Origin: Spongiibacter thalassae
GTDB lineage: Bacteria > Pseudomonadota > Gammaproteobacteria > Pseudomonadales > Spongiibacteraceae
Assembly: GCF_012272835.1 (NCBI RefSeq)
Contig: NZ_JAAWWK010000003.1
Location: 186,001 to 250,000, forward strand
DNA: 64,000 nt
Reading direction: 5' to 3'
Of this stretch, positions 1 to 64,000 are shown piece after piece; position 1 is the stretch's first letter; each line of letters begins with the position of its first letter. The notes beneath the pieces were generated by a model that worked only from the letters and a program-made list of their open reading frames with translations, was not told the origin of the DNA and did not search any database. Made by a program: the position numbers and the translations under genes.

Positions 1-479
1 CTGATGGGAAGCAGCACATTCTGGTCGTGGCTGGGATGAATCTGAAAGTCAGGTCGCTCGGTTCTTTGCAGCGCTAAATATTGCTGGCGTTGTTGTGGCG
101 CGACTTGGTGGATGACGCCTATGCCGTTAATGCCGGGGTATTTTTCGCCAATATGCAGGGCTTCTGCAAAGGTTTGCCAGTCGGCAAAGCTGATATCGCC
201 GCCGTGGGAGTGGATGGCGGCGACACCAGACCACAGTGCGTCTTCGTATTTCTGCAGACGCTCCTTTACCAGGGCCGCGATCTGCTCGCCCTGCTGGGTA
301 AAGCGGTTGTCCATTTTTTCCTGAAGCTGTCGGCTGGAATACTGCCAAACCGAAAGGGTGAGCACGAGGGAAAATGCGAGTACCAGCCAATGGAACCAGT
401 GCAGCCGACCCGCACGTTCAAGGGCTTTTTCCTCCGCTAGAAGGTCGGGATCGGCATTGTTATTGTCGTCAACGGGCAT
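1..479 (-). CDS. CHASE-domain sensor protein, N-terminal part
   Basis: Partial gene running off the left edge; 159 codons are visible and open. The start is the ATG at 479 on the minus strand. After about 24 polar residues there is one membrane helix (WLVLAFSLVLTLSVW), then a periplasmic stretch with a coiled helix (SRQLQEKMDNRF), a segment around YEDALWSGVAAIHS, and PGINGIGVIHQVAP. This order matches the CHASE ligand-binding domain found at the N-terminus of membrane histidine kinases and diguanylate cyclases. The output domain lies outside the window, so kinase, cyclase or phosphodiesterase cannot be told apart. The ligand is unknown. Confidence 0.7.
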   Translation of the reverse strand, partial: MPVDDNNNADPDLLAEEKALERAGRLHWFHWLVLAFSLVLTLSVWQYSSRQLQEKMDNRFTQQGEQIAALVKERLQKYEDALWSGVAAIHSHGGDISFADWQTFAEALHIGEKYPGINGIGVIHQVAPQQRQQYLALQRTERPDFQIHPSHDQNVLLPI

Positions 480-565
480 CGTTGTCCAGTTTCGGCCGGT
501 AAAGTAATCAGAATACTGCACTAGTTCGTGCTTGAGTGTAAGCGATTTTACCTAGCCCTGCCTGA

Positions 566-2056
566 TCAACGTCGCACCGCAGCACTGCGCCCTGCTACAC
601 GTCCGAAATAGGTTGCGTCACCCACCGACATACCGCTGGCGTAACCTGATGCGGTGCGGGGGATACCTGCCGTCGTCCGGCCAGCGGCGTACAGCCCCGG
701 TATGGGCTGTCGATTGAAATCCAGTACTTCGCCGGTTGGTTTGCTGTCCAGACCGCCGAGGGTAAAGAAGGGGTAGAAGGGGCCGCGCCCGACGGTGCAA
801 TCCAGAGCGACATAGGGTGCCTTTATCGGTCGTAGCCACGCAGCAGATTTATGGTAGTAAGGATCCTCGCCGTTCTTCGCATGCTTGTTGTAGGTGCTCA
901 GTGACCATTGCAGGCTGCCTGCCGGCAGGGCCAGCTCCTTTTCCAGTTCTTCAATGGTATCGCCGGTTCCCGCCACCTGGGCGCCGAGATAGCTGAGTTT
1001 TTCGTAGTCACCGTAGCCGTCGACGTCGGTAATCAGATAGATCCGCTGAGAGGTTTTTTGCGCCATTAAGGCGTTGTAGCCAACGCGCCCGTGGTAGCAG
1101 TCTTCGTTGATAAAACGCTGACCCTTGTCATTCACCAAAATCCCGTAGGTAAGGGAGGAAGGGGGGTAATAGGGCAGACTGACAAAACAGGAATCCATAT
1201 TGATGGCCGCGCCGCCAACGCTCATACCCATCTGAATTCCGGCGCCGGTATCACCGGGATTACCAATGGGCACAAGTCCTTCGGCAAAATCCGGGGCGTA
1301 GGTGCGCAGCATGTCCTCGTTCATGCAGAATCCGCCGGCGCACAGCACCACCCCTTTGGCGGCGCGCACGGTGTGCTCGCGTTGGTCGATACGCACCACC
1401 ACCCCTTCAACAGCGCCGTCGTCGTTGATAATCAAACGCAGGGCGCGACTGTCGTAATGCACGTTGATGTCACGCTGTTCCACTGCGGCGGTGAGTAGCT
1501 TCATCAGCAAGGGACCGCCATTGTCACCTTCGATTTGCAGATTGTGCCCCCGTGGCACCGGTGTGGCCGCGTCGGGAAAGGGGTGAGCCTTTTCGTTACC
1601 GGTATACAACAGGCAGTCGTCGGTCAACGCCATGATTGCGCGTTCCTTCAGCTCCGACATTTTGAAGGGCACCCCGTGCCGTTGTAGCCATTGGTAGTGA
1701 TCGGTACTGTTTTCGCAGTAGTGACGCATCTTGTCTTCATCGGCCCGGTTACCAAAGCAGGCACGAAGGTAGTTGAGCATATTTTCGGTGCTGTCCTGGT
1801 AGCCGCAGGCCTGCTGTACCGGTGTGCCGCCATTGCCGCCCATATAAATCTCGGCGCTGGACAGTGCGGTTGAGCCGCCGCTGGCGCTGGCGAGTTCAAA
1901 TATAGCAACCCTTGCTCCGGCGTCGGCGGCTTCGATCGCCGCGCAGGCTCCCGCGCCACCGAAGCCGACAATGGCGACATCGGTGTCGATGTCCCAATGT
2001 TCAATATCCCGGCTGAGTATTGGCTTGAAGGCGCTGCTGTGACTGGGGTTAGACAT
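566..2056 (-). CDS. FAD-dependent oxidoreductase, 3-ketosteroid dehydrogenase-like
   Basis: 496 residues. An N-terminal Rossmann FAD motif (VAIVGFGGAGACAA, about residues 28-41) is followed by an acidic strand end and the SGGSTALSS segment typical of the KstD/fumarate-reductase flavoprotein family. The C-terminus has the second FAD contact (GLYAAGRTTAGIPRTASGYA). Family members introduce double bonds into ring A of 3-oxosteroids or reduce enoates; no covalent haem domain is present. The nearby TonB receptor and the downstream C/D-ring operon favour a steroid substrate, but delta-1, delta-4 or another enoate activity cannot be decided from sequence. It is followed by the receptor gene on the same strand, about 170 bp away. 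Confidence 0.72.
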   Translation of the reverse strand: MSNPSHSSAFKPILSRDIEHWDIDTDVAIVGFGGAGACAAIEAADAGARVAIFELASASGGSTALSSAEIYMGGNGGTPVQQACGYQDSTENMLNYLRACFGNRADEDKMRHYCENSTDHYQWLQRHGVPFKMSELKERAIMALTDDCLLYTGNEKAHPFPDAATPVPRGHNLQIEGDNGGPLLMKLLTAAVEQRDINVHYDSRALRLIINDDGAVEGVVVRIDQREHTVRAAKGVVLCAGGFCMNEDMLRTYAPDFAEGLVPIGNPGDTGAGIQMGMSVGGAAINMDSCFVSLPYYPPSSLTYGILVNDKGQRFINEDCYHGRVGYNALMAQKTSQRIYLITDVDGYGDYEKLSYLGAQVAGTGDTIEELEKELALPAGSLQWSLSTYNKHAKNGEDPYYHKSAAWLRPIKAPYVALDCTVGRGPFYPFFTLGGLDSKPTGEVLDFNRQPIPGLYAAGRTTAGIPRTASGYASGMSVGDATYFGRVAGRSAAVRR

Positions 2057-2178
2057 GGTTAAAGCCCATTGTTGGTGGCGATATTATGAATTGTTTGGAG
2101 AATTTTAAGGTCTGACCAGGGAGCCGGCTATGATAGGAACGGATTAGATTCGTCAGTACAGCCCAGAAAGGGCAAGGC

Positions 2179-2203
2179 AAAAAAAGGGCCACCGAAGTGA
2201 CCC
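2179..2203 (-). terminator. Intrinsic terminator after the TonB receptor gene
   Basis: Read on the minus strand: a 7-bp stem (GGGTCAC/GTGGCCC, one G-T pair) closed by a TTCG tetraloop, then seven T. It starts 25 bp downstream of the TonB receptor stop at 2228, so it most likely ends that transcript before the flavoprotein gene. Confidence 0.85.
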
Positions 2204-2227
2204 AAGCCAAGCTACCGTTATATGTGC

Positions 2228-4729
2228 TTAATACTCGTAAAATACATCGATGCCATATGTGCGTGGTTCACCCCAGATCACTGAGCGGTCGGCTTGGGGG
2301 AGGTTGTCCACAGCGGTGAGTTCGTATTCCTCGTCGAGCAGGTTCTTGGCCCAGAAGCCAGCGCCAAGTCGACCGCTGCCAACGGCAACATCACTGATAC
2401 TCAGGCGTGCATTGACCAGTTCATACTGGCGCAGGTGGGTGTTTTTGACGTTCTCTGCCCGCGAACCGCCGTTGCGTTCGCCCATGTAGTTAACGCTGAC
2501 GTTGAGACTGGTGCGGCCCCAGTCAGCCTGATGCACGGTGTAGTCGCCAGACAGCGTGAAGCTGTGTTCCGGGGCCGAGAAAAACACAAACTGGTCGGTA
2601 ACATCGTTGCCGTTGACGTCGCTGGCCTTGGTCACCTCGGTGTGCAGATAGGCGTAGTTCATCATCAACAGCAGCTGCTCTGTCGCGATAAAGGTCACGT
2701 CGGCTTCAAGGCCATACATTTCGGCTTCACCGGCGTTGGTCACCTTGGTGTCGGCAACCGTGCCAGCAAGGATGAAGTTGAGTTGCATGTCTTCATACTG
2801 GCTAAAGAAAATATCGCCGTTGACCCGCAGTCTACGGTCGAGCAGTTCACTTTTTACGCCCAGTTCATAGGAGGTAACATACTCGGCGTCAAAGCCGTCG
2901 GCATAGCCGAAGCCGTAATCATTGCCGTCGGTGGCGGGGCCTTGATTGCCGTCGCGCTGGGGGTCACGGGTGTTGAAACCACCGGATTTATAAGCCTCAA
3001 CCCGCTTACCGTAGATATTAATGTCGTCAGTAATATCAAATTCGGCAACAACACTGAACGAGTCGTTGGAGAAATCCTGGGACGCGGGAATGCTGTCAAA
3101 GTTGCGGCAGTCGGCGTTGGAAGGGTCGTTGCCACAGAGTACAAATGACACGTCCATCGCTCCGGCCGACGACTCCGCAATGGTCATATCCTGCTGGAAT
3201 TTTACCGTCTTGCGCTCATCTTCCGAATGACGGGCACCAAAGGTAAGGTGCAGGCGATCCTCGAACAGGTTCGGAGTCCAGGTAAACTGACCAAATACAG
3301 CGGCGGCGCTGTTATCAATGTCGTAGATCTGGCTGAGCATATTTACCGCGCGGAAGGTGGTTGCGCCCGCGAGTGCGCCACCGAGACCGGGAATTCCGCT
3401 CAGCGAGGGAATCCCCAGATTGGCAGGCCCACTGAGCTGATGATGAAGGGGGCCGTTGTTTTCCTGGGCTTCTTCTTCGAAGTAATAGGCGCCGACAATG
3501 TAGTTCACGCGGCTGTCAAACAAGTCGCCGCTGATCTGCAATTCGTGGGAAAACTGCTCCTGATTTACCACCGGGTAAACCAGCGGCAAACACTCGCCGT
3601 CACCCAATACAAACTCGGCGGCCTGTCCACAGTATTGGTTGGAATCCAGACGGAAAACGTCCTTGCTTTCATTGTTGATGCCGTGGGGGTCTTCGCCGGG
3701 CTCAAGAGGAACCCCGCCGCCCAGATCCGCGTAGGATTTATCGAACAGTTCACGGTAGGCAAAGATGTACTTAATCTGGGTGTTGTCAAAGTCCTTGGTA
3801 AAGGTAAAGGCGTGACCTTCGATATCGGTGGAGGATGGCTCGAAGCTCGTTACGGTGCCAACACTGCGCTGACGAGTCGTGCCGAAGCTGGTTTTGCCTT
3901 CGGTGCCTACCAGATCTGCCTGACTTCCGGCGATTGGTGTGCGTGGGCGTACATGTTGGTACTGGGTGTTGTAGTAGTCAAAATCCGAGTTGTCGTAGGC
4001 GTAGTCCAGCGCCATTGTGTCGTCGATATCCCAGCGCAGGTCAAAGCGGAAGCCGGTAACATCGCGGTCGCCGAAATCGCCACCGGGGCCGCTGTTGTCA
4101 ACGTGCCCGTCCTGCATAGTGCGCATTGCAGCAACCTTGACGGCAACCGTATCGGTAACCGGTACATTCAAGGTGGACTTTGAGGTAAACAGATTGCGGT
4201 TACCCACGGTAAATTTCTGCTTGAACTCAATACCTTCGGTGGTGGGCTTTTTGGTAATCAGGTTAATCGCGCCCCCGGTCGTGTTGCGGCCGTAGAGCGT
4301 GCCCTGCGGGCCGCGCAGTATTTCAATTCGCTGCAGGTCGGCGACGTCCAGTGCTGTACCGGTGGAGCGGGCGATATACACACCATCGACATAAATGCCT
4401 ACCGGAGGATCCTGGGTGATCTGTGCGTCGGAAATACCGATACCGCGAATAAATATCCGCAGGGTGGCATTGTTTATCGGAAAAGGTTCTATTGTCAGGC
4501 TAGGCACTTTGGAGCCGATATCGCCGAGGCTGCTGATGCCTTCTGTCTCCAGGCGCTCACTGCCGAACGCGGTAAGGGAAATCGGGGTGTCCTGAAGGGA
4601 TTCCGCCTTTTTTTGCGCCGTCACGATCACCTCTTCGAGCGCCATGCCGGCGGCGAGTGCCGGTGCGGCCGACCCCGCAAATCCCATGCCGCCGATAACG
4701 ACCAAAGTACCGAGTTTACTGACTTTCAT
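2228..4729 (-). CDS. TonB-dependent outer-membrane receptor
   Basis: 833 residues. A signal peptide of about 26 residues ends at ALAAG. It is followed by a TonB-box-like EEVIVTAQKK and the plug domain (SLQDTPISLTAFG, IRGIGISD, the conserved RIEILRGPQGTLYGRN and GGAINLITKKP). The rest is a 22-strand barrel ending in an aromatic residue (VFYEY). This type of receptor, common in marine proteobacteria and sphingomonads, imports poorly soluble substrates by TonB-driven gating. Next to a KstD-like dehydrogenase, a steroid or bile acid is a reasonable substrate guess, but siderophore-type ligands cannot be excluded. It has its own terminator and a 330-bp upstream region shared divergently with fabV. 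Confidence 0.92.
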   Translation of the reverse strand: MKVSKLGTLVVIGGMGFAGSAAPALAAGMALEEVIVTAQKKAESLQDTPISLTAFGSERLETEGISSLGDIGSKVPSLTIEPFPINNATLRIFIRGIGISDAQITQDPPVGIYVDGVYIARSTGTALDVADLQRIEILRGPQGTLYGRNTTGGAINLITKKPTTEGIEFKQKFTVGNRNLFTSKSTLNVPVTDTVAVKVAAMRTMQDGHVDNSGPGGDFGDRDVTGFRFDLRWDIDDTMALDYAYDNSDFDYYNTQYQHVRPRTPIAGSQADLVGTEGKTSFGTTRQRSVGTVTSFEPSSTDIEGHAFTFTKDFDNTQIKYIFAYRELFDKSYADLGGGVPLEPGEDPHGINNESKDVFRLDSNQYCGQAAEFVLGDGECLPLVYPVVNQEQFSHELQISGDLFDSRVNYIVGAYYFEEEAQENNGPLHHQLSGPANLGIPSLSGIPGLGGALAGATTFRAVNMLSQIYDIDNSAAAVFGQFTWTPNLFEDRLHLTFGARHSEDERKTVKFQQDMTIAESSAGAMDVSFVLCGNDPSNADCRNFDSIPASQDFSNDSFSVVAEFDITDDINIYGKRVEAYKSGGFNTRDPQRDGNQGPATDGNDYGFGYADGFDAEYVTSYELGVKSELLDRRLRVNGDIFFSQYEDMQLNFILAGTVADTKVTNAGEAEMYGLEADVTFIATEQLLLMMNYAYLHTEVTKASDVNGNDVTDQFVFFSAPEHSFTLSGDYTVHQADWGRTSLNVSVNYMGERNGGSRAENVKNTHLRQYELVNARLSISDVAVGSGRLGAGFWAKNLLDEEYELTAVDNLPQADRSVIWGEPRTYGIDVFYEY

Positions 4730-5059
4730 AAATTGCCCTTTCGCTGCGACGCCGCTGGGAGTAAGCCTGCGTCTGTCCTTTTATTCGCTGAAATTACGTT
4801 ATTATAAGTCGCGACCTGTACAGAAAGTTACAGTGCCGTTACTTTTTTATAATCCTAGCACAGCACCCGTGGCCATCCGGCTAGTCTGAAACGATTATGG
4901 GGCGAGGTCATTGGCCCAGTTGCCCATACAGAATAGCTGCTTGGGTCAGTTTCTGCCCGCCGAGCCGGTATAAGTTGACGGTGAGTATTAGTGCTGGGGC
5001 AGCTCAGCCTTTATAATGCGCGAATCTCAGAGACTTCTACCAACGGAGTAAGAAAAACA
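4730..5059. promoter_or_regulatory. Divergent intergenic region between TonB receptor and fabV
   Basis: 330 bp without a convincing gene. The part next to the receptor is AT-rich (about 4795-4860) and probably carries its promoter on the minus strand. On the plus strand a perfect -10 hexamer, TATAAT, lies at 5012-5017, 43 bp before the fabV start, but I see no good -35 box at the usual distance. A ribosome site, GGAGTAAG, precedes fabV. No clear operator palindrome was recognised. Confidence 0.4.
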
Positions 5060-6250
5060 ATGGTCATTAAGCCCCGTGTGCGCGGATTTATGTGTGTAAC
5101 GACCCATCCAGTGGGTTGCGAAGCCAATGTTAAACAGCAAATCGACTACGTTAAAGCGCAGGGGGAGATCGCTGACGGCCCTAAAAAAGTACTGGTTATC
5201 GGCGCATCCACAGGCTATGGCTTGGCCTCGCGGATCTCCGCCGCCTTTGGCTCCGGTGCGGCGACCCTGGGTATCTTTTTTGAAAAAGAGGGCACTGAGC
5301 GTAAGCCCGGTACAGCGGGATGGTACAACTCCGCGGCGTTCCATAAATTTGCCGAAGCCGAGGGCCTCTACGCCAAAAGCATCAATGGCGATGCCTTTTC
5401 CGACGAGTTGAAGGAAAAAACCATTGCCCAGATCAAAGCCGACCTCGGTCAGGTTGATCTGGTGGTCTACAGCCTTGCTGCCCCGCGCCGCCAACACCCG
5501 AAAACCGGCGAAGTCTTTAACTCCACGCTGAAGCCCATCGGTAAAGATGTCACCCAACGGGGCGTCAATACCGACAAGGAAACCATTGAGTCGGTCACGC
5601 TGACCGCCGCAAGCGACGAAGATATCAGCAACACCGTTGCGGTAATGGGTGGTGAAGACTGGCAAATGTGGATAGACGCCCTGGATGAGGCGGGCGTTTT
5701 GGCCGATGGCGCGAAAACCACCGCCTATACCTATCTCGGTGACCGCATTACCTGGGATATCTATTGGCACGGCACTATTGGCCAGGCGAAGAAGGATCTG
5801 GACAAGCGCGTGATCAATATTCGTGAGCGCCTGGCAGCCAAGGGCGGCGATGCAAGGGTTTCGGTACTGAAAGCGGTGGTGACTCAGGCCAGCTCTGCCA
5901 TTCCCATTATGCCGCTGTATCTTTCATTGCTGTTCAAGGTGATGAAGGCCGACGGTAGCCACGAGGGCTGTATCGAGCAGGTGTACAAGCTGTTCAAGCA
6001 GAGTCTGTATGGCAGCGAGCCGGTTGTTGACGAGGAAGGGCGACTGCGTGCGGATTCACTGGAGCTGCGCCCCGAAATTCAGGATGCGGTAGCCTCAGCC
6101 TGGGATACCGTGACCACGGAAAACCTCCATGAAGTCACTGATTTCGTCGGCTATAAGTCTGAATTCCTGCGGTTGTTTGGTTTTGAAATCGACGGTGTCG
6201 ATTACGACGCCGATGTCGATCCAGTGGTGCCCATCAACAATATGGTCTAA
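5060..6250 (+). CDS. fabV: Enoyl-ACP reductase FabV
   Basis: 396 residues when started at the ATG at 5060, which has GGAGTAAG just upstream and begins [10 protein letters not shown] as in known FabV proteins; a longer reading frame upstream lacks this. FabV reduces trans-2-enoyl-ACP (or enoyl-CoA) with NADH in the last step of fatty-acid elongation. The Rossmann motif [13 protein letters not shown] is near residue 45. The catalytic Tyr-x8-Lys motif falls at Y235 ([13 protein letters not shown]) with K244, the same numbering as the Yersinia enzyme. Monocistronic here, followed by a strong hairpin at 6261. FabV enzymes are naturally poorly inhibited by triclosan. Confidence 0.96.
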
Positions 6251-6260
6251 AACCCTCGCC

Positions 6261-6289
6261 GGCCCCCGTATCGTCCTGCTACGGGGGCC
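6261..6289 (+). terminator. GC-rich hairpin after fabV
   Basis: A perfect 10-bp inverted repeat, GGCCCCCGTA and TACGGGGGCC, with a 9-nt loop, 10 bp after the fabV stop. There is no T-run after it, so it may be a weak terminator or an mRNA-stabilising 3' end rather than a classic intrinsic terminator. Confidence 0.6.
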
Positions 6290-6367
6290 TCATAGGCTGA
6301 CTCTTCAGGGTTTACGATAGCGTGGTTCCTGCGCTAGAGTGCACGCAATTTTTACCCCGGTACTTTC

Positions 6368-7714
6368 ATGTCTTTTTCCTCTCGCGATGAGCTGAGCCGT
6401 CAGCTGCGTATTGCCTTGCCGATTTTCGGCGGCCAATTGGCGCAATCTGCCAATGGTTTTGTCGATACAGTGATGGCGGGGCGGGTGTCAGCGCTCGACC
6501 TTGCTGCGGTTGCGGTGGGTGCCAGTATCTGGGTGCCGATTTTCCTGTTTATGACCGGTTTGCTGATGACAACCACGTCGGTACTGTCCCGTCATCTGGG
6601 GGCAGGAGAGTCACACCGGCTCAGCCCCGTGATGCAGCAGGCGATCACACTGGGAATCGCTTGCGGCGTATTGGCGTTCATTGTGCTGCGCAACACCGGC
6701 CCGGTGTTGGCGTGGATGGATGTTGACCCCGCCATGCGGCCCATCGTCAAAGATTACCTGATCGGTTTGAGCTGGGGCATGCCGCCCATTGCTATCGTAC
6801 TGGCACTGCGCAGCTATACCGAGGCCCAAAACGACACTCGGCCCGTGCTGTGGATCAGTGTCATTGGTCTGCTGGCCAATATTCCGATTAACTATGTACT
6901 GATCTACGGCAAGCTGGGTTTCCCCGCGATGGGCGGTGTCGGCTGTGGCTGGGCGACAGCGCTGGTGATGTGGCTGATGGCGGTGTTAATGCTGTGCTAT
7001 GTCGCCTGGCACCGCAGCTACGCCAATGCGCGACTCTCCCTGTTTCCCTGGGTGCTGGAGCGTGGCACCCTTTGGTACCTGTTCAGTATCGGGCTGCCGG
7101 TCGGGTTGGCAATATTTTTTGAGGTCAGCGTATTTGCGGTGATTGCCCTGCTCATAAGCCAATCCGGCGCGATCGTGGTGGCGGGTCACCAGTTGGCGCT
7201 GAACTTCACCTCCCTCGTGTTTATGTTGCCGCTGAGTTTTGCCCTGGCCGCAACCGCCAGAATAGGGCGGGCCCGTGGGCAGCGTGACGAAGTGGCATTG
7301 CGCGGGGCGATTCGCGTCGCCTTTCGCATAACCCTGTGTATCGGTGTTGTCGCGGCCCTGTTTCTGGTCGCCTTGCGGGACGTGATTCCGCTGATTTACA
7401 CCGATAACGCCGAGGTCATCGGCCTGGCCAGCTATCTCTTGCTGTTCGCTGCCTTATACCAGATTTCAGATGCGCTGCAGGTCAGTGCCAACGGCTGTCT
7501 GCGGGGCTATGAAGACACCCGCATACCTATGTTGTTGACCCTTTTCGCCTATTGGGGAATGGGCTTGCCGGTGGGCTATGTGCTGGCCACCGGCAGTTCC
7601 GTGCTGGCACCCATGGGGCCAAGTGGCTACTGGTTGGGCTTATTTGTCGGTTTGAGCTGCTCGGCGTTACTATTGGGTGCAAGACTGCGCTGGCGTTTAC
7701 GTCAGCCCCTATAA
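6368..7714 (+). CDS. MATE family multidrug efflux transporter
   Basis: 448 residues, almost entirely hydrophobic, with about 12 membrane segments in two repeated halves as in MATE exporters (NorM/DinF type). The N-terminal half contains IALPIFGGQLAQSANGFVDT and MAGRVSALDLAAVAVG, which are typical MATE signatures. These proteins export cationic drugs or metabolites in exchange for sodium or protons; the substrate here is unknown. The start ATG at 6368 follows a weak ribosome site. The next gene begins 13 bp after its stop, so the two are probably co-transcribed. Confidence 0.93.
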   Translation: MSFSSRDELSRQLRIALPIFGGQLAQSANGFVDTVMAGRVSALDLAAVAVGASIWVPIFLFMTGLLMTTTSVLSRHLGAGESHRLSPVMQQAITLGIACGVLAFIVLRNTGPVLAWMDVDPAMRPIVKDYLIGLSWGMPPIAIVLALRSYTEAQNDTRPVLWISVIGLLANIPINYVLIYGKLGFPAMGGVGCGWATALVMWLMAVLMLCYVAWHRSYANARLSLFPWVLERGTLWYLFSIGLPVGLAIFFEVSVFAVIALLISQSGAIVVAGHQLALNFTSLVFMLPLSFALAATARIGRARGQRDEVALRGAIRVAFRITLCIGVVAALFLVALRDVIPLIYTDNAEVIGLASYLLLFAALYQISDALQVSANGCLRGYEDTRIPMLLTLFAYWGMGLPVGYVLATGSSVLAPMGPSGYWLGLFVGLSCSALLLGARLRWRLRQPL

Positions 7715-7727
7715 CGAGGATCGACCT

Positions 7728-8561
7728 ATGCAAGCAGGTGAGTTAAGCCTTTTACGCCCCGGAATTCATCGCCTGGTCGCGCCGAACCCCGGAATAATGA
7801 CTGGCCCGGGAACAAATACCTATCTGCTAGGCCGTCGCAGAATCACAGTGCTCGACCCCGGCCCAGCGATGCCCGAACACATCGCGGCAATCAACGAGGC
7901 AATTGCCGCCCTGGGCGGCGAGTTGGAGCAAGTCCTTGTGACCCACACCCACCCGGACCACTCCCCGGCAGCCAGGGTGCTGGCAGAGCAACATGGTGTA
8001 CCGTTGCTGGGGGCGACCATTGCCGACGACGGTCATCAGGACACCAGTTTCAAGGCTGATGTCGAGTTAAGTGACGGCCTTGAGATTGATATCGACGGTG
8101 ACATCCTGCGCGCGGTGTATACCCCAGGGCACGTAGGCAATCATTACTGCTTTTTTCACGATGCCACCGGCCTGCTGTTTACCGGTGACCATATTATGCA
8201 GGGCTCTACTGTGGTGATTATTCCCCCGGCGGGGGATATGGCCGACTATATGGCCTCGCTGCGGAAGATGCTCGCCTATCCGCTGGCGCATCTGGCCCCG
8301 GGGCATGGGGATTTGATCGATGCGCCGCAACAGGAAATCGAAGGGCTAATCGTCCATCGCCAAAAGCGGGAGGACAAAATCTCAAGCTGCTTGTCGGCAC
8401 TGGGAGAGGCCGATCTAGACGCTCTGGTCGTGCCCGCCTATGACGACGTCAGTGCCGAGATTCATCCTATTGCGAAGCTCTCTCTGCTCGCCCATTTGCT
8501 CAAGCTGCAAAAGGAAGGCAAAGCCTCGGTCGACGGCGAGCAATGGCAGATCATTCGCTGA
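7728..8561 (+). CDS. MBL-fold metallo-hydrolase (LACTB2-like)
   Basis: 277 residues from the ATG at 7728; an upstream in-frame ATG would overlap the MATE gene and is less likely. The metal-binding motif HTHPDH is at residues 73-78, with a further His near YTPGHVGNHYC, an Asp in FTGDHIM and a His in APGHGD, so both zinc sites are intact. The C-terminal helical region (HRQKREDKI onward) resembles the LACTB2/glyoxalase-II-like group, whose members cleave thioesters or nucleic acids. The substrate is not predictable. The last native gene before the integron array. Confidence 0.85.
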   Translation: MQAGELSLLRPGIHRLVAPNPGIMTGPGTNTYLLGRRRITVLDPGPAMPEHIAAINEAIAALGGELEQVLVTHTHPDHSPAARVLAEQHGVPLLGATIADDGHQDTSFKADVELSDGLEIDIDGDILRAVYTPGHVGNHYCFFHDATGLLFTGDHIMQGSTVVIIPPAGDMADYMASLRKMLAYPLAHLAPGHGDLIDAPQQEIEGLIVHRQKREDKISSCLSALGEADLDALVVPAYDDVSAEIHPIAKLSLLAHLLKLQKEGKASVDGEQWQIIR

Positions 8562-8732
8562 ATTGGTTTTGCCACGCTTTGTTCTGCTAATTCAGTTGAC
8601 CACTAGTGCAGTGTTCCACTGATTCGGGGTCCCGTTGATTCTGTGCGTCGCTGAGCGTCGATTCACCCATAATATGGCCTGGCATCACCCAGGCAATCAG
8701 GTCGAGCGGCAAATAAGAGCACCCACTATATC
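8562..8732. other. Distal end of the integron array, no gene recognised
   Basis: About 170 bp between the MBL hydrolase and the first degenerate attC. It contains a small palindrome (CAGTG-ttc-CACTG near 8612) and a short minus-strand open frame to about 8587 with no recognisable product. It may be a decayed cassette or insertion remnant. Confidence 0.3.
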
Positions 8733-8868
8733 GGATAAGCGTTGCTGCACTGAGAGGCTCCCCGAGAAAAGCTGTCGCTGTGCTTGGCCTTGTCAAATAC
8801 TTTACTATGCGCATAATCGGCGATAGCCGCGCCGCTTTTCGGCGTTGGCCTGCCTTGCCTTGTTAAAT
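8733..8868. other. Two degenerate attC-like sites
   Basis: The segment 8733-8798 has an attC right half (AGCTGTCGCTGTGCTTGGCC) nearly identical to the one in the attC at 9477-9560, but its core boxes are mutated (GTCAAAT at 8792 instead of GTTRRRY; GATAAG instead of TAAC). A second site ends in an intact core box, GTTAAAT, at 8862-8868, with only a short, poorly matching left arm from about 8810. The sequence just after each core box (CTATGCGCAT at 8804, CCATGCGCAT at 8881) is similar, as if a second ccdAB-type cassette once stood here. This is the far end of the array. Confidence 0.5.
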
Positions 8869-8882
8869 GCCTCGCTGCTACC

Positions 8883-8903
8883 ATGCGCATCTACTATACG
8901 CAT
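8883..8903 (+). promoter_or_regulatory. Putative ccdAB operator/promoter
   Basis: Inverted repeat ATGCG...CGCAT (5-bp arms, 11-bp spacer) that includes a TATACG-like -10 element, 23 bp before the ccdA start. CcdA-type antitoxins repress their own promoter through such sites. A GGGAGG ribosome site follows at 8912. Inference from position and symmetry only. Confidence 0.4.
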
Positions 8904-8925
8904 TATGCATGCGGGAGGTTCTGTA

Positions 8926-9168
8926 ATGCGCGAGATATATGATAAAAAGGCCCCCAAAAAGGCTACAAACCTTAGCATAAACAGTAGCTTACTTGCCGAA
9001 GCAAGGAGCTTAAAGGTAAACCTTTCTGCTACCCTTGAGCGTGCGCTGGAAGAGGAAATCAGGGTAAGCAAGCGCAGGCAGTGGCGCGAAGACAATAAGC
9101 AGGCCATCGAGAACTGCAACCGCCTTGCAGACAGCGGGCTATTTGCTGACAAACATCGGGGCTTCTGA
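8926..9168 (+). CDS. ccdA: CcdA-family antitoxin
   Basis: 80 residues from the ATG at 8926, preceded by GGGAGG. The N-terminus (KKATNLSINSSLLAEARSL) is a ribbon-helix-helix DNA-binding domain. The C-terminal helix (RRQWREDNKQAIENCN) and the tail GLFADKHRGF match CcdA, whose tail wraps and neutralises the CcdB toxin. The stop overlaps the ccdB start (TGATG), giving translational coupling. The pair is an integron cassette read on the plus strand, opposite to the cassettes nearest intI. It is likely autoregulated from its own promoter. Confidence 0.93.
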   Translation: MREIYDKKAPKKATNLSINSSLLAEARSLKVNLSATLERALEEEIRVSKRRQWREDNKQAIENCNRLADSGLFADKHRGF

Positions 9169-9482
9169 TGAAGCAATTTGACCTGTACGAGAATCCAGAT
9201 TCCGATAGCCGCTCAACATACCCTTTCTTCGTAGATGTGCAAACCGACCTACTTGATGATCTCAACAGTCGTGTCGTTATACCGATTTCTCCGGTACAGG
9301 ATGCAAAAACATTTCCCAAAAACCTGTGCCCAATTGTAGAGATTGGAAACGAAAAATACGCCCTTCTTACCCATCAAATTACGACAGTGTCTGCCTCATT
9401 TCTCACTCGAAAAGAGGGCTCATTGCTACTTAATCGAACAGACATTATTTCAGCGCTCGATTTTCTTCTGACGGGCATTTAA
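9168..9482 (+). CDS. ccdB: CcdB-family gyrase toxin
   Basis: 104 residues, full length for CcdB (about 101 in plasmid F). It begins MKQFDLYENP and contains YPFFVDVQTDLLDDL, RVVIPI and the C-terminal ALDFLLTGI; in the family the last residues (W/F-G-I) poison DNA gyrase, trapping it on cut DNA. Here the tail ends LLTGI, so the usual Trp is absent while the terminal Gly-Ile is kept. The stop TAA (9480-9482) lies inside the core box of the following attC, a cassette hallmark. Confidence 0.92.
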   Translation: MKQFDLYENPDSDSRSTYPFFVDVQTDLLDDLNSRVVIPISPVQDAKTFPKNLCPIVEIGNEKYALLTHQITTVSASFLTRKEGSLLLNRTDIISALDFLLTGI

Positions 9483-9560
9483 CGCCGCCAACACGCGAAG
9501 CTTTGCAGTGGAGCCGAAGGCGCAACGAAACAGCTGTCGCAGTGCTTGGCCTCGTTAGGG
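9477..9560. other. attC recombination site (cassettes 7/8)
   Basis: 84 bp, from ATTTAAC (9477-9483, perfect RYYYAAC box) to GTTAGGG (9554-9560, one mismatch to GTTRRRY). The inner arms are partly complementary (ACGCC near the left, GGCCTCGT near the right), and the middle is an imperfect hairpin. It separates the ccdAB cassette from the yefM/yoeB cassette. The position after ccdB and the overlap with its stop codon support the call. Confidence 0.8.
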
Positions 9561-9575
9561 CATTTGGTATATAGT

Positions 9576-9594
9576 TGTACGGCATTTCCGTACA
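9576..9594 (+). promoter_or_regulatory. Putative YefM/YoeB operator
   Basis: Perfect inverted repeat TGTACGG-cattt-CCGTACA, 13 bp before the antitoxin start. YefM-YoeB complexes repress their own operon through TGTACA-type palindromes, so this fits autoregulation. A TATATAG-like -10 sequence lies immediately upstream (about 9568-9574). Confidence 0.6.
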
Positions 9595-9607
9595 CAAAGG
9601 TGGCCGT

Positions 9608-9880
9608 ATGGACACAATCAGCGTAAACAAATTTAGAGACAACCTTAAAAGCGTTGTAGAACAAGTAGTTAGCAGGCATGAACCGCTCAAAGTGACTCGG
9701 CGAGCCGGTGAGGCTTTTGTTGTAATGAGCGCCGACGACTGGGAGCGAGAGCAGGAAACCCTGCACGTACTCCAAAGTAAGAGCCTCATGCAACAAATTG
9801 CCGATTCCCTTGAAACCCATACCCGTGGGCAAGGCTACAAACCGACTGAAGAGCAGATGAATGAGATCACTGGTATTTGA
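9608..9880 (+). CDS. yefM: YefM/Phd-family antitoxin
   Basis: 90 residues from the ATG at 9608, directly after the operator palindrome. It starts MDTISVNKFRDNLKSVVEQV, the Phd/YefM DNA-binding fold, and has the conserved KVTRRAGEAFVVMSADDWE segment. The C-terminal half is the toxin-binding tail. It overlaps the toxin gene by 20 bp, so the two are translated together. Part of a cassette read on the plus strand. Confidence 0.92.
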   Translation: MDTISVNKFRDNLKSVVEQVVSRHEPLKVTRRAGEAFVVMSADDWEREQETLHVLQSKSLMQQIADSLETHTRGQGYKPTEEQMNEITGI

Positions 9881-10133
9881 GGGCAATACCTGGGAAGCGT
9901 ATGAAAGCATGCGCGACAAGGACAAGAGGCTGCACAAGGCGTTCTGTAAATTACTCAAGGAAATGCTCAGATCTGATGATCCTTCATCCGGCCTCGGCAA
10001 GCCTGAACCACTCAAGCACAATCTCTCGGGCCTTTGGTCAAAACGAATCTCGCAGAAAGACCGTTTGATATATCGTTTCGATGATAAGTCCATTTATATC
10101 TTCGCTATTGGTGGGCACTACGATCAGCCCTAA
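9861..10133 (+). CDS. yoeB: YoeB-family mRNA interferase toxin
   Basis: 90 residues. It resembles Txe/YoeB along its length: F-x-W-E-Y-like start (GNTWEAYESM), GKPEPLKHNLSGLWSKRIS, and the C-terminal DRLIYRF...IFAIGGHYDQ. The family cleaves mRNA in the ribosomal A site; the catalytic Glu, Arg and His/Tyr positions (E in KPEPLK, R in SKRIS, H-Y at the end) are all present. The stop TAA lies in the box of the next attC. Confidence 0.93.
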   Translation: MRSLVFEGNTWEAYESMRDKDKRLHKAFCKLLKEMLRSDDPSSGLGKPEPLKHNLSGLWSKRISQKDRLIYRFDDKSIYIFAIGGHYDQP

Positions 10134-10208
10134 CGCCCGCTTAAAAGGCGCGCGTTTTTTGCGCGTCCGGTGGAGCGAAGCAGATCGCGCTGCCTGGTCT
10201 TGTTATCC
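10128..10208. other. attC recombination site (cassettes 6/7)
   Basis: 81 bp between CCCTAAC (10128-10134) and GTTATCC (10202-10208). The core holds a GC-rich hairpin (GGCGCGCGTTTTTTGCGCGTCC). Uniquely, both flanking genes end inside it: the plus-strand yoeB stop at its left edge and the minus-strand DUF2200 stop at its right edge, so one of the two cassettes must be in reverse orientation. Confidence 0.8.
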
Positions 10209-10481
10209 GCAGTTGCTCGAACTTCGGTAGCCACAAATTGAGCCGGTGATCAGACTTGTATTCGGATTGATCGTGGCCTCAGAAAAGAATTGTTCAAAAG
10301 TAGCCTGAATTTCAATCAGACGTTTCAAATCTTTCGCTTCGAAACCAGTTAGCCATGCAATGACTTGATGTAGTTCTTCTACGGTTCGCCCCTTCTTCTC
10401 AACCTTCGCAACATAGCGTGGATAGACAGAGGAAAACGTCATCTTCGCGATTCGCTCGTCGTGTTCTTTGGTTGTCTTCAT
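10203..10481 (-). CDS. DUF2200 protein lacking its C-terminus
   Basis: 92 residues. From MKTTKEHDERIAKMTF through KVEKKGRTVEELHQVIAWLTGF to NTSLITGSICGYR it follows the DUF2200 family closely. As I remember the family, its members are around 115-120 residues and continue after GYR; here the frame ends six residues later (SSSNCG, then TAA) exactly at the attC box. The missing part was probably lost when the cassette formed. The function of DUF2200 is unknown. A GGAGG ribosome site is present upstream. Canonical cassette orientation (away from intI). Confidence 0.85.
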   Translation of the reverse strand: MKTTKEHDERIAKMTFSSVYPRYVAKVEKKGRTVEELHQVIAWLTGFEAKDLKRLIEIQATFEQFFSEATINPNTSLITGSICGYRSSSNCG

Positions 10482-10537
10482 AGGAGGGATCCTGCTCGTT
10501 TAGAAATGAGTAAGTTCCATGGTTTAGAATTCAATAT

Positions 10538-10636
10538 GGATAACGCCTGAGCTCAGCGGCGTTTGAGGCGACGCCCGTTTTTGCGGTAGCAAAATTGGGT
10601 GGCGGGTCAAACGTCCGCTGCAGCGATTTGTTGGGC
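10538..10636. other. attC recombination site (cassettes 5/6)
   Basis: 99 bp from GGATAAC (10538-10544) to a perfect GTTGGGC box (10630-10636). The inside shows imperfect complementarity, e.g. GACGCCCGTTTTTGCGG against CAAAATTGGGTGGCGGGTC. It bounds the TetR/Rieske cassette on the left. Confidence 0.8.
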
Positions 10637-10687
10637 GGCAACACGCCAACACTTACGCCGATTTTCCGGTTATTAAAAAACCAAGCT

Positions 10688-11269
10688 TCAAGTGTCCACC
10701 CCGCCCATAGCCAGTTTTCGAAGACGTTCTGGAAAGCATTCCTGCATGTCTTCAACATGCTCAACAGAGTACATATTTTCGAGCGTGGCGGTCGAAACAG
10801 CAAAATAATTGATTGCTCCCAACACTTGATAGACATGAGTAAAAATTGACGCCTCATCCTCTTCTTGCCAGTTTGGATCGCGACGCAACAGGTCGGCCAA
10901 TCCATCCAAGAACGGTTTGAGATACCAGGTTCCTGCTTGGGCCGCACGACGGCGGTTGTCCAGGAGTTCACGCATGAGAAGGAGCGTGTCTTCCCGATGT
11001 TGCAGTGTTCGCAGATAAATGCGGGAAACCGCATCGGCAAATGCACTTGCTGATTCAACCTCAGTCGGCTGTATAGCCTCCGTCATTAATCGCTCGGAGA
11101 TCGCAACAAGCACGGCGCCATAGAGCTTCTCTTTAGTCCCGAAGTGATGAATCAGCGCCTGCTTGGTGAGGTCCAACTCCCGTGCGATCTGATCCATGCT
11201 CGCACCATAAAACCCTCTCTCGGCAAAGAGCCTCAAGGCGGCGGCGAGAATCCTCTGACGCGTTTCCAT
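10688..11269 (-). CDS. TetR-family transcriptional regulator
   Basis: 193 residues from the ATG at 11269 (METRQRILAAALRLFAERG), the usual TetR start; an upstream in-frame start would add 20 residues but would extend into the operator region. The helix-turn-helix is at about residues 20-50 (ASMDQIARELDLTKQALIHHF, with GTKEKLY after it). The C-terminal domain, which would bind an effector, shows no recognisable specificity. It is divergent from the Rieske oxygenase gene, with two palindromes in the shared region, so it most likely represses the oxygenase gene and itself. Carried in the same integron cassette. Confidence 0.9.
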   Translation of the reverse strand: METRQRILAAALRLFAERGFYGASMDQIARELDLTKQALIHHFGTKEKLYGAVLVAISERLMTEAIQPTEVESASAFADAVSRIYLRTLQHREDTLLLMRELLDNRRRAAQAGTWYLKPFLDGLADLLRRDPNWQEEDEASIFTHVYQVLGAINYFAVSTATLENMYSVEHVEDMQECFPERLRKLAMGGVDT

Positions 11270-11303
11270 AGCTTGTCCTGTTCTGGTTCGCAACCAGTAT
11301 AAC

Positions 11304-11353
11304 TTGACACTTACCATAAGGTAAGCCAAAATCGTTCCCTACCACTTGGTAAG
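11304..11353 (+). promoter_or_regulatory. Promoter and twin TetR operators of the Rieske gene
   Basis: A perfect -35 box, TTGACA (11304-11309), then a 17-bp spacer and CAAAAT (11327-11332) as -10. The spacer carries the palindrome CTTACC-ATAA-GGTAAG (11310-11325). A second palindrome, TACC-ACTT-GGTA, lies at 11340-11351 beside the ribosome site, with its centre 28 bp from the first. Both half-sites are CTTACC/GGTAAG type, as expected for two TetR dimers blocking RNA polymerase. Confidence 0.75.
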
Positions 11354-11362
11354 GAGAGAGCC

Positions 11363-12502
11363 ATGCGCCGTGATGAAGAAGTGATCCTGCTCGAGGAGCT
11401 CGTAGGATTAAAGAAGGAAAAGCAGCTTTTCCTGGACGATGCACCGACCAGTAATCCAGTCGACGACTACACAGATGCGACACGCTTCACCACCGAAATG
11501 AGGCAGATTTTTGATCGCATGCCTTTGATCATCGCCCATGCCAGTGAACTCGATGGCCCCAACAGCTTTCTTCGGCGCACGGTAAATCAGCGACCACTGT
11601 TACTACTTCGAGGGGATGACAATGAGGTTCGGGGATTTATCAATGTTTGTCGCCACCGGGGAACGCGCCTTGTGAATGATGAAAGTGGCTGCAAGCGGCG
11701 ACATTCTTGCCCTTACCACGCCTGGACCTGGGATAGCCGCGGACAGTTTGTGAATGGCCCACATTTTGACGCAGGGTTTCCGGGCGTGAACAAGGAAGAT
11801 CTCAACTTGAAACCCGTTCCAATAGTCGTGCGACATGGTTTCATCTGGCTGTTGCCAGAGCATGGTCGGCAGAACATTGAAGAGTACTTGGGTGAATTCG
11901 ACTCGGCCTTGGCCTGGGCCGGAACCGAGCGACTCGTGGCGCATCAGTCAGACGTGCAATTGCGACACTGTAACTGGAAAATATTGGTAGAAGGCGGCAT
12001 CGAGGCTTATCACTTTCGCGTCGCACACCGAAACACTATCGCGCCGCTGTTCAACGACAATCTTTCCAGTTATCAGTGCCTCGGGCCACATATGCGATCC
12101 GTGTTACCACGAGCATCAATCTCAGAGCTGCAAGAACAGCCTCGTGAGCAATGGAATATTCGGGAGCGTGCCAATATCTTGTTGAATGTGTTCCCTAGCA
12201 GTTCACTGTTGGTACAGTCTGATCACGTGATCTGGATCGGGATTAGCGCGCTAGCCGCCGATCGCAGCGAAGTACGAATGATGACGCTTAAACCGGCTGA
12301 TTCGAAGCAGACTCAAGACTATTGGGACAAAAACCATCAGCTGACTGTGGCCACGCTCAACGAGGACTTCGATATCGGTGAAAGCATCCAGTCAGGGCTA
12401 CTCAGCGGCGCCAACGACGCCCTGAGATTCGGTCGCTTTGAAGGCGCCCTGAATCGCTTCAATGAGACCGTTCGTTCTCACTTGCACCCGCCAGAAGCCT
12501 AG
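11363..12502 (+). CDS. Rieske-type aromatic ring-hydroxylating oxygenase, alpha subunit
   Basis: 379 residues. The Rieske [2Fe-2S] motif is C-R-H-R-G near residue 95 and CPYHAW about 20 residues later. The mononuclear iron site is seen in EAYHFRVAH (two His) with a candidate Asp in ANDALRFGRF near the end. This is the catalytic subunit of multi-component oxygenases that add oxygen to aromatic or steroid-like rings; no ferredoxin, reductase or beta subunit is encoded nearby, so electron transfer must come from elsewhere. Substrate unknown. AAGGAGAG precedes the start. An unusual payload for an integron cassette. Confidence 0.9.
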   Translation: MRRDEEVILLEELVGLKKEKQLFLDDAPTSNPVDDYTDATRFTTEMRQIFDRMPLIIAHASELDGPNSFLRRTVNQRPLLLLRGDDNEVRGFINVCRHRGTRLVNDESGCKRRHSCPYHAWTWDSRGQFVNGPHFDAGFPGVNKEDLNLKPVPIVVRHGFIWLLPEHGRQNIEEYLGEFDSALAWAGTERLVAHQSDVQLRHCNWKILVEGGIEAYHFRVAHRNTIAPLFNDNLSSYQCLGPHMRSVLPRASISELQEQPREQWNIRERANILLNVFPSSSLLVQSDHVIWIGISALAADRSEVRMMTLKPADSKQTQDYWDKNHQLTVATLNEDFDIGESIQSGLLSGANDALRFGRFEGALNRFNETVRSHLHPPEA

Positions 12503-12542
12503 CGACAAATAGCTTTTCGGTTTGCAGGTAATCTCACTTGCC

Positions 12543-12635
12543 GCCCAACGCCATGCGGCAGGGGCAGGCAAAAAAGCGCAGCGTTTTGACTGTCCCGCCG
12601 CGCTTTTCAGCGGCAACTGCCCGCCATTGTTAGTG
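12543..12635. other. attC recombination site (cassettes 4/5)
   Basis: 93 bp from a perfect GCCCAAC box (12543-12549) to GTTAGTG (12629-12635). The arms GCCATGCGGCAGGGGCAG and CGGCAACTGCCCGCC pair well, with a further GCGC-rich inner stem. It bounds the TetR/Rieske cassette on the right and includes the stop codon of the next minus-strand gene. Confidence 0.85.
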
Positions 12636-12950
12636 ATTGATAACCGCATATGCGATTACTCCTATCGCACATAGAACAATAAGTATTCCTGATGCCGCCG
12701 CCCATGATCTTGCAAATGTCTCTGGCTCTCCAGCTTCGATTGTCGCAAGACCGAATTGAAATCGTCGCCCCGAAAGAAACCCAAAGATCACAGACAATCC
12801 GAAAGCTAGAAACGCTACCCCCAACTCAAGTGGCGTATTCGACCAAAATGACCAGTTTGTAACACCCGATGACCGTAAAAATGACAGGCCCATTATCAGG
12901 AAAAAAGCTGCTAAAAATGCACCGTAGAGCTTATGGAATGCGCCCTTCAT
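12630..12950 (-). CDS. Small integral membrane protein (cassette gene)
   Basis: 106 residues from the ATG at 12950; a GTG in the same frame at 12974 would lie inside the attC, so the ATG is preferred. Three predicted membrane helices: FLAAFFLIMGLSFL, LGVAFLAFGLSVIFGFL and ASGILIVLCAIGVIAYAV. No family recognised. The start codon is only a few bases from the recombination core (no clear ribosome site), and the stop TAA overlaps the downstream attC box, so it fills its cassette completely. Function unknown. Confidence 0.75.
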   Translation of the reverse strand: MKGAFHKLYGAFLAAFFLIMGLSFLRSSGVTNWSFWSNTPLELGVAFLAFGLSVIFGFLSGRRFQFGLATIEAGEPETFARSWAAASGILIVLCAIGVIAYAVINH

Positions 12951-12956
12951 GGAGAT

Positions 12957-13054
12957 CACTAACGCCTCAAACACCGGCTTGGTGAAGTTGGCGGCTTTTT
13001 TGGAACAAAAAAGGTGACAGCTTTACCAAGTCCGAGTGCTTTGATTTGTTATAG
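12957..13054. other. attC recombination site (cassettes 3/4)
   Basis: 98 bp from CACTAAC (12957-12963) to GTTATAG (13048-13054). Strong internal pairing: ACCGGCTTGGTGAAG against CTTTACCAAGTCCG, with an inner GGCTTTTTTGG/CAAAAAAGG part. Its right end abuts the stop of the yoeB gene at 13058. Confidence 0.8.
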
Positions 13055-13057
13055 CTT

Positions 13058-13324
13058 TTACTCATAGTGAGTCCACAGCCGAACAATTTTGACCGCTTTA
13101 TCCTCTTCTAACACTTGGTAAACCAATCGATGTTGGATATTTATTCTTCGGGAGTATGCACCCGCCAAGTCACCAATTAGCTTTTCATAGGGCGGCGGCT
13201 TTTGATAAGGATCTTGCTCGATAAGTTGCAGCAATTCTTGAGCTTTATTTTTAAGCCCTGATGAGGCGAGTTTGCGAGCATCTTTTTGAGCCTGCTTGGT
13301 GTAGTAGAGCTTCCAGGTCACCAA
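13058..13324 (-). CDS. yoeB: YoeB/Txe-family toxin
   Basis: 88 residues. The segment KLYYTKQAQKDARKLASSGLK, KPPPYEKLIGDLAGAYSRRIN, HRLVYQV and the end IVRLWTHYE match the Txe/YoeB ribosome-dependent RNase family. It overlaps the antitoxin gene by 7 bp. Clearly different from the other YoeB in the array (9861), so the two pairs are separate acquisitions rather than copies. Orientation is canonical, away from intI. Confidence 0.9.
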   Translation of the reverse strand: MVTWKLYYTKQAQKDARKLASSGLKNKAQELLQLIEQDPYQKPPPYEKLIGDLAGAYSRRINIQHRLVYQVLEEDKAVKIVRLWTHYE

Positions 13325-13560
13325 TCAAGCTCCTGATTGCACTCGTCGAGCCCAGCGTCCATTCCTTCACGGATGGACTCCCGCATACCAGGCACAGCCA
13401 GCAAGTTCAGAGTTTCGCTTATGGCGTTCCAGTCCTCTTCTGCCAGAAGGACTGCATTCCCCCTTTTCCCTGTAATAACAATAGGTTGATGGCTGGAAGA
13501 TGCCTCGTCAATCAAGGCATAGAGCTTAGTGCGGGCTTCTGTAGCGTTAAGTGTGGTCAT
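13318..13560 (-). CDS. yefM: YefM/Phd-family antitoxin
   Basis: 80 residues. N-terminal MTTLNATEARTKLYALIDEA and HQPIVITGKRGNAVLLAEEDW are typical of the Phd/YefM fold. The C-terminal tail (MREGIREG-like, GLDECNQELDW) would bind the toxin. A good ribosome site, GGAGGT, stands 7 bp before the start, and the palindromic operator is just upstream. Confidence 0.92.
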   Translation of the reverse strand: MTTLNATEARTKLYALIDEASSSHQPIVITGKRGNAVLLAEEDWNAISETLNLLAVPGMRESIREGMDAGLDECNQELDW

Positions 13561-13582
13561 AAGTCACCTCCAAATAACAAAG

Positions 13583-13600
13583 CGTACGCCTAAGCGTACG
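13583..13600 (-). promoter_or_regulatory. Putative operator of the second YefM/YoeB pair
   Basis: Two copies of CGTACG separated by 6 bp, 23-40 bp before the antitoxin start; each copy is itself a palindrome. The spacing (hexamer, 6 bp, hexamer) resembles the paired TGTACA boxes bound by YefM-YoeB. Confidence 0.55.
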
Positions 13601-13617
13601 TCATGTCAACCAGCAGG

Positions 13618-13689
13618 CTATAACGCCCGCAACACTGGACAATTTGGAGCGTAGCGGAAAATTGTTCCGCGTGCTTGCGTTTGTTAAGC
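13618..13689. other. attC recombination site (cassettes 2/3)
   Basis: 72 bp from CTATAAC (13618-13624) to a perfect GTTAAGC box (13683-13689). The arms include GGACAATTTGGAGCG/GGAAAATTGTTCCGC. Its right box contains the stop codon of the membrane nuclease-like gene. Confidence 0.85.
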
Positions 13690-14580
13690 ATGGATTGCCA
13701 GCCTTTCTTGAAGAGCTTGATCATCAATACTCATAAGCTCCTGTTTCGTAATAATGCAAACTAAATCTTTTCCTTTTCGGCCTTCAGTTTCTCCAGACAG
13801 CCGATTTATTAACTGATTGTACTTTTCTTCATTGTAAGCCTCCGAATCAATAACTATGAGGAGAAGTGTATTAGGCAGTCTGTTTGTCACCTGAGAATAT
13901 ACGCTCTTTGCATATATATTTTTCAAATATACTTCGCGAAGCCAGCCGAAGTTAAACCCCTTCCTTATATATTTAACTTCAACAATATAGTCCTTGGTTA
14001 ACATGGCCTTACCACGAAGCAATATATCCAATTCAACGTTCGCCACCATTTTGTTGTGACTAACGTCAAACTTATTCCCATACACCTTTGATAACTTGCC
14101 GTAGACAAGCTCTTCCACTTTTGAGTATTGCGATCTAAACGAAGTAACAATGTAGGAATCAGAATTTCCGGACTCTGCGACCTGAAGACTCTCGTATTCT
14201 GATGTTTCTTTCTCTTCTATTTCATCTTTGGTTGCATCGCGAAGTGATTGCTTCTTTATTTGGACATCGAGCCTTGTTTGCTCGTCAAGATGAAGCTGGT
14301 TTTTCCTCCAGTTTTTCAGGCCAAGGAAGATGAATATCATTCCTACAGTAGAACCGATAGAGGAGAACCATGGAATAAAGCTAACGATAAACGAAACTGC
14401 GTACTGCCGTTTAATTACCACCGCCTTAGCCACATCTGACAGTGCGTTTATCTCTGACTCTGGTCGAAATAGATCGAAAGGCTCCCTAAGAAACATCCAA
14501 GGAGCCAAAATAGATAGGGTTATCAATACTACACCCAGAGATACTATGAATTTATATAGATCTCCAAATTCAAACTTCAT
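13684..14580 (-). CDS. Membrane protein with PD-(D/E)xK nuclease-like domain (cassette gene)
   Basis: 298 residues. Two membrane helices at about 11-30 and 62-87, then a charged coiled region (90-135, KNQLHLDEQ... IEEKETSEYE) and a cytoplasmic domain from about 145. That domain has E156/E157 on a helix (SKVEELVYGKL), D185 in ANVELDILL and E201-x-K203 in DYIVEVKYI, the order and spacing of a PD-(D/E)xK fold. No known family was recognised; the nuclease call rests on this motif. AT-rich compared with the core genome. Ribosome site AAGGAG 11 bp before the start. Sits beside the TIR-like cassette; a role in phage defence is possible but unproven. Confidence 0.6.
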   Translation of the reverse strand: MKFEFGDLYKFIVSLGVVLITLSILAPWMFLREPFDLFRPESEINALSDVAKAVVIKRQYAVSFIVSFIPWFSSIGSTVGMIFIFLGLKNWRKNQLHLDEQTRLDVQIKKQSLRDATKDEIEEKETSEYESLQVAESGNSDSYIVTSFRSQYSKVEELVYGKLSKVYGNKFDVSHNKMVANVELDILLRGKAMLTKDYIVEVKYIRKGFNFGWLREVYLKNIYAKSVYSQVTNRLPNTLLLIVIDSEAYNEEKYNQLINRLSGETEGRKGKDLVCIITKQELMSIDDQALQERLAIHA

Positions 14581-14596
14581 CCTCGCTCCTTCTGAT

Positions 14597-14668
14597 GCCT
14601 AACGCCCACAGCTGCGGCAAGTTGCGAGCGCAGCGAGTAATTTGTCCGACAGCCTGCGATTGTTAGAT
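14597..14668. other. attC recombination site (cassettes 1/2)
   Basis: 72 bp with two perfect core boxes, GCCTAAC (14597-14603) and GTTAGAT (14662-14668). Arms such as AGCTGCGGCAAGTTGCGAGCG are partly complementary to the right half. The best preserved attC in the window, nearest to intI. Confidence 0.88.
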
Positions 14669-15787
14669 TTATTTCTCCGTCTTCATTGCATTGATCGCCT
14701 CTAGTAGCTTAATCGTTGCTTCACCATCCATAGACTCGCCTGTGTATCGTACTTCATATAAGCCCTGAAGATTACTTGGAAGCTTCACCCCTTCTTTTAC
14801 TAACAAGATAAATCTCTTCTTGTATAGCGCCATCGCCGCACCAATTTCTATAAGTACATTGGGATTAAGCATCACATGCTCTTTCGCTTCTTTATCTAAT
14901 AACGTCAACTCATCTTCCACATGAATTATTGCCGCGCCACATTCCCTCATGTCGTTCATGACCTTGTCGGGCACAGGTTGGGATACAGATTGCTTTTCTA
15001 CCGAAACTACTGCCTCCATCTCACCGAAACTCAGCAGTTTTTTTATAGGCTCAATAAACGACTTATTCTTACCGTGTGTAACGAATACTTTCTTGCTCAA
15101 ACCCTTATGTTCAGTATTGGCGTCTAGTTTTGCGGGGCTAGGAGCTGGTTCTTCGTCGCGGCTTTCAGCTATATCTTGAACTTCTTCCTCCTCTTCGTAA
15201 TCGGAGTTATCCACCTCCGGTAAAACACTCGCAACAGGACTCTTTGGCGAAGTTAAATTTACATACTTTCGACCTTTAATCTCGGTAATTAGCCCCAAAC
15301 TCTCTGCACCCTCCAGAATCATAGCTAGGACGTCGGAAGCTCGTTCGTTGGGTACTCCCATGCTTATCAATACGTTCTGAGCAATTTGATCCTTTGGAAT
15401 TGGCGAGCCATCATACTTGGAAATGAACTCGCCTATGACTCGCGGTTTTAAAAGAGATTCTCTCTTCGCCTGAATATCTACACCTTCGTCTAAAGGCTGA
15501 AGAATTTTCCTCGCTAGATCAGTAAGCCCAATTTCAGATGAGTTTGGCCCTCCGTCGGTCAAGCCGTATGCAATGGCAGAACCGGTAATCATGCGGAACT
15601 GAGAAGAATTGGGAAGCAATTCCATCGCGGCAGCAACATCGATAGGTTTTGTAGGCTCGCCTGCGTAATTCTCAAAGATCGCAATTGGAACTCTAAGCGC
15701 ATGTTCTAATGAATAGGCAGGAACGTCTGTTTGGCTTAGACGTTTCTTGTTCTTTCTTTTTGGAGAGTTCGCTTTATCTTCTGACAT
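14669..15787 (-). CDS. TIR-like domain protein, probable defence effector (cassette gene)
   Basis: 372 residues. A C-terminal domain at about 232-350 (KKVFVTHGKN, SVEKQSVSQPVPDKVMNDM, AAIIHVEDE, NVLIEIGAAMALYKKRFILL, LPSNLQGLYEVRY) matches the TIR-like nucleotide-binding domain found in CBASS and Pycsar effectors (CAP12-like). E314 in LIEIGAA is at the position of the conserved acidic residue. The first 180 residues look helical, with winged-helix-like character; an acidic linker (about 195-215) joins the two parts. No cyclase or STING gene lies beside it, so how it would be triggered is unknown. In other systems such domains degrade NAD+. First cassette of the array; AAAGGAA ribosome site. 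Confidence 0.72.
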   Translation of the reverse strand: MSEDKANSPKRKNKKRLSQTDVPAYSLEHALRVPIAIFENYAGEPTKPIDVAAAMELLPNSSQFRMITGSAIAYGLTDGGPNSSEIGLTDLARKILQPLDEGVDIQAKRESLLKPRVIGEFISKYDGSPIPKDQIAQNVLISMGVPNERASDVLAMILEGAESLGLITEIKGRKYVNLTSPKSPVASVLPEVDNSDYEEEEEVQDIAESRDEEPAPSPAKLDANTEHKGLSKKVFVTHGKNKSFIEPIKKLLSFGEMEAVVSVEKQSVSQPVPDKVMNDMRECGAAIIHVEDELTLLDKEAKEHVMLNPNVLIEIGAAMALYKKRFILLVKEGVKLPSNLQGLYEVRYTGESMDGEATIKLLEAINAMKTEK

Positions 15788-15822
15788 CTGAAATTCCTTT
15801 TATGATTTTCAATACGCGAAAA

Positions 15823-15829
15823 ATCTAAC
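15823..15829 (-). other. Core recombination site at the head of the array
   Basis: ATCTAAC, which reads GTTAGAT on the minus strand, a perfect GTTRRRY core. It marks the start of the TIR cassette 36 bp before its start codon and is identical to the core at 14662-14668. The IS element begins immediately to its right, so attI (or a further attC) is interrupted here. Confidence 0.7.
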
Positions 15830-15838
15830 AGTTTTTCT

Positions 15839-15851
15839 ATGGACTCTCTCC
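15839..15851. repeat. Left subterminal inverted repeat of the IS
   Basis: ATGGACTCTCTCC, perfect inverse of 17126-17138. Confidence 0.85.
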
Positions 15852-16067
15852 GGTTTGCAACGATAATTTGGCTTTCAAGCAAGCATTAGACTGCGTTTAT
15901 CTATTCGGTCTCTATGAGTCGAGCTCATCGACCAGGATGACATCTGCACGCAAGCGCCTCATTATTATGGCGGTTCTCTCAACCAAAACTGTTATCAGGT
16001 TCCACTCACGTACGGTCGTAGCCGCTTTCCATCCAATTTATCATGCAATCTTTGACGAGTCGTTTCT
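15852..16067 (-). ncRNA. Possible bridge/seek RNA region of the IS
   Basis: About 215 bp of non-coding sequence lie downstream of the transposase stop and inside the inverted repeat. In IS1111-type elements this is the place where the guide (bridge or seek) RNA that pairs with target and donor is encoded. I infer the RNA from position; I did not fold it. Confidence 0.35.
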
Positions 16068-17078
16068 TTATACCGCTAAAGGCGAGGGCTTCTCTGCCAT
16101 TATCGCCCATAGCATCCTTGCTTGTTTGGCAGCATAAGCTACTGCCACCACATTGTCGGGCTTTCGCGATCTGAGAGATTCAATCCACTCTCGATGATCC
16201 CCTCGACCTCTACTCGACATCAACAAAACCGTTCTTGCTCCGTGTATCAACAATGTTCGCAGATACCGGTCGCCCTGCTTCGTTATTCGTCCGAGCTTGT
16301 TCTTCCCTCCAGACGAGTACTGCCGAGGCACAAGCCCCAACCATGCCGCAAACTGTCTACCATTCTTAAACGAAGACGCATGTCCCGTTGTGGCAACTAC
16401 TGCAGATGCAGTGATCGGGCCAATTCCATCTAGTTTCGTGAGTCGGGAGGCGGTTTCATTTCCTTCGACCCAGCTACCGATGCGCTTGTCGAGAGTCTCA
16501 ATGCGCTCCTCCTCTCTTAACAGAGCAGCCAATAAATCATGTAGCATTTCATGAAGCAAAGTAGGTAAGGATTCATCACTGAAAATTTCAACAAGATCCC
16601 GCTTTAACTTGTGTCTACCCTTACTGACAACGATCCCAAATTCCTGAAGATGACCATGAATTTGATTTATTAACGCCGTCCTGGTCGCAATACTTTGAGT
16701 ACGTATTCGGTGGGCCATCAAAATCGATTGCTGATCCTCAGTCTTTACCGACAAAAATCTCATCCCAGGTCGACTGATTGCCTCGCATATCGCTTCCGCA
16801 TCGTTTGCATCATTTTTTCCTTTTCGCCTATATGGGATAACAAATTTCACGGAAATCAACCGGGGCGTATGGCCAAGCTTTATCAACTCTCTTGCCCAGT
16901 AGTGGCTACCTCCGCAAGACTCTATACCTACACAACAAGGAGGTATCTGAGCAAAGTATTCTAGAACCTTTTTCCGGGATAGATTCTTCCTGACAACAAC
17001 ATTTCCATTACTGTCAACCCCATGAACAGCCATTACGTGTTTGGCAATATCGAGACCGCATCGAACAATATCTGACAT
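16068..17078 (-). CDS. IS110/IS1111-family transposase
   Basis: 336 residues from the ATG at 17078 (MSDIVRCGLDIAKHVMAVHG), preceded by GGGGAGC. The N-terminal RuvC-like DEDD domain has D in GLDIAK, E in CVGIESCGG and the D pair in KNDANDAEAICEA. The C-terminal Transposase_20 domain carries LTKLDGIGPITA and the catalytic Ser region PRQYSSGGKNKLGRITKQGD. Full length, no frameshift, so it is probably active. The enzyme works with a guide RNA encoded in the element. Confidence 0.95.
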   Translation of the reverse strand: MSDIVRCGLDIAKHVMAVHGVDSNGNVVVRKNLSRKKVLEYFAQIPPCCVGIESCGGSHYWARELIKLGHTPRLISVKFVIPYRRKGKNDANDAEAICEAISRPGMRFLSVKTEDQQSILMAHRIRTQSIATRTALINQIHGHLQEFGIVVSKGRHKLKRDLVEIFSDESLPTLLHEMLHDLLAALLREEERIETLDKRIGSWVEGNETASRLTKLDGIGPITASAVVATTGHASSFKNGRQFAAWLGLVPRQYSSGGKNKLGRITKQGDRYLRTLLIHGARTVLLMSSRGRGDHREWIESLRSRKPDNVVAVAYAAKQARMLWAIMAEKPSPLAV

Positions 17079-17125
17079 TTTCTTGCTCCCCATTTGTACC
17101 CACACTCGGAGGTTAGGCTAAGGGA

Positions 17126-17138
17126 GGAGAGAGTCCAT
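17126..17138. repeat. Right subterminal inverted repeat of the IS
   Basis: GGAGAGAGTCCAT, perfect inverse of 15839-15851; 48 bp upstream of the transposase start. Confidence 0.85.
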
Positions 17139-17145
17139 GTCATTA

Positions 17146-17395
17146 TTATGAAGACCGGGGCCTTATATCACTTTGGCTCCCTATCTCCAGAATTGGATTC
17201 GGAAAGGCGTCAGAAACCCCATTTATATCAAGGGTTTGATAGAATTTTGCGGAATTGGTCGCTGATGATAGCAAGACTTGCTCCCTCTATTTTTCTGAAA
17301 TTCCTTTCGCTCGATCATAAACCCATATTTCGAGAAATCAACCGCTTAGACTAGGGTTTCCAGAATTAGTGAGCCCGCTTCTACTGAACAAGCTT
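17146..17395. other. Presumed attI region of the integron
   Basis: About 250 bp between the IS and the intI promoter with no convincing gene (one 86-codon open frame has no recognisable product). By position this should contain attI and the cassette promoter. On the minus strand a promoter-like pair, TTGATT then 16 bp then TATGAT, lies at 17341-17314 and points into the IS and the array. attI sites are poorly conserved and I cannot mark its exact core. Confidence 0.4.
17314..17341 (-). promoter_or_regulatory. Candidate cassette promoter Pc
   Basis: Minus strand: -35 TTGATT (17341-17336), 16-bp spacer, -10 TATGAT (17319-17314). It would transcribe through the IS transposase, which has the same direction, and on into the first cassettes. 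Confidence 0.4.
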
Positions 17396-17436
17396 TTGAC
17401 TGCATAATGTGAGCGCAATACTGTATGTATAACCAG
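17396..17436 (+). promoter_or_regulatory. intI promoter with LexA (SOS) box
   Basis: -35 TTGACT (17396-17401), exactly 17 bp, -10 TACTGT (17419-17424). Overlapping the -10 is CTGT-ATGTATAA-CCAG (17421-17436), one mismatch from the gammaproteobacterial LexA consensus CTGT-N8-ACAG. SOS control of integrase genes through a LexA box at the -10 is known for mobile and Vibrio integrons. Confidence 0.75.
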
Positions 17437-17454
17437 CTAGAAAGGGGTGTATTT

Positions 17455-18447
17455 ATGGACGATATCCGCCCACCAGTTGCGCAAGGATCAACGCGGTTTC
17501 TTGACGAACTTCGGTTACATATCAGGCAAAACGGTCTCGCGTACAGAACCGAGCAGACCTATTTGTTCTGGATAAAAAACTTTATCCGTTTCCATTCTCG
17601 CCAGCACCCCAAGCATATGGGCTCGCATGAAATTGAGGCATTTCTGTCTCACCTGGCAGAACAGCGGAATTGTTCAGTCAGTACGCAGCGCATTGCGCTA
17701 AATGCCCTTGTGTATATGTACAAGCGGTTCATGGGGGTGCATGTTGGAGATCTGAGGTTTAGTCCAGCACCCGCCCCAAAACGGTTACCGGTGGTTTACA
17801 GCAGGGAAGAGATCGCGGCGATACTTTCTCATCTTAGGGGGGTTCATCGTCTTCAGGTTGAACTCATGTATGGAACGGGGCTGCGCAAGGCCGAGTTATT
17901 ATCCCTTCGGGTAAAGGATATCGACTTTGGCAGTAATAATATTTTTGTCCGTGGTGGCAAGGGCGATAAAGATCGCACCACAATGTTACCTCAACGACTC
18001 AAGTCGCGATTGATACAGCAAATAGGCCATGTAAAGCGACTACATGCTCAGGATCTTCTTGACGGCTATGGCGAGGTATATCTGCCGAACGCGTTGAGCA
18101 AAAAATACCCGAGTGCAGCCACGGATATCGCTTGGCAGTTTTTGTTTCCGTCAACCAAAATCGGCAAAGACCCAAGGTCGGGTACGTTGCGTCGTCACCA
18201 CTTACACCCGTCAGCTTTATCCAAACAAATACGCAAAGCCGTTCAAGCCGCTGGTATCAATAAGCCCGCGAAGTCACACAGTCTGAGACATTCATTTGCC
18301 ACACATTTGCTCGAAGCGGGTTATGACCTCCGGACGATCCAGGAGCTTCTCGGGCATTCCGATATTTCAACAACAGAAATTTATACTCACGTGGTCAATC
18401 GCGGCGGAAAGGGCGTTTTAAGCCCTGCCGATAGCCTCGGGGCTTGA
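17455..18447 (+). CDS. intI: Integron integrase IntI
   Basis: 330 residues from the ATG at 17455, chosen because the in-frame ATG at 17425 falls on the promoter/LexA box and AAAGGGG precedes 17455. A tyrosine recombinase with all catalytic residues: R144 (GTGLRKAELL), H275/R278 (HSLRHSFATH), H301 (LLGHSDI) and Y310 (TEIYTHV). Between the two catalytic halves (about 203-233) is the extra segment specific to IntI, ending AWQFLFPS. This insert lets IntI recognise folded single-stranded attC sites. It inserts and excises cassettes at attI/attC. Divergent from the array, as in typical integrons. Intact and apparently SOS-regulated. Confidence 0.96.
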   Translation: MDDIRPPVAQGSTRFLDELRLHIRQNGLAYRTEQTYLFWIKNFIRFHSRQHPKHMGSHEIEAFLSHLAEQRNCSVSTQRIALNALVYMYKRFMGVHVGDLRFSPAPAPKRLPVVYSREEIAAILSHLRGVHRLQVELMYGTGLRKAELLSLRVKDIDFGSNNIFVRGGKGDKDRTTMLPQRLKSRLIQQIGHVKRLHAQDLLDGYGEVYLPNALSKKYPSAATDIAWQFLFPSTKIGKDPRSGTLRRHHLHPSALSKQIRKAVQAAGINKPAKSHSLRHSFATHLLEAGYDLRTIQELLGHSDISTTEIYTHVVNRGGKGVLSPADSLGA

Positions 18448-18709
18448 GAGCTTTAGGATTGTAGGCTGTCCGCTTATGACCAGCAGCCGAACTTTCCTTG
18501 CGCCACTTGGACGTGATTTACCCTATGCTGGCCGTTGCAGATTTTTACCCGAAAATGTCGAGGTGGGCAACTTACGGGTGAATGGACATAAGGGTGGCTC
18601 GCAGGGAAGTTACCCTCAGAATTGGAATTTGTATTTCTGCAAAGCTCAGCCATAGTGAATATCAGGCGGTGCTGTTGTCAAAGTAAGACAACAGCAAAGG
18701 AGGATTGCT
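18448..18709. other. Intergenic region between intI and ald
   Basis: 262 bp without a gene. The right end contains a perfect 9-bp inverted repeat, GCTGTTGTC-aaagtaa-GACAACAGC (18671-18695), directly before the AAAGGAGG ribosome site of ald. It could be an operator or a 5' UTR hairpin controlling ald. Confidence 0.5.
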
Positions 18710-19825
18710 ATGCAGATTGGCGTTCCGATGGAAATCAAGGCCCAGGAATATCGGGTCGGCTTAACACCTGCGGCGGTGGGTGCGTTGGTCGATGCGGGGC
18801 ATGGCTGTCTGGTGCAGGCCGGTGCGGGTATCGGCTCCGGTTTCAGCGACGCAGATTATCTGGCTCAGGGGGCAACACTTGTCGAGGCGCTGGACGAGCT
18901 ATACGACCGCGCCGAGCTGGTGGTCAAGGTCAAGGAGCCCCAGCCTGAAGAGTGGCCGCTGTTGCGGGCCGGGCAGAGGCTATTTTGCTACCTGCATCTG
19001 GCGCCGGATATTGCCCTCACCGATGCACTGCTGGCCAGCGGCGCTCACTGTTTTGCCTATGAGACGATTGCCGACGCTGAAGGACGCTTGCCGTTACTAA
19101 AACCGATGAGTGAAATTGCCGGGCGTCTGTCGGTGCAAGCCGGCGCACATTGTCTGGAAAAAGCCCAGGGTGGTCGCGGAGTGCTGCTTGGCAGCGTGGC
19201 CGGCTTGGCACCTGCCCATGTACTGATCTTTGGCGGCGGTGTGGTCGGCAGTCACGCCGCCGATGTCGCCCTCGGCATGGGCGCGCAGGTCACGTTGGTG
19301 GAGCCTTTCGCGGCGCGGCGGGAGCAGTTGGCGCAGCGGTGGACCACGCGGTTCAGCGTGGTGGAGAGTTTTGACGACGACGCTTTGTCCAGCGTTGAAC
19401 TGGTGATTGGGGCTGCGTTGAAGCCCGGTGCGCGGGCGCCGCTGGTGTTGCGCCGCTCGCAGCTCAAATATCTGCCGGAGGGTGCGGTGCTGGTCGATGT
19501 GGCGGTAGACCAGGGCGGCTGCTTTGAAACCAGTCACGCGACTACGCACCAGGCGCCGACGTTTGTTGAAGAGGGTATTGTGCACTACTGTGTAGCCAAT
19601 ATTCCCAGTGCAGTATCGCGCACGGCGACCCTCGCGCTGAGCGCCGCGACCTTGCCCTACGTCAAACACCTGGCGGAGATTACTCCGAATGATATTGCCA
19701 CGGCGGCCACTGAACTTCGCCGTGGCGAAATGGCGGCGATGAAGGGGCTGTACAGTGGGCTGAATGTTTCTGCAGGCAGTGTCTGTTGCCGAGCAGTCGC
19801 CGAGGCGCAGAATCGCGTAATTTAG
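18710..19825 (+). CDS. ald: Alanine dehydrogenase
   Basis: 371 residues, the usual size. It starts MQIGVPMEIKAQEYRVGLTP, the Ald/PNT signature (catalytic Lys and substrate Arg region: K in VKVKEP, R in EYRVGL). The NAD-binding motif is IFGGGVVGSHAADVALGMGA near 170-190. The enzyme interconverts L-alanine and pyruvate plus ammonia with NADH. It could draw off pyruvate or supply nitrogen. It has its own leader with a strong inverted repeat and AAAGGAGG. The steroid operon starts 135 bp downstream; a functional link is not obvious. Confidence 0.93.
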   Translation: MQIGVPMEIKAQEYRVGLTPAAVGALVDAGHGCLVQAGAGIGSGFSDADYLAQGATLVEALDELYDRAELVVKVKEPQPEEWPLLRAGQRLFCYLHLAPDIALTDALLASGAHCFAYETIADAEGRLPLLKPMSEIAGRLSVQAGAHCLEKAQGGRGVLLGSVAGLAPAHVLIFGGGVVGSHAADVALGMGAQVTLVEPFAARREQLAQRWTTRFSVVESFDDDALSSVELVIGAALKPGARAPLVLRRSQLKYLPEGAVLVDVAVDQGGCFETSHATTHQAPTFVEEGIVHYCVANIPSAVSRTATLALSAATLPYVKHLAEITPNDIATAATELRRGEMAAMKGLYSGLNVSAGSVCCRAVAEAQNRVI

Positions 19826-19960
19826 TGGCCGGAGAGTCATCCAAAGGGAGTATAGGCGGCGACATTGGCCGGTTTTCGCACCCCTGTGGCGCAGCACGTT
19901 ATTGTTGTTGCTCAGGGGAATCCCTATTCTTCCGGGAAAACGTTAATCCGGGAGCCTTCC

Positions 19961-21604
19961 ATGTCCAGCCAAAGTCCCACCGCCGATGACCTGGCCACTG
20001 CAACTCTGCCACCATTAACCATGCCGCGCTTGATGGGCTGGGCAGCACAGCAATATGGCGACAAGCTCGCGGTAAGCGACGGCGGTCGCGAGGTGACTTA
20101 CCGCGCGCTCAACGATCTGCGCCGCCGTGCAGGCAAGGCGTGTATGGCCTGCGGTATCGGCAAGGGCGATAAAGTTGCAATCTGGGCGCCTAATTCGCTG
20201 GAGTGGATGGTGGCGGCAATGGGGGCGCAGTCCGTCGGTGCGGTGCTGGTGCCCCTGAATACCCGTCTGCAGGGAGCGGAGGCGGCAGATATATTACGCC
20301 GTGCCGGAGTCGTAACCCTGTTTACCGTGGGCCGGTTGGAGCAGGGGGCTCCTACAGACCTATTGGCCGCCGAATCCTTGCCCGACTTGCGCCGAACAAT
20401 CCTGCTCGATGCCGGTCAGGGCGAACATGATTTGCTGTTGTGGGATGCATTTCTGGAGATGGCGGAGGCCGCTGACCCGGCCGCTTACACCGCAGCAGAG
20501 CGCTCGGTAAACCCGGATGATATTGCCGATATGCTGTTTACCTCCGGCACCACTGGCAAGGCCAAGGGAGTGCTGTGCAGCCACCAGCAAAACATCAGGG
20601 TCTTCGCCAACTGGAGTCACACCGTCGGCCTGCACTGCGACGACAATTACCTGATTATTAATCCCTTCTTTCACTCCTTCGGCTACAAGGCAGGTTGGCT
20701 CGCGGCCTTGATCTGCGGCAGCGCAATATTTCCCCTGGCCCAGTTTGAGCGGGTGCGCTTGTTACAGGCAATCGCCGAGCACCGAATTACCATGTTGCCC
20801 GGCGCGCCGTCACTGTATGAAATGATCCTTGCGGCGCCGGAACGCGACGATTACGACCTCAGCAGTCTGCGGTTGGGGGTGACAGGGGCTGCGTCGGTGC
20901 CGGTGCAGTTGGTCAGGGATATGCGTGAGCAGTTGGGTTTCGACGTCGTCGTAACCGCCTATGGTTTGACCGAATCCACCGGGGTGGTGAGTATCTGTCG
21001 CCCGGAGGACGACCCGGAAACCATCGCGTCGACCTGTGGTCGGGCAATGCCCGGCGTAGAGCTGTGCTGTGTTGACCCTGAGAGTGGCGCGGTGCAGCCC
21101 GCCGGGGAGGCTGGAGAGGTGTGGGTTAGAGGGTACAACGTAATGCAGGGCTACCACGATATGCCCGAGGCAACCGCTGCGACCATTACCGCCGAGGGAT
21201 GGCTGCGCACCGGTGATATCGGTGTGCTCGATGAGCGCGGCTATCTGAGGATTACTGACCGCCTCAAAGACATGTACATCATGAACGGCGAAAACGTGTA
21301 TCCGGCAGAAATTGAAAAGCTGTTGTACAACCTGCCCGGTGTGCAGCAGGCAGCGGTGATCGGCGTGCCCAAAGCGCCCCAGGGCGAGGTCGGTATGGCG
21401 TTTGTCGTGCGCAAGCCAGGGGCGGCATTGAGTGAGAGTGACGTAAGGTCGTACTGCGCAGACCAGCTTGCCCGCTATAAACAACCCGCTTACGTGCTCT
21501 TTGTCGATAGCCTGCCGATGAACGCCTCGGGCAAGGTGTTGAAGACCGAGTTAGCCCTGCAGGCCAAAGAGTACCTGGCCGCTGCCAAGGAGCCCAAAGC
21601 CTGA
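19961..21604 (+). CDS. fadD3: Acyl-CoA synthetase FadD3 (HIP-CoA ligase)
   Basis: 547 residues from the ATG at 19961, which has GGGAG upstream; an earlier in-frame start is less likely. An ANL-family adenylating enzyme: P-loop MLFTSGTTGKAKGVL, the AYGLTEST motif, LRTGDIGVLDERGYL with the hinge RLKDMYIMNGENVYPAEIE, and the catalytic Lys in NASGKVLKTEL. In the steroid pathway FadD3 activates the C/D-ring propionate (HIP), left after A/B-ring cleavage, to HIP-CoA. Assignment to FadD3 rather than another fatty-acyl ligase rests on the Ipd genes that follow it directly. Confidence 0.85.
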   Translation: MSSQSPTADDLATATLPPLTMPRLMGWAAQQYGDKLAVSDGGREVTYRALNDLRRRAGKACMACGIGKGDKVAIWAPNSLEWMVAAMGAQSVGAVLVPLNTRLQGAEAADILRRAGVVTLFTVGRLEQGAPTDLLAAESLPDLRRTILLDAGQGEHDLLLWDAFLEMAEAADPAAYTAAERSVNPDDIADMLFTSGTTGKAKGVLCSHQQNIRVFANWSHTVGLHCDDNYLIINPFFHSFGYKAGWLAALICGSAIFPLAQFERVRLLQAIAEHRITMLPGAPSLYEMILAAPERDDYDLSSLRLGVTGAASVPVQLVRDMREQLGFDVVVTAYGLTESTGVVSICRPEDDPETIASTCGRAMPGVELCCVDPESGAVQPAGEAGEVWVRGYNVMQGYHDMPEATAATITAEGWLRTGDIGVLDERGYLRITDRLKDMYIMNGENVYPAEIEKLLYNLPGVQQAAVIGVPKAPQGEVGMAFVVRKPGAALSESDVRSYCADQLARYKQPAYVLFVDSLPMNASGKVLKTELALQAKEYLAAAKEPKA

Positions 21605-21746
21605 TCGGCAATGCGTAATCTGTTTGGTGGATAACTCCCGCCAGGCCCCTGCGATATGCTCTCTCACATTGTTTTTAAACCGTTTTTTGTGATTTGCAGA
21701 TGAACTGATGCAAGGACAAAAAACGCTCTGAATGTGAGGGTAGCGC

Positions 21747-22622
21747 GTGAACAAAGAAATGGCACTGAGCAGCTTTGCCAGTGAACTGCGCGACGGCATG
21801 ACCATCGGTGTTGGTGGTTGGGGGCCTCGTCGCAAGCCGATGGCGCTGATTCGCGAAATTCTCAAATCCGATGTCAAGGATCTCACCATCGTCGCCTACG
21901 GCGGTGCCGATGTGGGCATGTTGTGTGCGGCAGGCAAGGTTAAAAAAGTGGTGTTTGCCTTTGTCTCGCTGGATTTCATTCCACTTGAACCCTTTTTTCG
22001 CGCCGCCCGTCAGAACGGCGACGTTGAGGTGATGGAAATCGATGAGGGCATGATGTTACTGGGCCTGCGCGCCGCAGCCTGGGGCAGCCCTTTTATTCCT
22101 ACCCGTATCGGTTTGGGCACCGATGTGATTCGGCATAATCCCGAACTGAAGGTTATAGACAGTCCCTACGACGACAAGGAATGGCTTGCGATGCCTGCCT
22201 TGAAGCTGGATGCAGCGCTGATCCACGTCGATCGCGCTGACCGGCGTGGCGTCTGCCAGATCAAGGGGCCAGACATTTATATGGATGACTGGATGGCGCG
22301 CGCGGCGGCGAAAACCTATGTCAGCTGTGAAGAAATTGTCGAGTCCGATTATTTTGCCGACGAGGATGAGGCGCGTTTTGTATTTTGGGAGCGCACCATG
22401 ACCTCGGCGGTTATCCCCGTTGCGGGTGGTGCTCATCCGACCTCCTGTAGTCCGCTTTATGGCTTTGATGTGCCCCATTTCAAGGAATACAACGCTTTTG
22501 CCAAAGAGGGTGGGTTTGCCGCCTACTTCGACAAATATATCAACGGGCGCAGTGAAGAAGACTACCAGCAAGCTGTTGGTGGGCTGGACGCCATTCGCAA
22601 GCTGGCCTTGCCGGTTTACTGA
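21747..22622 (+). CDS. ipdA: Steroid ring-C hydrolase IpdA, CoA-transferase-like alpha subunit
   Basis: 291 residues from GTG at 21747, with GTGAGGG 6 bp upstream. Family I CoA-transferase fold, with GMTIGVGGWGPRRKPMALIRE at the start. IpdA with IpdB opens ring C of COCHEA-CoA hydrolytically in mycobacteria and proteobacteria; it is a CoA-transferase relative that acts as a hydrolase. The 142-bp region upstream is the longest gap at the head of this part of the operon and could hold a promoter. The pairing with the next gene and the position after fadD3 make the assignment strong. Confidence 0.88.
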   Translation: MNKEMALSSFASELRDGMTIGVGGWGPRRKPMALIREILKSDVKDLTIVAYGGADVGMLCAAGKVKKVVFAFVSLDFIPLEPFFRAARQNGDVEVMEIDEGMMLLGLRAAAWGSPFIPTRIGLGTDVIRHNPELKVIDSPYDDKEWLAMPALKLDAALIHVDRADRRGVCQIKGPDIYMDDWMARAAAKTYVSCEEIVESDYFADEDEARFVFWERTMTSAVIPVAGGAHPTSCSPLYGFDVPHFKEYNAFAKEGGFAAYFDKYINGRSEEDYQQAVGGLDAIRKLALPVY

Positions 22623-22642
22623 CAGGCAAGGGGAAGAAATCG

Positions 22643-23443
22643 ATGACTAACGCAATTGAGTACAGCCTGGCCGAGTTGATGATCTGCGCGAATGCCAGTG
22701 CCTATGATAACGATGGCGAAGTGCTGGTTACCGGGATTGGTGTATTGCCCCGTATTGCCGCGAGCCTGGCAATGCTGAGCAACAATACCGACATTATGAT
22801 GACTGACTCCGAGGCCTGGTTGCTGTCGGAGCCGAATCCGATCGGGCCGCGCCCCGCGGATTTTCGTCAGAAAAATGAAACCTGGATGGGCTTCAGTCGC
22901 ATTTTTGACAACGTCTGGAGTGGCAAGCGCCACCTGACCGGCGGTCCCACACAGATTGACCGTTTTGCCCAGGCCAATATCTCCGCGCTGGGTAGCGATT
23001 ATCGCCAGCCAAAGGTACAGATGTTGGGTGTACGGGGTTTCCCCGGTAACTCAATCTGCCACGCCAATAGCTATCTTGTGCCACAGCACAGCACTCGAGT
23101 GTTTGTCGAAGGTGAGTGCGATGTGGTTTGTACCATCGGTTTCAATCCGGAGCGCCTGCCCAAGGGCTACAGCTTTGACGAGATCGATGTCCGTCAGGTC
23201 TACACGAATCTGGGCGTGTTTGATTTCCGCGGCCCTGACCGCCAGATGCAAATTGTCAGTTTGCACCCCGGCGTGACTGTTGAAGAAGTACAGGCGAATA
23301 CTGGATTCCCGGTACATGTGCCAGACACCATTGTTGAAACAGCGCCGCCCACCGAGGCCCAGTTGGAAATTATTCGGCGTATCGACCCCCACAACCTGCG
23401 GTCGAAACAGCTAAAGGATAATCCGCCCGGTGTTCGGGCGTGA
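22643..23443 (+). CDS. ipdB: Steroid ring-C hydrolase IpdB, CoA-transferase-like beta subunit
   Basis: 266 residues, 20 bp after ipdA, with AAGGGGAAG as ribosome site. It belongs to the beta-subunit CoA-transferase family (YSLAELMICANASAYDNDGEV..., VLVTGIGVLPRIAASLA). It forms the heteromer with IpdA. The last bases overlap the next gene start (GTGA), so translation is coupled to ipdC. Confidence 0.88.
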   Translation: MTNAIEYSLAELMICANASAYDNDGEVLVTGIGVLPRIAASLAMLSNNTDIMMTDSEAWLLSEPNPIGPRPADFRQKNETWMGFSRIFDNVWSGKRHLTGGPTQIDRFAQANISALGSDYRQPKVQMLGVRGFPGNSICHANSYLVPQHSTRVFVEGECDVVCTIGFNPERLPKGYSFDEIDVRQVYTNLGVFDFRGPDRQMQIVSLHPGVTVEEVQANTGFPVHVPDTIVETAPPTEAQLEIIRRIDPHNLRSKQLKDNPPGVRA

Positions 23444-24552
23444 GCACGGGAATGAGTGCCTTGCTGGACACCCGTATCACGCGCCTGCTCGGCTGTCGCT
23501 ATCCCATCATCCAAACGGCCATGGGGTGGGTGGCCGACCCGATACTGGTCGCCGCCACCGGGAATGCCGGTGGCTTTGGCTTTCTTGCCGGGGCGACCAT
23601 TCCCCCGGAGCGAATGGAAGCTGACATTCTGGCGGTCAAGTCGATGACCGACGAGAATTTTGGCGTGAACTTTCATATGTATCAGCCCAATGCGGCGGAG
23701 ATCGTCGAGCTGGTCATCAAGCACGGTGTGCGGGCGGTGAGCTATTCCCGCTCTCCCGGCGCAGAGATGGTCGCACGGTTGAAGGACGCCGGTGTGGTGT
23801 GTATGCCTACGGTGGGTTTGCCCAAACATGCGCTGAAGGCGGTGGAAATGGGCGCCGATGCGGTGACGGTACAGGGCGGTGAAGGCGGCGGCCATACCGG
23901 GGCGGTGCCCACTACACTGCTGCTGCCCCAGGTGGTCGATGCTGTAGGTGACAAGGTGCCGGTGCTGGGTGCGGGGGGCTTTAAGGATGGTCGTGGCCTG
24001 CTGGCTGCACTGGCCTTCGGTGCAGATGGCATCGCAATGGGAACCCGTTTCCTGTTGACGAAGGAAAGCCCTGTGCCGGAACCGACCAAACAGCGTTATT
24101 TAAGCTGCAAGGACCCTGCCGCGATTATTCGTAGCAGTGCCCTGGACGGCCTGCCGCAACGGATGATTCTCAACCCCTTCCTGAGTGAGTTGGAGCAGGC
24201 GGGTGGGCTGAAAAAACTATGGATCGCCCTGCAAAGCGCGCTGGCCTTCCGCCGCTTCACCGGTGCCAGTGTAGGGTCTTTGTTGCGCTCGGCGCTGGCC
24301 ATGACCAGCGGCGGAGATATCAGCAAAGCGCAGGCGATTATGGCGGCCAATGCGCCAATGATTATTCAAAAAGCGATGGTTGACGGTCTTCCCGACGACG
24401 GTGTGCTGCCCTCGGGGCAGGTGGCCGGGGTGATCGACGAACTCCTTAGCTGCGAGGAATTGATTCGCAGCATTGTGGCAGAAGCCGAGATGCGCTTTGG
24501 CACCCTGGCGGCACACAGCCATGCCTCGGCCAGTCCGGGTTCAGAGGGATAA
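23440..24552 (+). CDS. ipdC: Nitronate-monooxygenase-fold flavoprotein IpdC
   Basis: 370 residues from a GTG that overlaps the ipdB stop; the ATG at 23452 is an alternative. A TIM-barrel FMN protein of the 2-nitropropane dioxygenase family (IIQTAMGWVADPILVAATGNAGG, VTVQGGEGGGHTG, PVLGAGGFKDGRGLLAALAFGADG). In steroid catabolism IpdC acts on the hydroxylated HIP-CoA intermediate, making the double bond that allows ring D cleavage. The order fadD3-ipdA-ipdB-ipdC-echA20 supports this over a generic nitronate monooxygenase. Confidence 0.86.
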   Translation: MSTGMSALLDTRITRLLGCRYPIIQTAMGWVADPILVAATGNAGGFGFLAGATIPPERMEADILAVKSMTDENFGVNFHMYQPNAAEIVELVIKHGVRAVSYSRSPGAEMVARLKDAGVVCMPTVGLPKHALKAVEMGADAVTVQGGEGGGHTGAVPTTLLLPQVVDAVGDKVPVLGAGGFKDGRGLLAALAFGADGIAMGTRFLLTKESPVPEPTKQRYLSCKDPAAIIRSSALDGLPQRMILNPFLSELEQAGGLKKLWIALQSALAFRRFTGASVGSLLRSALAMTSGGDISKAQAIMAANAPMIIQKAMVDGLPDDGVLPSGQVAGVIDELLSCEELIRSIVAEAEMRFGTLAAHSHASASPGSEG

Positions 24553-24556
24553 CGTG

Positions 24557-25318
24557 ATGAGCAAACCTTTTTACACATCTATCAGCGATGATGGCATCGC
24601 CGAACTGGTGTTCAACCACCCGCCAGTCAATGCCTTCAACAGCGATGGTTGGCTCTCGATTGCCGCCGAGCTGATTCAACTTGGCGACAACGACGCGGTC
24701 AAGGTCATAATTATTGCCGCTGAAGGCAAGGGCTTTTGCGCCGGTGTCGACATCAAGGAACTGGCCGCCAATCCGGCGATGATTACTCGGGTCAACAAGG
24801 GTAATTACGACACCTTTAAAGCCATTCACCGCAACCCAAAGCCAGTTATCGTAGCGGTACACGGCTTTGTACTGGGCGGCGGAATCGGCATTAGCGGTGC
24901 GGCGGATATTCTGGTGGCTTCGGAATGCGCCACCTTCGCTGTGCCCGAAGTCGACCGGGGTGCAATGGGCGGTGGTGCCCACTTGCAGCGTTTGTTCCCG
25001 GTGCAGAAGGTTCGCCATATGTACTTCACCGGCGACGCCATCGACGCTCAGGAAGCCTACCGGCTGGGTGCCGTGGAACAGGTTGTGCCCCGCAGTGAAC
25101 TGATGAACGCTGCCCGGGCTATCGCCGGCAAAATCGCCGCGAAGTCCTCACGCATGGTGCAGCTCGCCAAGGAATCCCTGAACGGTATTGAAGACGGCAA
25201 CCTGGAAGATAAATACCGCTGGGAGCAGGGCTTTACTCAGGAAGCCTACGCCGATCCCGACTCCCAGGAAGCCAAGGATGCCTTCGTGCAGAAACGCGAT
25301 GCAGAGTTTGATCGTTAG
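24557..25318 (+). CDS. echA20: Enoyl-CoA hydratase/hydrolase EchA20 (ring D opening)
   Basis: 253 residues from the ATG at 24557, 4 bp after ipdC. Crotonase fold with KGFCAGVDIKEL and the oxyanion-hole segment VLGGGIGISGAADILVA; the acidic residues around VPEVDRGAMGGG fit the hydrolase branch. EchA20 hydrolyses ring D of the bicyclic CoA ester before IpdAB opens ring C. The assignment comes from family resemblance plus operon position; a true hydratase cannot be fully excluded. Confidence 0.8.
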   Translation: MSKPFYTSISDDGIAELVFNHPPVNAFNSDGWLSIAAELIQLGDNDAVKVIIIAAEGKGFCAGVDIKELAANPAMITRVNKGNYDTFKAIHRNPKPVIVAVHGFVLGGGIGISGAADILVASECATFAVPEVDRGAMGGGAHLQRLFPVQKVRHMYFTGDAIDAQEAYRLGAVEQVVPRSELMNAARAIAGKIAAKSSRMVQLAKESLNGIEDGNLEDKYRWEQGFTQEAYADPDSQEAKDAFVQKRDAEFDR

Positions 25319-25337
25319 GAACGGCGTCGAACGCTAT

Positions 25338-25372
25338 TAGCGTCTAGCGTCTAGCGTCTAGCGTCTAGCGTC
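25338..25372. repeat. Five perfect tandem copies of TAGCGTC
   Basis: A 7-bp unit repeated five times without a mismatch (35 bp), followed by a degenerate copy (TCGCG). It lies in the 92-bp gap between echA20 and the next dehydrogenase gene. Such heptamers can change copy number by slippage. Confidence 0.9.
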
Positions 25373-25410
25373 TCGCGTTCTGCACATCGCGCCTGCAAAC
25401 CAAAGAGTTG

Positions 25411-26586
25411 ATGATGAATCTGAATTACACACCAAAACAACAGGCTTTTCGTGAGGAAGTGCGCAGCTGGCTAGCGGCGAATGTTCCCGTGCAAGCCCTG
25501 CAATCCTTCGACACCGAGGAGGGCTTTCAACAGCACCGGGAATGGGAGGCCAAACTCTACGAAGGTCGCTGGGGTATGATTACCTGGCCCGAAGCCATGG
25601 GTGGTCGTGGCGCGGATCTGCTGGAGTGGCTGATCTTTGAAGAAGAATACTACGCCGCCGGTGCACCGCTGCGGGTAAATCAAAACGGTATTTTTCTGCT
25701 CGGTCCCACGCTGATGGAATACGGTACTGAGGAGCAGAAACAGCGCTTTCTCACCGGCATGGCAACGGGCACCGACATCTGGTGTCAGGGTTGGTCGGAA
25801 CCCAATGCGGGGTCTGATATGGCCGCAATCCGTTCCAGCGCAACACTGTCTGAGGACGGTTCCCACTATGTGATTAACGGCCAGAAAACCTGGTCTACTC
25901 GAGCGGTGTGGGCCGATTGGTGCTTTGGTATGTTTCGCACCGACCCGGCGTCCGAGCGCCATCGTGGTTTGACCTTTATTCTGGTGCCGCTGAATAGCGA
26001 GGGGATTACGGTGCGCCCGATTCCCCAGCTGGATGGTTTACCCGGCTTTGCTGAGATTTTTTTCGACAATGTAAAAGTGCCGGTGGACTGTCGTCTGGGT
26101 GGTGAAGGAGAGGGCTGGAGCGTTGCCATGGCGACCGCCGGTTTCGAGCGGGGCCTGATGCTGCGTTCACCTGCACGTTTTCAGGAAACCGCACGGCGAT
26201 TGGTTGAGTTGTACCGGGCCAATCAGCAGCACGTCGATGACGACCCCAGTATTCGCGACGCGGTAATGCGAGCCTACCTCGATGCAGAAGCCTATTGTTT
26301 GACGACCTATCAAACCGCCTGTCGGTTAATGCAGGGAGGCAAGATTGGCGCAGAGGCATCTACCAATAAAATTTTCTGGTCGGAGCTGGATCTGCAAATG
26401 CACGCCACCGCACTGAAAATTCTTCAATGCCGGGGGGAATTGTTGCCAGAAGGGCCGGATGCGGGAGACGTGGGCCGCTGGCTGGACGGTTGGTTGTTTG
26501 CCCAGTCGGGGCCGATCTACGCGGGCACCAATGAAATACAACGCAATATTATCGCCGAGCGCTTGCTTGGCATGCCGAGGAAATAG
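25411..26586 (+). CDS. Acyl-CoA dehydrogenase, first pair (FadE-type)
   Basis: 391 residues from the ATG at 25411 (a second ATG follows at once). The N-terminal helical domain, the FAD-contact GWSEPNAGSDMAA, the central beta domain (INGQKTWSTRAVW) and the C-terminal IYAGTNEIQRNIIAERLLG are all present. It dehydrogenates a CoA ester between C-alpha and C-beta. The next gene encodes a second, shorter member 2 bp away; steroid dehydrogenases of this type often form alpha2-beta2 heterotetramers. A role like FadE30-33 on C/D-ring intermediates is likely; the exact step is not assignable. Confidence 0.85.
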   Translation: MMNLNYTPKQQAFREEVRSWLAANVPVQALQSFDTEEGFQQHREWEAKLYEGRWGMITWPEAMGGRGADLLEWLIFEEEYYAAGAPLRVNQNGIFLLGPTLMEYGTEEQKQRFLTGMATGTDIWCQGWSEPNAGSDMAAIRSSATLSEDGSHYVINGQKTWSTRAVWADWCFGMFRTDPASERHRGLTFILVPLNSEGITVRPIPQLDGLPGFAEIFFDNVKVPVDCRLGGEGEGWSVAMATAGFERGLMLRSPARFQETARRLVELYRANQQHVDDDPSIRDAVMRAYLDAEAYCLTTYQTACRLMQGGKIGAEASTNKIFWSELDLQMHATALKILQCRGELLPEGPDAGDVGRWLDGWLFAQSGPIYAGTNEIQRNIIAERLLGMPRK

Positions 26587-26588
26587 CG

Positions 26589-27638
26589 ATGGACTTTACC
26601 TTTTCCGAGGATCAACTGTTGTTCCGGGATTCCGTCCGGGATTTTTTGCGGGCGGAAATCACCCCACAGCGCAATCGCGAATTATGGCTTACCGACACCG
26701 GTCGCTGTTCGGCCCTGTGGCAGCAAATGGCTGATATGGGACTGTGCGCATTGACCGTGCCCGAGCAATACGGCGGCATGGGTATGAGCGAACTGGACTT
26801 TGTACTGCTGGCGGAGGAGACGGGATACGTCGCCCTGTCAGAACCTTTGCTGAATACCGCGCTACTCGCCACACCACTGCTACGGGACTGTGGTCACGCA
26901 GCGTTGGCGGCGCAATGGCTGCCACGTATCGCCAGCGGTGATGCCCGGGTGATTGTCGGGCTGGAAATCAACACGTTGGTAGAAGACGCCCATTGCGCCG
27001 ACTTGCTCATACTGGAGCGTAACGGTGCCTTGTATGCGCTGACACCGGATCAGGTGCAGCTGCGGGAAAACCCGTCGGTCGATCCCGGGCGCAAACTTTT
27101 TGCGGTTGAGTTTGATGGTGCAAAGGCTGAAAAAATCGCCGAGGGCGAGGGGGCATTGGCCCTGATTGAGGCCGCTTGCAATCGCGGTGCTTTGGCTGTG
27201 GCGGCCCAGGCCCTCGGTCTGGCCCAGCGCATGATTGATATATCGGTGCAGTACACCAGTGAGCGCAAACAGTTTGGCGCACCTATCGGCAGTTTTCAGG
27301 CGGTGAAACACCATATGGCGAATGTGGCCTACAAACTTGAATACGCTAAAACTCCGCTGTATCGCGCGGCCTATTCGCTGGCCAATAGCCGGCCCCAGGC
27401 GGGCGTACACGTCAGTCACGCCAAGCTCGTTGCCTGTGAGGTTGCCGATCTGGCGGCGAAAAACAGTATTCAGGTGCACGGCGCGATGGGCTACACCTGG
27501 GAGGTGGATCTGCATATGTTTATGAAGCGCGCTTGGGCATTTAACAGTAGTTACGGCGCGGCGGGATTTCACAAGGCCCGGGTGGCGCAAAGGATATTTT
27601 CTGACGGCGCGCTGCTCGGCGCGGGAAATACATTTTGA
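26589..27638 (+). CDS. Acyl-CoA dehydrogenase, partner subunit
   Basis: 349 residues, 2 bp after the preceding dehydrogenase. N-terminal domain (FTFSEDQLLFRDSVRDFL, GGMGMSELDFVLLAEE) and C-terminal helical domain (SERKQFGAPIGSFQAVKHHMA, IQVHGAMGYTWEVDLHMF). The central beta domain is reduced and lacks the usual substrate-sealing WITNG-type motif, as in the non-catalytic or half-site subunits of heteromeric FadE enzymes. Probably the partner of the preceding subunit. Confidence 0.82.
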   Translation: MDFTFSEDQLLFRDSVRDFLRAEITPQRNRELWLTDTGRCSALWQQMADMGLCALTVPEQYGGMGMSELDFVLLAEETGYVALSEPLLNTALLATPLLRDCGHAALAAQWLPRIASGDARVIVGLEINTLVEDAHCADLLILERNGALYALTPDQVQLRENPSVDPGRKLFAVEFDGAKAEKIAEGEGALALIEAACNRGALAVAAQALGLAQRMIDISVQYTSERKQFGAPIGSFQAVKHHMANVAYKLEYAKTPLYRAAYSLANSRPQAGVHVSHAKLVACEVADLAAKNSIQVHGAMGYTWEVDLHMFMKRAWAFNSSYGAAGFHKARVAQRIFSDGALLGAGNTF

Positions 27639-27709
27639 TGAGCCGTGCGCCCAAAACCTTCGTGTTCGCGCCCGCGGATAATAAAAGCGATTAGCAAAAG
27701 GATTAACAG

Positions 27710-28858
27710 ATGGCACAGGCCTATATTGTCGATGCACTACGCAGCCCCACCGGGCGTCGCAAGGGTGGTTTATCCCATATTCACGGTGCGGATCTCGGTG
27801 CCCATGTACTGAAGGCTTTGGTAGAGCGCAATGGTATACCCGACAATGAATATGAAGACGTGATCTTTGGTTGCGTGGATGCCATTGGCCCCTTGGCCGG
27901 TGACATTGCCCGCAGTTGCTGGCTGGCTGCAGGGTTGTCCCAGGAAGTCCCCGGGGTAACCATCGACCGTCAGTGCGGTTCGTCCCAGCAATCGGTGCAT
28001 TTCGCTGCCCAGGCGGTGATGTCCGGGACGATGGACGTTGTAGTGGCGGGGGGCGTGCAGACCATGACCCAGATTCCGATTTCGTCGGCAATGACGGCGG
28101 CGGAGCCACTGGGTTTCAGCGACCCCTTTTCCGGCTCTGAAGGTTGGGTTGCCCGCTACGGCAGTGAGCCGCCGACGCAGTTCAAATCGGCGCAAATGAT
28201 CGCGGATAAATGGGGTCTGTCCCGCCGCGACCTGGAAGAATATTCCTTTGAGTCCCACCGCCGTGCCTTACAGGCGATTGAGGAGGGCCGTTTTGATCGC
28301 GAGATAGTGCCACTCGCCGGAGTCACCACCGACGAAACGCCGCGCCGATCCACCCTGGAAAAAATGGCTGAACTGGATTACCTGTTTGGCTGTGACAAAG
28401 TCACCGCCGCGGTATCCAGCCAAACCTGTGACGGCGCCAGCGCGATGCTGATCGTCAGCGAAGCGGCACTCAAACGATATAACCTCACTCCCCGCGCTCG
28501 TATCCACCACATCAGCGTGCGCGCCGAAGACCCGATCTGGATGCTGACCGCGCCGATACCTGCAACAGAATATGCACTGAAAAAAGCCGGTATGAGCCTG
28601 GCGGATATCGACCTGGTGGAAATAAACGAAGCCTTCGCCTCGGTGGTGATGGCCTGGTTAAAGGAAACCGGCTACGACCACGCCAAAACCAACGTCAACG
28701 GCGGCGCGATCGCCCTCGGCCATCCACTGGGTGCCACCGGTACCAAATTAATGACCACACTATTGCATGAACTGGAACGCACCGGAGGCCGCTACGGCCT
28801 GCAAACCATGTGTGAAGGCGGCGGTCAGGCGAATGTAACGATATTGGAAAGGCTATAG
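27710..28858 (+). CDS. fadA6: Thiolase FadA6
   Basis: 382 residues. Catalytic Cys in [13 protein letters not shown] (near residue 90), His in [14 protein letters not shown] and Cys in [13 protein letters not shown]. Long stretches ([49 protein letters not shown]) resemble mycobacterial FadA6, which splits the last C/D-ring derived beta-ketoacyl-CoA to give succinyl/propionyl-type units. The starting codon follows AAAGGA at about 27698. The gene order fits the end of the ring-opening pathway. Confidence 0.87.
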
Positions 28859-28865
28859 GGGGGAG

Positions 28866-28949
28866 ATGCTGTACGGGAGACGGAAAACGCCAGTGCGATA
28901 GCGTGGCTAGCCTGCGGTGTCGTTGCTTCTCCCGTCTCCCGTAAAGCAT
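28866..28949. repeat. Long inverted repeat between fadA6 and the SDR gene
   Basis: Arms of 18 bp (ATGCTGTACGGGAGACGG and its near-perfect inverse at 28932-28949, 17 of 18 matches) around a 48-bp loop. It occupies most of the 122-bp intergenic gap. It could fold into a stable mRNA hairpin or be a small mobile repeat (MITE/REP-like). No T-run follows, so it is not a standard terminator. Confidence 0.75.
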
Positions 28950-28980
28950 TCCGCGGTAACTCAAAATCAGGACTGAAACC

Positions 28981-29865
28981 ATGACAATCTGCAACAACAG
29001 GGTGGTGATTATCACCGGCGCGGGGGGCGGCCTTGGTGCGGCCCACGCTAAAGTCTTTGCCGCTGAGGGGGCGAAGGTGGTGGTTAACGATATCAATCGT
29101 GAGGCGGCCCAGCGGGTGGTGGATGAGATTGTCGGCGCCGGTGGCAGCGCGGTGGTGAATACCTCTGATATTACCCACTACGATGATAGTTTGAACGCGG
29201 TGAAGCAGGCGATTGAGACCTTCGGCGATTTGCATATTGTATTGAATAACGCGGGCATTAACCGCGACCGCATGTTCGCGTCGATGACCGAGCAGGATTG
29301 GGATGCCATTATGTCGGTGCACCTGAAGGGGCATTTCTGCATCACCTCCCACGCGGTGCATTACTGGCGTGGTCGTAGTAAGGAAGGGCACAAGGTCGAT
29401 GCACGGATTATCAACACCACTTCCGGTGCGGGTTTACAGGGATCTGTCGGCCAGTCCAATTACGCTGCGGCCAAGGCAGGTATCGCCGCGTTAACGTTGA
29501 ATCAGGCGGCGGAGCTGGCGCGCTACGGCATTACCGCCAACGCCGTGGCCCCCGCGGCACGTACCAATATGACCAATTCCGTAGAAGCGATGGCGCAGCG
29601 CATGGCCAAGCCCGAAGACGGCAGCTTTGATTATTTTGCCCCGGAAAATGTGTCGTCCCTGCTGGTGTGGCTGGGCAGTGAGGCGTCGGCCCATGTCAGC
29701 GGACGCATCTTCGAGGCAGAGGGTGGCAAGATCTCCATTGCCGACGGCTGGCGCACCGGGCCATTGGTCGACAAAGGCGATCGCTGGCAGCCGGCCGAGG
29801 TGGGTGAAGCTGTGGAAAAATTACTTTCGCAGGAGATTCCCGCCCAGAAAGTGTATGGTAGCTGA
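28981..29865 (+). CDS. Short-chain dehydrogenase/reductase (3-hydroxyacyl-CoA type)
   Basis: 294 residues. Rossmann motif ITGAGGGLGAAHAKVFAAEG, NNAG (LNNAGINRDRMFASM), catalytic Ser in INTTSGAGL and Y-x3-K in YAAAK. The C-terminal extension after the core (DRWQPAEVGEAVEKLL) is typical of the multifunctional-enzyme/hydroxyacyl-CoA group. A NAD-dependent 3-hydroxyacyl-CoA dehydrogenase in side-chain or ring catabolism is likely; it resembles the Rv3548c-type SDR of the mycobacterial cluster. Confidence 0.83.
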   Translation: MTICNNRVVIITGAGGGLGAAHAKVFAAEGAKVVVNDINREAAQRVVDEIVGAGGSAVVNTSDITHYDDSLNAVKQAIETFGDLHIVLNNAGINRDRMFASMTEQDWDAIMSVHLKGHFCITSHAVHYWRGRSKEGHKVDARIINTTSGAGLQGSVGQSNYAAAKAGIAALTLNQAAELARYGITANAVAPAARTNMTNSVEAMAQRMAKPEDGSFDYFAPENVSSLLVWLGSEASAHVSGRIFEAEGGKISIADGWRTGPLVDKGDRWQPAEVGEAVEKLLSQEIPAQKVYGS

Positions 29866-29901
29866 TTTTCAACATCCGTAATTCGGGGAGAAATCAGCAC
29901 C

Positions 29902-30441
29902 ATGAAATCACGTCTTGTTGCAGCGTTGCTTATTGCCTCTGGCGCAAATGCCGCTTTGGCCGGGGGGGTTGCCTTCCGCTTTGGTGACGACAGTTTCGGC
30001 GTTTCGCTCGCGGGGGATATGAGCGCCGAAAGCAGTGCCCAGTTTGACTGGATGCACCACGAAGACGATGCCGATTTAGTGGCTCTCGGCCTGTATGCCA
30101 ACGGTCGTCGCGGCGCGCTGACCGGCCGTGTCGGAGCAAAGGGAATCGCCCTGAATGCCGACGACAGCGGTTTCGACGGTGGCGTATTGGCTTTTGGCGG
30201 CGACCTCAGTCTGCCCTTTAATGATTTAGTGCGTGCTCGCGCCGGTTATTACTATGGCCCGGATGCCACCAGCTACAGCGACGTAATTGGCTATAACGAG
30301 TGGTCGGCGAGCATGGAATTTACCCTTTTCCAGAATTCGGCTCTACAGCTGGGTTATGGAGATATTGAATTCGACGCCGAAAAGGGCGGTGAGTTTGATT
30401 TTGAAGACGGCCCCTTTATCCGCCTGCAATTGCGTTTGTAA
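29902..30441 (+). CDS. YfaZ-like outer-membrane protein
   Basis: 179 residues with an N-terminal signal peptide (LVAALLIASGANAALA, cut near residue 20). The rest is a series of amphipathic strands (VAFRFGDDSFGVSLAGD, GALTGRVGAKG, LVRARAGYYYGPD, SASMEFTLFQNSALQLGYG) ending in an alternating strand with terminal Leu (FIRLQLRL), as in small beta-barrels of the YfaZ family. Function of the family is unknown. It is inside the steroid operon with 37 and 47 bp gaps, so it may be a pore or binding protein for a steroid or an intermediate; this is inference only. Confidence 0.6.
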   Translation: MKSRLVAALLIASGANAALAGGVAFRFGDDSFGVSLAGDMSAESSAQFDWMHHEDDADLVALGLYANGRRGALTGRVGAKGIALNADDSGFDGGVLAFGGDLSLPFNDLVRARAGYYYGPDATSYSDVIGYNEWSASMEFTLFQNSALQLGYGDIEFDAEKGGEFDFEDGPFIRLQLRL

Positions 30442-30488
30442 CGCCTTTCGTATGCAGATCGAGGTCTCCGTCGTGAACTGGAGTCTGT

Positions 30489-31637
30489 ATGGATTTTGCG
30501 TTTACCGACGAGCAACAGATGATCCGCGATTCGGCGGAGACCTTTCTTAAAGCGACTTCGACCAGTGCCGCGGTTCGCGCGGCTATGAGTACAGAGCTCG
30601 GCTACGATGCCGAGCTGTGGCAGCGCCTCTGCGGCGAACTTTACTGGCAGGCGATTCATATCCCCGAGACCTACGGTGGACTGGGGCTTTCCTACGTTGA
30701 GGTGGTGGCCCTGTTCGAGCAGATGGGTCGCTTCCTGTTGTGCGCACCCTATTTTTCAACTGTGGCCTTGGCCACCAACGCGCTGTTATGCGCAGGTTCC
30801 GAGGCGCAAAAAGCCGACTACCTTGGCCGCATTTGTGCGGGCAGCACCGCTACACTGGCCTTTACCCGCAGTCGCGATTGGTCGGTAGAGGGTGTTTCCG
30901 CAGACTTTCAGCGCCGTGGCGACGAGGTGGTGCTCAACGGTGAGTATCGTTACGTCATCGACGGGCACAGCGCTGAATTCCTGATACTGGCCGCCCGGGA
31001 ACAGGGTTGTGACCAACCCTCGGGTATACGTCTGTTCGTCGTAACGGCCGAACAGGCAGGACTGGAGCGCCAAGTGTTGCCCACCATGGATCAGACTCGC
31101 CGCCAGGCGAACATAAGTCTGAATAATCTTTGCGTGCCCGCCAGTGCCGAACTTGAGCACGGAGACTGGCAGGCGCTGGAAAAAACGCTGCAACTGGCCA
31201 CCATTGCTCTCGCTGCCGAGCAGGCCGGCGCGATGCAACAGCTGCTGGATATGACAGTGGCCTATACCCAGGAGCGCCATCAGTTCAATCGCCCTATAGC
31301 CAGCTTTCAGGCCATCAAACACAAGGCGGCGGATATGATGCTGCGCAGTGAGGTGGCACGCTCAGCGATTTACTACGCCGCCTGCACCGCCGATACGGCG
31401 CTCGGTGACGGTAATGCCTTCGGCGCGGATCTGGCCGAAGCCGCCAGTATCGCCAAATCGTGGTGCTCCGAATCCTGTTTCAGCAACGCCGCAGAGGCCT
31501 TGCAGATGCACGGCGGTGTGGGGTTCACCTGGGAATACGATGTCCACCTCTACTTCAAAAGGGCGAAAGCCAGTGAACATCTTTTAGGGGATAGTAGCTG
31601 GCACAGAGAAAACATCGCCGCAATGTTGCTGGATTAA
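30489..31637 (+). CDS. Acyl-CoA dehydrogenase, second pair
   Basis: 382 residues; TGGAG precedes the start. Standard three-domain fold with AFTDEQQMIRDSAETFL at the N-terminus, SFQAIKHKAADM and the C-terminal ALQMHGGVGFTWEYDVHLYFKR. The last motif resembles the second subunit of paired FadE dehydrogenases (compare VHGAMGYTWEVD at 26589). Likely works with the next gene product. Confidence 0.83.
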   Translation: MDFAFTDEQQMIRDSAETFLKATSTSAAVRAAMSTELGYDAELWQRLCGELYWQAIHIPETYGGLGLSYVEVVALFEQMGRFLLCAPYFSTVALATNALLCAGSEAQKADYLGRICAGSTATLAFTRSRDWSVEGVSADFQRRGDEVVLNGEYRYVIDGHSAEFLILAAREQGCDQPSGIRLFVVTAEQAGLERQVLPTMDQTRRQANISLNNLCVPASAELEHGDWQALEKTLQLATIALAAEQAGAMQQLLDMTVAYTQERHQFNRPIASFQAIKHKAADMMLRSEVARSAIYYAACTADTALGDGNAFGADLAEAASIAKSWCSESCFSNAAEALQMHGGVGFTWEYDVHLYFKRAKASEHLLGDSSWHRENIAAMLLD

Positions 31638-31679
31638 CCTGCACTGTTGCGCGTCGCGTTTCCACTGAAGGAATAGAGA

Positions 31680-32870
31680 GTGAAATTACAATTCAATCAA
31701 GACGACGAAATCTTTCGCCGTGAAATCGCCAGTTGGCTGGAGGAAAACCTCAGTGGTGAGTTTGCCCCGCTGAAATTCCGCGGTGGTCCGGGCGATGAAC
31801 ATATGTTTCCCGAGGAGCGCAAGCGCTGGGAGCAGCGTCTGGCAGAGGGCGGTTGGACCTGTGTCGGTTGGCCAAAGCAATACGGTGGCCGAGGTTTGAC
31901 CATTGAGCAGCAGGTGATTTTTTACGAGGAATACGCCCGCGCCGGCGCACCTGGGCGGATGGGGCACATTGGTGATGGTCTGGCAGGGCCAACCATTATT
32001 GCCTTTGGTAGCGACGAGCAAAAAGCCCGCTATTTGCCAGGCATACTGTCCGGGCGGGAATTCTGGTGCCAGGGCTATTCCGAGCCGGGCGCCGGCTCCG
32101 ATCTCGCCAATGTCAAAACCAAAGCCCGCTTTGACGAAGCGGCGGGGAAATGGCTGATCAGTGGTCAAAAGGTGTGGACCTCCCTGGCCCATGAGTCGGA
32201 CTACTGCTTTGTCATTGCACGTACCGATCCTGATTCTCAAGCGCACAAGGGCCTGGGCTTCTTTCTGGTGAAAATGGACCAGCCGGGTATCACTGTGCGG
32301 CCGATTGAACAGATCACCGGCACCTCTGAATTTAACGAAGTGTTTTTTGACGATGCAGAATGTGGTGCCGAGGATATCGTTGGCGCACCCGGTGACGGCT
32401 GGAAGGTCGCGATGGGACTGCTGGGCTATGAGCGAGGCGTGTCTACCCTGGGGCAGCAAATGGCCTTTCAGAACGAGTTTGACGAAGTAGTGGCATTGGC
32501 CCGTGACAATGGCGCCGCAAAACAGCCTGCAATTCGTCAGCGCATTGCTCAGGCCCATATCGGCTTGAAACTCATGCGCTACAACAGCATGCGCATGTTA
32601 TCCGGCGACAAGGGTGACGGCAGCCTGCAACGGGAAGCGCTTATATACAAGCTGTACTGGGCGACCTGGCACCGCGAGCTGGGTGAGTTGGCGATGGATA
32701 TTCTCGGGCCGGAGGCGGATATTCTTGCCGCGCCACCCTATGAACTGAATCGTCTGCAATCGCTGTTTCTGTTTACCCGCTCCGACACCATCTACGGCGG
32801 GACCAACGAAATACAGCGCAATATTATTGCTGAACGCGGCCTGGGTATGCCCCGGGAAAAACGCTGGTAA
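31680..32870 (+). CDS. Acyl-CoA dehydrogenase, second pair, catalytic-type subunit
   Basis: 396 residues from a GTG start with AATAGAGAG upstream. It has the FAD/substrate motif GYSEPGAGSDLANVK, ISGQKVWTSLAHES and C-terminal IYGGTNEIQRNIIAERGLGM. Resembles the subunit at 25411, so the operon holds two similar alpha/beta pairs. Two dehydrogenations are needed in the late C/D-ring pathway, which would fit two pairs. Confidence 0.84.
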   Translation: MKLQFNQDDEIFRREIASWLEENLSGEFAPLKFRGGPGDEHMFPEERKRWEQRLAEGGWTCVGWPKQYGGRGLTIEQQVIFYEEYARAGAPGRMGHIGDGLAGPTIIAFGSDEQKARYLPGILSGREFWCQGYSEPGAGSDLANVKTKARFDEAAGKWLISGQKVWTSLAHESDYCFVIARTDPDSQAHKGLGFFLVKMDQPGITVRPIEQITGTSEFNEVFFDDAECGAEDIVGAPGDGWKVAMGLLGYERGVSTLGQQMAFQNEFDEVVALARDNGAAKQPAIRQRIAQAHIGLKLMRYNSMRMLSGDKGDGSLQREALIYKLYWATWHRELGELAMDILGPEADILAAPPYELNRLQSLFLFTRSDTIYGGTNEIQRNIIAERGLGMPREKRW

Positions 32871-32894
32871 CGGCAACGCTTTTCGGGAGCCATT

Positions 32895-33683
32895 ATGAAT
32901 ATCCATCAACCACAGTATGTCAACGGCCACGGTCTGCTCAAGGGGCGCTCGGTGCTAATCACCGCAGCAGCGGGGGCGGGTATCGGCTTTTCTGCGGCCA
33001 AGCGTGCGGTCGAGGAGGGCTGTCGCAGCATCGTTATCAGCGATGTTCACGAGGGCCGCTTGCAGGCGGCGGTCGAGCAATTGCGCGCTGATACCGGGCT
33101 GGAACAGGTGGCGGGTAAGCTATGTAACGTCGCCGACGAAGAACAGGTTCAGGCGCTGATCGCCTTTGCCGAAGACTTCTGTGGCGGCGTCGATGTGTTG
33201 ATTAATAATGCCGGGCTGGGTACGACAAAGGCCCTGATCGATATGGAAGACGCAGAATGGGATCGGGTGATAGACGTCACCCTTGGCGGCACCATGCGTA
33301 TGACCCGGCAAATGATGCGTACCATGAAGACCCGGGGCGAAGGGGTTATTGTCAATAACGCCTCGGTACTGGGCTGGCGAGCGCAGAAGGAACAGTCTCA
33401 TTACGCCGCCGCCAAGGCCGGAGTGATGGCGCTAACCCGCTGTGCCGCGCTGGAAGCGGCAGAGTTTGGTGTGCGCATTAACGCGGTTTCGCCGTCACTG
33501 GCGGTACACCCGATGTTAAAAAAGTCGGCACCGGAAGATTTGCTGGCAGAACTTGAGGGACGCGAGGCCTACGGCCGTGGGGCAGAGGTCTGGGAAGTGG
33601 CGAACGTGATGATTTTCCTGGCCTCGGATTATTCCAGCTACCTCACCGGGGAGACCATCAGCTGCTCCTCTCAGCGGGCCTAG
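32895..33683 (+). CDS. ipdF: Short-chain dehydrogenase IpdF
   Basis: 262 residues. SDR motif ITAAAGAGIGFSAAKRA, NNAG (LINNAGLGTTK), catalytic Ser in VNNASVLGWRAQKEQSHY and Y-x3-K in YAAAK; C-terminal SDYSSYLTGETISCSSQ. These segments closely resemble mycobacterial IpdF, which oxidises the 5-hydroxyl of the HIP-CoA series. Starts 24 bp after the preceding gene. Confidence 0.85.
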   Translation: MNIHQPQYVNGHGLLKGRSVLITAAAGAGIGFSAAKRAVEEGCRSIVISDVHEGRLQAAVEQLRADTGLEQVAGKLCNVADEEQVQALIAFAEDFCGGVDVLINNAGLGTTKALIDMEDAEWDRVIDVTLGGTMRMTRQMMRTMKTRGEGVIVNNASVLGWRAQKEQSHYAAAKAGVMALTRCAALEAAEFGVRINAVSPSLAVHPMLKKSAPEDLLAELEGREAYGRGAEVWEVANVMIFLASDYSSYLTGETISCSSQRA

Positions 33684-33801
33684 TTCGATTAAAACACACG
33701 GGATAAACAGATCATAACAACACGCCGGATCATCGGCGACGATGCGGGTACGGCTTACCGTCGATACCTGACAAGGGTTTAAGACTACATTGGAGTTCAG
33801 T

Positions 33802-35004
33802 ATGAGACAGGCAGTGATTGTGTCAACGGCACGTACCGGTATGGGCAAGTCCTTTCGCGGTGCATTGAATGACACTGAAGCCCCGGCAATGGGCGGCCAC
33901 GCGGTGCGTGCTGCGGTACAAAAGGCCGGCATCGATCCCGCGTTAGTCGAAGATGTGATTATGGGCGCCGCCGCTCAACAGGGTACCCAATCCTACAACC
34001 TCGGTCGGCTGTGCAGCGTTGCCGCGGGCTTGCCCGACACTGCCGCAGGCATGACGATGGACCGCCAGTGTAGCTCGGGGCTGATGTCCATTGCCTGGGC
34101 GGCAAAGTCGATTATGTGTAACGAAATGGATGTCGCCGTTGCCGGTGGCGTCGAATCGATTTCACTGGTTCAAACCAAGCACAAAAACACCTATCGCAGT
34201 GTGTCGAAAACCGTTACCGATATCGATGTCACTGCCTATATTCCGATGATCGAAACCGCAGAGCTGGTTGCCGAGCGCTACGGTATCAGTCGCGACGCTC
34301 AGGACGAATATGCCCTGCAAAGCCAGCAGCGGGTGGCGGCGGCGCAAGAAGCGGGATTGTTTGCCGATGAAATCGTGCCATTTTCGACCCGTATGGCGGT
34401 AGTGGATAGGGAGACCAAGGAAGTCAGCTACAAAAACGTGGTGCTGGATCGCGACGAGTGCAATCGCCCCTCCACCACACTGGAGAGCCTGCAAAGTCTG
34501 TCGCCGGTGTGGAAGGACGGGCAGTGGGTGAAGGAAGGGCGCTTTATTACCGCAGGTAATGCCTCTCAGCTTTCCGACGGCGCATCGGCCTGTGTACTGA
34601 TGGACAGCGTTCAGGCTGAGCATTTGGGCCTCGCACCGCTCGGCGCCTATCGTGGTTTGGCGGTGTCGGGCTGCAAGGCCGATGAAATGGGGATAGGGCC
34701 AGTCTACGCAATTCCCAAGCTGCTCAAGCGCCACGGCCTCAAGGTGGATGACATCGGTCTGTGGGAGTTGAACGAAGCCTTTGCCAGCCAGGTGATCTAC
34801 TGCCGCGACCACCTTGGCATCGACAATAACAAGTTAAACGTCAACGGTGGCGGCATCGCGATTGGTCACCCCTTTGGCATGAGCGGGGCACGATTGGTGG
34901 GCCACGCTTTACTGGAAGGGCGTCGTCGCGGAGTGAAATATGTGGTGGTCACCATGTGTATCGGTGGCGGTATGGGCGCGGCGGGCTTGTTTGAAGTCTT
35001 CTGA
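33802..35004 (+). CDS. Acetyl-CoA C-acyltransferase (thiolase)
   Basis: 400 residues from the ATG at 33802 (GGAG 7 bp upstream; an earlier TTG in frame is less likely). Catalytic Cys in [13 protein letters not shown], His in [15 protein letters not shown] and Cys in [10 protein letters not shown]. It differs clearly from FadA6 in this operon, so two thiolysis steps are served. Substrate not assignable. The 118-bp gap upstream may contain an internal promoter. The last gene before the terminator. Confidence 0.85.
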
Positions 35005-35050
35005 TCATGGCTTGCTGACGCGCTAAGCATCGTGTCAATCACGCTTTCAG

Positions 35051-35085
35051 AGCCAGAATACCAGTAGAGGTATTCTGGCTTTTTT
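35051..35085 (+). terminator. Intrinsic terminator of the steroid operon
   Basis: Perfect 12-bp stem (AGCCAGAATACC and GGTATTCTGGCT) with a 6-nt loop and a run of six T, 46 bp after the thiolase stop. Confidence 0.95.
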
Positions 35086-35133
35086 GTTTGCGGCGCGTTA
35101 CAACTAGCGGAATAGCAGAGGAGATAATAACAA

Positions 35134-35403
35134 ATGCCTTTTAAATCCCGGGAGCTTGCCCGCGCCTATTGGAAGGAAAACCTGCGATTGATGTTCTGGC
35201 TGTCGCTGGTTTGGTTTGTCGTGTCCTACGGCTGCGGTATTTTATTTGTCGATGAACTCAACACCGTCCGGCTGGGTGGTTTCAAACTGGGCTTTTGGTT
35301 TGCCCAGCAGGGTTCTATCTATGTGTTTGTCGCTCTGGTGTTTATCTATGCGCGGATGATGGACAAGCTCGATCGCAAGTATGGCGTTAACGACGAGGAC
35401 TGA
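35134..35403 (+). CDS. DUF4212 small subunit of a sodium symporter
   Basis: 89 residues with two membrane helices (LRLMFWLSLVWFVVSYGCGILF and QQGSIYVFVALVFIYARMM). DUF4212 proteins are always encoded directly before an SSS-family symporter; here that gene starts 6 bp later. Ribosome site AGAGGAGA. Its role is probably to stabilise or regulate the transporter. Confidence 0.92.
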   Translation: MPFKSRELARAYWKENLRLMFWLSLVWFVVSYGCGILFVDELNTVRLGGFKLGFWFAQQGSIYVFVALVFIYARMMDKLDRKYGVNDED

Positions 35404-35409
35404 TCGCCC

Positions 35410-37143
35410 ATGGATTTAAAAACACTGACCTATCTCGTGGTGGGCGCAACCTTTTTGCTGTACATCGGTATCGCGATCTGGTCCCGGGCGGGATCAACCA
35501 AAGACTTTTATATCGCCGGCGGTGGCGTCCACCCCATTGCCAATGGTATGGCCACCGCAGCGGACTGGATGAGCGCGGCGTCGTTTATTTCGATGGCGGG
35601 GTTAATCGCCTACATGGGTTACGGTGGCTCGGTATTCCTGATGGGCTGGACCGGGGGCTTTGTCTTGCTGGCGATGTTTCTGGCGCCCTATCTGCGCAAG
35701 TATGGCAAATTCACTGTGCCCGAGTTTATCGGTGATCGGTTTTACTCGCGAACCGCCCGTATTGTGGCGGTGGTTTGCCTGATTATCTGTTCGGTTACCT
35801 ATGTTATCGGGCAGATGAAGGGCGTTGGCGTGGCGTTTTCCCGCTTTCTTGAGGTCAGCTATGACACGGGCCTGTTGATCGGCATGGCCATTGTGTTTTT
35901 TTATGCCGTTGTTGGTGGCATGAAGGGAATTACCTACACCCAGATTGCCCAGTACTGTGTGCTGATAATGGCCTACACCATTCCGGCAATATTTATTTCC
36001 ATCAACCTGACCGGTAATTGGTTACCCCAATTGGGCCTGGGCAGCACCATTAGTGGCGGTGATGTCTATCTGTTGGACAAGCTGGATCAGGTGGTCACCG
36101 ACCTCGGCTTTGATCAATACACCACCAGCGAACGATTAAGTACCCTCAATATGTTTGCCTACACCCTGTCATTGATGATTGGTACGGCAGGGCTCCCCCA
36201 TGTGATTATTCGCTTTTTTACCGTGCCAAAAGTGAGGGATGCACGCAGTTCGGCGGGCTGGGCCCTGCTGTTTATTGCGATTCTCTACACCACGGCACCG
36301 GCGGTGTCGGCCATGGCCAGACTCAACCTCCACAACACTATTGCTCCACCTGGTGCCGACAGCAATCTCGCCTATGAGGAGCGTCCGCAGTGGTTTCAAA
36401 ACTGGGAAAAAACCGGCCTGCTTGCCTACGAAGACAAAAACGGCGATGGGCGGATTCAGTACACCGCCGATGCAGAGAGCAATGAAATGGTCACTGTCGA
36501 TCGTGACATTATTGTGCTGGCCAACCCGGAAATTGCCGGATTGCCCCACTGGGTCATTGCGCTGGTGGCCGCCGGTGGCCTGGCGGCGGCGCTCTCTACG
36601 GCGGCAGGTTTGCTGCTGGCGATCGCCTCGGCGATTTCCCATGATTTGCTGAAAGGGGTGGTTATGCCCAATATCTCGGAAAAAGCGGAGTTGCGGGCGA
36701 GTCGCTTGTCCATGGCCGCTGCCATTGGCTTTGCCGGTTACCTCGGTTTAAATCCGCCGGACTTTGCCGCAGGCACGGTCGCGCTGGCCTTTGGCCTGGC
36801 GGCGGCATCGATTTTTCCGGCATTGATGATGGGGATTTTCAGTCAGCGGATTAATCGGGAAGGCGCCATCGCTGGGATGATCGCCGGTATCAGTGTGACC
36901 TTGCTTTATGTGTTTCAGCACAAGGGCATCATGTTTGTGCAGAGTACTGCATTTCTCGGCGATATGCCGGAGAACTGGTTTTTCGGCATTGAGCCAAATG
37001 CCTTTGGGGTTGTGGGTGCGGTCGTTAACTTTACCGTGGCCTATGGTGTGTCTGCGGTCACTCAAGCGCCACCTGCAGAAATACAGGAACTGGTCGAAGA
37101 TATTCGCACCCCCAGCGGTGTTGGCGCAGCCCAGGAGCATTAG
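35410..37143 (+). CDS. Sodium:solute symporter (SSS family, VC_2705-type)
   Basis: 577 residues with about 13 membrane helices. The SSS signature is spread across SAASFISMAGLIAYMGYGGS, VPEFIGDRFYSRTAR and GTAGLPHVIIRFFT. A soluble loop around residues 335-350 contains DKNGDGRIQ, an EF-hand-like calcium motif. Family members import monocarboxylates such as acetate or propionate, or other organic acids. Next to a steroid operon that releases propionyl- and acetyl-CoA, a short organic acid is plausible, but the substrate is not known. Confidence 0.88.
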   Translation: MDLKTLTYLVVGATFLLYIGIAIWSRAGSTKDFYIAGGGVHPIANGMATAADWMSAASFISMAGLIAYMGYGGSVFLMGWTGGFVLLAMFLAPYLRKYGKFTVPEFIGDRFYSRTARIVAVVCLIICSVTYVIGQMKGVGVAFSRFLEVSYDTGLLIGMAIVFFYAVVGGMKGITYTQIAQYCVLIMAYTIPAIFISINLTGNWLPQLGLGSTISGGDVYLLDKLDQVVTDLGFDQYTTSERLSTLNMFAYTLSLMIGTAGLPHVIIRFFTVPKVRDARSSAGWALLFIAILYTTAPAVSAMARLNLHNTIAPPGADSNLAYEERPQWFQNWEKTGLLAYEDKNGDGRIQYTADAESNEMVTVDRDIIVLANPEIAGLPHWVIALVAAGGLAAALSTAAGLLLAIASAISHDLLKGVVMPNISEKAELRASRLSMAAAIGFAGYLGLNPPDFAAGTVALAFGLAAASIFPALMMGIFSQRINREGAIAGMIAGISVTLLYVFQHKGIMFVQSTAFLGDMPENWFFGIEPNAFGVVGAVVNFTVAYGVSAVTQAPPAEIQELVEDIRTPSGVGAAQEH

Positions 37144-37250
37144 TGTTAACAGGCCCTTGTATTCAAGGGGAAATGTCATCCAGGTGATAGTCTTTGGCTG
37201 CGCAGTGGGCTAGGGTGACCGCTCAATAATAATCTACAGGAGTGTGCACC

Positions 37251-38129
37251 GTGGGCGCGAGTACCCTGACCGATATAGGTCTCCCGTTGTCGTTGTTTCT
37301 GATTATGGTCGGCATGGGCATGACCCTGACCCCGAAAGATTTTCGCGAGGTTCTGGTCGCTCCACGGGGAACCCTGTTTGGCCTGTTTGCGCAGATTATT
37401 CTGTTGCCAGCGGTGGCCTGGGGTGTCGCTATTGCGCTGGATCTCAATCCGGCGTTGGCGGTGGGGCTGGTGATTATCGCCGCCTGTCCCGGTGGCACAA
37501 CCTCGAATTTGTTTGTATTTCTTGGCAAGGGCGATGTTGCTCTGTCGATATTACTTACTGTGCTCGCCAGTTTAATCACCATTGTCACTCTGCCAGCCTA
37601 TACCGGCATGGCACTGCAATATTTTAACGATAGCGACCAAGTGTTGGCGCTGCCGGTGATGCGTACGATTCTGACCTTGTTTGTGATTGTGTTGCTGCCA
37701 GTGATGATCGGTATGCTTATACGACGCTATCAACCCGGTCTCGCCGCCCGTTGTGAGCGCGTGCTTGGGCTGTTGGGCATGGTGGTATTGCTGGCGGTCA
37801 TAGCACTGGTGCTGGTTGAGCTAGGCAGCGAGGCGGTCGAGTTATTCAAATCTGCCGGGCTGGCGGTGATCGCACTCAATATTGTAGGCCTGCTACTGGG
37901 CCACGTTGGCGCACGGGTGATTGGCTTGCCGCCGGAACAGGCCTTCGCGGTAGCGATCGAACTGGGGATTAAAAACGGCACGCTGGGCTTGATGGTTACC
38001 CTGACACTGCTGCAGTCCGAGGCCATGTCGGTGCCGTCGGCGGTTTACGGCGTACTCATGTTTGTCTTTGGTTTTATTATGATCGGCATCGCTCGGGCCA
38101 GTGGTCTTGGGCAGGTCAAGGCGGCCTGA
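37251..38129 (+). CDS. Bile acid:sodium symporter (BASS) family protein
   Basis: 292 residues from a GTG at 37251 with ACAGGAG 9 bp upstream; an earlier GTG at 37242 has no room for a ribosome site. About 9 membrane helices with the BASS motifs MGMTLTPKDFREVL and IIAACPGGTTSNLFVFLGKGD, and a second crossover near ELGIKNGTLGLMV. Sodium-coupled importers of bile acids, pantothenate or other organic anions. The steroid genes upstream make a bile-acid-like substrate attractive. Confidence 0.87.
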   Translation: MGASTLTDIGLPLSLFLIMVGMGMTLTPKDFREVLVAPRGTLFGLFAQIILLPAVAWGVAIALDLNPALAVGLVIIAACPGGTTSNLFVFLGKGDVALSILLTVLASLITIVTLPAYTGMALQYFNDSDQVLALPVMRTILTLFVIVLLPVMIGMLIRRYQPGLAARCERVLGLLGMVVLLAVIALVLVELGSEAVELFKSAGLAVIALNIVGLLLGHVGARVIGLPPEQAFAVAIELGIKNGTLGLMVTLTLLQSEAMSVPSAVYGVLMFVFGFIMIGIARASGLGQVKAA

Positions 38130-38148
38130 TCGACCTCGGCCACCGCGG

Positions 38149-39267
38149 TTAAAGGTAGTGGCTGAGGTCGCCTTTCTCCAGCCGTTCGGCCAGGAACTCG
38201 GCAAGTTCTTCGCTGCGTCTGGCGACTGACTGCCAGTCGCGAATCCGTGCAGCATCGTTACCCTGGTAGCGTTTGAAGTCGGTGCGGTCGGGGATCTTGC
38301 CATTAGGCAGGCTGGCCACCCACTCCGCAGAGGGGTGCATGATGAGGTAGTTGTCCAGATTTTCGGCACGTCGCCAGGGCACATATTTGTCGAGCCAGCC
38401 GGGAATGACCTGGTCAGAAAAATGGGGCATCAGCACCAGCCCGTTGTCCCGGTCCCCCTGCAGCGGCAGATCAATGTGGTAGTCCACCATGCCTCCGTCA
38501 CGGTAGCGTCCACCTTGACCATGGATATTGACACTCTCCATTACGAAGGGGATGGACCCACTGGCAAGCAGGGCGTCTGCCAGATTCTGTTGGGTCAGGG
38601 CAGGGAGCTCGGTATTGAATCCCGGAAAGGCGAAGCTTGGCAGTTTGCCGGGGCGGGGGTCACCGAACACTCTGCGCTGTAAAAAACGGCTGAGTAGTGG
38701 CCGGTGCAGGGTATTCAGCGCAATGGCTGCGGCGAATCCGGCGCTCATACGCAGGGGCGAGTCGTAGGCAGTCCACCCCAGCGCTCGGGCGGTAATGATA
38801 TGCAGGCGCGCCCAGGGGTGGCTGAGAATTTCGCTGCCGCCGCGGTCGCCCAGGAGGTCAATGATAATATCCCGCGCTGTCGTGGTGACTTGTCGGGGGC
38901 TGGGTTGGCCGTCGTAACACTGATGAATATAGCCGTGTTCCAGACGGTCAATGGCCGCCAGTGGGTCTGCCTGGGCGACGGCGGCGAACCGCCAACTGCC
39001 GATGGACGCGCCTACCAGCGGCAGGGGAGCACTGCGCCCTTGCAACCATTGGCCAAATAACAGGCGGTCAAGACCGGCCAGTACCAGCCATTTAGGGCCG
39101 CCAGCTGCGCCTGCAATTGCGGCCAGCTGCTGAAGGTGCAGGCCGTCCTGCTCAATCACTTTTCGGGCGGTAGCGCCGGCTTTGAAAATCAGGGGGGCTT
39201 TCAATGGGATATCCGTCTGCTTCGTCGTCGTGTTTGCGGGCGACCCGGTTTCGTGCTTTGCTGTCAC
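38149..39267 (-). CDS. Patatin-like phospholipase
   Basis: 372 residues. The nucleophile motif G-A-S-I-G has S88 and the catalytic Asp is D257 in RDGGMVDYH, the patatin Ser-Asp dyad. The glycine-rich oxyanion segment is GAAGGPKW near residue 55. No signal peptide is evident, so it is probably cytoplasmic or peripheral. Releases fatty acids from phospholipids or other acyl esters. Convergent with the BASS gene (20 bp apart). Confidence 0.88.
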   Translation of the reverse strand: MTAKHETGSPANTTTKQTDIPLKAPLIFKAGATARKVIEQDGLHLQQLAAIAGAAGGPKWLVLAGLDRLLFGQWLQGRSAPLPLVGASIGSWRFAAVAQADPLAAIDRLEHGYIHQCYDGQPSPRQVTTTARDIIIDLLGDRGGSEILSHPWARLHIITARALGWTAYDSPLRMSAGFAAAIALNTLHRPLLSRFLQRRVFGDPRPGKLPSFAFPGFNTELPALTQQNLADALLASGSIPFVMESVNIHGQGGRYRDGGMVDYHIDLPLQGDRDNGLVLMPHFSDQVIPGWLDKYVPWRRAENLDNYLIMHPSAEWVASLPNGKIPDRTDFKRYQGNDAARIRDWQSVARRSEELAEFLAERLEKGDLSHYL

Positions 39268-39434
39268 ACCGTCGCAGTCATGCCATTACTAAAAAATATT
39301 GCGGCAATGGTGTTGTACCGAGGGGAAATCGCAATCGCAGATTTCCTCCGCCAATAATAGCGGATTAATCCCGTCGGCAGACCATGCCGAGGTCGAAATA
39401 CGCCAGATTTACATTTTATTCTCAGGAGAAAACT

Positions 39435-39815
39435 ATGTTCAGCCATATTATGGTCGGTGCCAATGATATTGAAGCATCGCGCAAGTTCTACGATGCCATA
39501 CTCGGTGCCTTGGGCTATGGCCCCGGGGTGTTTGACCCCAAAGGGCGTTGCTTCTGGTTTACCGACACCGGTGTCTTTGCCATTACCACCCCGATTAACG
39601 GCGAGCCCGCCACACATGGCAATGGCAGCACCATAGGATTCGCCGCAGCCAATCCTGAGCAAGCGGATGCCTGGCACGCTGCGGGTCTGGCAAATGGTGG
39701 GGTGGCCTGTGAAGAGCCGCCAGGGCCCCGGGAAGGCCCCTCAGGCAAAATATACCTGGCGTATTTGCGCGACCCCTCAGGTAATAAGGTTTGCGCGCTG
39801 CACCGCATGGGCTAG
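39435..39815 (+). CDS. VOC-superfamily (glyoxalase/bleomycin resistance-like) protein
   Basis: 126 residues from the ATG at 39435 with AGGAGAA upstream. Single-domain fold: MFSHIMVGANDIEASRKFYDAIL and the C-terminal YLRDPSGNKVCALHR. It has the His at position 4 and Glu/His equivalents expected for a metal site in part of the family. The function (lyase, dioxygenase or binding protein) cannot be decided. Confidence 0.85.
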   Translation: MFSHIMVGANDIEASRKFYDAILGALGYGPGVFDPKGRCFWFTDTGVFAITTPINGEPATHGNGSTIGFAAANPEQADAWHAAGLANGGVACEEPPGPREGPSGKIYLAYLRDPSGNKVCALHRMG

Positions 39816-40225
39816 TGCTGTTAATCCCCATTGAATAGCCGTCAGGCGAAGTGGACCACGGCCGGTGTTTGACGCTGGCGGTGGTTCGCCGGTTTCTTAT
39901 TCGTCAGGACTTCCAACTGAGCGATAATTCGCAGCCGGTTGCGCAAGGCGACATATCGGTCTCCAAAGCCGAATACCCATTCCTTAACGTAAATCCCCTG
40001 GCGCTAACCGATGCCGTTTCCTGCAGAAGCACAGCGAAGGGCAGACGATGCGTGTTTGTACTGTTTCGCCTCTGTAATAACGCGTAGACAATGCGGTCCA
40101 AAGTGCCCTATGACACGTAAAAATGCGCGTTATGTCTCGGTTTAACACGATTGATGTCGATGCATAAGAACAGCGACACTGGAAATCGAAAATGAGCTTT
40201 AAATTGAACCGAAGAGAGTGTCCAT
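39816..40225. other. 410-bp intergenic region
   Basis: No gene recognised; short open frames on both strands have no family resemblance. The last 90 bp before 40226 are AT-richer and probably hold the promoter of the HD-GYP regulator, with AAGAGAG as ribosome site. Confidence 0.4.
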
Positions 40226-41791
40226 ATGAATAACGATGATGCATTGATGCTGTCACCCGACAACGAGGATGTTGATGGGGGGGATTCTACGGCGTCGATA
40301 GAGCCGTGGAAAATTCTGATCGTCGATGACGAGGAAGCCATACATGCGGTCACCAAGCTCAGCTTGCGCAATATGCAGGTTCTGGGTCGCTCTATTCAGT
40401 TATTTCATGCCCGCTCCGGCAAAGAGTCGATTGAAATCATGCGCCGTGAAAAGGATATTGCGCTGGTGTTGATGGATGTTGTAATGGAAACCGACCACGC
40501 CGGGCTCGATGCGGTGCGAACGATACGTGAGGAATTGAACAACCAGGAAGTCAGGTTGGTACTGCGAACCGGTCAACCGGGGCAGGCTCCAGAGTTCGAG
40601 GTCGTCACCCATTACGATATTAATGACTACAAGGAAAAAACCGAGCTGACCTCGCAAAAACTGCATACATTGGTGTACACCAGCATCGGCCATTACCGGC
40701 AATTGGTCGCGCTGAATCAAAGTCGCTCGGGGCTGGAAAGTGTTATAGATGCCTCTGCCAGTATTTTTGAGAGTCACTCCCTTGTGCAGTTTACCCGCGG
40801 TGTACTCACGCAGCTTTCAGCCTTGCTATACAGCAAGGAAGATGGATTGATTGTCGATGCCATTGCGGTATCCCGCGAGGCGGAGGATCAACGTCATCGA
40901 CTGGTTGTCAGCGCGTGCAGTGATCCGAATGCTCAACTGGAAGGCATGGAGGTGGATGCCTGCCTACCACCGACGGTCGCCAGGCGCATTCGCGAAGCGG
41001 CATTCCGACAAGAACCGCTATTCGGCGAGGGCTTTTTCACGGCAAATTTCCGCTCCAGACGGGGCGATGTCCATATCGTTTATTTGAGCTGCGACCAGGA
41101 TTTTTCGGTGGCGGACCGCAGATTAGTCAACCTGTTTTGCCACAACGTCGCAATAGCCTTCGACAACCAGACCATGTACCAGGAGGTTCTCGAAAGCCAG
41201 CGAAAACTGGTGCTGTTGTTGAGTCAGGCTGTGGAAGAGCGGTCAGAGGAATTAACCAATCATGTCAAAAGGGTGGCTGAGTACACGGCGATTATTGGCA
41301 CCTGTCTGGGTATTTCCGACGAGGATGTTGAGGTATTGAAATTATCGGCGGCTCTGCACGATGTGGGTAAGATAGGTATACCCGACGATATTTTGAATAA
41401 GCCGGGCAGGTTGACTGACGAAGAGCGCGAGGTGATGGAAAGTCACGTAGAGCGCGGTGTGTCGATATTGGGCGAACAGAAGGGCAATCTGCTTACACGG
41501 GCTGGTCAGGTGGTTGCCGCCCACCACGAGCGGTGGGACGGAAACGGCTACCCGAACCAACTTCAGGGGGAGGAGATCGATCTGTTCGGGCGTATTACCT
41601 CGATAGCGGATGTGTTTGATGCCTTGAGCACACGGCGAGTGTATAAGGAACCCTGGCCCATGGAAGAAGTTATCGCCTACTTTAAGGAGCAGCGCGGTAA
41701 GCAGTTTGACCCGGTATTGGTCGATATCTTTCTGGATAATATGGACAAGGTGCTGGAAATACATACCCGTCTTCACTGCGAGGCGGCGTAA
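40226..41791 (+). CDS. Response regulator with DUF3369 and HD-GYP domains
   Basis: 521 residues. A receiver domain at about 28-150 (ILIVDDEEAIH, phospho-acceptor D84 in VLMDVVME), then DUF3369 (about 170-330, GAF-like) and an HD-GYP domain with H378-D379 (LHDVGKIGIPDD) and GNGYP at 439-443. HD-GYP proteins degrade cyclic di-GMP; all metal-binding residues seen are intact. Would lower c-di-GMP and so alter motility or biofilm state in response to a partner kinase, which is not encoded next to it. Monocistronic. Confidence 0.94.
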   Translation: MNNDDALMLSPDNEDVDGGDSTASIEPWKILIVDDEEAIHAVTKLSLRNMQVLGRSIQLFHARSGKESIEIMRREKDIALVLMDVVMETDHAGLDAVRTIREELNNQEVRLVLRTGQPGQAPEFEVVTHYDINDYKEKTELTSQKLHTLVYTSIGHYRQLVALNQSRSGLESVIDASASIFESHSLVQFTRGVLTQLSALLYSKEDGLIVDAIAVSREAEDQRHRLVVSACSDPNAQLEGMEVDACLPPTVARRIREAAFRQEPLFGEGFFTANFRSRRGDVHIVYLSCDQDFSVADRRLVNLFCHNVAIAFDNQTMYQEVLESQRKLVLLLSQAVEERSEELTNHVKRVAEYTAIIGTCLGISDEDVEVLKLSAALHDVGKIGIPDDILNKPGRLTDEEREVMESHVERGVSILGEQKGNLLTRAGQVVAAHHERWDGNGYPNQLQGEEIDLFGRITSIADVFDALSTRRVYKEPWPMEEVIAYFKEQRGKQFDPVLVDIFLDNMDKVLEIHTRLHCEAA

Positions 41792-41820
41792 CCCGCCTGC
41801 AGTGCGTTGCCGGATTCCTT

Positions 41821-44103
41821 TCAGTTGGAGTCCGATTTGGGAGTGTCGCCGGTAATGTGCGGAAGCTCCTCGCTTCCCTCACCGTTTGCCGCCGCAACAC
41901 GCACCTGTGCGGGGGGCGCAACGCCATCCTTGTCTTCACCGAAGTACAGCGTCGTGTGGGGGAAGGGGATCTCTATACCCGCGGCGTCAAAGTGCATTTT
42001 CACCAGGCGATTATAGGCGCGTCCCACAGCCCACTGCATACCCGGTGAAGTCTTTATCAACACTCGAATATTAACCGAACTGTCGGCCAGTGCTGATACA
42101 CCAGCCACCTGCAGGTCGTCGAGGATGTCGTTGCTGAATTCTCCTTCGCGCAACTCAGCGAAGGCGGCCTGCAGATGTTCAATCGCGTGATCGATATTTT
42201 CACGGTAGGCAATACCGTATTCGCCAAGGTGGTAGGCGAAGTCCTTGGTGTAGTTCGACACCGCGTCAACAGCAGAAAACGGCACAATATGGTAGGTGCC
42301 GGATAAATCCCGCAGGGCGACAGAGCGTATACCAACGCGCTCGACGGTACCTTCATAACTGCCTACGTTGACATAGTCGCCGGTGTTAATCGCGTTTTCC
42401 AGCTGGATAAAGACACCGTTAATCACATCCTGTACCAGCTTTTGTGCGCCGAAACCCACGGCGAGACCCATTACACCGGCACCGGCGATCAGAGGACCAA
42501 TTTCGACGCCAATCTCCGACAGCACAATCATTACCGTCATAACGACAACAACAATGGCGAGGGAGCTGAGAAACAGTCCCTGAAGGGTTTCAGCCCTCGC
42601 GGCAGCGGCAGGTGTGGGCTTGGTGTCCGGTGACAGGCGGTGCTCGATATAGCTTGCCGCAGCTATCCACACCGCCGTTGCGAGAATCATAATCAGCACG
42701 ATGTCGAACAGGGATGCGACGGTGCTGCGTCCCGCGTCGGTGCTGTACCAGCTATGCAGATCGAACACTGCCCAGGCATCCAGCGCCAATGTGGTGACGA
42801 TTGCGCCGACCAGTATGCGCAGCACTTTCAAACCGGTTGGCACATAGGTGTTCAGACGGATTTGAAGTTGCGGCAGAGGTTCATAAAGAGATGGCGGCAA
42901 TTTTATTTCCCGGCCGATAAATTGCCGAATCACTACCAGCAGCAGCGCCCCTGCGCCAATATATACACCGGTCAATGCCGTTGCTTTGGCGATAAAAGGC
43001 AGGGCCGTAGTGGGATAAAGCAGGCTGGCGAAGACCACCGCGGCGGCATAAAAAATCGCCAATACATGCCACAGTCGCGCTAGCAGTCGCAATGCAAAAC
43101 CACGACTGCCGGGGCATTGGGCTGCTCTATTCGCCAGCAGTTGGGCAACAGTGCTTTTATTGCGGAAGACCACGCTGACGAAGTACAGCGCGGCAAACAG
43201 CACGATAAGTGTCGCGATTGCTGCGCCAAGCTCCGGAGAGGCATTTTTATTGATAATGGGGACAACAGCCAAAATGCCGTAACCGGTAAAGCCCGCCAGC
43301 ACTGCGAACACCCGGTTGCAATATTTGGCCGAAGCCTCTTTTAATGGCAGCAAACGCAGTGCCGGAAAGCGCCCGGCGAACAGCATGCGCAGCAGCAGTT
43401 TAAGCGTCTCGACAATCAGAAAGGCGTTGAGTAGCAGTGCCAGACGAGTGCCGTTGTCAGGAGTATTTTCCGACAGGCCCGAGGTAATAAAATTACCTGT
43501 GATATAGGCACCGGCAATCGCCAGCGCATCGATTGCCGCCGCTGCAACGACGGCGCCGACGGTACGGAGCATGGCATAGCGGCCAGAGCCGGTTGTGGCC
43601 CAGCGGTTCAATCCGGCAAAGCCTGGCCGTGCGAGACGGCGCAACAATAGAAACATAGCAAAGGTCGCCAATATCACGATTGCGATGTCCTTCGTGGCCG
43701 CCAACAGCGCCGCGGTGTTGGCCATGGGGTTGACGTTGTCACCGGACAGCAGACTTTCCACAGCGCTGCCCATTACCGCAAATTGCTCTTTGACGTTACC
43801 GCCGGCATTGGCGGTGACGGTGGCAATTTGTCGCGCCAGCGACGGCCCCTGGTGCACCTGTGGCGATTCAGCAGGTTCTGGTGTTTCGGCTGCTGCATCG
43901 TCGTCGGCAGCACGCAGGCGATCGATCAGTTGCTGTCTTGTAGTGTCGTCTTCGAGTAAGTCAGCGAGGAGTTGCTCGCTGCTGGGCTCGTTGGGGGAAG
44001 GGTGGTTGCCCGGTGTTTGGGCGAGGCCTGGTTGACTGATTGTCGCCAGGGTAATGAGGAGCAGTGCCAGTAGGCGGGCAAGTGTCAATCGCAGTGGATA
44101 CAC
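41821..44103 (-). CDS. MscS-family mechanosensitive channel
   Basis: 760 residues. Signal peptide (LARLLALLLITLATISQPGLA), a periplasmic coiled region rich in Asp/Glu, about 9-10 membrane helices, and the MscS pore and beta domain from about residue 530 (IAGAGVMGLAVGFGAQKLVQDVINGVFIQLENA). Size and layout match the YbdG/YnaI/MscM-like larger channels that release solutes in osmotic downshock. Convergent with the HD-GYP gene. Confidence 0.92.
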   Translation of the reverse strand: MYPLRLTLARLLALLLITLATISQPGLAQTPGNHPSPNEPSSEQLLADLLEDDTTRQQLIDRLRAADDDAAAETPEPAESPQVHQGPSLARQIATVTANAGGNVKEQFAVMGSAVESLLSGDNVNPMANTAALLAATKDIAIVILATFAMFLLLRRLARPGFAGLNRWATTGSGRYAMLRTVGAVVAAAAIDALAIAGAYITGNFITSGLSENTPDNGTRLALLLNAFLIVETLKLLLRMLFAGRFPALRLLPLKEASAKYCNRVFAVLAGFTGYGILAVVPIINKNASPELGAAIATLIVLFAALYFVSVVFRNKSTVAQLLANRAAQCPGSRGFALRLLARLWHVLAIFYAAAVVFASLLYPTTALPFIAKATALTGVYIGAGALLLVVIRQFIGREIKLPPSLYEPLPQLQIRLNTYVPTGLKVLRILVGAIVTTLALDAWAVFDLHSWYSTDAGRSTVASLFDIVLIMILATAVWIAAASYIEHRLSPDTKPTPAAAARAETLQGLFLSSLAIVVVVMTVMIVLSEIGVEIGPLIAGAGVMGLAVGFGAQKLVQDVINGVFIQLENAINTGDYVNVGSYEGTVERVGIRSVALRDLSGTYHIVPFSAVDAVSNYTKDFAYHLGEYGIAYRENIDHAIEHLQAAFAELREGEFSNDILDDLQVAGVSALADSSVNIRVLIKTSPGMQWAVGRAYNRLVKMHFDAAGIEIPFPHTTLYFGEDKDGVAPPAQVRVAAANGEGSEELPHITGDTPKSDSN

Positions 44104-44301
44104 GCTTTTTCTCCTTGTTTGCCGTGATGCGAAGTGGATAGCTTTCCTCCCTAAAGCTCCGACGTGAATCGCCGGAGAAATTTCTATATGACTATTGTGA
44201 GTCTGTCAGCAAATTGCGTTCAGAGTTCACTACAGAGAAAAATTTATTAGCGGAAGGGCGTAAGGCTGTGGCGCACTGAGGATAAAAAACTCGGGAAGGA
44301 A

Positions 44302-44335
44302 TGTCCCCGGAGCCACTGTATGGGCTCCGGGGACA
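44302..44335 (-). terminator. Strong hairpin after the giant lipoprotein gene
   Basis: Perfect 13-bp inverted repeat (TGTCCCCGGAGCC and GGCTCCGGGGACA) with an 8-nt loop, 4 bp after the stop of the 11-kb gene. On the minus strand a T-run follows only about 14 bp later, so termination may be imperfect. Confidence 0.75.
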
Positions 44336-44339
44336 AGGC

Positions 44340-47300
44340 TTATCGCAGGGGGATTGCGATGGGCGTTAACCGGGCTCTTACCGTATTGGCGTAGGGCTCG
44401 GCGATATTTTGCGGTGTTGATGTCGGCACCATAAACTGCCATTGCTGACCGTCGATTTCGGTCAGGGGAGCGGGGGTGAAGGCATTGTCACTGTCGTGGG
44501 TAAAGAAATAGTGAATGCCGTGGGCACCAAAGGCCCCCTGCCGTTGGTCGCAGCGCAGGCTGGCGTAGTCGGTGCCGCCATTGGCCGCTTCGTAGCCGCT
44601 GATGACCCGCTGGTCGCTGGAGACTTCTCCCGGCCAGGGTCGCGCTATGGGGTCGTCGCCTGTACCGTCGTCAAGACAGGCGTCGTCGCGGTAGTAGGGG
44701 ACAATCAAGGGGTTGCTCAATGCCTGGGCATTTTTCAGCTCAAAGATGTACACCAGCGAGCCAGTGTCGCCCTTGCCGGATACCTGCTCCCAATTATTGA
44801 ATCCCAGTGCGAGATTAAACGTGGGGTCCGGCGCATCGAAGAAGGCCTGGCAGCGTTCCAGCTCCGCAGTGTCGGGAGCGCCGACGAAGGGTATTGGCAG
44901 GGCATCGAGACGCTCGATCACATCAAGAATGCCGTCGCGGATCTCAGGTGGCGTATCGCTGTAGAACTGCTCGCAACCAGGTAGCGAGTCAATCTGGCCG
45001 AGTTCGTCGTTAATACCGTCAATAGGCACCCCCTGGGGGCGGAACATGGTGTAGTAGCGCCCCTCGGCCACATTTTCATTGGCCTCGGGCACCATGGCCG
45101 AGCGGTTGTAATCCCACGAGGTGTACAAACCATCGGGCGGAATGGGGTGAACCCGGATTCGGTAACGGTAGGTAATCAACTCATTGTAAAAGGTCTCCGT
45201 CTTGGTCACGTTGGTGCCTGAGTCGGCGCCCCATACCTCACGAATGGCGCGGACTGCCCCCCGGCGCTCGCCGATCAGCGTGGAGTTAGCTTCCCAGTTC
45301 ACCTGTTCGTCCTCAAAACCCACCAGAGACACTGTGGAGTCGGGGCTTTGCTGGAAGGCACGCCCTTTCCAGCGGTCGATCAGGTCGGGGCGAGCCGTCC
45401 AATAGTCGCTGTCGGTGGTGTTATCTCCCGGGGATTTAATGCGAATATCCCGCACCATCCATCGCCCACTGGCCTCCCAGCGGTAGGTGTCGGTGGTGAC
45501 CACGGTGCCATCCCGGGGGAATCGGTCGCTGCTGGTGCGGCTGATATTTTCGCCGTCGTCACAAACGCTGCCACTGCGATTAGGGCCGTAGCCGGTGTTG
45601 CTGCTGCCGAGTTTTTCCGGGTCGTCGGCGGCGAAAAATCCGCGGTCTATCCACTGGTCGGCATCGGCGTTGCGCTGATAATTGACATAGCCGTTTGCAC
45701 TGGCAAAGCTGGAGCCGCCATTTTTCTGTACCAGATACACCGCCCGGGGCGGTGCGGCCTCACCCTGCAAGGGGTCGAGTAGAGATACGACCTGTACCGC
45801 GTCCCAGTCGTTGGGGAAATTGTTGTCGGCTTTCAGGTCGCCGGCATCGCCGGCCATGAACACCACTTCATCGTCGTCGTCGAGACCACGCACCGGGTCA
45901 GGGGTTGCCGGTGCATATTCCGCGGTGCAGCCCTCGCCATAGGCATTCCACATTTCCCGATCCCAGACATAACTGAGCTCGGGGTCTGTCCCCGAATAAA
46001 ACGAGAAGCTCGAATTGGCGTTGGCCAGGAAGTAGGGCATGCGCTCATCGACCTGAACCGGTATTTCTACAAAGCGGTCTGTGCTGCTGTCGTAGCGGTA
46101 GGCGGCGATGCGGTTGACGTCTGCGCCACTGGGGATCTGGTCTTCCATACCGGGGGCGGGATAAATCAAGGTGCCGTTGTGGGCACTGCGATTATCCAAC
46201 TCGAAGGGGCCGGGAACCGCCCCCGCTTCGCTGACGCCGTCGGGGTAGGGTTTGGCGATTCCTTGAGCTGCTGGCACGCTCCAGCCGGGCAGCTGTGCAC
46301 CAGTCAGTATTACCGGCTCAATGCGGCGCTCGGCGCTGGCGGCTTGCTGAACACTGCCACTGGCGCTGCTGCCCAGCCCCAGAGCGTTGCCCAGTTCCCT
46401 GTCGAAGTCTGCACTGTTGCCGGTGCTGGCGGCGGCAATAGCGGCGTTCACACTGTCAGTGTCGCCGCCCAGAACATTGCCAAGGTCGGCGGCAAATTGG
46501 GCAAAGGCTGCCTGAAAGCCGCTGTTAGCGGCGGCGGTGTCGCCAGTGATAAAGAGTTGTATCACTGTGGACATGCTGGCAAAGAAATCGGCGATAGCAC
46601 CGGTCAGTCCCGTGCCTCGCCCCGCATTCGAAGGAGTCTCGGGTAGCGGTGTGTGATTGCCGTAGATATCGCTGCCGCTGACACTGATGCCGTTGCCAAG
46701 GTCGGTTATGTCAGCACGGTAGACCGCCACGGGCTGGCCGTTGCGCATGGTAATTACAGGTAAGTGGCTTTCTACGGTATCGCGACCATTACTGAACACC
46801 ACTGAACCCGCCCTTACCGGTGCGGGAAGCTTTGGGTCAACATCCCGGTCGATCAGACGGTAGTTGTCGGGGTGCGGGGTATAGGACAGTGTCGCTTCGT
46901 AGCGGTGGTCGGCGTAGGCAACGGCCTCTCCGACCACAAGACTGTCACTGGCGGATACGGTAAAGCCGCTGGATTCAATCTTGTAACTGGCATTGCCGGT
47001 GTCGATATGTCGCCCGTGTACGACAAAGCGGTAGCGCCCGGTGGGCCAATTAACGGGGGCCTCAAAGGTGGCGCTCCACAGGTGGCTGCCGGCGCTCAAA
47101 CGGTAGTCGAGATGTATTTCGTAAAGGCTTGCCAGTGCCTCGCCATTGCGCCGGACAACATTCTGCCACTCGCCGTTTTGCTTTTGCTGTTGCAGGGTTA
47201 CCTTAGGGAGATCGAGCAGTGGGTCGCTACCCTCCCAGGTGAAATAGGTGGTAGCGAATCGCGGAATATCCCCCGGTTGCTGCTGGGCAATCGGGTTGCC

Positions 47301-50300
47301 GTTGAGGGGCAGGGCGGCCGGTTGGGGAACACTATTGTAGTAATCGCTGTACAGGTCGTAGTCGATACTAAGTTCATCGGTGGGGGCGGCGCTGCCGTCG
47401 CGCAGGGCGCGAACAAGGTCGAGTTGGGCGTTGAGCAAGCGTGCGCCTAACTTCCAGCCCCAGAAGGTAGTCGTGCCCTCGGTGCCGCCCAGTTCCCAGT
47501 CCGCTTTGATGTCGGGCAAGAGGTAGCCAATATGGTCCTGGGCGTAGCCCCAAATAAAGGTGTCGGTGGCTTGGTAGCCCTCGTTTGCTGCGGCCTCGAT
47601 CAGGCGCAGGCCTTGCTCAACCAGTGCTTCGCCCGGTTGGGCGAGAAACAGGGCGCTGCCGATTTTAAATGCGGTCAAGCGGGTGTCCTGGGGGACAAAG
47701 GCACCGTTTTCGCCGACGCCGTTGTCGGCGAGATCCATGGGGTCAGGCATGGGGGCGGGAAGACAGGCGGGGATGCTTTCGCCGCTGTCCGGGCCGGTTA
47801 CCGGTACGCCAAGCTCGGGGTTGCACTGGGCAGCACCCCATTCATAGGGAAACTCATCGCCGGAGTAGCCCAGGGTATCTCTGGACAGCACGATACGCTG
47901 CGAGACCACGCGAATGTCCGGCGCAAGGTCGAGGTTGTTCACCGAGTGATATATCGCCATGACCTGGGGAGCCATCAGTTTGCCATAGCGCTCCATGCCC
48001 TGGAGTTTGGGGCGCGCGACGTTGCGCGGGCTGACATCACCTGCGGCACTTTGCACCAGCATTGCCACTACGGGGCGGTCGAATTGCTGCTCGACTTCAC
48101 GTTCGATTGCGGCGAGGACATCGCCTGAAAAATGGAGGTTTTCAACATCGAAGGCGATGCCGTGGGCGGAATAGTTCACCACAGTGGCCAGTGGCTCGCC
48201 CTGGGCGTCGTCGATGCGCAGTACGCCAATACGCTTGCGCAGCTGATCCTGTTGGGCAACCCGCTCGGCGGTGTAAATGCTGCGGCTGCGGCGAAAGCCG
48301 TTGAGCCCCTGTTCATCACTGCCAGTGGCGTAACCGAATTGGGCAGGCTGCTGGTTGCGTACCGATTCGGCTACCACTTCTGCCAATTGGCTTACGATGC
48401 GGCGGAACAGTTCGGGTTGATAAAGATCCATTGCCAGCCAGAAGTAGCGGGTGGAGTGATTGGCAATCGCACCGGGGCCATCGTGGGTGTGGGTTGCCGA
48501 CATCACCAGGCCCTGTTGCAGGCTGCAACCGGCGGGCAGGTCATCACCCAGCAGTGCTTCGGCCTGTTCTGCAACCTTGACTACCACTTCGTCGAGCATA
48601 CCGATGAAATCGGTTTTGACCATAACGACGCAGTCGCTGCCATCATACAGCGACACCGCTTTGGTAATCAGTGAATCGTAATAGCCCCTTGTGGGTGGTG
48701 AGTAGGTGGCGTAGGGGGCATGTACCGCGCGAAGTTCATCGGGAACGCTGGGCAGGGGGTGTCCGTCGTGATCCTGTGCGGGGAGGAAATCGGCAAATTC
48801 ATCGACAAAGGCCTGGAAGCCTGTAGCGGGGTTTATGTCGGGGAAGTCCTCGAATTCCTGGGCGACTGGAATATAGTCGCCGCCCACGGGAGGGCGCGCG
48901 TAGCCACCCAGAGGTGTGCCCACCGGCACGCGCAATTCCCGGCGTGCGGTGCCCGCCATGAGCATAGACGGCGGCGTGCCGTTGTCGCCCTGTTGCGGTG
49001 ACGGCTCGTCGAGAATGAGTCCGGCGGCAGTGCCGGCCTGCTGGGCGCCAGCGATAGCGATGTCTCCGGCGAAGGCACCGGAACTGCTCTGCAGGGTGTT
49101 AATCGCGCTGTTGAAGTCCCCGGCGGCAAAGGCCGCCATGGCATCCCCCAAGCCTGCAGAGAGTGCATTCAGGGCGGCGTCAAAGCCATCTTCGGGTGGC
49201 GTGGGCGAGGGCTCGCCAGAGGGTGGTGCCACCGGTGGTGTTCTCGGGCAGTCGCCCGGTGAGCGCACATATTGGGTATGGCGAGTGTCGATAACCCGGC
49301 CCTGACGATGCAGGAAGTGGGCTTTCTGACACATACCATGGGCGACGCCTCGGGGGTAACCGTGGGGGTCGTGCTCATCACCTCGCGGGGCAATATTGCC
49401 GATGGGCGGGGTGACCGTTTTGCCCTCGTCAAACTCGATAAAGGCCGACTTGTCGCTGCGGCAGCCACTGACGCAGAGACTGCCGGCAGGGCTGTCGTAG
49501 GCGGTATTGTCGCGGTCAATCAGCGGCAGTTGCCAGAAATATTCAACGTCGGGATCACGCTCGGTGAAGAAGTCGAATTTGTTGTTGTAGCTGAACGGCA
49601 CACCATCGCCAGGTGCCCGCTGGTAGAGATCGGCAATCTCGACGCCCACGGTGCGGGCCATGACCTGGGCACTCCAGTGGGTCACCTGATGGTCGGCGAA
49701 GGCCGGTTGCAGCAATACCTGGTTATCTGGCCCTTTCAATACGCTGTTGTCGCTGATGTGGTGGGCATAGCCATTGTTTTCACTGCGGTCCCACAGCATC
49801 TGCATCAGCGCAAAGCCAACGTCGCGGTCAAGATCGTCGGGGTAGGACAAGTAGAGTGGCATGGCGTAGGGTGGCAGGCCAGGCTGTGTCGGGTTGAACT
49901 CACTGTCGAAGTCGACACTGCGGCGCAGCAGGGTGGAGTAGTTCATGCCCACCACACCGAGTACCGCCCGTTGTACGTCCTTGGACACCGCTGCCAGCGC
50001 ACCGCCGACTATGCCTCCCTGGGAGTTGCTGTCATAGAACACTTCGCTGTTGTCGAATACCGGCTGGCCGTTAAGGCGGAAGGCCTCGTGGGCGCCAAAG
50101 CCGTCCTGGTGGCGTAAAGCCCGGGCCAGGAACATATAATTCAACAGGCCCTGTTGGGAGGCGTCGGGGATGACGGCGAAGTTGGACAGGTCGGCCAGTA
50201 CGCTTAATACATTGGGAACATCGCCAGTAGAAAACCCGAAAAGGTCGACCGCACACAGCAGGAAGTTATAGTCGCGACTGAATTCCGGCACCCGCTCATA

Positions 50301-53300
50301 GGTCACGGCCTGGTGGCCATCGAGCAGTCCGTGACCATAGATGGCGGCTCTGGCCGGGTTGGTGGCGCTGGCTTGCTCGGGAATCTGGCAGGTAAAGCGT
50401 GTTGTCATTGTGCCGGTGCTATCGGGCAGACCGTCGCCGTATTGCTGGTCAGCGGTGCCATCAGCCGGGGAGTAAAACAGACGGTTGGGCGGCACGGAGC
50501 CACCATCGGCGATTCCGACGCCCTCGAACAGGGCCTCGCAGCCTGAGCGCATATTGTCTTCGGGAATTCCGGCACAGAGTGTTTCCGCTCGAGTGCTGAC
50601 GTTGTCGGCTGGCGCAGGGTCAGTGGGGGTCACAAAACTGGGTACGATAATGGTGCCTTCGATGCGACGGGCAATCCCGCTGCGTGGGGCTTCGGTGACC
50701 TTGTCAACGGAGAATGTCGGGGCGTTGCCAAGGGCCAGAATATTGCCGTGAGGGTCTTCCTGCTGACCGAGAGACGAAAAGGCTGTGTCTCGCATATGGC
50801 GCAGCCGATTCACGGTGTTTTCGGCGCTGGCTACGGTAAAGTCCCAAGCCAGGTAGAGGTCACTGTGGTTTATCGCGATGCCGGCGTTTTCGAGCACGGG
50901 TCTTACGTTGGCGTCCCATTGGGCGCAGCGTTCGCCTAGCTGTGGTATCGCGGTAGTTTGCTGGTCACGGCAGGTACGAAATGAGGGCTGGGCGGCAAGG
51001 TAGTCGTCGCTGTTGGCGCTGGGGAGTCGTCTCAGCACGGCGACATAGCGTTTGCCGTGATCAAAATTGCGTGCGGGACGAATAATTACCGCCGCGCGCG
51101 GTGCTTTGCCTGGGTCGGGGTTGGCCAGGTTACTGCCGGGCAGCAGTAGTCCGGCGTTCAAATCAATTTCTGCCCAAATTGGGTGGGGCTCGCCGGTTTC
51201 CGCGTCGAGCACCAGAATTGACGAACCCTCGAGGTCGAGGGATTCGCTGAGATGGGTGAGTCGCGGAGCACCGGGAATGGTGCCGTCTTCATTGGCCGCA
51301 AGACCGGGTACGAAGGTCAGCAACATTTGGCCGGGGCTGAAGCCATCGTTGCGATTCCACTCGCTGGGGTCGATGGGTTTGCCGGCGCTATTGCGCGGCA
51401 TGCCGAGAATATTGAAATTTACCCGGCGGTCACTGCCGCCACGGCTGGCCGATTGAATGCTGCCATCACTGGCGGCCACGGTGAAATGGTCGCTGGGAAA
51501 CGGAAACAGACAGTGAGAGGGGTCGAGAATATCGCAGCCCTGAACCTGAGCCTGGGCCGCGTGCAACACCACTTCGCCATTGGCCGGCAGCGGTGCGCCG
51601 CCATCGACAAGGTTCGCGTAAATCTGGTCTGCGGCGCCCTGCAGCGGTGGCCCCAGTTCGGGAACGGTTGCAATGCAGCGGCTGTTATCCGGGGTACACA
51701 CCGCAAAACCGGAGGCGTTGGCGAGCTGTTCGGCGCTGCAGCCCGTTTCATCAACGGCGGCACCCTCGGCGGTAGCCGGGCAGTTGTCGCTGTCGTTGGG
51801 CACGCCGTCACCATCGGTATCGGGGTCGGCGCCGGGCAAAACCGCGTCCGTCGATTTCGACGGATCCGGTTGCGCGGCGTCGTCTACCGCGTAAAGCGGC
51901 AGTGACACCATGCCATCGATGGTCACCGCAGGCAGGGTGACATCCCGTGATGCCGAGCTGGCGAATTGGGGATGCACCGCGTAGAACAGCACCGCAAGTT
52001 CATCGCCACTGTTCAGTCGCTCGGCAATGCCGACCAGGTCGATATCGTGTTCGCCGAGGCCACGCACGGGTTGCAGTTGGTCGTCGATCAACACGAAGTT
52101 GCCGCCGCCAGGGGCTTTCTTACCAATGCCGACAAAGGTGATGCTGTCGCAGCCGCTGTCGGTTGGCAGCGCCGGGACAGAGCAATCCTGCGCCTGTTCA
52201 TTACCACCGGCAAGACTCGATACCGTTACCTTAAGGTGGGGTATTCCCGCCAGAACGGCACCATTTCCGGCCTCGATAGTGCCAATCGGAGCGGCCACGG
52301 GTAGATTGCCGGTTAAGTTGGCCACGCCACTGCCGCCATTGGGTACGATGGCAGCGCTGATGGCACGGCGGGTGTAGTTGCTGCTGCCCCGAGGGGCAAT
52401 GACATCCGCAGCCGCCAACTTGACGGTGTCACCATTGGTGCCAAGAGCAAAGCAGGTGTCATTCTCCGGGGTACCCGGCAGCGTTGCGGGGCTGGCGTTC
52501 AGTGGCTTGAGTCGTGCGTTGAACCAGGCTTGCTGTTCATTGCTGGAGTAAAATCCGCAGCTCCCTGCGTCCTGGGTGGGTGAATCAGGAGACTGGGCAA
52601 AGGGCAGTACGTGGCCGCCGTTGTGGGTGTAAAGGGTGACATTGGCACCGGCGGCACTCAGACACTGGTAGTTCCACCAGGCGTGGTTGTAGTTAAACAG
52701 GGTGTCGGTCATGCCCTGGGTTATCAGTACGTCCAGTCCGCTGAATTCAGTCTGCGGATTCAGCGGTTCACGCAGATAGTCGCCATAGGATTCGCGGCCA
52801 TCTTCACCCCGGGGCGGAACGTTATAGCTATTGCTTACATCCGCCATCGGGACGGTATCGGCACCATAGCTGAGGTAGGGCATTGTGGGCAGGTTGCTGG
52901 CTTTACACCAGTGGCCGAGGCCACCGCGGTATTCAAACCAGTCCAGCGACTGCCGGGGCCATTGGTTGACGGCCAGTGCGCGGGCAAAGGTTTCCTGAAT
53001 AAACGGATCCTGGCCGTCGTCAAAGGCGACATTTTGCCCCGCCATCATTTTTTCGATGGTTTCCGGGCTGACGAGGCTGGCGCTGCCAGCGGCATTACCC
53101 AATCCTGACAAGGCCAGGCCCCACAGTGTTTTTACCGCATCGCCGGGGTTCAGCGCATCGCGCAGGTCGTGCCAGGTGATATCCGGTGCAATGGCGTCGA
53201 GGCGTTTTTTGGGGTCGGTGGTAAGCAGCAGAAGCTGATAACCGCCGCCGTAGCTGCCGCCCTGGGAGCCTACGAGCAGGTTGTCGCCACCCACAACGCT

Positions 53301-55415
53301 CGAGGCGTCAAGGGGGCGGCTGACAAACTCGCCGGTGGCTTCGTTGCGCCATGCCAGGTAGTCGAGATTCTGTTCCAGCCAGTCAAGGATGGCGATCAGG
53401 TAGCGGCCCTCGAACTCCGGGTCCATCACTCGAATCGAACCCGATGTGTCGCCGTAACCGCGGGGATCCCAGGACACAACGGTATAGCCGTCGCTACGGA
53501 AATTATTAAACCCGGAGGTTGAGCGAGAACTGCCATAGCCGGGCCCATGCAACATCAGGGGGTGGGCGCCACGGGCGATGTTGTTGCAGTCAAAGGTGGC
53601 GGGTTCAAGCACCTGGAAGCTGACTTGCTGGGTGACACCGGTGGTATCGACCACGGGAATGACCACCTGATAGCTGCGATTACCCGCCAGATTAAACTGA
53701 TCCGCACAGGAAGCATGGTGAATCTGGTCGGCACTGCAACCGGTGTTATTAACCGGTGCGTCGCTGGCGGTGTTGGGGCAGCTGTCGCTGTTGTCACCCA
53801 CGCCATCGGCGTCGCTGTCTGACTGTTCCGATTCATCGAAGGGGAAACTGTCGTCTTCATCGGGAGTGCCGTCGTTATCGTCGTCAGGATCGGCGTTGTC
53901 GCCGATACCGTCGCCATCGTTATCGGCGGTTTCACTATCATCAAAGGGGAAGGCGTCCTCCTCGTCATTGACGTTGTCATTGTCGTCGTCGGGGTCGGCG
54001 TTGTTGCCGATACCATCGCCGTCGTGATCGGCGGATTCACCACTGTCGAAGGGGAAGGCGTCGTCTTCGTCGTTCACGCCATCATTGTCGTCGTCGGGGT
54101 CGGCATTGTTGCCAATGCCATCGTCGTCGGAGTCAAGGGATTCGGTGTCGTCAAGGGGAAAGGCGTCATCCTCGTCATTCACGCCGTCATTGTCGTCGTC
54201 GGGATCGGCATTGTTGCCAATGCCATCGCCGTCGGTGTCGACGGATTCTGCAGCGTCGAGGGGAAAGGCGTCGTCTTCGTCGTTTACGCCGTCATTGTCG
54301 TCATCGGGGTCTGCATTGTTGCCGATGCCGTCGCCGTCGGTGTCTACTGATTCATTGGCGTCGGTGGGAAAGGCGTCGTCGTCATTGGCCACGCCGTCGT
54401 TATCACTGTCGATGTCACAGGCATCGCCTTCGCCGTCACCATCGGTGTCCTGTTGATCGCTGTTCGCGATCGTCGGGCAGTTATCGGCGCCATCACTACT
54501 GCCGTCGCTGTCGCTGTCGGCGTTAAGTGGGTCGGTTTCGCTCTCGTCGTCGTTGGGTATGCCGTCGCCATCGGCATCGGCATCACAGGCGTCACCGCGC
54601 AGATCCCGGTCGAGATCCTGTTGGCCGGGGTTGGCGATATCCGGGCAGTTGTCGTCGATATTCGCGATGCCGTCGTTGTCGGCGTCGCTCTGGCTGTCGG
54701 TGTTATCGACACAGCCGTTCTTGTCAACAACAGCGCCAGCGGCGGTGTCGGGACAGCGGTCAACGGCGTCATTGACGCCGTCGTTGTCACTGTCTTTACC
54801 GCCATCGTAGTCAAACTGGCCGTCTGCCAGGTCGGCCTCGCTGGCATCAAGGTGGGCTTTGGCGGTGGCTGCGTCGACAACGCTGCGCGGGCCATCATTG
54901 TTGGCTTCGGCAGCGAAGGCGGCGAGGGGGCCGTTATCAAAATCGGCAAAATCCACCGCTTCGGCAAAATTGTTCGCCGCGGTCAGCGCGGCGGGGCTGA
55001 TCTCGATGCCATTTTCGGGGTTGCCATCGGCGTCGATGGTCATTAGAAAACGCGCAATATTGACCCGGATATCGTCGTTACCCCCCGCCAATGAGCTTGG
55101 TGTAACGAAGGGCGAATCGGGATCAGGGGTCAGGCTGCCAAGGGAGATGTTGCCCAGACTGAACGCGACGACTTCTCCCGGGATATAACCAAAGGCGCCA
55201 TCGGCGGGCGTGCTCTGTGCCGGCGGGCGTTGGTTGCGAAGATAATGCAAACCTTTCACCGGACCGTCGATAAAGTAGCCCGTGTGGGTGGCCCGGGGTG
55301 AGCTCGGAGTGCTTGGGGTGGAGGAGCTGCTGCTGGAGCTGCCGCTGCCGCAGGCTGTAAGCAAGGTGCTGGTAATGATGAGCGACAGGGGCGCTTTCAC
55401 GAATCTCATAGGCAT
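44340..55415 (-). CDS. Giant multi-domain lipoprotein with several hydrolase modules
   Basis: 3,691 residues. A lipoprotein signal (SLIITSTLLTAC-G) is followed by a Ser-rich linker, then thrombospondin type-3 repeats (about 200-560, DxDxDG motifs, calcium binding). Module A (about 565-980) resembles an X-Pro dipeptidyl-peptidase/CocE alpha/beta hydrolase: S721 in GGSYGGG, a candidate Asp in GMTDTLFN and His in NGGHVLPF. After a short type-3 repeat, module B (about 1240-2070) has lipase-like features with S1798 in SNSQGG. Module C (about 2150-2830) is like neutral ceramidase, with H2309 and H2311 in ATHTHDGPG and H2418 in NYSAHG. Module D (about 3030-3691) is unrecognised. Two Ala-rich helical linkers (about 2080-2135 and 2930-3015) separate modules. 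Probably surface-anchored. Confidence 0.85.
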   Translation of the reverse strand: MPMRFVKAPLSLIITSTLLTACGSGSSSSSSSTPSTPSSPRATHTGYFIDGPVKGLHYLRNQRPPAQSTPADGAFGYIPGEVVAFSLGNISLGSLTPDPDSPFVTPSSLAGGNDDIRVNIARFLMTIDADGNPENGIEISPAALTAANNFAEAVDFADFDNGPLAAFAAEANNDGPRSVVDAATAKAHLDASEADLADGQFDYDGGKDSDNDGVNDAVDRCPDTAAGAVVDKNGCVDNTDSQSDADNDGIANIDDNCPDIANPGQQDLDRDLRGDACDADADGDGIPNDDESETDPLNADSDSDGSSDGADNCPTIANSDQQDTDGDGEGDACDIDSDNDGVANDDDAFPTDANESVDTDGDGIGNNADPDDDNDGVNDEDDAFPLDAAESVDTDGDGIGNNADPDDDNDGVNDEDDAFPLDDTESLDSDDDGIGNNADPDDDNDGVNDEDDAFPFDSGESADHDGDGIGNNADPDDDNDNVNDEEDAFPFDDSETADNDGDGIGDNADPDDDNDGTPDEDDSFPFDESEQSDSDADGVGDNSDSCPNTASDAPVNNTGCSADQIHHASCADQFNLAGNRSYQVVIPVVDTTGVTQQVSFQVLEPATFDCNNIARGAHPLMLHGPGYGSSRSTSGFNNFRSDGYTVVSWDPRGYGDTSGSIRVMDPEFEGRYLIAILDWLEQNLDYLAWRNEATGEFVSRPLDASSVVGGDNLLVGSQGGSYGGGYQLLLLTTDPKKRLDAIAPDITWHDLRDALNPGDAVKTLWGLALSGLGNAAGSASLVSPETIEKMMAGQNVAFDDGQDPFIQETFARALAVNQWPRQSLDWFEYRGGLGHWCKASNLPTMPYLSYGADTVPMADVSNSYNVPPRGEDGRESYGDYLREPLNPQTEFSGLDVLITQGMTDTLFNYNHAWWNYQCLSAAGANVTLYTHNGGHVLPFAQSPDSPTQDAGSCGFYSSNEQQAWFNARLKPLNASPATLPGTPENDTCFALGTNGDTVKLAAADVIAPRGSSNYTRRAISAAIVPNGGSGVANLTGNLPVAAPIGTIEAGNGAVLAGIPHLKVTVSSLAGGNEQAQDCSVPALPTDSGCDSITFVGIGKKAPGGGNFVLIDDQLQPVRGLGEHDIDLVGIAERLNSGDELAVLFYAVHPQFASSASRDVTLPAVTIDGMVSLPLYAVDDAAQPDPSKSTDAVLPGADPDTDGDGVPNDSDNCPATAEGAAVDETGCSAEQLANASGFAVCTPDNSRCIATVPELGPPLQGAADQIYANLVDGGAPLPANGEVVLHAAQAQVQGCDILDPSHCLFPFPSDHFTVAASDGSIQSASRGGSDRRVNFNILGMPRNSAGKPIDPSEWNRNDGFSPGQMLLTFVPGLAANEDGTIPGAPRLTHLSESLDLEGSSILVLDAETGEPHPIWAEIDLNAGLLLPGSNLANPDPGKAPRAAVIIRPARNFDHGKRYVAVLRRLPSANSDDYLAAQPSFRTCRDQQTTAIPQLGERCAQWDANVRPVLENAGIAINHSDLYLAWDFTVASAENTVNRLRHMRDTAFSSLGQQEDPHGNILALGNAPTFSVDKVTEAPRSGIARRIEGTIIVPSFVTPTDPAPADNVSTRAETLCAGIPEDNMRSGCEALFEGVGIADGGSVPPNRLFYSPADGTADQQYGDGLPDSTGTMTTRFTCQIPEQASATNPARAAIYGHGLLDGHQAVTYERVPEFSRDYNFLLCAVDLFGFSTGDVPNVLSVLADLSNFAVIPDASQQGLLNYMFLARALRHQDGFGAHEAFRLNGQPVFDNSEVFYDSNSQGGIVGGALAAVSKDVQRAVLGVVGMNYSTLLRRSVDFDSEFNPTQPGLPPYAMPLYLSYPDDLDRDVGFALMQMLWDRSENNGYAHHISDNSVLKGPDNQVLLQPAFADHQVTHWSAQVMARTVGVEIADLYQRAPGDGVPFSYNNKFDFFTERDPDVEYFWQLPLIDRDNTAYDSPAGSLCVSGCRSDKSAFIEFDEGKTVTPPIGNIAPRGDEHDPHGYPRGVAHGMCQKAHFLHRQGRVIDTRHTQYVRSPGDCPRTPPVAPPSGEPSPTPPEDGFDAALNALSAGLGDAMAAFAAGDFNSAINTLQSSSGAFAGDIAIAGAQQAGTAAGLILDEPSPQQGDNGTPPSMLMAGTARRELRVPVGTPLGGYARPPVGGDYIPVAQEFEDFPDINPATGFQAFVDEFADFLPAQDHDGHPLPSVPDELRAVHAPYATYSPPTRGYYDSLITKAVSLYDGSDCVVMVKTDFIGMLDEVVVKVAEQAEALLGDDLPAGCSLQQGLVMSATHTHDGPGAIANHSTRYFWLAMDLYQPELFRRIVSQLAEVVAESVRNQQPAQFGYATGSDEQGLNGFRRSRSIYTAERVAQQDQLRKRIGVLRIDDAQGEPLATVVNYSAHGIAFDVENLHFSGDVLAAIEREVEQQFDRPVVAMLVQSAAGDVSPRNVARPKLQGMERYGKLMAPQVMAIYHSVNNLDLAPDIRVVSQRIVLSRDTLGYSGDEFPYEWGAAQCNPELGVPVTGPDSGESIPACLPAPMPDPMDLADNGVGENGAFVPQDTRLTAFKIGSALFLAQPGEALVEQGLRLIEAAANEGYQATDTFIWGYAQDHIGYLLPDIKADWELGGTEGTTTFWGWKLGARLLNAQLDLVRALRDGSAAPTDELSIDYDLYSDYYNSVPQPAALPLNGNPIAQQQPGDIPRFATTYFTWEGSDPLLDLPKVTLQQQKQNGEWQNVVRRNGEALASLYEIHLDYRLSAGSHLWSATFEAPVNWPTGRYRFVVHGRHIDTGNASYKIESSGFTVSASDSLVVGEAVAYADHRYEATLSYTPHPDNYRLIDRDVDPKLPAPVRAGSVVFSNGRDTVESHLPVITMRNGQPVAVYRADITDLGNGISVSGSDIYGNHTPLPETPSNAGRGTGLTGAIADFFASMSTVIQLFITGDTAAANSGFQAAFAQFAADLGNVLGGDTDSVNAAIAAASTGNSADFDRELGNALGLGSSASGSVQQAASAERRIEPVILTGAQLPGWSVPAAQGIAKPYPDGVSEAGAVPGPFELDNRSAHNGTLIYPAPGMEDQIPSGADVNRIAAYRYDSSTDRFVEIPVQVDERMPYFLANANSSFSFYSGTDPELSYVWDREMWNAYGEGCTAEYAPATPDPVRGLDDDDEVVFMAGDAGDLKADNNFPNDWDAVQVVSLLDPLQGEAAPPRAVYLVQKNGGSSFASANGYVNYQRNADADQWIDRGFFAADDPEKLGSSNTGYGPNRSGSVCDDGENISRTSSDRFPRDGTVVTTDTYRWEASGRWMVRDIRIKSPGDNTTDSDYWTARPDLIDRWKGRAFQQSPDSTVSLVGFEDEQVNWEANSTLIGERRGAVRAIREVWGADSGTNVTKTETFYNELITYRYRIRVHPIPPDGLYTSWDYNRSAMVPEANENVAEGRYYTMFRPQGVPIDGINDELGQIDSLPGCEQFYSDTPPEIRDGILDVIERLDALPIPFVGAPDTAELERCQAFFDAPDPTFNLALGFNNWEQVSGKGDTGSLVYIFELKNAQALSNPLIVPYYRDDACLDDGTGDDPIARPWPGEVSSDQRVISGYEAANGGTDYASLRCDQRQGAFGAHGIHYFFTHDSDNAFTPAPLTEIDGQQWQFMVPTSTPQNIAEPYANTVRARLTPIAIPLR
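53820..54344 (-). repeat. Five 105-bp tandem repeats encoding 35-residue calcium-binding units
   Basis: Inside the giant gene. Each unit reads like DTDGDGIGNNADPDDDND followed by GVNDEDDAFP; units 1-3 are nearly identical and later ones diverge (for example DNVNDEEDAFPFDDSE). They form part of the type-3 repeat stalk. DNA-level similarity suggests recent unit duplication. Confidence 0.85.
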
Positions 55416-55767
55416 TTTTCCGCTTGTGCAGGCTTATTGTTATGTCGCAGCGTCCTCCCGCTCGATGCCGGGACGACGCTGCGCTACAGGCACGAGATCC
55501 GATTTTTGGTCGGAATGGGTGCAGTGTTAGCGGTGAATATATTGATCCGCAACGCGCTTTGCAATCGTTGGGTTTAACGAGGAAGGTAGGTGTTTTTACG
55601 CCAAATTATCGGGAGTTAGCGCCAATATCCTTTAAAATCAGCGCTATAACACCGAGGGTAAGTTGTGTTTTGGTGTGTATGGATGACGATTAATTAATAT
55701 TATTGTCTTAAAATAGCGATCAGTTCTCAAAACCCTGAGTGAGCTCAGTCTCGCTGTGTCAGCAAAT
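55416..55767. promoter_or_regulatory. Upstream region of the giant gene
   Basis: 352 bp between selO and the giant gene, no gene recognised. An AT-rich block at about 55685-55720 (ATTAATTAATATTATTG) may hold promoter elements. Closer to the start, a perfect 9-bp inverted repeat, CGCAGCGTC and GACGCTGCG (55446-55483), lies in the likely 5' UTR. Confidence 0.45.
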
Positions 55768-57276
55768 TCAGGTGCCGCAGAAAGTCGCGGTAACCTGCTC
55801 GCCGGGTTGGGCGGACAGGGCATAGTCGCGGTCCCTGGGTCGGTAGGAAAACGGCGCACGCAAGACTTGATGCAAACGATGAAAGGGCTGCAGATCGCCG
55901 TTGTAGGCAGCTTGTATCACAGCTTCGACCAGATGGTTGCGGGGAATATACACCGGATTCGCCCGACACATTTGCTGGTAGCGCTGTTCGTCGCCCAAAG
56001 TGTCGGTAGCCAAGCGGTCGCGCCAGCGAGCCAGCCACGGGGCGAACGCCTCGGAAAATTCAAAGATGTCGGCGATGTCTGCGTTGCCTTGTTGATCCGG
56101 CAGTGCCTCGCCCGCCAGATCGCACAGCCGGCGGAAGCTCTGGGTGAAGTCACACTGATGGGTGGCCAGCAGATCAAGGAAGTCGCGGTAGAGCTGGTCG
56201 TCGTCATCGCCGCAGGTGGACAGCCCCAGTTTTTCCGCCATACGCCGACGGTAGGCCGCAGTCATCACTTCATTGAAGGCATCGAAGCGGGGTTGTACCC
56301 GTTCGACCGCCGGTTTCAGGTCTTCTTCGCCGGGCTTTGCAAAGAGGGGCAGCATGGCCTGAGCAAGCTGGGCCAGATTCCAATGGGCTATGGCGGGTTG
56401 ATTGCCAAAGGCGTAACGACCCTGTTGGTCGATAGAGCTGAATACTGTGCCTGGGTGGTATTCTTCCATAAAGGCGCAGGGGCCATAGTCGATGGTCTCG
56501 CCGCACAACAGCATATTGTCGGTGTTCATGACGCCGTGGATAAATCCCAGTGCCTGCCATCGCGACACCAGGTCGGCCTGGGCACGAAGGATTTGATCGA
56601 ACACGTCCAGATAGGGTTGTTCGGACTGTGCACACTCGGGGTAGTGCCGCTGGATTACATGGTCAACAAGGGCGCGCAACGCGTCGATATTTCGTTGGGC
56701 GGCAAAATATTGCACGGTGCCAATGCGCAGATGACTGCTGGCGACACGACAGAGAATACCGCCGGCAAGGGGGCCTGTGTCGCGCAGCACCTGCTCGCCG
56801 GTTGCCACGGCCGCCAGGGCGCGGGTGGAGGGAACGCCGAGACGGTGCATGGCTTCACTCACAATATACTCGCGGACAACGGGCCCCAGAGGAGACTTGC
56901 CGTCGCCGCCTCTGGAGTAGGGGGTGCGCCCCGAGCCCTTCAATTGAAGGTCGTAGCGCCGCCCATTCCGGGCGATGACTTCACCGAGCAGCAGGGCGCG
57001 GCCGTCGCCCAGCTGGGGGTTGTAGTTACCAAACTGGTGTCCGGCATACACCGTGGCTACCGGCTCTGCGCCGCTGGGCATTTGGTTGCCAGCGAGCATG
57101 GCCAGGCCTTCCTCGCTGGCCAACCACTCACTGTTGATATTGAGGTATTCAGCGAGTTCAGAATTTAGCTCAACAAGCTCGGGGGCGGGTGCGCCGGCGG
57201 GAAGCTGGTGCCTGGCGAAGGCTTCGTTGATCGCGGCGTAGCTATTGTTAAAGCGAATTGGCGGATTGTCGCCCAT
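55768..57276 (-). CDS. selO: SelO-family protein adenylyltransferase (YdiU/UPF0061)
   Basis: 502 residues from the ATG at 57276 (AGGGG upstream); the frame is open further but MGDNPPIRFNNSY is the usual start. A pseudokinase fold that AMPylates proteins: glycine-rich and Lys region LQLKGSGRTPYSRGGDGK, VREYIVSEAMHRLGVPSTRA, and the active-site GFIHGVMNTDNML with DYGP. It ends in FCGT, with the C-terminal Cys where some homologues carry selenocysteine. AMPylation targets TCA and redox proteins in other bacteria. Confidence 0.94.
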   Translation of the reverse strand: MGDNPPIRFNNSYAAINEAFARHQLPAGAPAPELVELNSELAEYLNINSEWLASEEGLAMLAGNQMPSGAEPVATVYAGHQFGNYNPQLGDGRALLLGEVIARNGRRYDLQLKGSGRTPYSRGGDGKSPLGPVVREYIVSEAMHRLGVPSTRALAAVATGEQVLRDTGPLAGGILCRVASSHLRIGTVQYFAAQRNIDALRALVDHVIQRHYPECAQSEQPYLDVFDQILRAQADLVSRWQALGFIHGVMNTDNMLLCGETIDYGPCAFMEEYHPGTVFSSIDQQGRYAFGNQPAIAHWNLAQLAQAMLPLFAKPGEEDLKPAVERVQPRFDAFNEVMTAAYRRRMAEKLGLSTCGDDDDQLYRDFLDLLATHQCDFTQSFRRLCDLAGEALPDQQGNADIADIFEFSEAFAPWLARWRDRLATDTLGDEQRYQQMCRANPVYIPRNHLVEAVIQAAYNGDLQPFHRLHQVLRAPFSYRPRDRDYALSAQPGEQVTATFCGT

Positions 57277-57473
57277 ACTGACCCCTGTTGGATGAAGATA
57301 CCGGTTGGCCATTGTAACGAAAAATGTTCGGCAGTCGCTCGGCAATTGCCGAAGATGCTTCGGGCAGATATATGTTCTCACGGCAGGCGACCTGCGGCAG
57401 CCAACGGGTTACCATTGCAACGGCCCGAATCAGGGGCGGGATTGTTTTACTTTGCAGGAGATTAGTTTCGGCC

Positions 57474-59984
57474 ATGCGCTGGTTTACACGTCTGTATTTT
57501 TTGCTTTGCCGAATGCTGGCAAGTCCGTTGATTTCGCTGGTGCGGCCGAGTCTTGTGCAGTATCACGAGAACCTGCCTGAGGCCCTGTCCGACCGGCCGG
57601 TGTGCTATGTGCTGCGCCAATACAGCTGGACAGATCGCTTCTTGCTTGAAGGTATTTTGCGCAAGGAAGGCCTGCCGGTATTACGTGCCACACCGGGGCG
57701 TCTGCCTGAGGTTGGTAAAGCGAGTTGCCTGTATTTACCGGTGCTCACCGGTGCCAAGGGCGGTGAGCGGGGGCGGAAACTGATTACTTCGCTGATTGAG
57801 GAGCAGGAAGACGAAGCGTCCTCGGCGGTCGTTCAAGCCCTGCAGATTGTTCCCGTGTCGATATTCTGGGGGCGCGACCCAGGCTCCGAAACGTCGTTTT
57901 TACGGCTGCTACTCGGCGATGGCGAGCGCGGCGGGCGACTGCGCAAGTTGCTGGTGATTATTGCCCAGAGAAAGAATGTCATCCTGCATATTGCCGAGCC
58001 GGTAAGCTTCGACAAAATTGTCAGTCGCAGCGAAACACCGAGTGATGCGGCAAACCTGCTGTCACGGACCCTCGGTTTTTATTTCAGCCGACGCAAAACT
58101 GCCACGCTGGGGCCGAGCTTGCTGGGGCGTCAGCAAATTATGCGCTTGGTGTTGCGCAGGCCTGCAGTCAGAGATGCCATTGCCCAGCTGGCAGAAAGCG
58201 AAGGTGTGTCAGCGGCGGCTTTGCACAAGCAGGCAAAGAAAATGGCCGATGAGGTCGCCGCCAATTTCGATTCCCGTATGCTGCGTGTCCTGGACATGAT
58301 TTTAAGTTGGGTGTTTCGCAAGATCTTCAGCGGAATCCAGTTATTCCACGTCGACCGCCTGAGTCGAGTGGCCAATGATTGCCAATTGATTTACATGCCC
58401 AGCCATCGCAGTCATCTCGATTATCTGCTGATTTCCTACAGTCTATACACCCGCGGGCTGGTGCCGCCCCATATTGCGGCGGGGGTCAATTTGAATTTTT
58501 GGCCGGTGGGTGGCCTGCTGCGTCGTGGCGGTGCTTTTTATATACGCCGAAGTTTCGCCGGTCAGGCCCTATATGCCGCGGTGTTTCGCAGCTACCTCGA
58601 TGTGATTCTCGGTCGCGGCTATCCGGTGGAGTTTTTTCCCGAAGGCGGACGCTCGCGCACCGGTCGTCTGCTGCCGCCGAAAAAGGGCATGCTGAGCATG
58701 ACCGTTGACAGTTTCCTTACCCAGCCCGCACGCAAGGTGGCGTTGGTACCTGTGTATGTTGGTTACGACAAGCTGGTGGAGGGAGCGAGTTACGTCAAGG
58801 AGTTGCGCGGCGCCGCCAAGACCAGTGAATCCGCCGGTGGCCTTATCAAGGCACGGAAGATATTCAAATCCTCCTATGGCAGTCCCTATGTCGCCTTTGG
58901 TGAGCCGATCAGCTTTGGCGAGTGCCTGAGCCGGGTCGAGCCCCAGTGGCGGGAGAAAGTGATGGCCGGAGATCGCAGCTTTGTCGCAAGAGCAGTGGAC
59001 TATATCGCCTATGAGAATATGGAGCGAATCAATGCCGCCGCCGTGGTCAATCCGATTGGCCTGGTGTCGATGATACTGCTGTCGAGCCCCCAACGGGCGA
59101 TGGCGGAAGAGGAGCTATTGGCGCAGATCGATTACTTCATTGTGTTACTCAAGCGGTTACCCTACAGCGCCGATATCAGTTTGCCCGAGGGCACCGCGCG
59201 GTCAATTCTGGACACTGCTGCCCGAACCGCCGGGCTGTCGCGCATCGACCACAGCTGGGGGCCGATTATCACTGCTACCGGTAAGGAAGCAGTGATGTTG
59301 ACCTACTACCGGAACTCGGTAATGCATGTGTTGGCGATTCCAAGCCTGATAGCGCGGTTTTTCCGGCACAGCGCCAGCTGTTCCCGAGAAGAGGTGCTGG
59401 CATCCTGTGTGCGCTTGTATCCCTTTCTCAAGCGCGAATTGTTTTTGCGGGTCAGTATTGCGCAAAGTCGCGCGGTGCTGGAGGAGCATATCGACAACCT
59501 GATTGAACTCGGGCTGTTGGAGGTCGATGGGCAGGGGCGGTTGTGTCGTGCGGAAGTGGGCACAAAGGCGTATTCAGTGCTGATTGGCCTGGGTCGAATA
59601 CTGCGCGAAACCTTTGAACGTTACACAATGACGAGCCTTCTGTTGGATTATGAGCTGCGCGATAAAGTCGCACCAAGGGAAAGCATTGAGGCCCATATCA
59701 TTGAAATGGCGCAGCGGCTGGCCATTGTGAGTGGGCGCGAAGCGCCTGAATACTTTGATAAAAACCTGTTCCGGGTTTATCTTGATACATTAATAGCCGA
59801 GGGTTTGCTCAGTGAACAGCAAAACGGTGAGACGCGGGAGTTGAGCAGCAGCCCGGCACTTGGAGAATTTGCCCAGAGCTGGGTCAGTTTGCTCGGCCCG
59901 GATGTTCAGCAGAGTATGTTGCAGCTTATTCGCCGGCCGCAACCGTCCCCGAAGGCGCAAGTCAGTGCGGTGGGCAACGGTTAA
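57474..59984 (+). CDS. plsB: Glycerol-3-phosphate acyltransferase PlsB
   Basis: 836 residues from the ATG at 57474 (MRWFTRLYFLL), near the usual 807; a longer in-frame start adds 50 residues without resemblance to PlsB. The acyltransferase motif H-x4-D is at H311-D316 (PSHRSHLDY), with GGAFYIRRSF and FPEGGRSRTGRLLPPK following. Transfers acyl groups from ACP or CoA to the sn-1 position of glycerol-3-phosphate at the inner membrane, the first step of phospholipid synthesis. Divergent from selO. Confidence 0.95.
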   Translation: MRWFTRLYFLLCRMLASPLISLVRPSLVQYHENLPEALSDRPVCYVLRQYSWTDRFLLEGILRKEGLPVLRATPGRLPEVGKASCLYLPVLTGAKGGERGRKLITSLIEEQEDEASSAVVQALQIVPVSIFWGRDPGSETSFLRLLLGDGERGGRLRKLLVIIAQRKNVILHIAEPVSFDKIVSRSETPSDAANLLSRTLGFYFSRRKTATLGPSLLGRQQIMRLVLRRPAVRDAIAQLAESEGVSAAALHKQAKKMADEVAANFDSRMLRVLDMILSWVFRKIFSGIQLFHVDRLSRVANDCQLIYMPSHRSHLDYLLISYSLYTRGLVPPHIAAGVNLNFWPVGGLLRRGGAFYIRRSFAGQALYAAVFRSYLDVILGRGYPVEFFPEGGRSRTGRLLPPKKGMLSMTVDSFLTQPARKVALVPVYVGYDKLVEGASYVKELRGAAKTSESAGGLIKARKIFKSSYGSPYVAFGEPISFGECLSRVEPQWREKVMAGDRSFVARAVDYIAYENMERINAAAVVNPIGLVSMILLSSPQRAMAEEELLAQIDYFIVLLKRLPYSADISLPEGTARSILDTAARTAGLSRIDHSWGPIITATGKEAVMLTYYRNSVMHVLAIPSLIARFFRHSASCSREEVLASCVRLYPFLKRELFLRVSIAQSRAVLEEHIDNLIELGLLEVDGQGRLCRAEVGTKAYSVLIGLGRILRETFERYTMTSLLLDYELRDKVAPRESIEAHIIEMAQRLAIVSGREAPEYFDKNLFRVYLDTLIAEGLLSEQQNGETRELSSSPALGEFAQSWVSLLGPDVQQSMLQLIRRPQPSPKAQVSAVGNG

Positions 59985-60063
59985 TGAATACAATGGCAGT
60001 TACCTGGCGTCACTAACGCTATTAATATAGCATTGCTACATTTATCGCATTGGGCGGGGTCAA

Positions 60064-62052
60064 ATGCCATTCATCACAAGACAAAGGAAGTCTATAGGCT
60101 CAAGGATTCTCGCCAGTCTCGTGCTGATGGTGGTGGTGAGTGCCTCGCTGTCGGTGGCCATCACCGTGGCGGAGCTGGATAAGCAATTATTGCGTACCAG
60201 CGAGCAGAAGCTCCGCGACGAGGCCTATTTACTCGGTGTGCAATTTCGCGCGCACATTGACGAATTGATGAGAGACGTTGCCTTTGTAAAAGGTATGCCT
60301 CCGGTGCAAGGGATGATTCGTGCTGAGCGCCATAAGGGAGTTGACCCGGAAGACGGTTCTACGGAGGCGTTATGGCGGGCGCGGCTGGCAGAGATTTTTT
60401 CGCAAATGTTGCTGGCCAAGCCGACGATGGTCCAGGTTCGCTATATACGAGCCAACGGACAGGAATTGGTGCGTGTAGATCGCTACGGCGACAACGGGCA
60501 GATTCGCGTTGTCGCAGAGGGGGCCTTGCAGGACAAGTCACTGCGGGATTACGTCAAAAAAACGGTTGCGCTGTCCAGCGGAGAAATCTACCTGTCGAAA
60601 ATCAGCCTTAACCGGGAAAACGGCGTGGTCATGTTGCCGCGGCAACCGGTGATTCGGGCCGCGACGCCAATCTACACTTCCGGTGGCGAGCTGTTCGGCT
60701 TGATCGTAATCAATTACAGCCTCGACACCATCTTTGACACCCTGCGCCAGATCGCCGATTCCGGCCACCAGGCGTATATCGCCGCGGCGAACGGCGAATA
60801 CCTGATGCACCCTGACGAGAGCAAAACGTTCCGCTTTGAAGAGGGTGAGCAGAGTAATATCGGTGCTGATTTTCCCGCCGCGGTATCGCTACTCGGCAAG
60901 GCCGGTAACGGCGATGTGCGCAGTGGCTTTGCGCAGTCGCATGAGGGAGAGCGGGTGTTTGCCCTCCACAGTCTCAATTACAATCCCGACGACCCCAACG
61001 CTTCTATAATTATTGCTGTAGCAGACGATTTTGCCGACAGCCTGAAAGTCCGCGATGCCTTGCTGAATCGGATTTTTTATTTCTTGTTATTGATCCTGGC
61101 GTGTACTGTGGTGCTGGGACTGGCGGTGTCGCGAAGAATTGCGGCGCCCTTGGAAAAAATGCGCGAAGTCATACAGAGCAAGGGTCGAAATGCGACAGTG
61201 GCCGACCTCCCGGTGGATGCCGCCGGGGAAGCGGGTGAACTTGCGCGTGCGTTTAACTCCCTGTTGCGCGACCTGGAGCGGCAGAGGGAAGTACTGGTGA
61301 AAGAAGTCAGCGAGCGCCGTCAGGCACAGAGTTTGCTCGAGCAAAATCTCGGGAAAATCGCCCAGGCCAATCTGGAATTGGAGCAATTTACCAATATCGC
61401 CTCCCACGATTTACAGGAGCCTCTGCGCACGGTACGCAGTTTTATCGAACTGTTTGAAGACCGTTATGCTGGTCAGTTAGACGAGCAAGCGTCGCTGTTT
61501 CTGAGTTATATGAACCAATCTGCCGCGCGTATGGAAGAACTGATCAACGGTCTGCTGGAATACAGCCGCATTGGTAAGGAAGCGCCGATTGTTGATGTAG
61601 ACTGTGAACTGCTGGTGAGCGACGTTTGCGATGACTTGGCCAGCCTGATTCGTGAAAGCGGCGCAGACATTCAATTCCGCGGCTTGCCGGAAATTCGCGC
61701 GAGGGCGATGGGGATGCGTATGCTGTTCCAGAATTTGATCAGCAACGCGATTAAATTCCAGCGGCCCGGCGTGGTCCCTCAGGTGCGTATTCAGTGTGAA
61801 AAGCTGTCCTGGGAGTGGAAGTTTAGCGTTCAGGACAATGGTATTGGCATACCGCCGGAGTTTCACGAACGCATTTTCCTGATTTTTCAGCGGCTACACG
61901 GGCGTGCTGAATACTCAGGCACCGGGATCGGTTTGGCTCACTGCAAAAAAATTGTGGAGCAACACCACGGAAAAATATGGGTAGAATCACTGCCCCAGCA
62001 CGGTAGTCGCTTCTACTTCACGATTGCGGAACCAAAAGATGAAAAAGCTTAA
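60064..62052 (+). CDS. Membrane histidine kinase with Cache sensor and HAMP
   Basis: 662 residues. TM1 at about 17-38, a periplasmic double-Cache-like domain (about 40-335), TM2 (YFLLLILACTVVLGLAV, about 340-360), HAMP (about 360-415), coiled coil, then HisKA with phospho-acceptor H448 (NIASHDLQEPLRT) and an HATPase domain with DNGIGIP and GTGIGLAHCKKIVEQHHGKIW. The HisKA/HATPase type resembles phytochrome-like kinases, which commonly pair with Rcp1-type regulators; the next gene is such a regulator and overlaps it by 14 bp. Ligand unknown. Confidence 0.92.
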   Translation: MPFITRQRKSIGSRILASLVLMVVVSASLSVAITVAELDKQLLRTSEQKLRDEAYLLGVQFRAHIDELMRDVAFVKGMPPVQGMIRAERHKGVDPEDGSTEALWRARLAEIFSQMLLAKPTMVQVRYIRANGQELVRVDRYGDNGQIRVVAEGALQDKSLRDYVKKTVALSSGEIYLSKISLNRENGVVMLPRQPVIRAATPIYTSGGELFGLIVINYSLDTIFDTLRQIADSGHQAYIAAANGEYLMHPDESKTFRFEEGEQSNIGADFPAAVSLLGKAGNGDVRSGFAQSHEGERVFALHSLNYNPDDPNASIIIAVADDFADSLKVRDALLNRIFYFLLLILACTVVLGLAVSRRIAAPLEKMREVIQSKGRNATVADLPVDAAGEAGELARAFNSLLRDLERQREVLVKEVSERRQAQSLLEQNLGKIAQANLELEQFTNIASHDLQEPLRTVRSFIELFEDRYAGQLDEQASLFLSYMNQSAARMEELINGLLEYSRIGKEAPIVDVDCELLVSDVCDDLASLIRESGADIQFRGLPEIRARAMGMRMLFQNLISNAIKFQRPGVVPQVRIQCEKLSWEWKFSVQDNGIGIPPEFHERIFLIFQRLHGRAEYSGTGIGLAHCKKIVEQHHGKIWVESLPQHGSRFYFTIAEPKDEKA

Positions 62053-62473
62053 AACCATATTGTTAGTCGATGATTGCGAAGCCACCAATCTGATACACCG
62101 CTTGATTATCGAGAAATACGGTTGTGTCGAAGAGGTGGTGGAAACACTGAACGGCGCTGAGGCCATGGCCTTTCTAAAAACCAAGCGCAATGGTGCCTAC
62201 CCTCAGCCGGAGCTGGTATTTCTCGACGTCAATATGCCGGTAATGAACGGTTGGGAGTTTCTTGACGCGTATAGAGAGCTGCCGGAGAGCCAGTTGGCGG
62301 GGGTTGTCGTTGTGATGCTGACAACGTCAACCAACCCGGATGATCGCACTCGCGCGCAGGAGCTTAATGAAATCAGCCTGTTTGCGTCAAAACCCTTAAG
62401 CATTGATACCATCGATAAGGTGCTGGCGCAGCACTACCCGGATTCGCTGCGCGAAGACTATCCCGCCCGGTAA
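62039..62473 (+). CDS. Single-domain response regulator (Rcp1-like)
   Basis: 144 residues from the ATG at 62039. Receiver domain only: acidic pocket VDDCEATN, phospho-acceptor D63 in LVFLDVNMPVMNGWEF, Thr in VMLTTSTN and Lys in LFASKP. No output domain, so it signals through protein-protein contact. Overlap with the kinase gene shows translational coupling and a cognate pair. Confidence 0.93.
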   Translation: MKKLKTILLVDDCEATNLIHRLIIEKYGCVEEVVETLNGAEAMAFLKTKRNGAYPQPELVFLDVNMPVMNGWEFLDAYRELPESQLAGVVVVMLTTSTNPDDRTRAQELNEISLFASKPLSIDTIDKVLAQHYPDSLREDYPAR

Positions 62474-62615
62474 GGTTCTCTACGTTTTCCCCCAGCCTTT
62501 TTATGCTTACGGGAGCGCTTGGCTCTCGCTGTAACAATAGTGTCTTCAAAACGTCCAGCCACTGTCACCTGCCTTCGCTAGTATTGCCCCAATTGACTAT
62601 TGGGAGAAACGATGG

Positions 62616-63416
62616 GTGCGATACAAAACGGTATGGTTGTCTGATATTCACCTCGGCTTCAAGGATTGTCGTGCAGAGTATTTGCTCGATTTTTTAGCCA
62701 AAGTCGAGTGTGACTCGATTTACCTGATCGGCGATGTAATCGATCTTTGGGCGATGAAACGGAGTCTGTTCTGGCCTTCCTCCCACTACGACGTGCTGCG
62801 CAGTCTGTTTAACAAAGCCAATGCCGGCACCCGCATCGTTTATATACCAGGCAATCACGACGAGCCTTTTCGAGACTATGTCGGCAACATCTTCGGCCCC
62901 ATCGAAATTCGCAAGGACGCCGTTTATACCACCGTCAAAGGCAAACGCCTCCTTATGTTCCACGGCGATTGCCTGGACGAACATATTCAACTGCGCAAGT
63001 GGGAAAACCTGATCGGCGATGCCGCCTACGATTTGCTGCTGTTTTTGAATCGCTGGGCAAACTTTTTCCGCCGTCGCTCCGGTCGGCACTATTGGTCACT
63101 CGCGACCTATATCAAACAACGCATTCCAAACGCACGACAGGTCATCGAGGTGTTCGAGCAGGCGGCGGTACAAGAGGCTGCAGCGCGAAATCTCGACGGC
63201 GTAATTTGCGGCCATATTCACCAGCCCGCGCTGAAAGAAATCGACGGGCTGTTGTACTGCAACGACGGCGATTGGATTGAGAACTGTACGGTGCTTACGG
63301 AGGACGACGCCGGAAATATGGAATTGCTGCAGTGGACGGAAAAGCAAACCAGTCTGGATAAATGGTTGGTGAACGAGACCCCGGCCCAAGTGCTGCCGTT
63401 GCGGCAGGCCAGTTAG
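62616..63416 (+). CDS. Calcineurin-like phosphoesterase, LpxH-like
   Basis: 266 residues from a GTG at 62616 with GGGAG 9 bp upstream. The two-metal site is complete: D and H in LSDIHLG, D in GDVIDLW, N-H in PGNHDE, H in FHGDC and GHIHQP. Resembles the UDP-2,3-diacylglucosamine diphosphatase group (lipid A synthesis), but a paralogue with another pyrophosphate substrate is possible. Next to an acyltransferase gene, so a lipid role is likely. Confidence 0.85.
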   Translation: MRYKTVWLSDIHLGFKDCRAEYLLDFLAKVECDSIYLIGDVIDLWAMKRSLFWPSSHYDVLRSLFNKANAGTRIVYIPGNHDEPFRDYVGNIFGPIEIRKDAVYTTVKGKRLLMFHGDCLDEHIQLRKWENLIGDAAYDLLLFLNRWANFFRRRSGRHYWSLATYIKQRIPNARQVIEVFEQAAVQEAAARNLDGVICGHIHQPALKEIDGLLYCNDGDWIENCTVLTEDDAGNMELLQWTEKQTSLDKWLVNETPAQVLPLRQAS

Positions 63417-63448
63417 ACAACGAAGTTGGTTACAGAGGTAATATTACG

Positions 63449-64000
63449 ATGATCTCGGTGGATTCGGTCATTGACGAACGGTTCCCGCGTATTGCGCAGG
63501 GAAATCCGAAAATAAGAAGCACCCTGTCGGCACTGTTGAAGTACCTGTTTCACGAAGCGGAGTTCAAACAGTTCGAACGGGACTACCCCCATTTGCAGGG
63601 GCTGGATTTTGTAGAACAGGCGCTGGATTACTTCGATTTTGGCTATGCGATAAGTGCGCTGGACAAGGAGCGGATTCCTGTGAGTGGCAGAGTGGTGATT
63701 ATTTCCAACCACCCCATAGGTAGCCTGGACGGATTGGCGCTGCTTAAACTGGTCTCGGAGGTGCGCTCGGACGTGAAGGTGGTGGCCAACGAGCTGCTGT
63801 ATGCTCTCAAGCCTCTGCGCTCCATGCTGCTGCCCGTAGACAATATGAGTGGCAAACGCAATCGCCGGGAGAACCTGCAGGCCATTCATCAGCATATCGA
63901 AGGTGAGGGCGCCGTGATCATCTTTCCGGCCGGAGAAGTTTCCCGGGTAAGCCCCAGTGGCATTCGCGATGGTCGCTGGCGCAACGGGTTTATCAAATTT
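63449..64000 (+). CDS. PlsC/OlsF-type lysophospholipid acyltransferase, N-terminal part
   Basis: 184 codons visible, cut by the right edge. From the ATG at 63449 (AGAGGTAA upstream) it reads MISVDSVIDERFPRIAQGNP and contains the acyltransferase motif N-H-P-I-G-S-L-D and FPAGEVSR, then RWRNGFIKF. The long N-terminal helical part before the motif is as in the acyltransferase domain of OlsF-like ornithine-lipid enzymes. Whether a second acyltransferase domain follows cannot be seen. Confidence 0.8.
   Translation, partial: MISVDSVIDERFPRIAQGNPKIRSTLSALLKYLFHEAEFKQFERDYPHLQGLDFVEQALDYFDFGYAISALDKERIPVSGRVVIISNHPIGSLDGLALLKLVSEVRSDVKVVANELLYALKPLRSMLLPVDNMSGKRNRRENLQAIHQHIEGEGAVIIFPAGEVSRVSPSGIRDGRWRNGFIKF

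Follow-up and report, generated by a model that had tools for sequence, protein, structure and literature searches.

What would a gammaproteobacterium do with one gene that encodes a string of hydrolases, and how could such a gene be built? The window (the whole stretch of Spongiibacter thalassae DNA that was analysed, 64,000 nucleotides) contains on its minus strand, at positions 44340-55415, an ATG-to-stop frame of 3,691 aa with zero internal stops and no frameshift, and a whole-genome search returned a stop-free open frame of 3,697 aa at the same place. The initial annotation had described one uninterrupted frame for a lipoprotein joining at least three different hydrolase modules. This description held: the frame is continuous and not divided into separate genes, modules A and C pass their Pfam cut-offs, B is predicted to be an alpha/beta hydrolase, and both B and C match hydrolase folds. 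Homologues with the same modules also exist, with A, B, C, and D in one frame in three relatives (G019, G115, and G116).

A SelO gene lies upstream, 352 bases from the giant-gene start, and a terminator-like hairpin lies past the giant-gene end at 44309-44292 (called by a consensus scan that returned 15 such sites across the region, where shuffled sequence averaged 10.5). Given the 3′ hairpin and the gap to SelO, the giant gene looks like an independent gene. Its G+C is 0.60-0.61 over most of its length compared to about 0.54-0.59 in the flanks; recent transfer was considered as the origin of this difference and set aside, since two congeners carry a related gene at the same place. Pfam returned seven TSP3 stretches, Peptidase_S15, and Ceramidase_alk on the 3,691-aa protein, while the three NCBIfam matches were all below cut-off and all in the repeat region. 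With profiles built from relatives (40 rows for D, 13 for B, 5 for C, and 8 for A), the stretches matched by module profiles amounted to 77% of the chain.

The protein begins with a signal peptide and a lipobox, LLTA-C22, with G after Cys22 (55350..55415, minus strand like all features below; read by eye), and by the lipobox criterion it is a predicted bacterial lipoprotein. An N-terminal domain at about aa 43-205 (54801..55289) has matches in several relatives and belongs to no Pfam family. The calcium-binding-type TSP3 repeat stalk follows at aa 206-560 (53736..54800), with 7 stretches matching PF02412 (E 1.6e-21) and a 105-bp × 5.1 tandem DNA array at 53868-54398; the TSP3 units are the 105-bp DNA repeats, with 80-83% matches. 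A short second TSP3 piece was seen by eye between A and B (aa 1196-1225; 51741..51830). Two Ala-rich linkers lie further along the chain, one between B and C, defined by composition (aa 2061-2139; 48999..49235), and one before D (aa 2933-2996; 46428..46619), which scored 58.7 bits with a linker model whose training set includes this row. Their Ala contents are 23% (B-C) and 22% (C-D) compared to 10.8% for the whole protein. Lipobox, type-3 repeats, and Ala-rich linkers were thus all present, as the initial annotation had read them. Of the 25 D frames from Gammaproteobacteria that were examined, 23 have an Ala-rich segment of ~64 aa ahead of D (L049 and L050 do not), irrespective of what comes before it (A, B, C, E, Z1, or the N-terminus). 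Matches of the linker model to these 23 rows are by construction, because it was trained on them, and its one further match (L028) was spurious; the sole independent result is that it matched no other module border. This result suggests, from sequence comparison, that the segment travels together with D.

Module A (subtype A0; aa 561-1195; 51831..53735) was assigned as an S15/CocE-like alpha/beta hydrolase from its Pfam match, its triad, and its place in the tree. The score for PF02129 (Peptidase_S15) was 48.6 bits against a cut-off of 23, with profile positions 45-145 of 262 covered, and the Ser-Asp-His triad S721-D904-H935 was unchanged in 14/14 rows (13 distinct), which bears out the earlier proposal of a CocE-like hydrolase with a triad at S721. 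The best PDB sequence match was a 'Lipase' (8yzo/8yzn) and was weak (E 7.8e-6, no single stretch significant). The score above cut-off and the triad are what A shares with the Peptidase S15/CocE family; it differs from that family in sitting in a TSP3-stalk lipoprotein, fused here to B, C, and D. Since S15 proteins comprise both peptidases and esterases, A may cut either kind of bond, and a possible role in peptide degradation derives solely from the name of the S15 family.

Module B (subtype B1; aa 1226-2060; 49236..51740) belongs to no curated family, and its assignment combines alignment, predicted fold, residues (S1798, D1908, and H1909), and tree. The alignment contains 12 other relatives at 42-66% identity. 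Pfam returned no family on the window's own B row, Lipase_bact_N was weak in 2/13 B rows (best E 0.006), none of the NCBIfam lipase models matched at E ≤ 0.01, and no PDB sequence matched. A predicted structure of modest confidence (pLDDT 64.4) gave 176 Foldseek matches at E ≤ 0.001 (best E 4e-6). The 50 listed were of alpha/beta-hydrolase type, judged by title, and among the matches listed TM-scores were low, 0.14-0.18 of the query and 0.16-0.48 of the target. In 22 B rows, one of them truncated, Ser was kept in 21/21 and His in 20/21, with the nucleophile motif GNSQGG. The second Ser-nucleophile module claimed at S1798 is accordingly found there, with Ser in all 21 rows that reach the site. 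On a model of modest confidence, B is predicted to have an alpha/beta-hydrolase fold. VolA of Vibrio cholerae is described as an outer-surface lysophospholipase lipoprotein (PMC5500766), and the likeness is in mode only, a surface lipoprotein acting on outside lipids; unlike VolA/Pla-1-type lipases, B has no NCBIfam lipase match and only the weak Lipase_bact_N matches given above. Other families of the order also have B-type hydrolases, in frames 728-775 aa long (G050, G062, G088, G095, and G098).

Module C (aa 2140-2935; 46611..48998) is a ceramidase-type zinc hydrolase according to Pfam, alignment with known structures, and conserved rows. It scored 59 bits with PF04734 (Ceramidase_alk; cut-off 32.1) and matched the neutral ceramidases of P. 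aeruginosa (E 2e-14) and human (E 5e-11; PDB 2ZWS and 4WGK). The zinc residues of the P. aeruginosa enzyme are H97, H204, E411, and Y448; by a hand count on the alignment, they align with H2309, H2418, E2596, and Y2631, and S2462 aligns with the serine of the GDVSP motif. The metal-site residues and S2462 were kept in 8/8 rows, and H2309 and H2311 stand where the neutral-ceramidase-like module had been placed. For the human enzyme, His196, Tyr579, Ser354, Tyr591, and Arg257 have been named (PMC6952831). Among these residues, His196, Tyr579, and Ser354 have counterparts in C, the pocket residue Tyr591 is not kept (T in 4/5 rows, A in 1/5), and Arg257 may have a counterpart, its column holding Gly in 5/5 C rows and an invariant Arg standing two columns later. 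Since Tyr591 is not kept and the Arg257 column is Gly, ceramide itself may be the wrong substrate for C. Compared to the neutral ceramidase family, with which it shares the metal-site residues, the GDVSP motif, and a score above cut-off, C is one module within a giant chain and is missing the human pocket Tyr591.

Module D (aa 3020-3691; 44343..46358) represents a conserved family defined by profile, model, and Foldseek, predicted to be mostly beta. The initial annotation had listed it as an unrecognised C-terminal module of 650 residues. No Pfam family matched the window's D row, as that label implied, and only scattered weak ones appeared in a few others of the 40 rows; its size is about 670, and it has relatives in 49 loci. 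Its model (pLDDT 79) gave weak Foldseek matches to galactose mutarotase (1snz, E 3e-5, TM of target 0.40), the YidC periplasmic domain (3bs6, E 1e-3, TM 0.55), and OpgG, with TM normalised to the target of 0.16-0.46 in the 7 matches at E ≤ 0.001 and 0.55 in the next-ranked YidC row. With these folds D has a weak structural likeness, and no sequence relation was found. The predicted fold of D is probably a beta-supersandwich, on a weak match. Peptide deformylase was also considered for D and rejected, as the sole PDB sequence matches had E 0.024 or worse.

A pattern-seeded scan of GTDB contigs from 84,980 species genomes, which gives a lower bound, found at least 49 D loci. Grouped by record title, D shares its frame with another module in 19/23 gammaproteobacterial loci compared to 0/26 others, a count limited by the seven module models, all from Gammaproteobacteria except that of D, and by the frames among the 26, of which 7 run off their contigs (L026, L033, L039, and L043-L046) and 3 are broken (L047, L052, and L053). 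The four gammaproteobacterial loci without a co-framed module are L015, L016, L049, and L021, the last cut by a contig end; the 26 others come from Actinomycetota, Deltaproteobacteria, Chloroflexi, and more. On one Deltaproteobacterial metagenome contig (L052, 6660-12870), B was seen in the frame just ahead of that of D, with D itself frame-broken. D occurs in 17/85 genomes of the order of the Fontimonas locus (G119), one copy each, and in 1/369 genomes sampled from the class, the window's own. It is full length in 4/115 relatives including the window's own, with weak partial matches (19.6-23.3 bits) in 3 more. The D profile matched none of 17 congeners, and a plasmid collection contained no match to D.

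Frames of the fused relatives span 1,729 to 8,600 residues, and compared to the window's A-B-C-D these relatives carry extra modules: Z1 and C2 (ceramidase-like), E (PHP-like), and other alpha/beta hydrolases. With the ceramidase model (cut-off 32.1), Z1 of L015 scored below cut-off at 26.2 bits and C2 above it at 37.6 bits; E is DUF3604-like below cut-off, with a PHP-like HxH motif at its start (by eye). Among the longest, G116 is Z1-B-A-B-C-D-C2 in a single 6,247-aa frame and G115 is B-A-B-C-D in a frame of 4,361 aa or more, as its contig ends within the frame. G019, a metagenome-assembled member of the window's family, carries Z1-B-A-B-A-E-C-D-E-C2 and an S9-like stretch in one frame of 8,600 residues, which contains a run of N close to its beginning; an A module lies upstream in a 1,544-aa frame. 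Z1-B-D recurs in nine loci (L005, L006, L008, L011, L013, L018, L019, L024, and L050, with L005 and L019 truncated where their contigs begin) and Z1-D-C2 in L020 and L022. Shorter or different sets are A-D in L017, D-E in L007, E-D-C in L085 (both ends cut), and Z1-C-D-E in L009, with B in the next frame. A-D also occurs in L012 and L014, where Z1 and C2 are adjoining genes, and D, Z1, and C2 are three separate neighbouring genes in the Nevskiales-type loci L015 and L016. A TrkA-like flanking gene (named by eye) is common to six loci, in which the D/Z1/C2 set is split in L015 and L016 and D is fused in L018, L020, L022, and L024. Further C2-like genes adjoin the D locus in L016 (14942-20671) and L018 (14546-17611), and in L015 a lipoprotein-like glycoside hydrolase family 92 gene (12062-14467) directly follows the separate Z1, C2, and D genes.

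We propose that the protein is an outer-membrane-anchored multi-hydrolase chain for ester- and amide-linked lipids, diversified by gain and loss of cassettes, a reading to which we assign a probability of roughly 0.55. The lipoprotein would be anchored in the outer membrane and probably displayed at the cell surface, with the TSP3 repeats as a stalk raising the enzymes off the membrane. A would act as an ester-type and B as a lipase-like alpha/beta hydrolase, C as a zinc amidase of ceramidase fold, and D may bind, or act on, part of the same substrate. Jointly the modules would cleave the ester and amide linkages in complex lipids (glycero-, sphingo-, or N-acyl lipids) near the cell, which would then take up the products, and the set of modules would shift between species through in-frame gain or loss of cassettes where repeats or linkers join them. 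That the chain is surface-exposed, has lipids as its substrate, combines the action of its modules, and stays whole is what we infer here. The suggestion of a tethered lipid degradation machine, already made from the letters, gains support from the same modules occurring as separate neighbouring genes and from the extra ceramidase-like modules that longer relatives contain. A type II secretin scored above cut-off in the genome, and its presence is only permissive for surface display. Near the locus lie a patatin-like phospholipase gene (38149-39267, minus strand, 5 kb from the giant gene; 28.7 bits against a cut-off of 27.7), a relative of which also lies close to the giant gene in three kin genomes (L017/L064, L021, and L031), a Bile-acid-symporter-family (SBF) gene (37242-38129, plus strand), and a sodium:solute symporter gene (35410-37143, plus strand). 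Secretin, patatin-like gene, and transporter genes fit surface lipid digestion and are no proof of it; clustering of neighbours for a pathway that would name the substrate gave little beyond lineage synteny.

The separate genes and the long, Ala-rich linkers before C and D would also suit a precursor that is cut at its linkers into anchored and released enzymes, the long frame being a device for co-expression and not a tether. No protease site was identified, however, and the six split genes (Z1, C2, and D of L015 and L016) each have their own lipobox-like signal (by eye), suggesting that anchoring matters for each enzyme. We consider such processing unlikely.

In the genus, B occurs in 5/18 genomes including the window's and C in 3/18, while the A profile matched 18/18 at E 1e-20, near full length in 16. 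The 16 near-full-length A matches (15 genomes) are in frames of 695-1,115 aa, and 12 of these short frames (11 genomes; L144-L155) were inspected. At E 1e-10, all 12 hold A and lack the other six modules; by eye, 11 of them start with a lipobox-like sequence and contain TSP3-like repeats (L150 does not), and none of the 12 lies beside the window's neighbour genes. From these A-only frames, the common form in the genus seems to be a one-enzyme stalked lipoprotein and the long chains the exception.

We compared the SelO locus of the window with those of two congeners, G001 and G010. SelO is upstream of the giant gene in all three (56% over 467 aa in G010; 101 aa of SelO in the fetched stretch of G001), and both congeners have a 171-aa ORF between the two genes. 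The contents of the locus are A0-B1-C-D in the window, A0-X-Z1-B2 in G001, and Z1-A1-B2 in G010, X being another alpha/beta-hydrolase-like stretch for which every Pfam match is below cut-off. The shared protein parts of G001 and G010 are 91-96% identical, whereas whole in-frame cassettes differ: at the DNA level, G001 1-1379 matches G010 1-1379 at 94% and G001 5248-7625 matches G010 1114-3530 at 91%, the A0-X block of G001 is flanked by two TSP3 arrays where G010 has one single array, and subtype A1 is in G010 only. The TSP3 units, being DNA repeats that match at 80-83%, would lend themselves to recombination, which may drive the change of cassettes. In another pair, one small upstream gene is common to G018 (A-D, 1,847 aa) and G020 (A-E-A-B, truncated at a contig end), and D of G020 is on another contig.

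In the trees the A and B subtypes are old: B1 comprises the window, the first copy of G019, G012, G013, and Algiphilus, and B2 the second copy of G019, G001, and G010, in a tree where the B rows of L122 and L009 were flagged for long branches; A0 comprises the window, G001, and the upstream A of G019, A1 G019 and G010, and A2 G019, L017, and the first copy of G020. With subtypes read from the trees, the genes of the window, G001, G010, G012, and G013 each correspond to a portion of the G019 series in the same order. A strict rule of ordered subsets was rejected, being broken by G020 (L122; A2-type, E, another A, and B) and by the E-D-C order of L085, so that module order along this series is a tendency and not a rule. 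We estimated dN/dS by a simple counting method in two pairs, neither of which carries D or A at the same place. Between G012 and G013 it was 0.068 for the whole gene, 0.125 for the N part, 0.048 for Z1, 0.035 for B, and 0.060 for C; between G001 and G010 it was 0.118 for the N part, 0.045 for Z1, and 0.157 for B. All values are far below 1, and with the exception of B between G001 and G010 the enzyme modules have lower values than the N part. The modules covered are under purifying selection in these congeners, and the module set would diversify by gain and loss of cassettes, of which we infer the direction and mechanism.

These values bear on two further explanations. Tethered lipid-type hydrolases with shifting module sets resemble conflict systems in evolutionary style, and the chain could be a weapon or predation factor, its hydrolases damaging the membranes of adjacent cells when they touch. 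Against it stand the low dN/dS of the modules covered and the occurrence of D homologues beyond Gammaproteobacteria without another module of the set in frame, and the scanned neighbours in the window included no recognisable gene for toxin delivery or immunity; we judge a weapon quite improbable. It is more improbable still that the modules are largely inactive as enzymes and act instead as stalk-borne adhesin or binding domains, as binding and aggregation are tied to other giant bacterial surface proteins (PMC12863079). Catalytic residues are kept in almost all rows, and the enzyme modules of G012 and G013 (0.035-0.060) fall under their N part, a pattern of lower dN/dS that in G001 and G010 is true for Z1 and untrue for B. 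Finally, some relatives are metagenome-assembled and the G019 contig contains its run of N, but an assembly or sequencing artefact can be dismissed with near certainty because the C-D join is found again in G019, G115, G116, and L009 and other one-frame fusions occur in named-strain genomes (e.g., L014, L017, L018, and L022).

Multi-enzyme chains are well known in polysaccharide breakdown and natural-product synthesis. Among the papers listed by keyword searches of the open-access literature, there was no multi-enzyme chain of this scale for lipid-type bonds and nothing relevant on these organisms and ceramidase. Giant1-5 of Apilactobacillus kunkeei are surface proteins of 3,000-8,000 aa that diversify by intragenic recombination (PMC12863079). 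They resemble the present family in giant size, surface location, and diversification, and differ in that Giant1-4 have beta-solenoid domains, whereas enzyme modules make up most of the chain here. Giant surface proteins and multi-enzyme chains are already known; what seems new is a chain of lipid-type hydrolases whose modules are reshuffled, and the family-wide reshuffling of modules is a stronger finding than the fusion of three hydrolases alone.

The family offers natural experiments, with modules fused or split at one locus and with two congeners whose genes differ by whole cassettes although their shared parts are 91-96% identical, so that the building and trimming of giant multi-enzyme proteins can be put to a direct test. 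It also points to B, D, Z1, C2, and E as enzyme families that have no curated function. More tentatively, and at somewhat less than even odds, the family may be a reshuffling string of surface enzymes that ranges from TSP3-stalk A-only lipoproteins (706-1,077 aa in the inspected congener loci) to chains of ~13 modules, with whole catalytic cassettes gained and lost in frame at TSP3 or linker joints; the figure of ~13 modules and near 10,000 aa in G019 holds only if the frames flanking its N run are one gene. If this is true, the family would be a lipid-digesting counterpart of the modular synthases, in which the module list of each species mirrors the lipids that it encounters.
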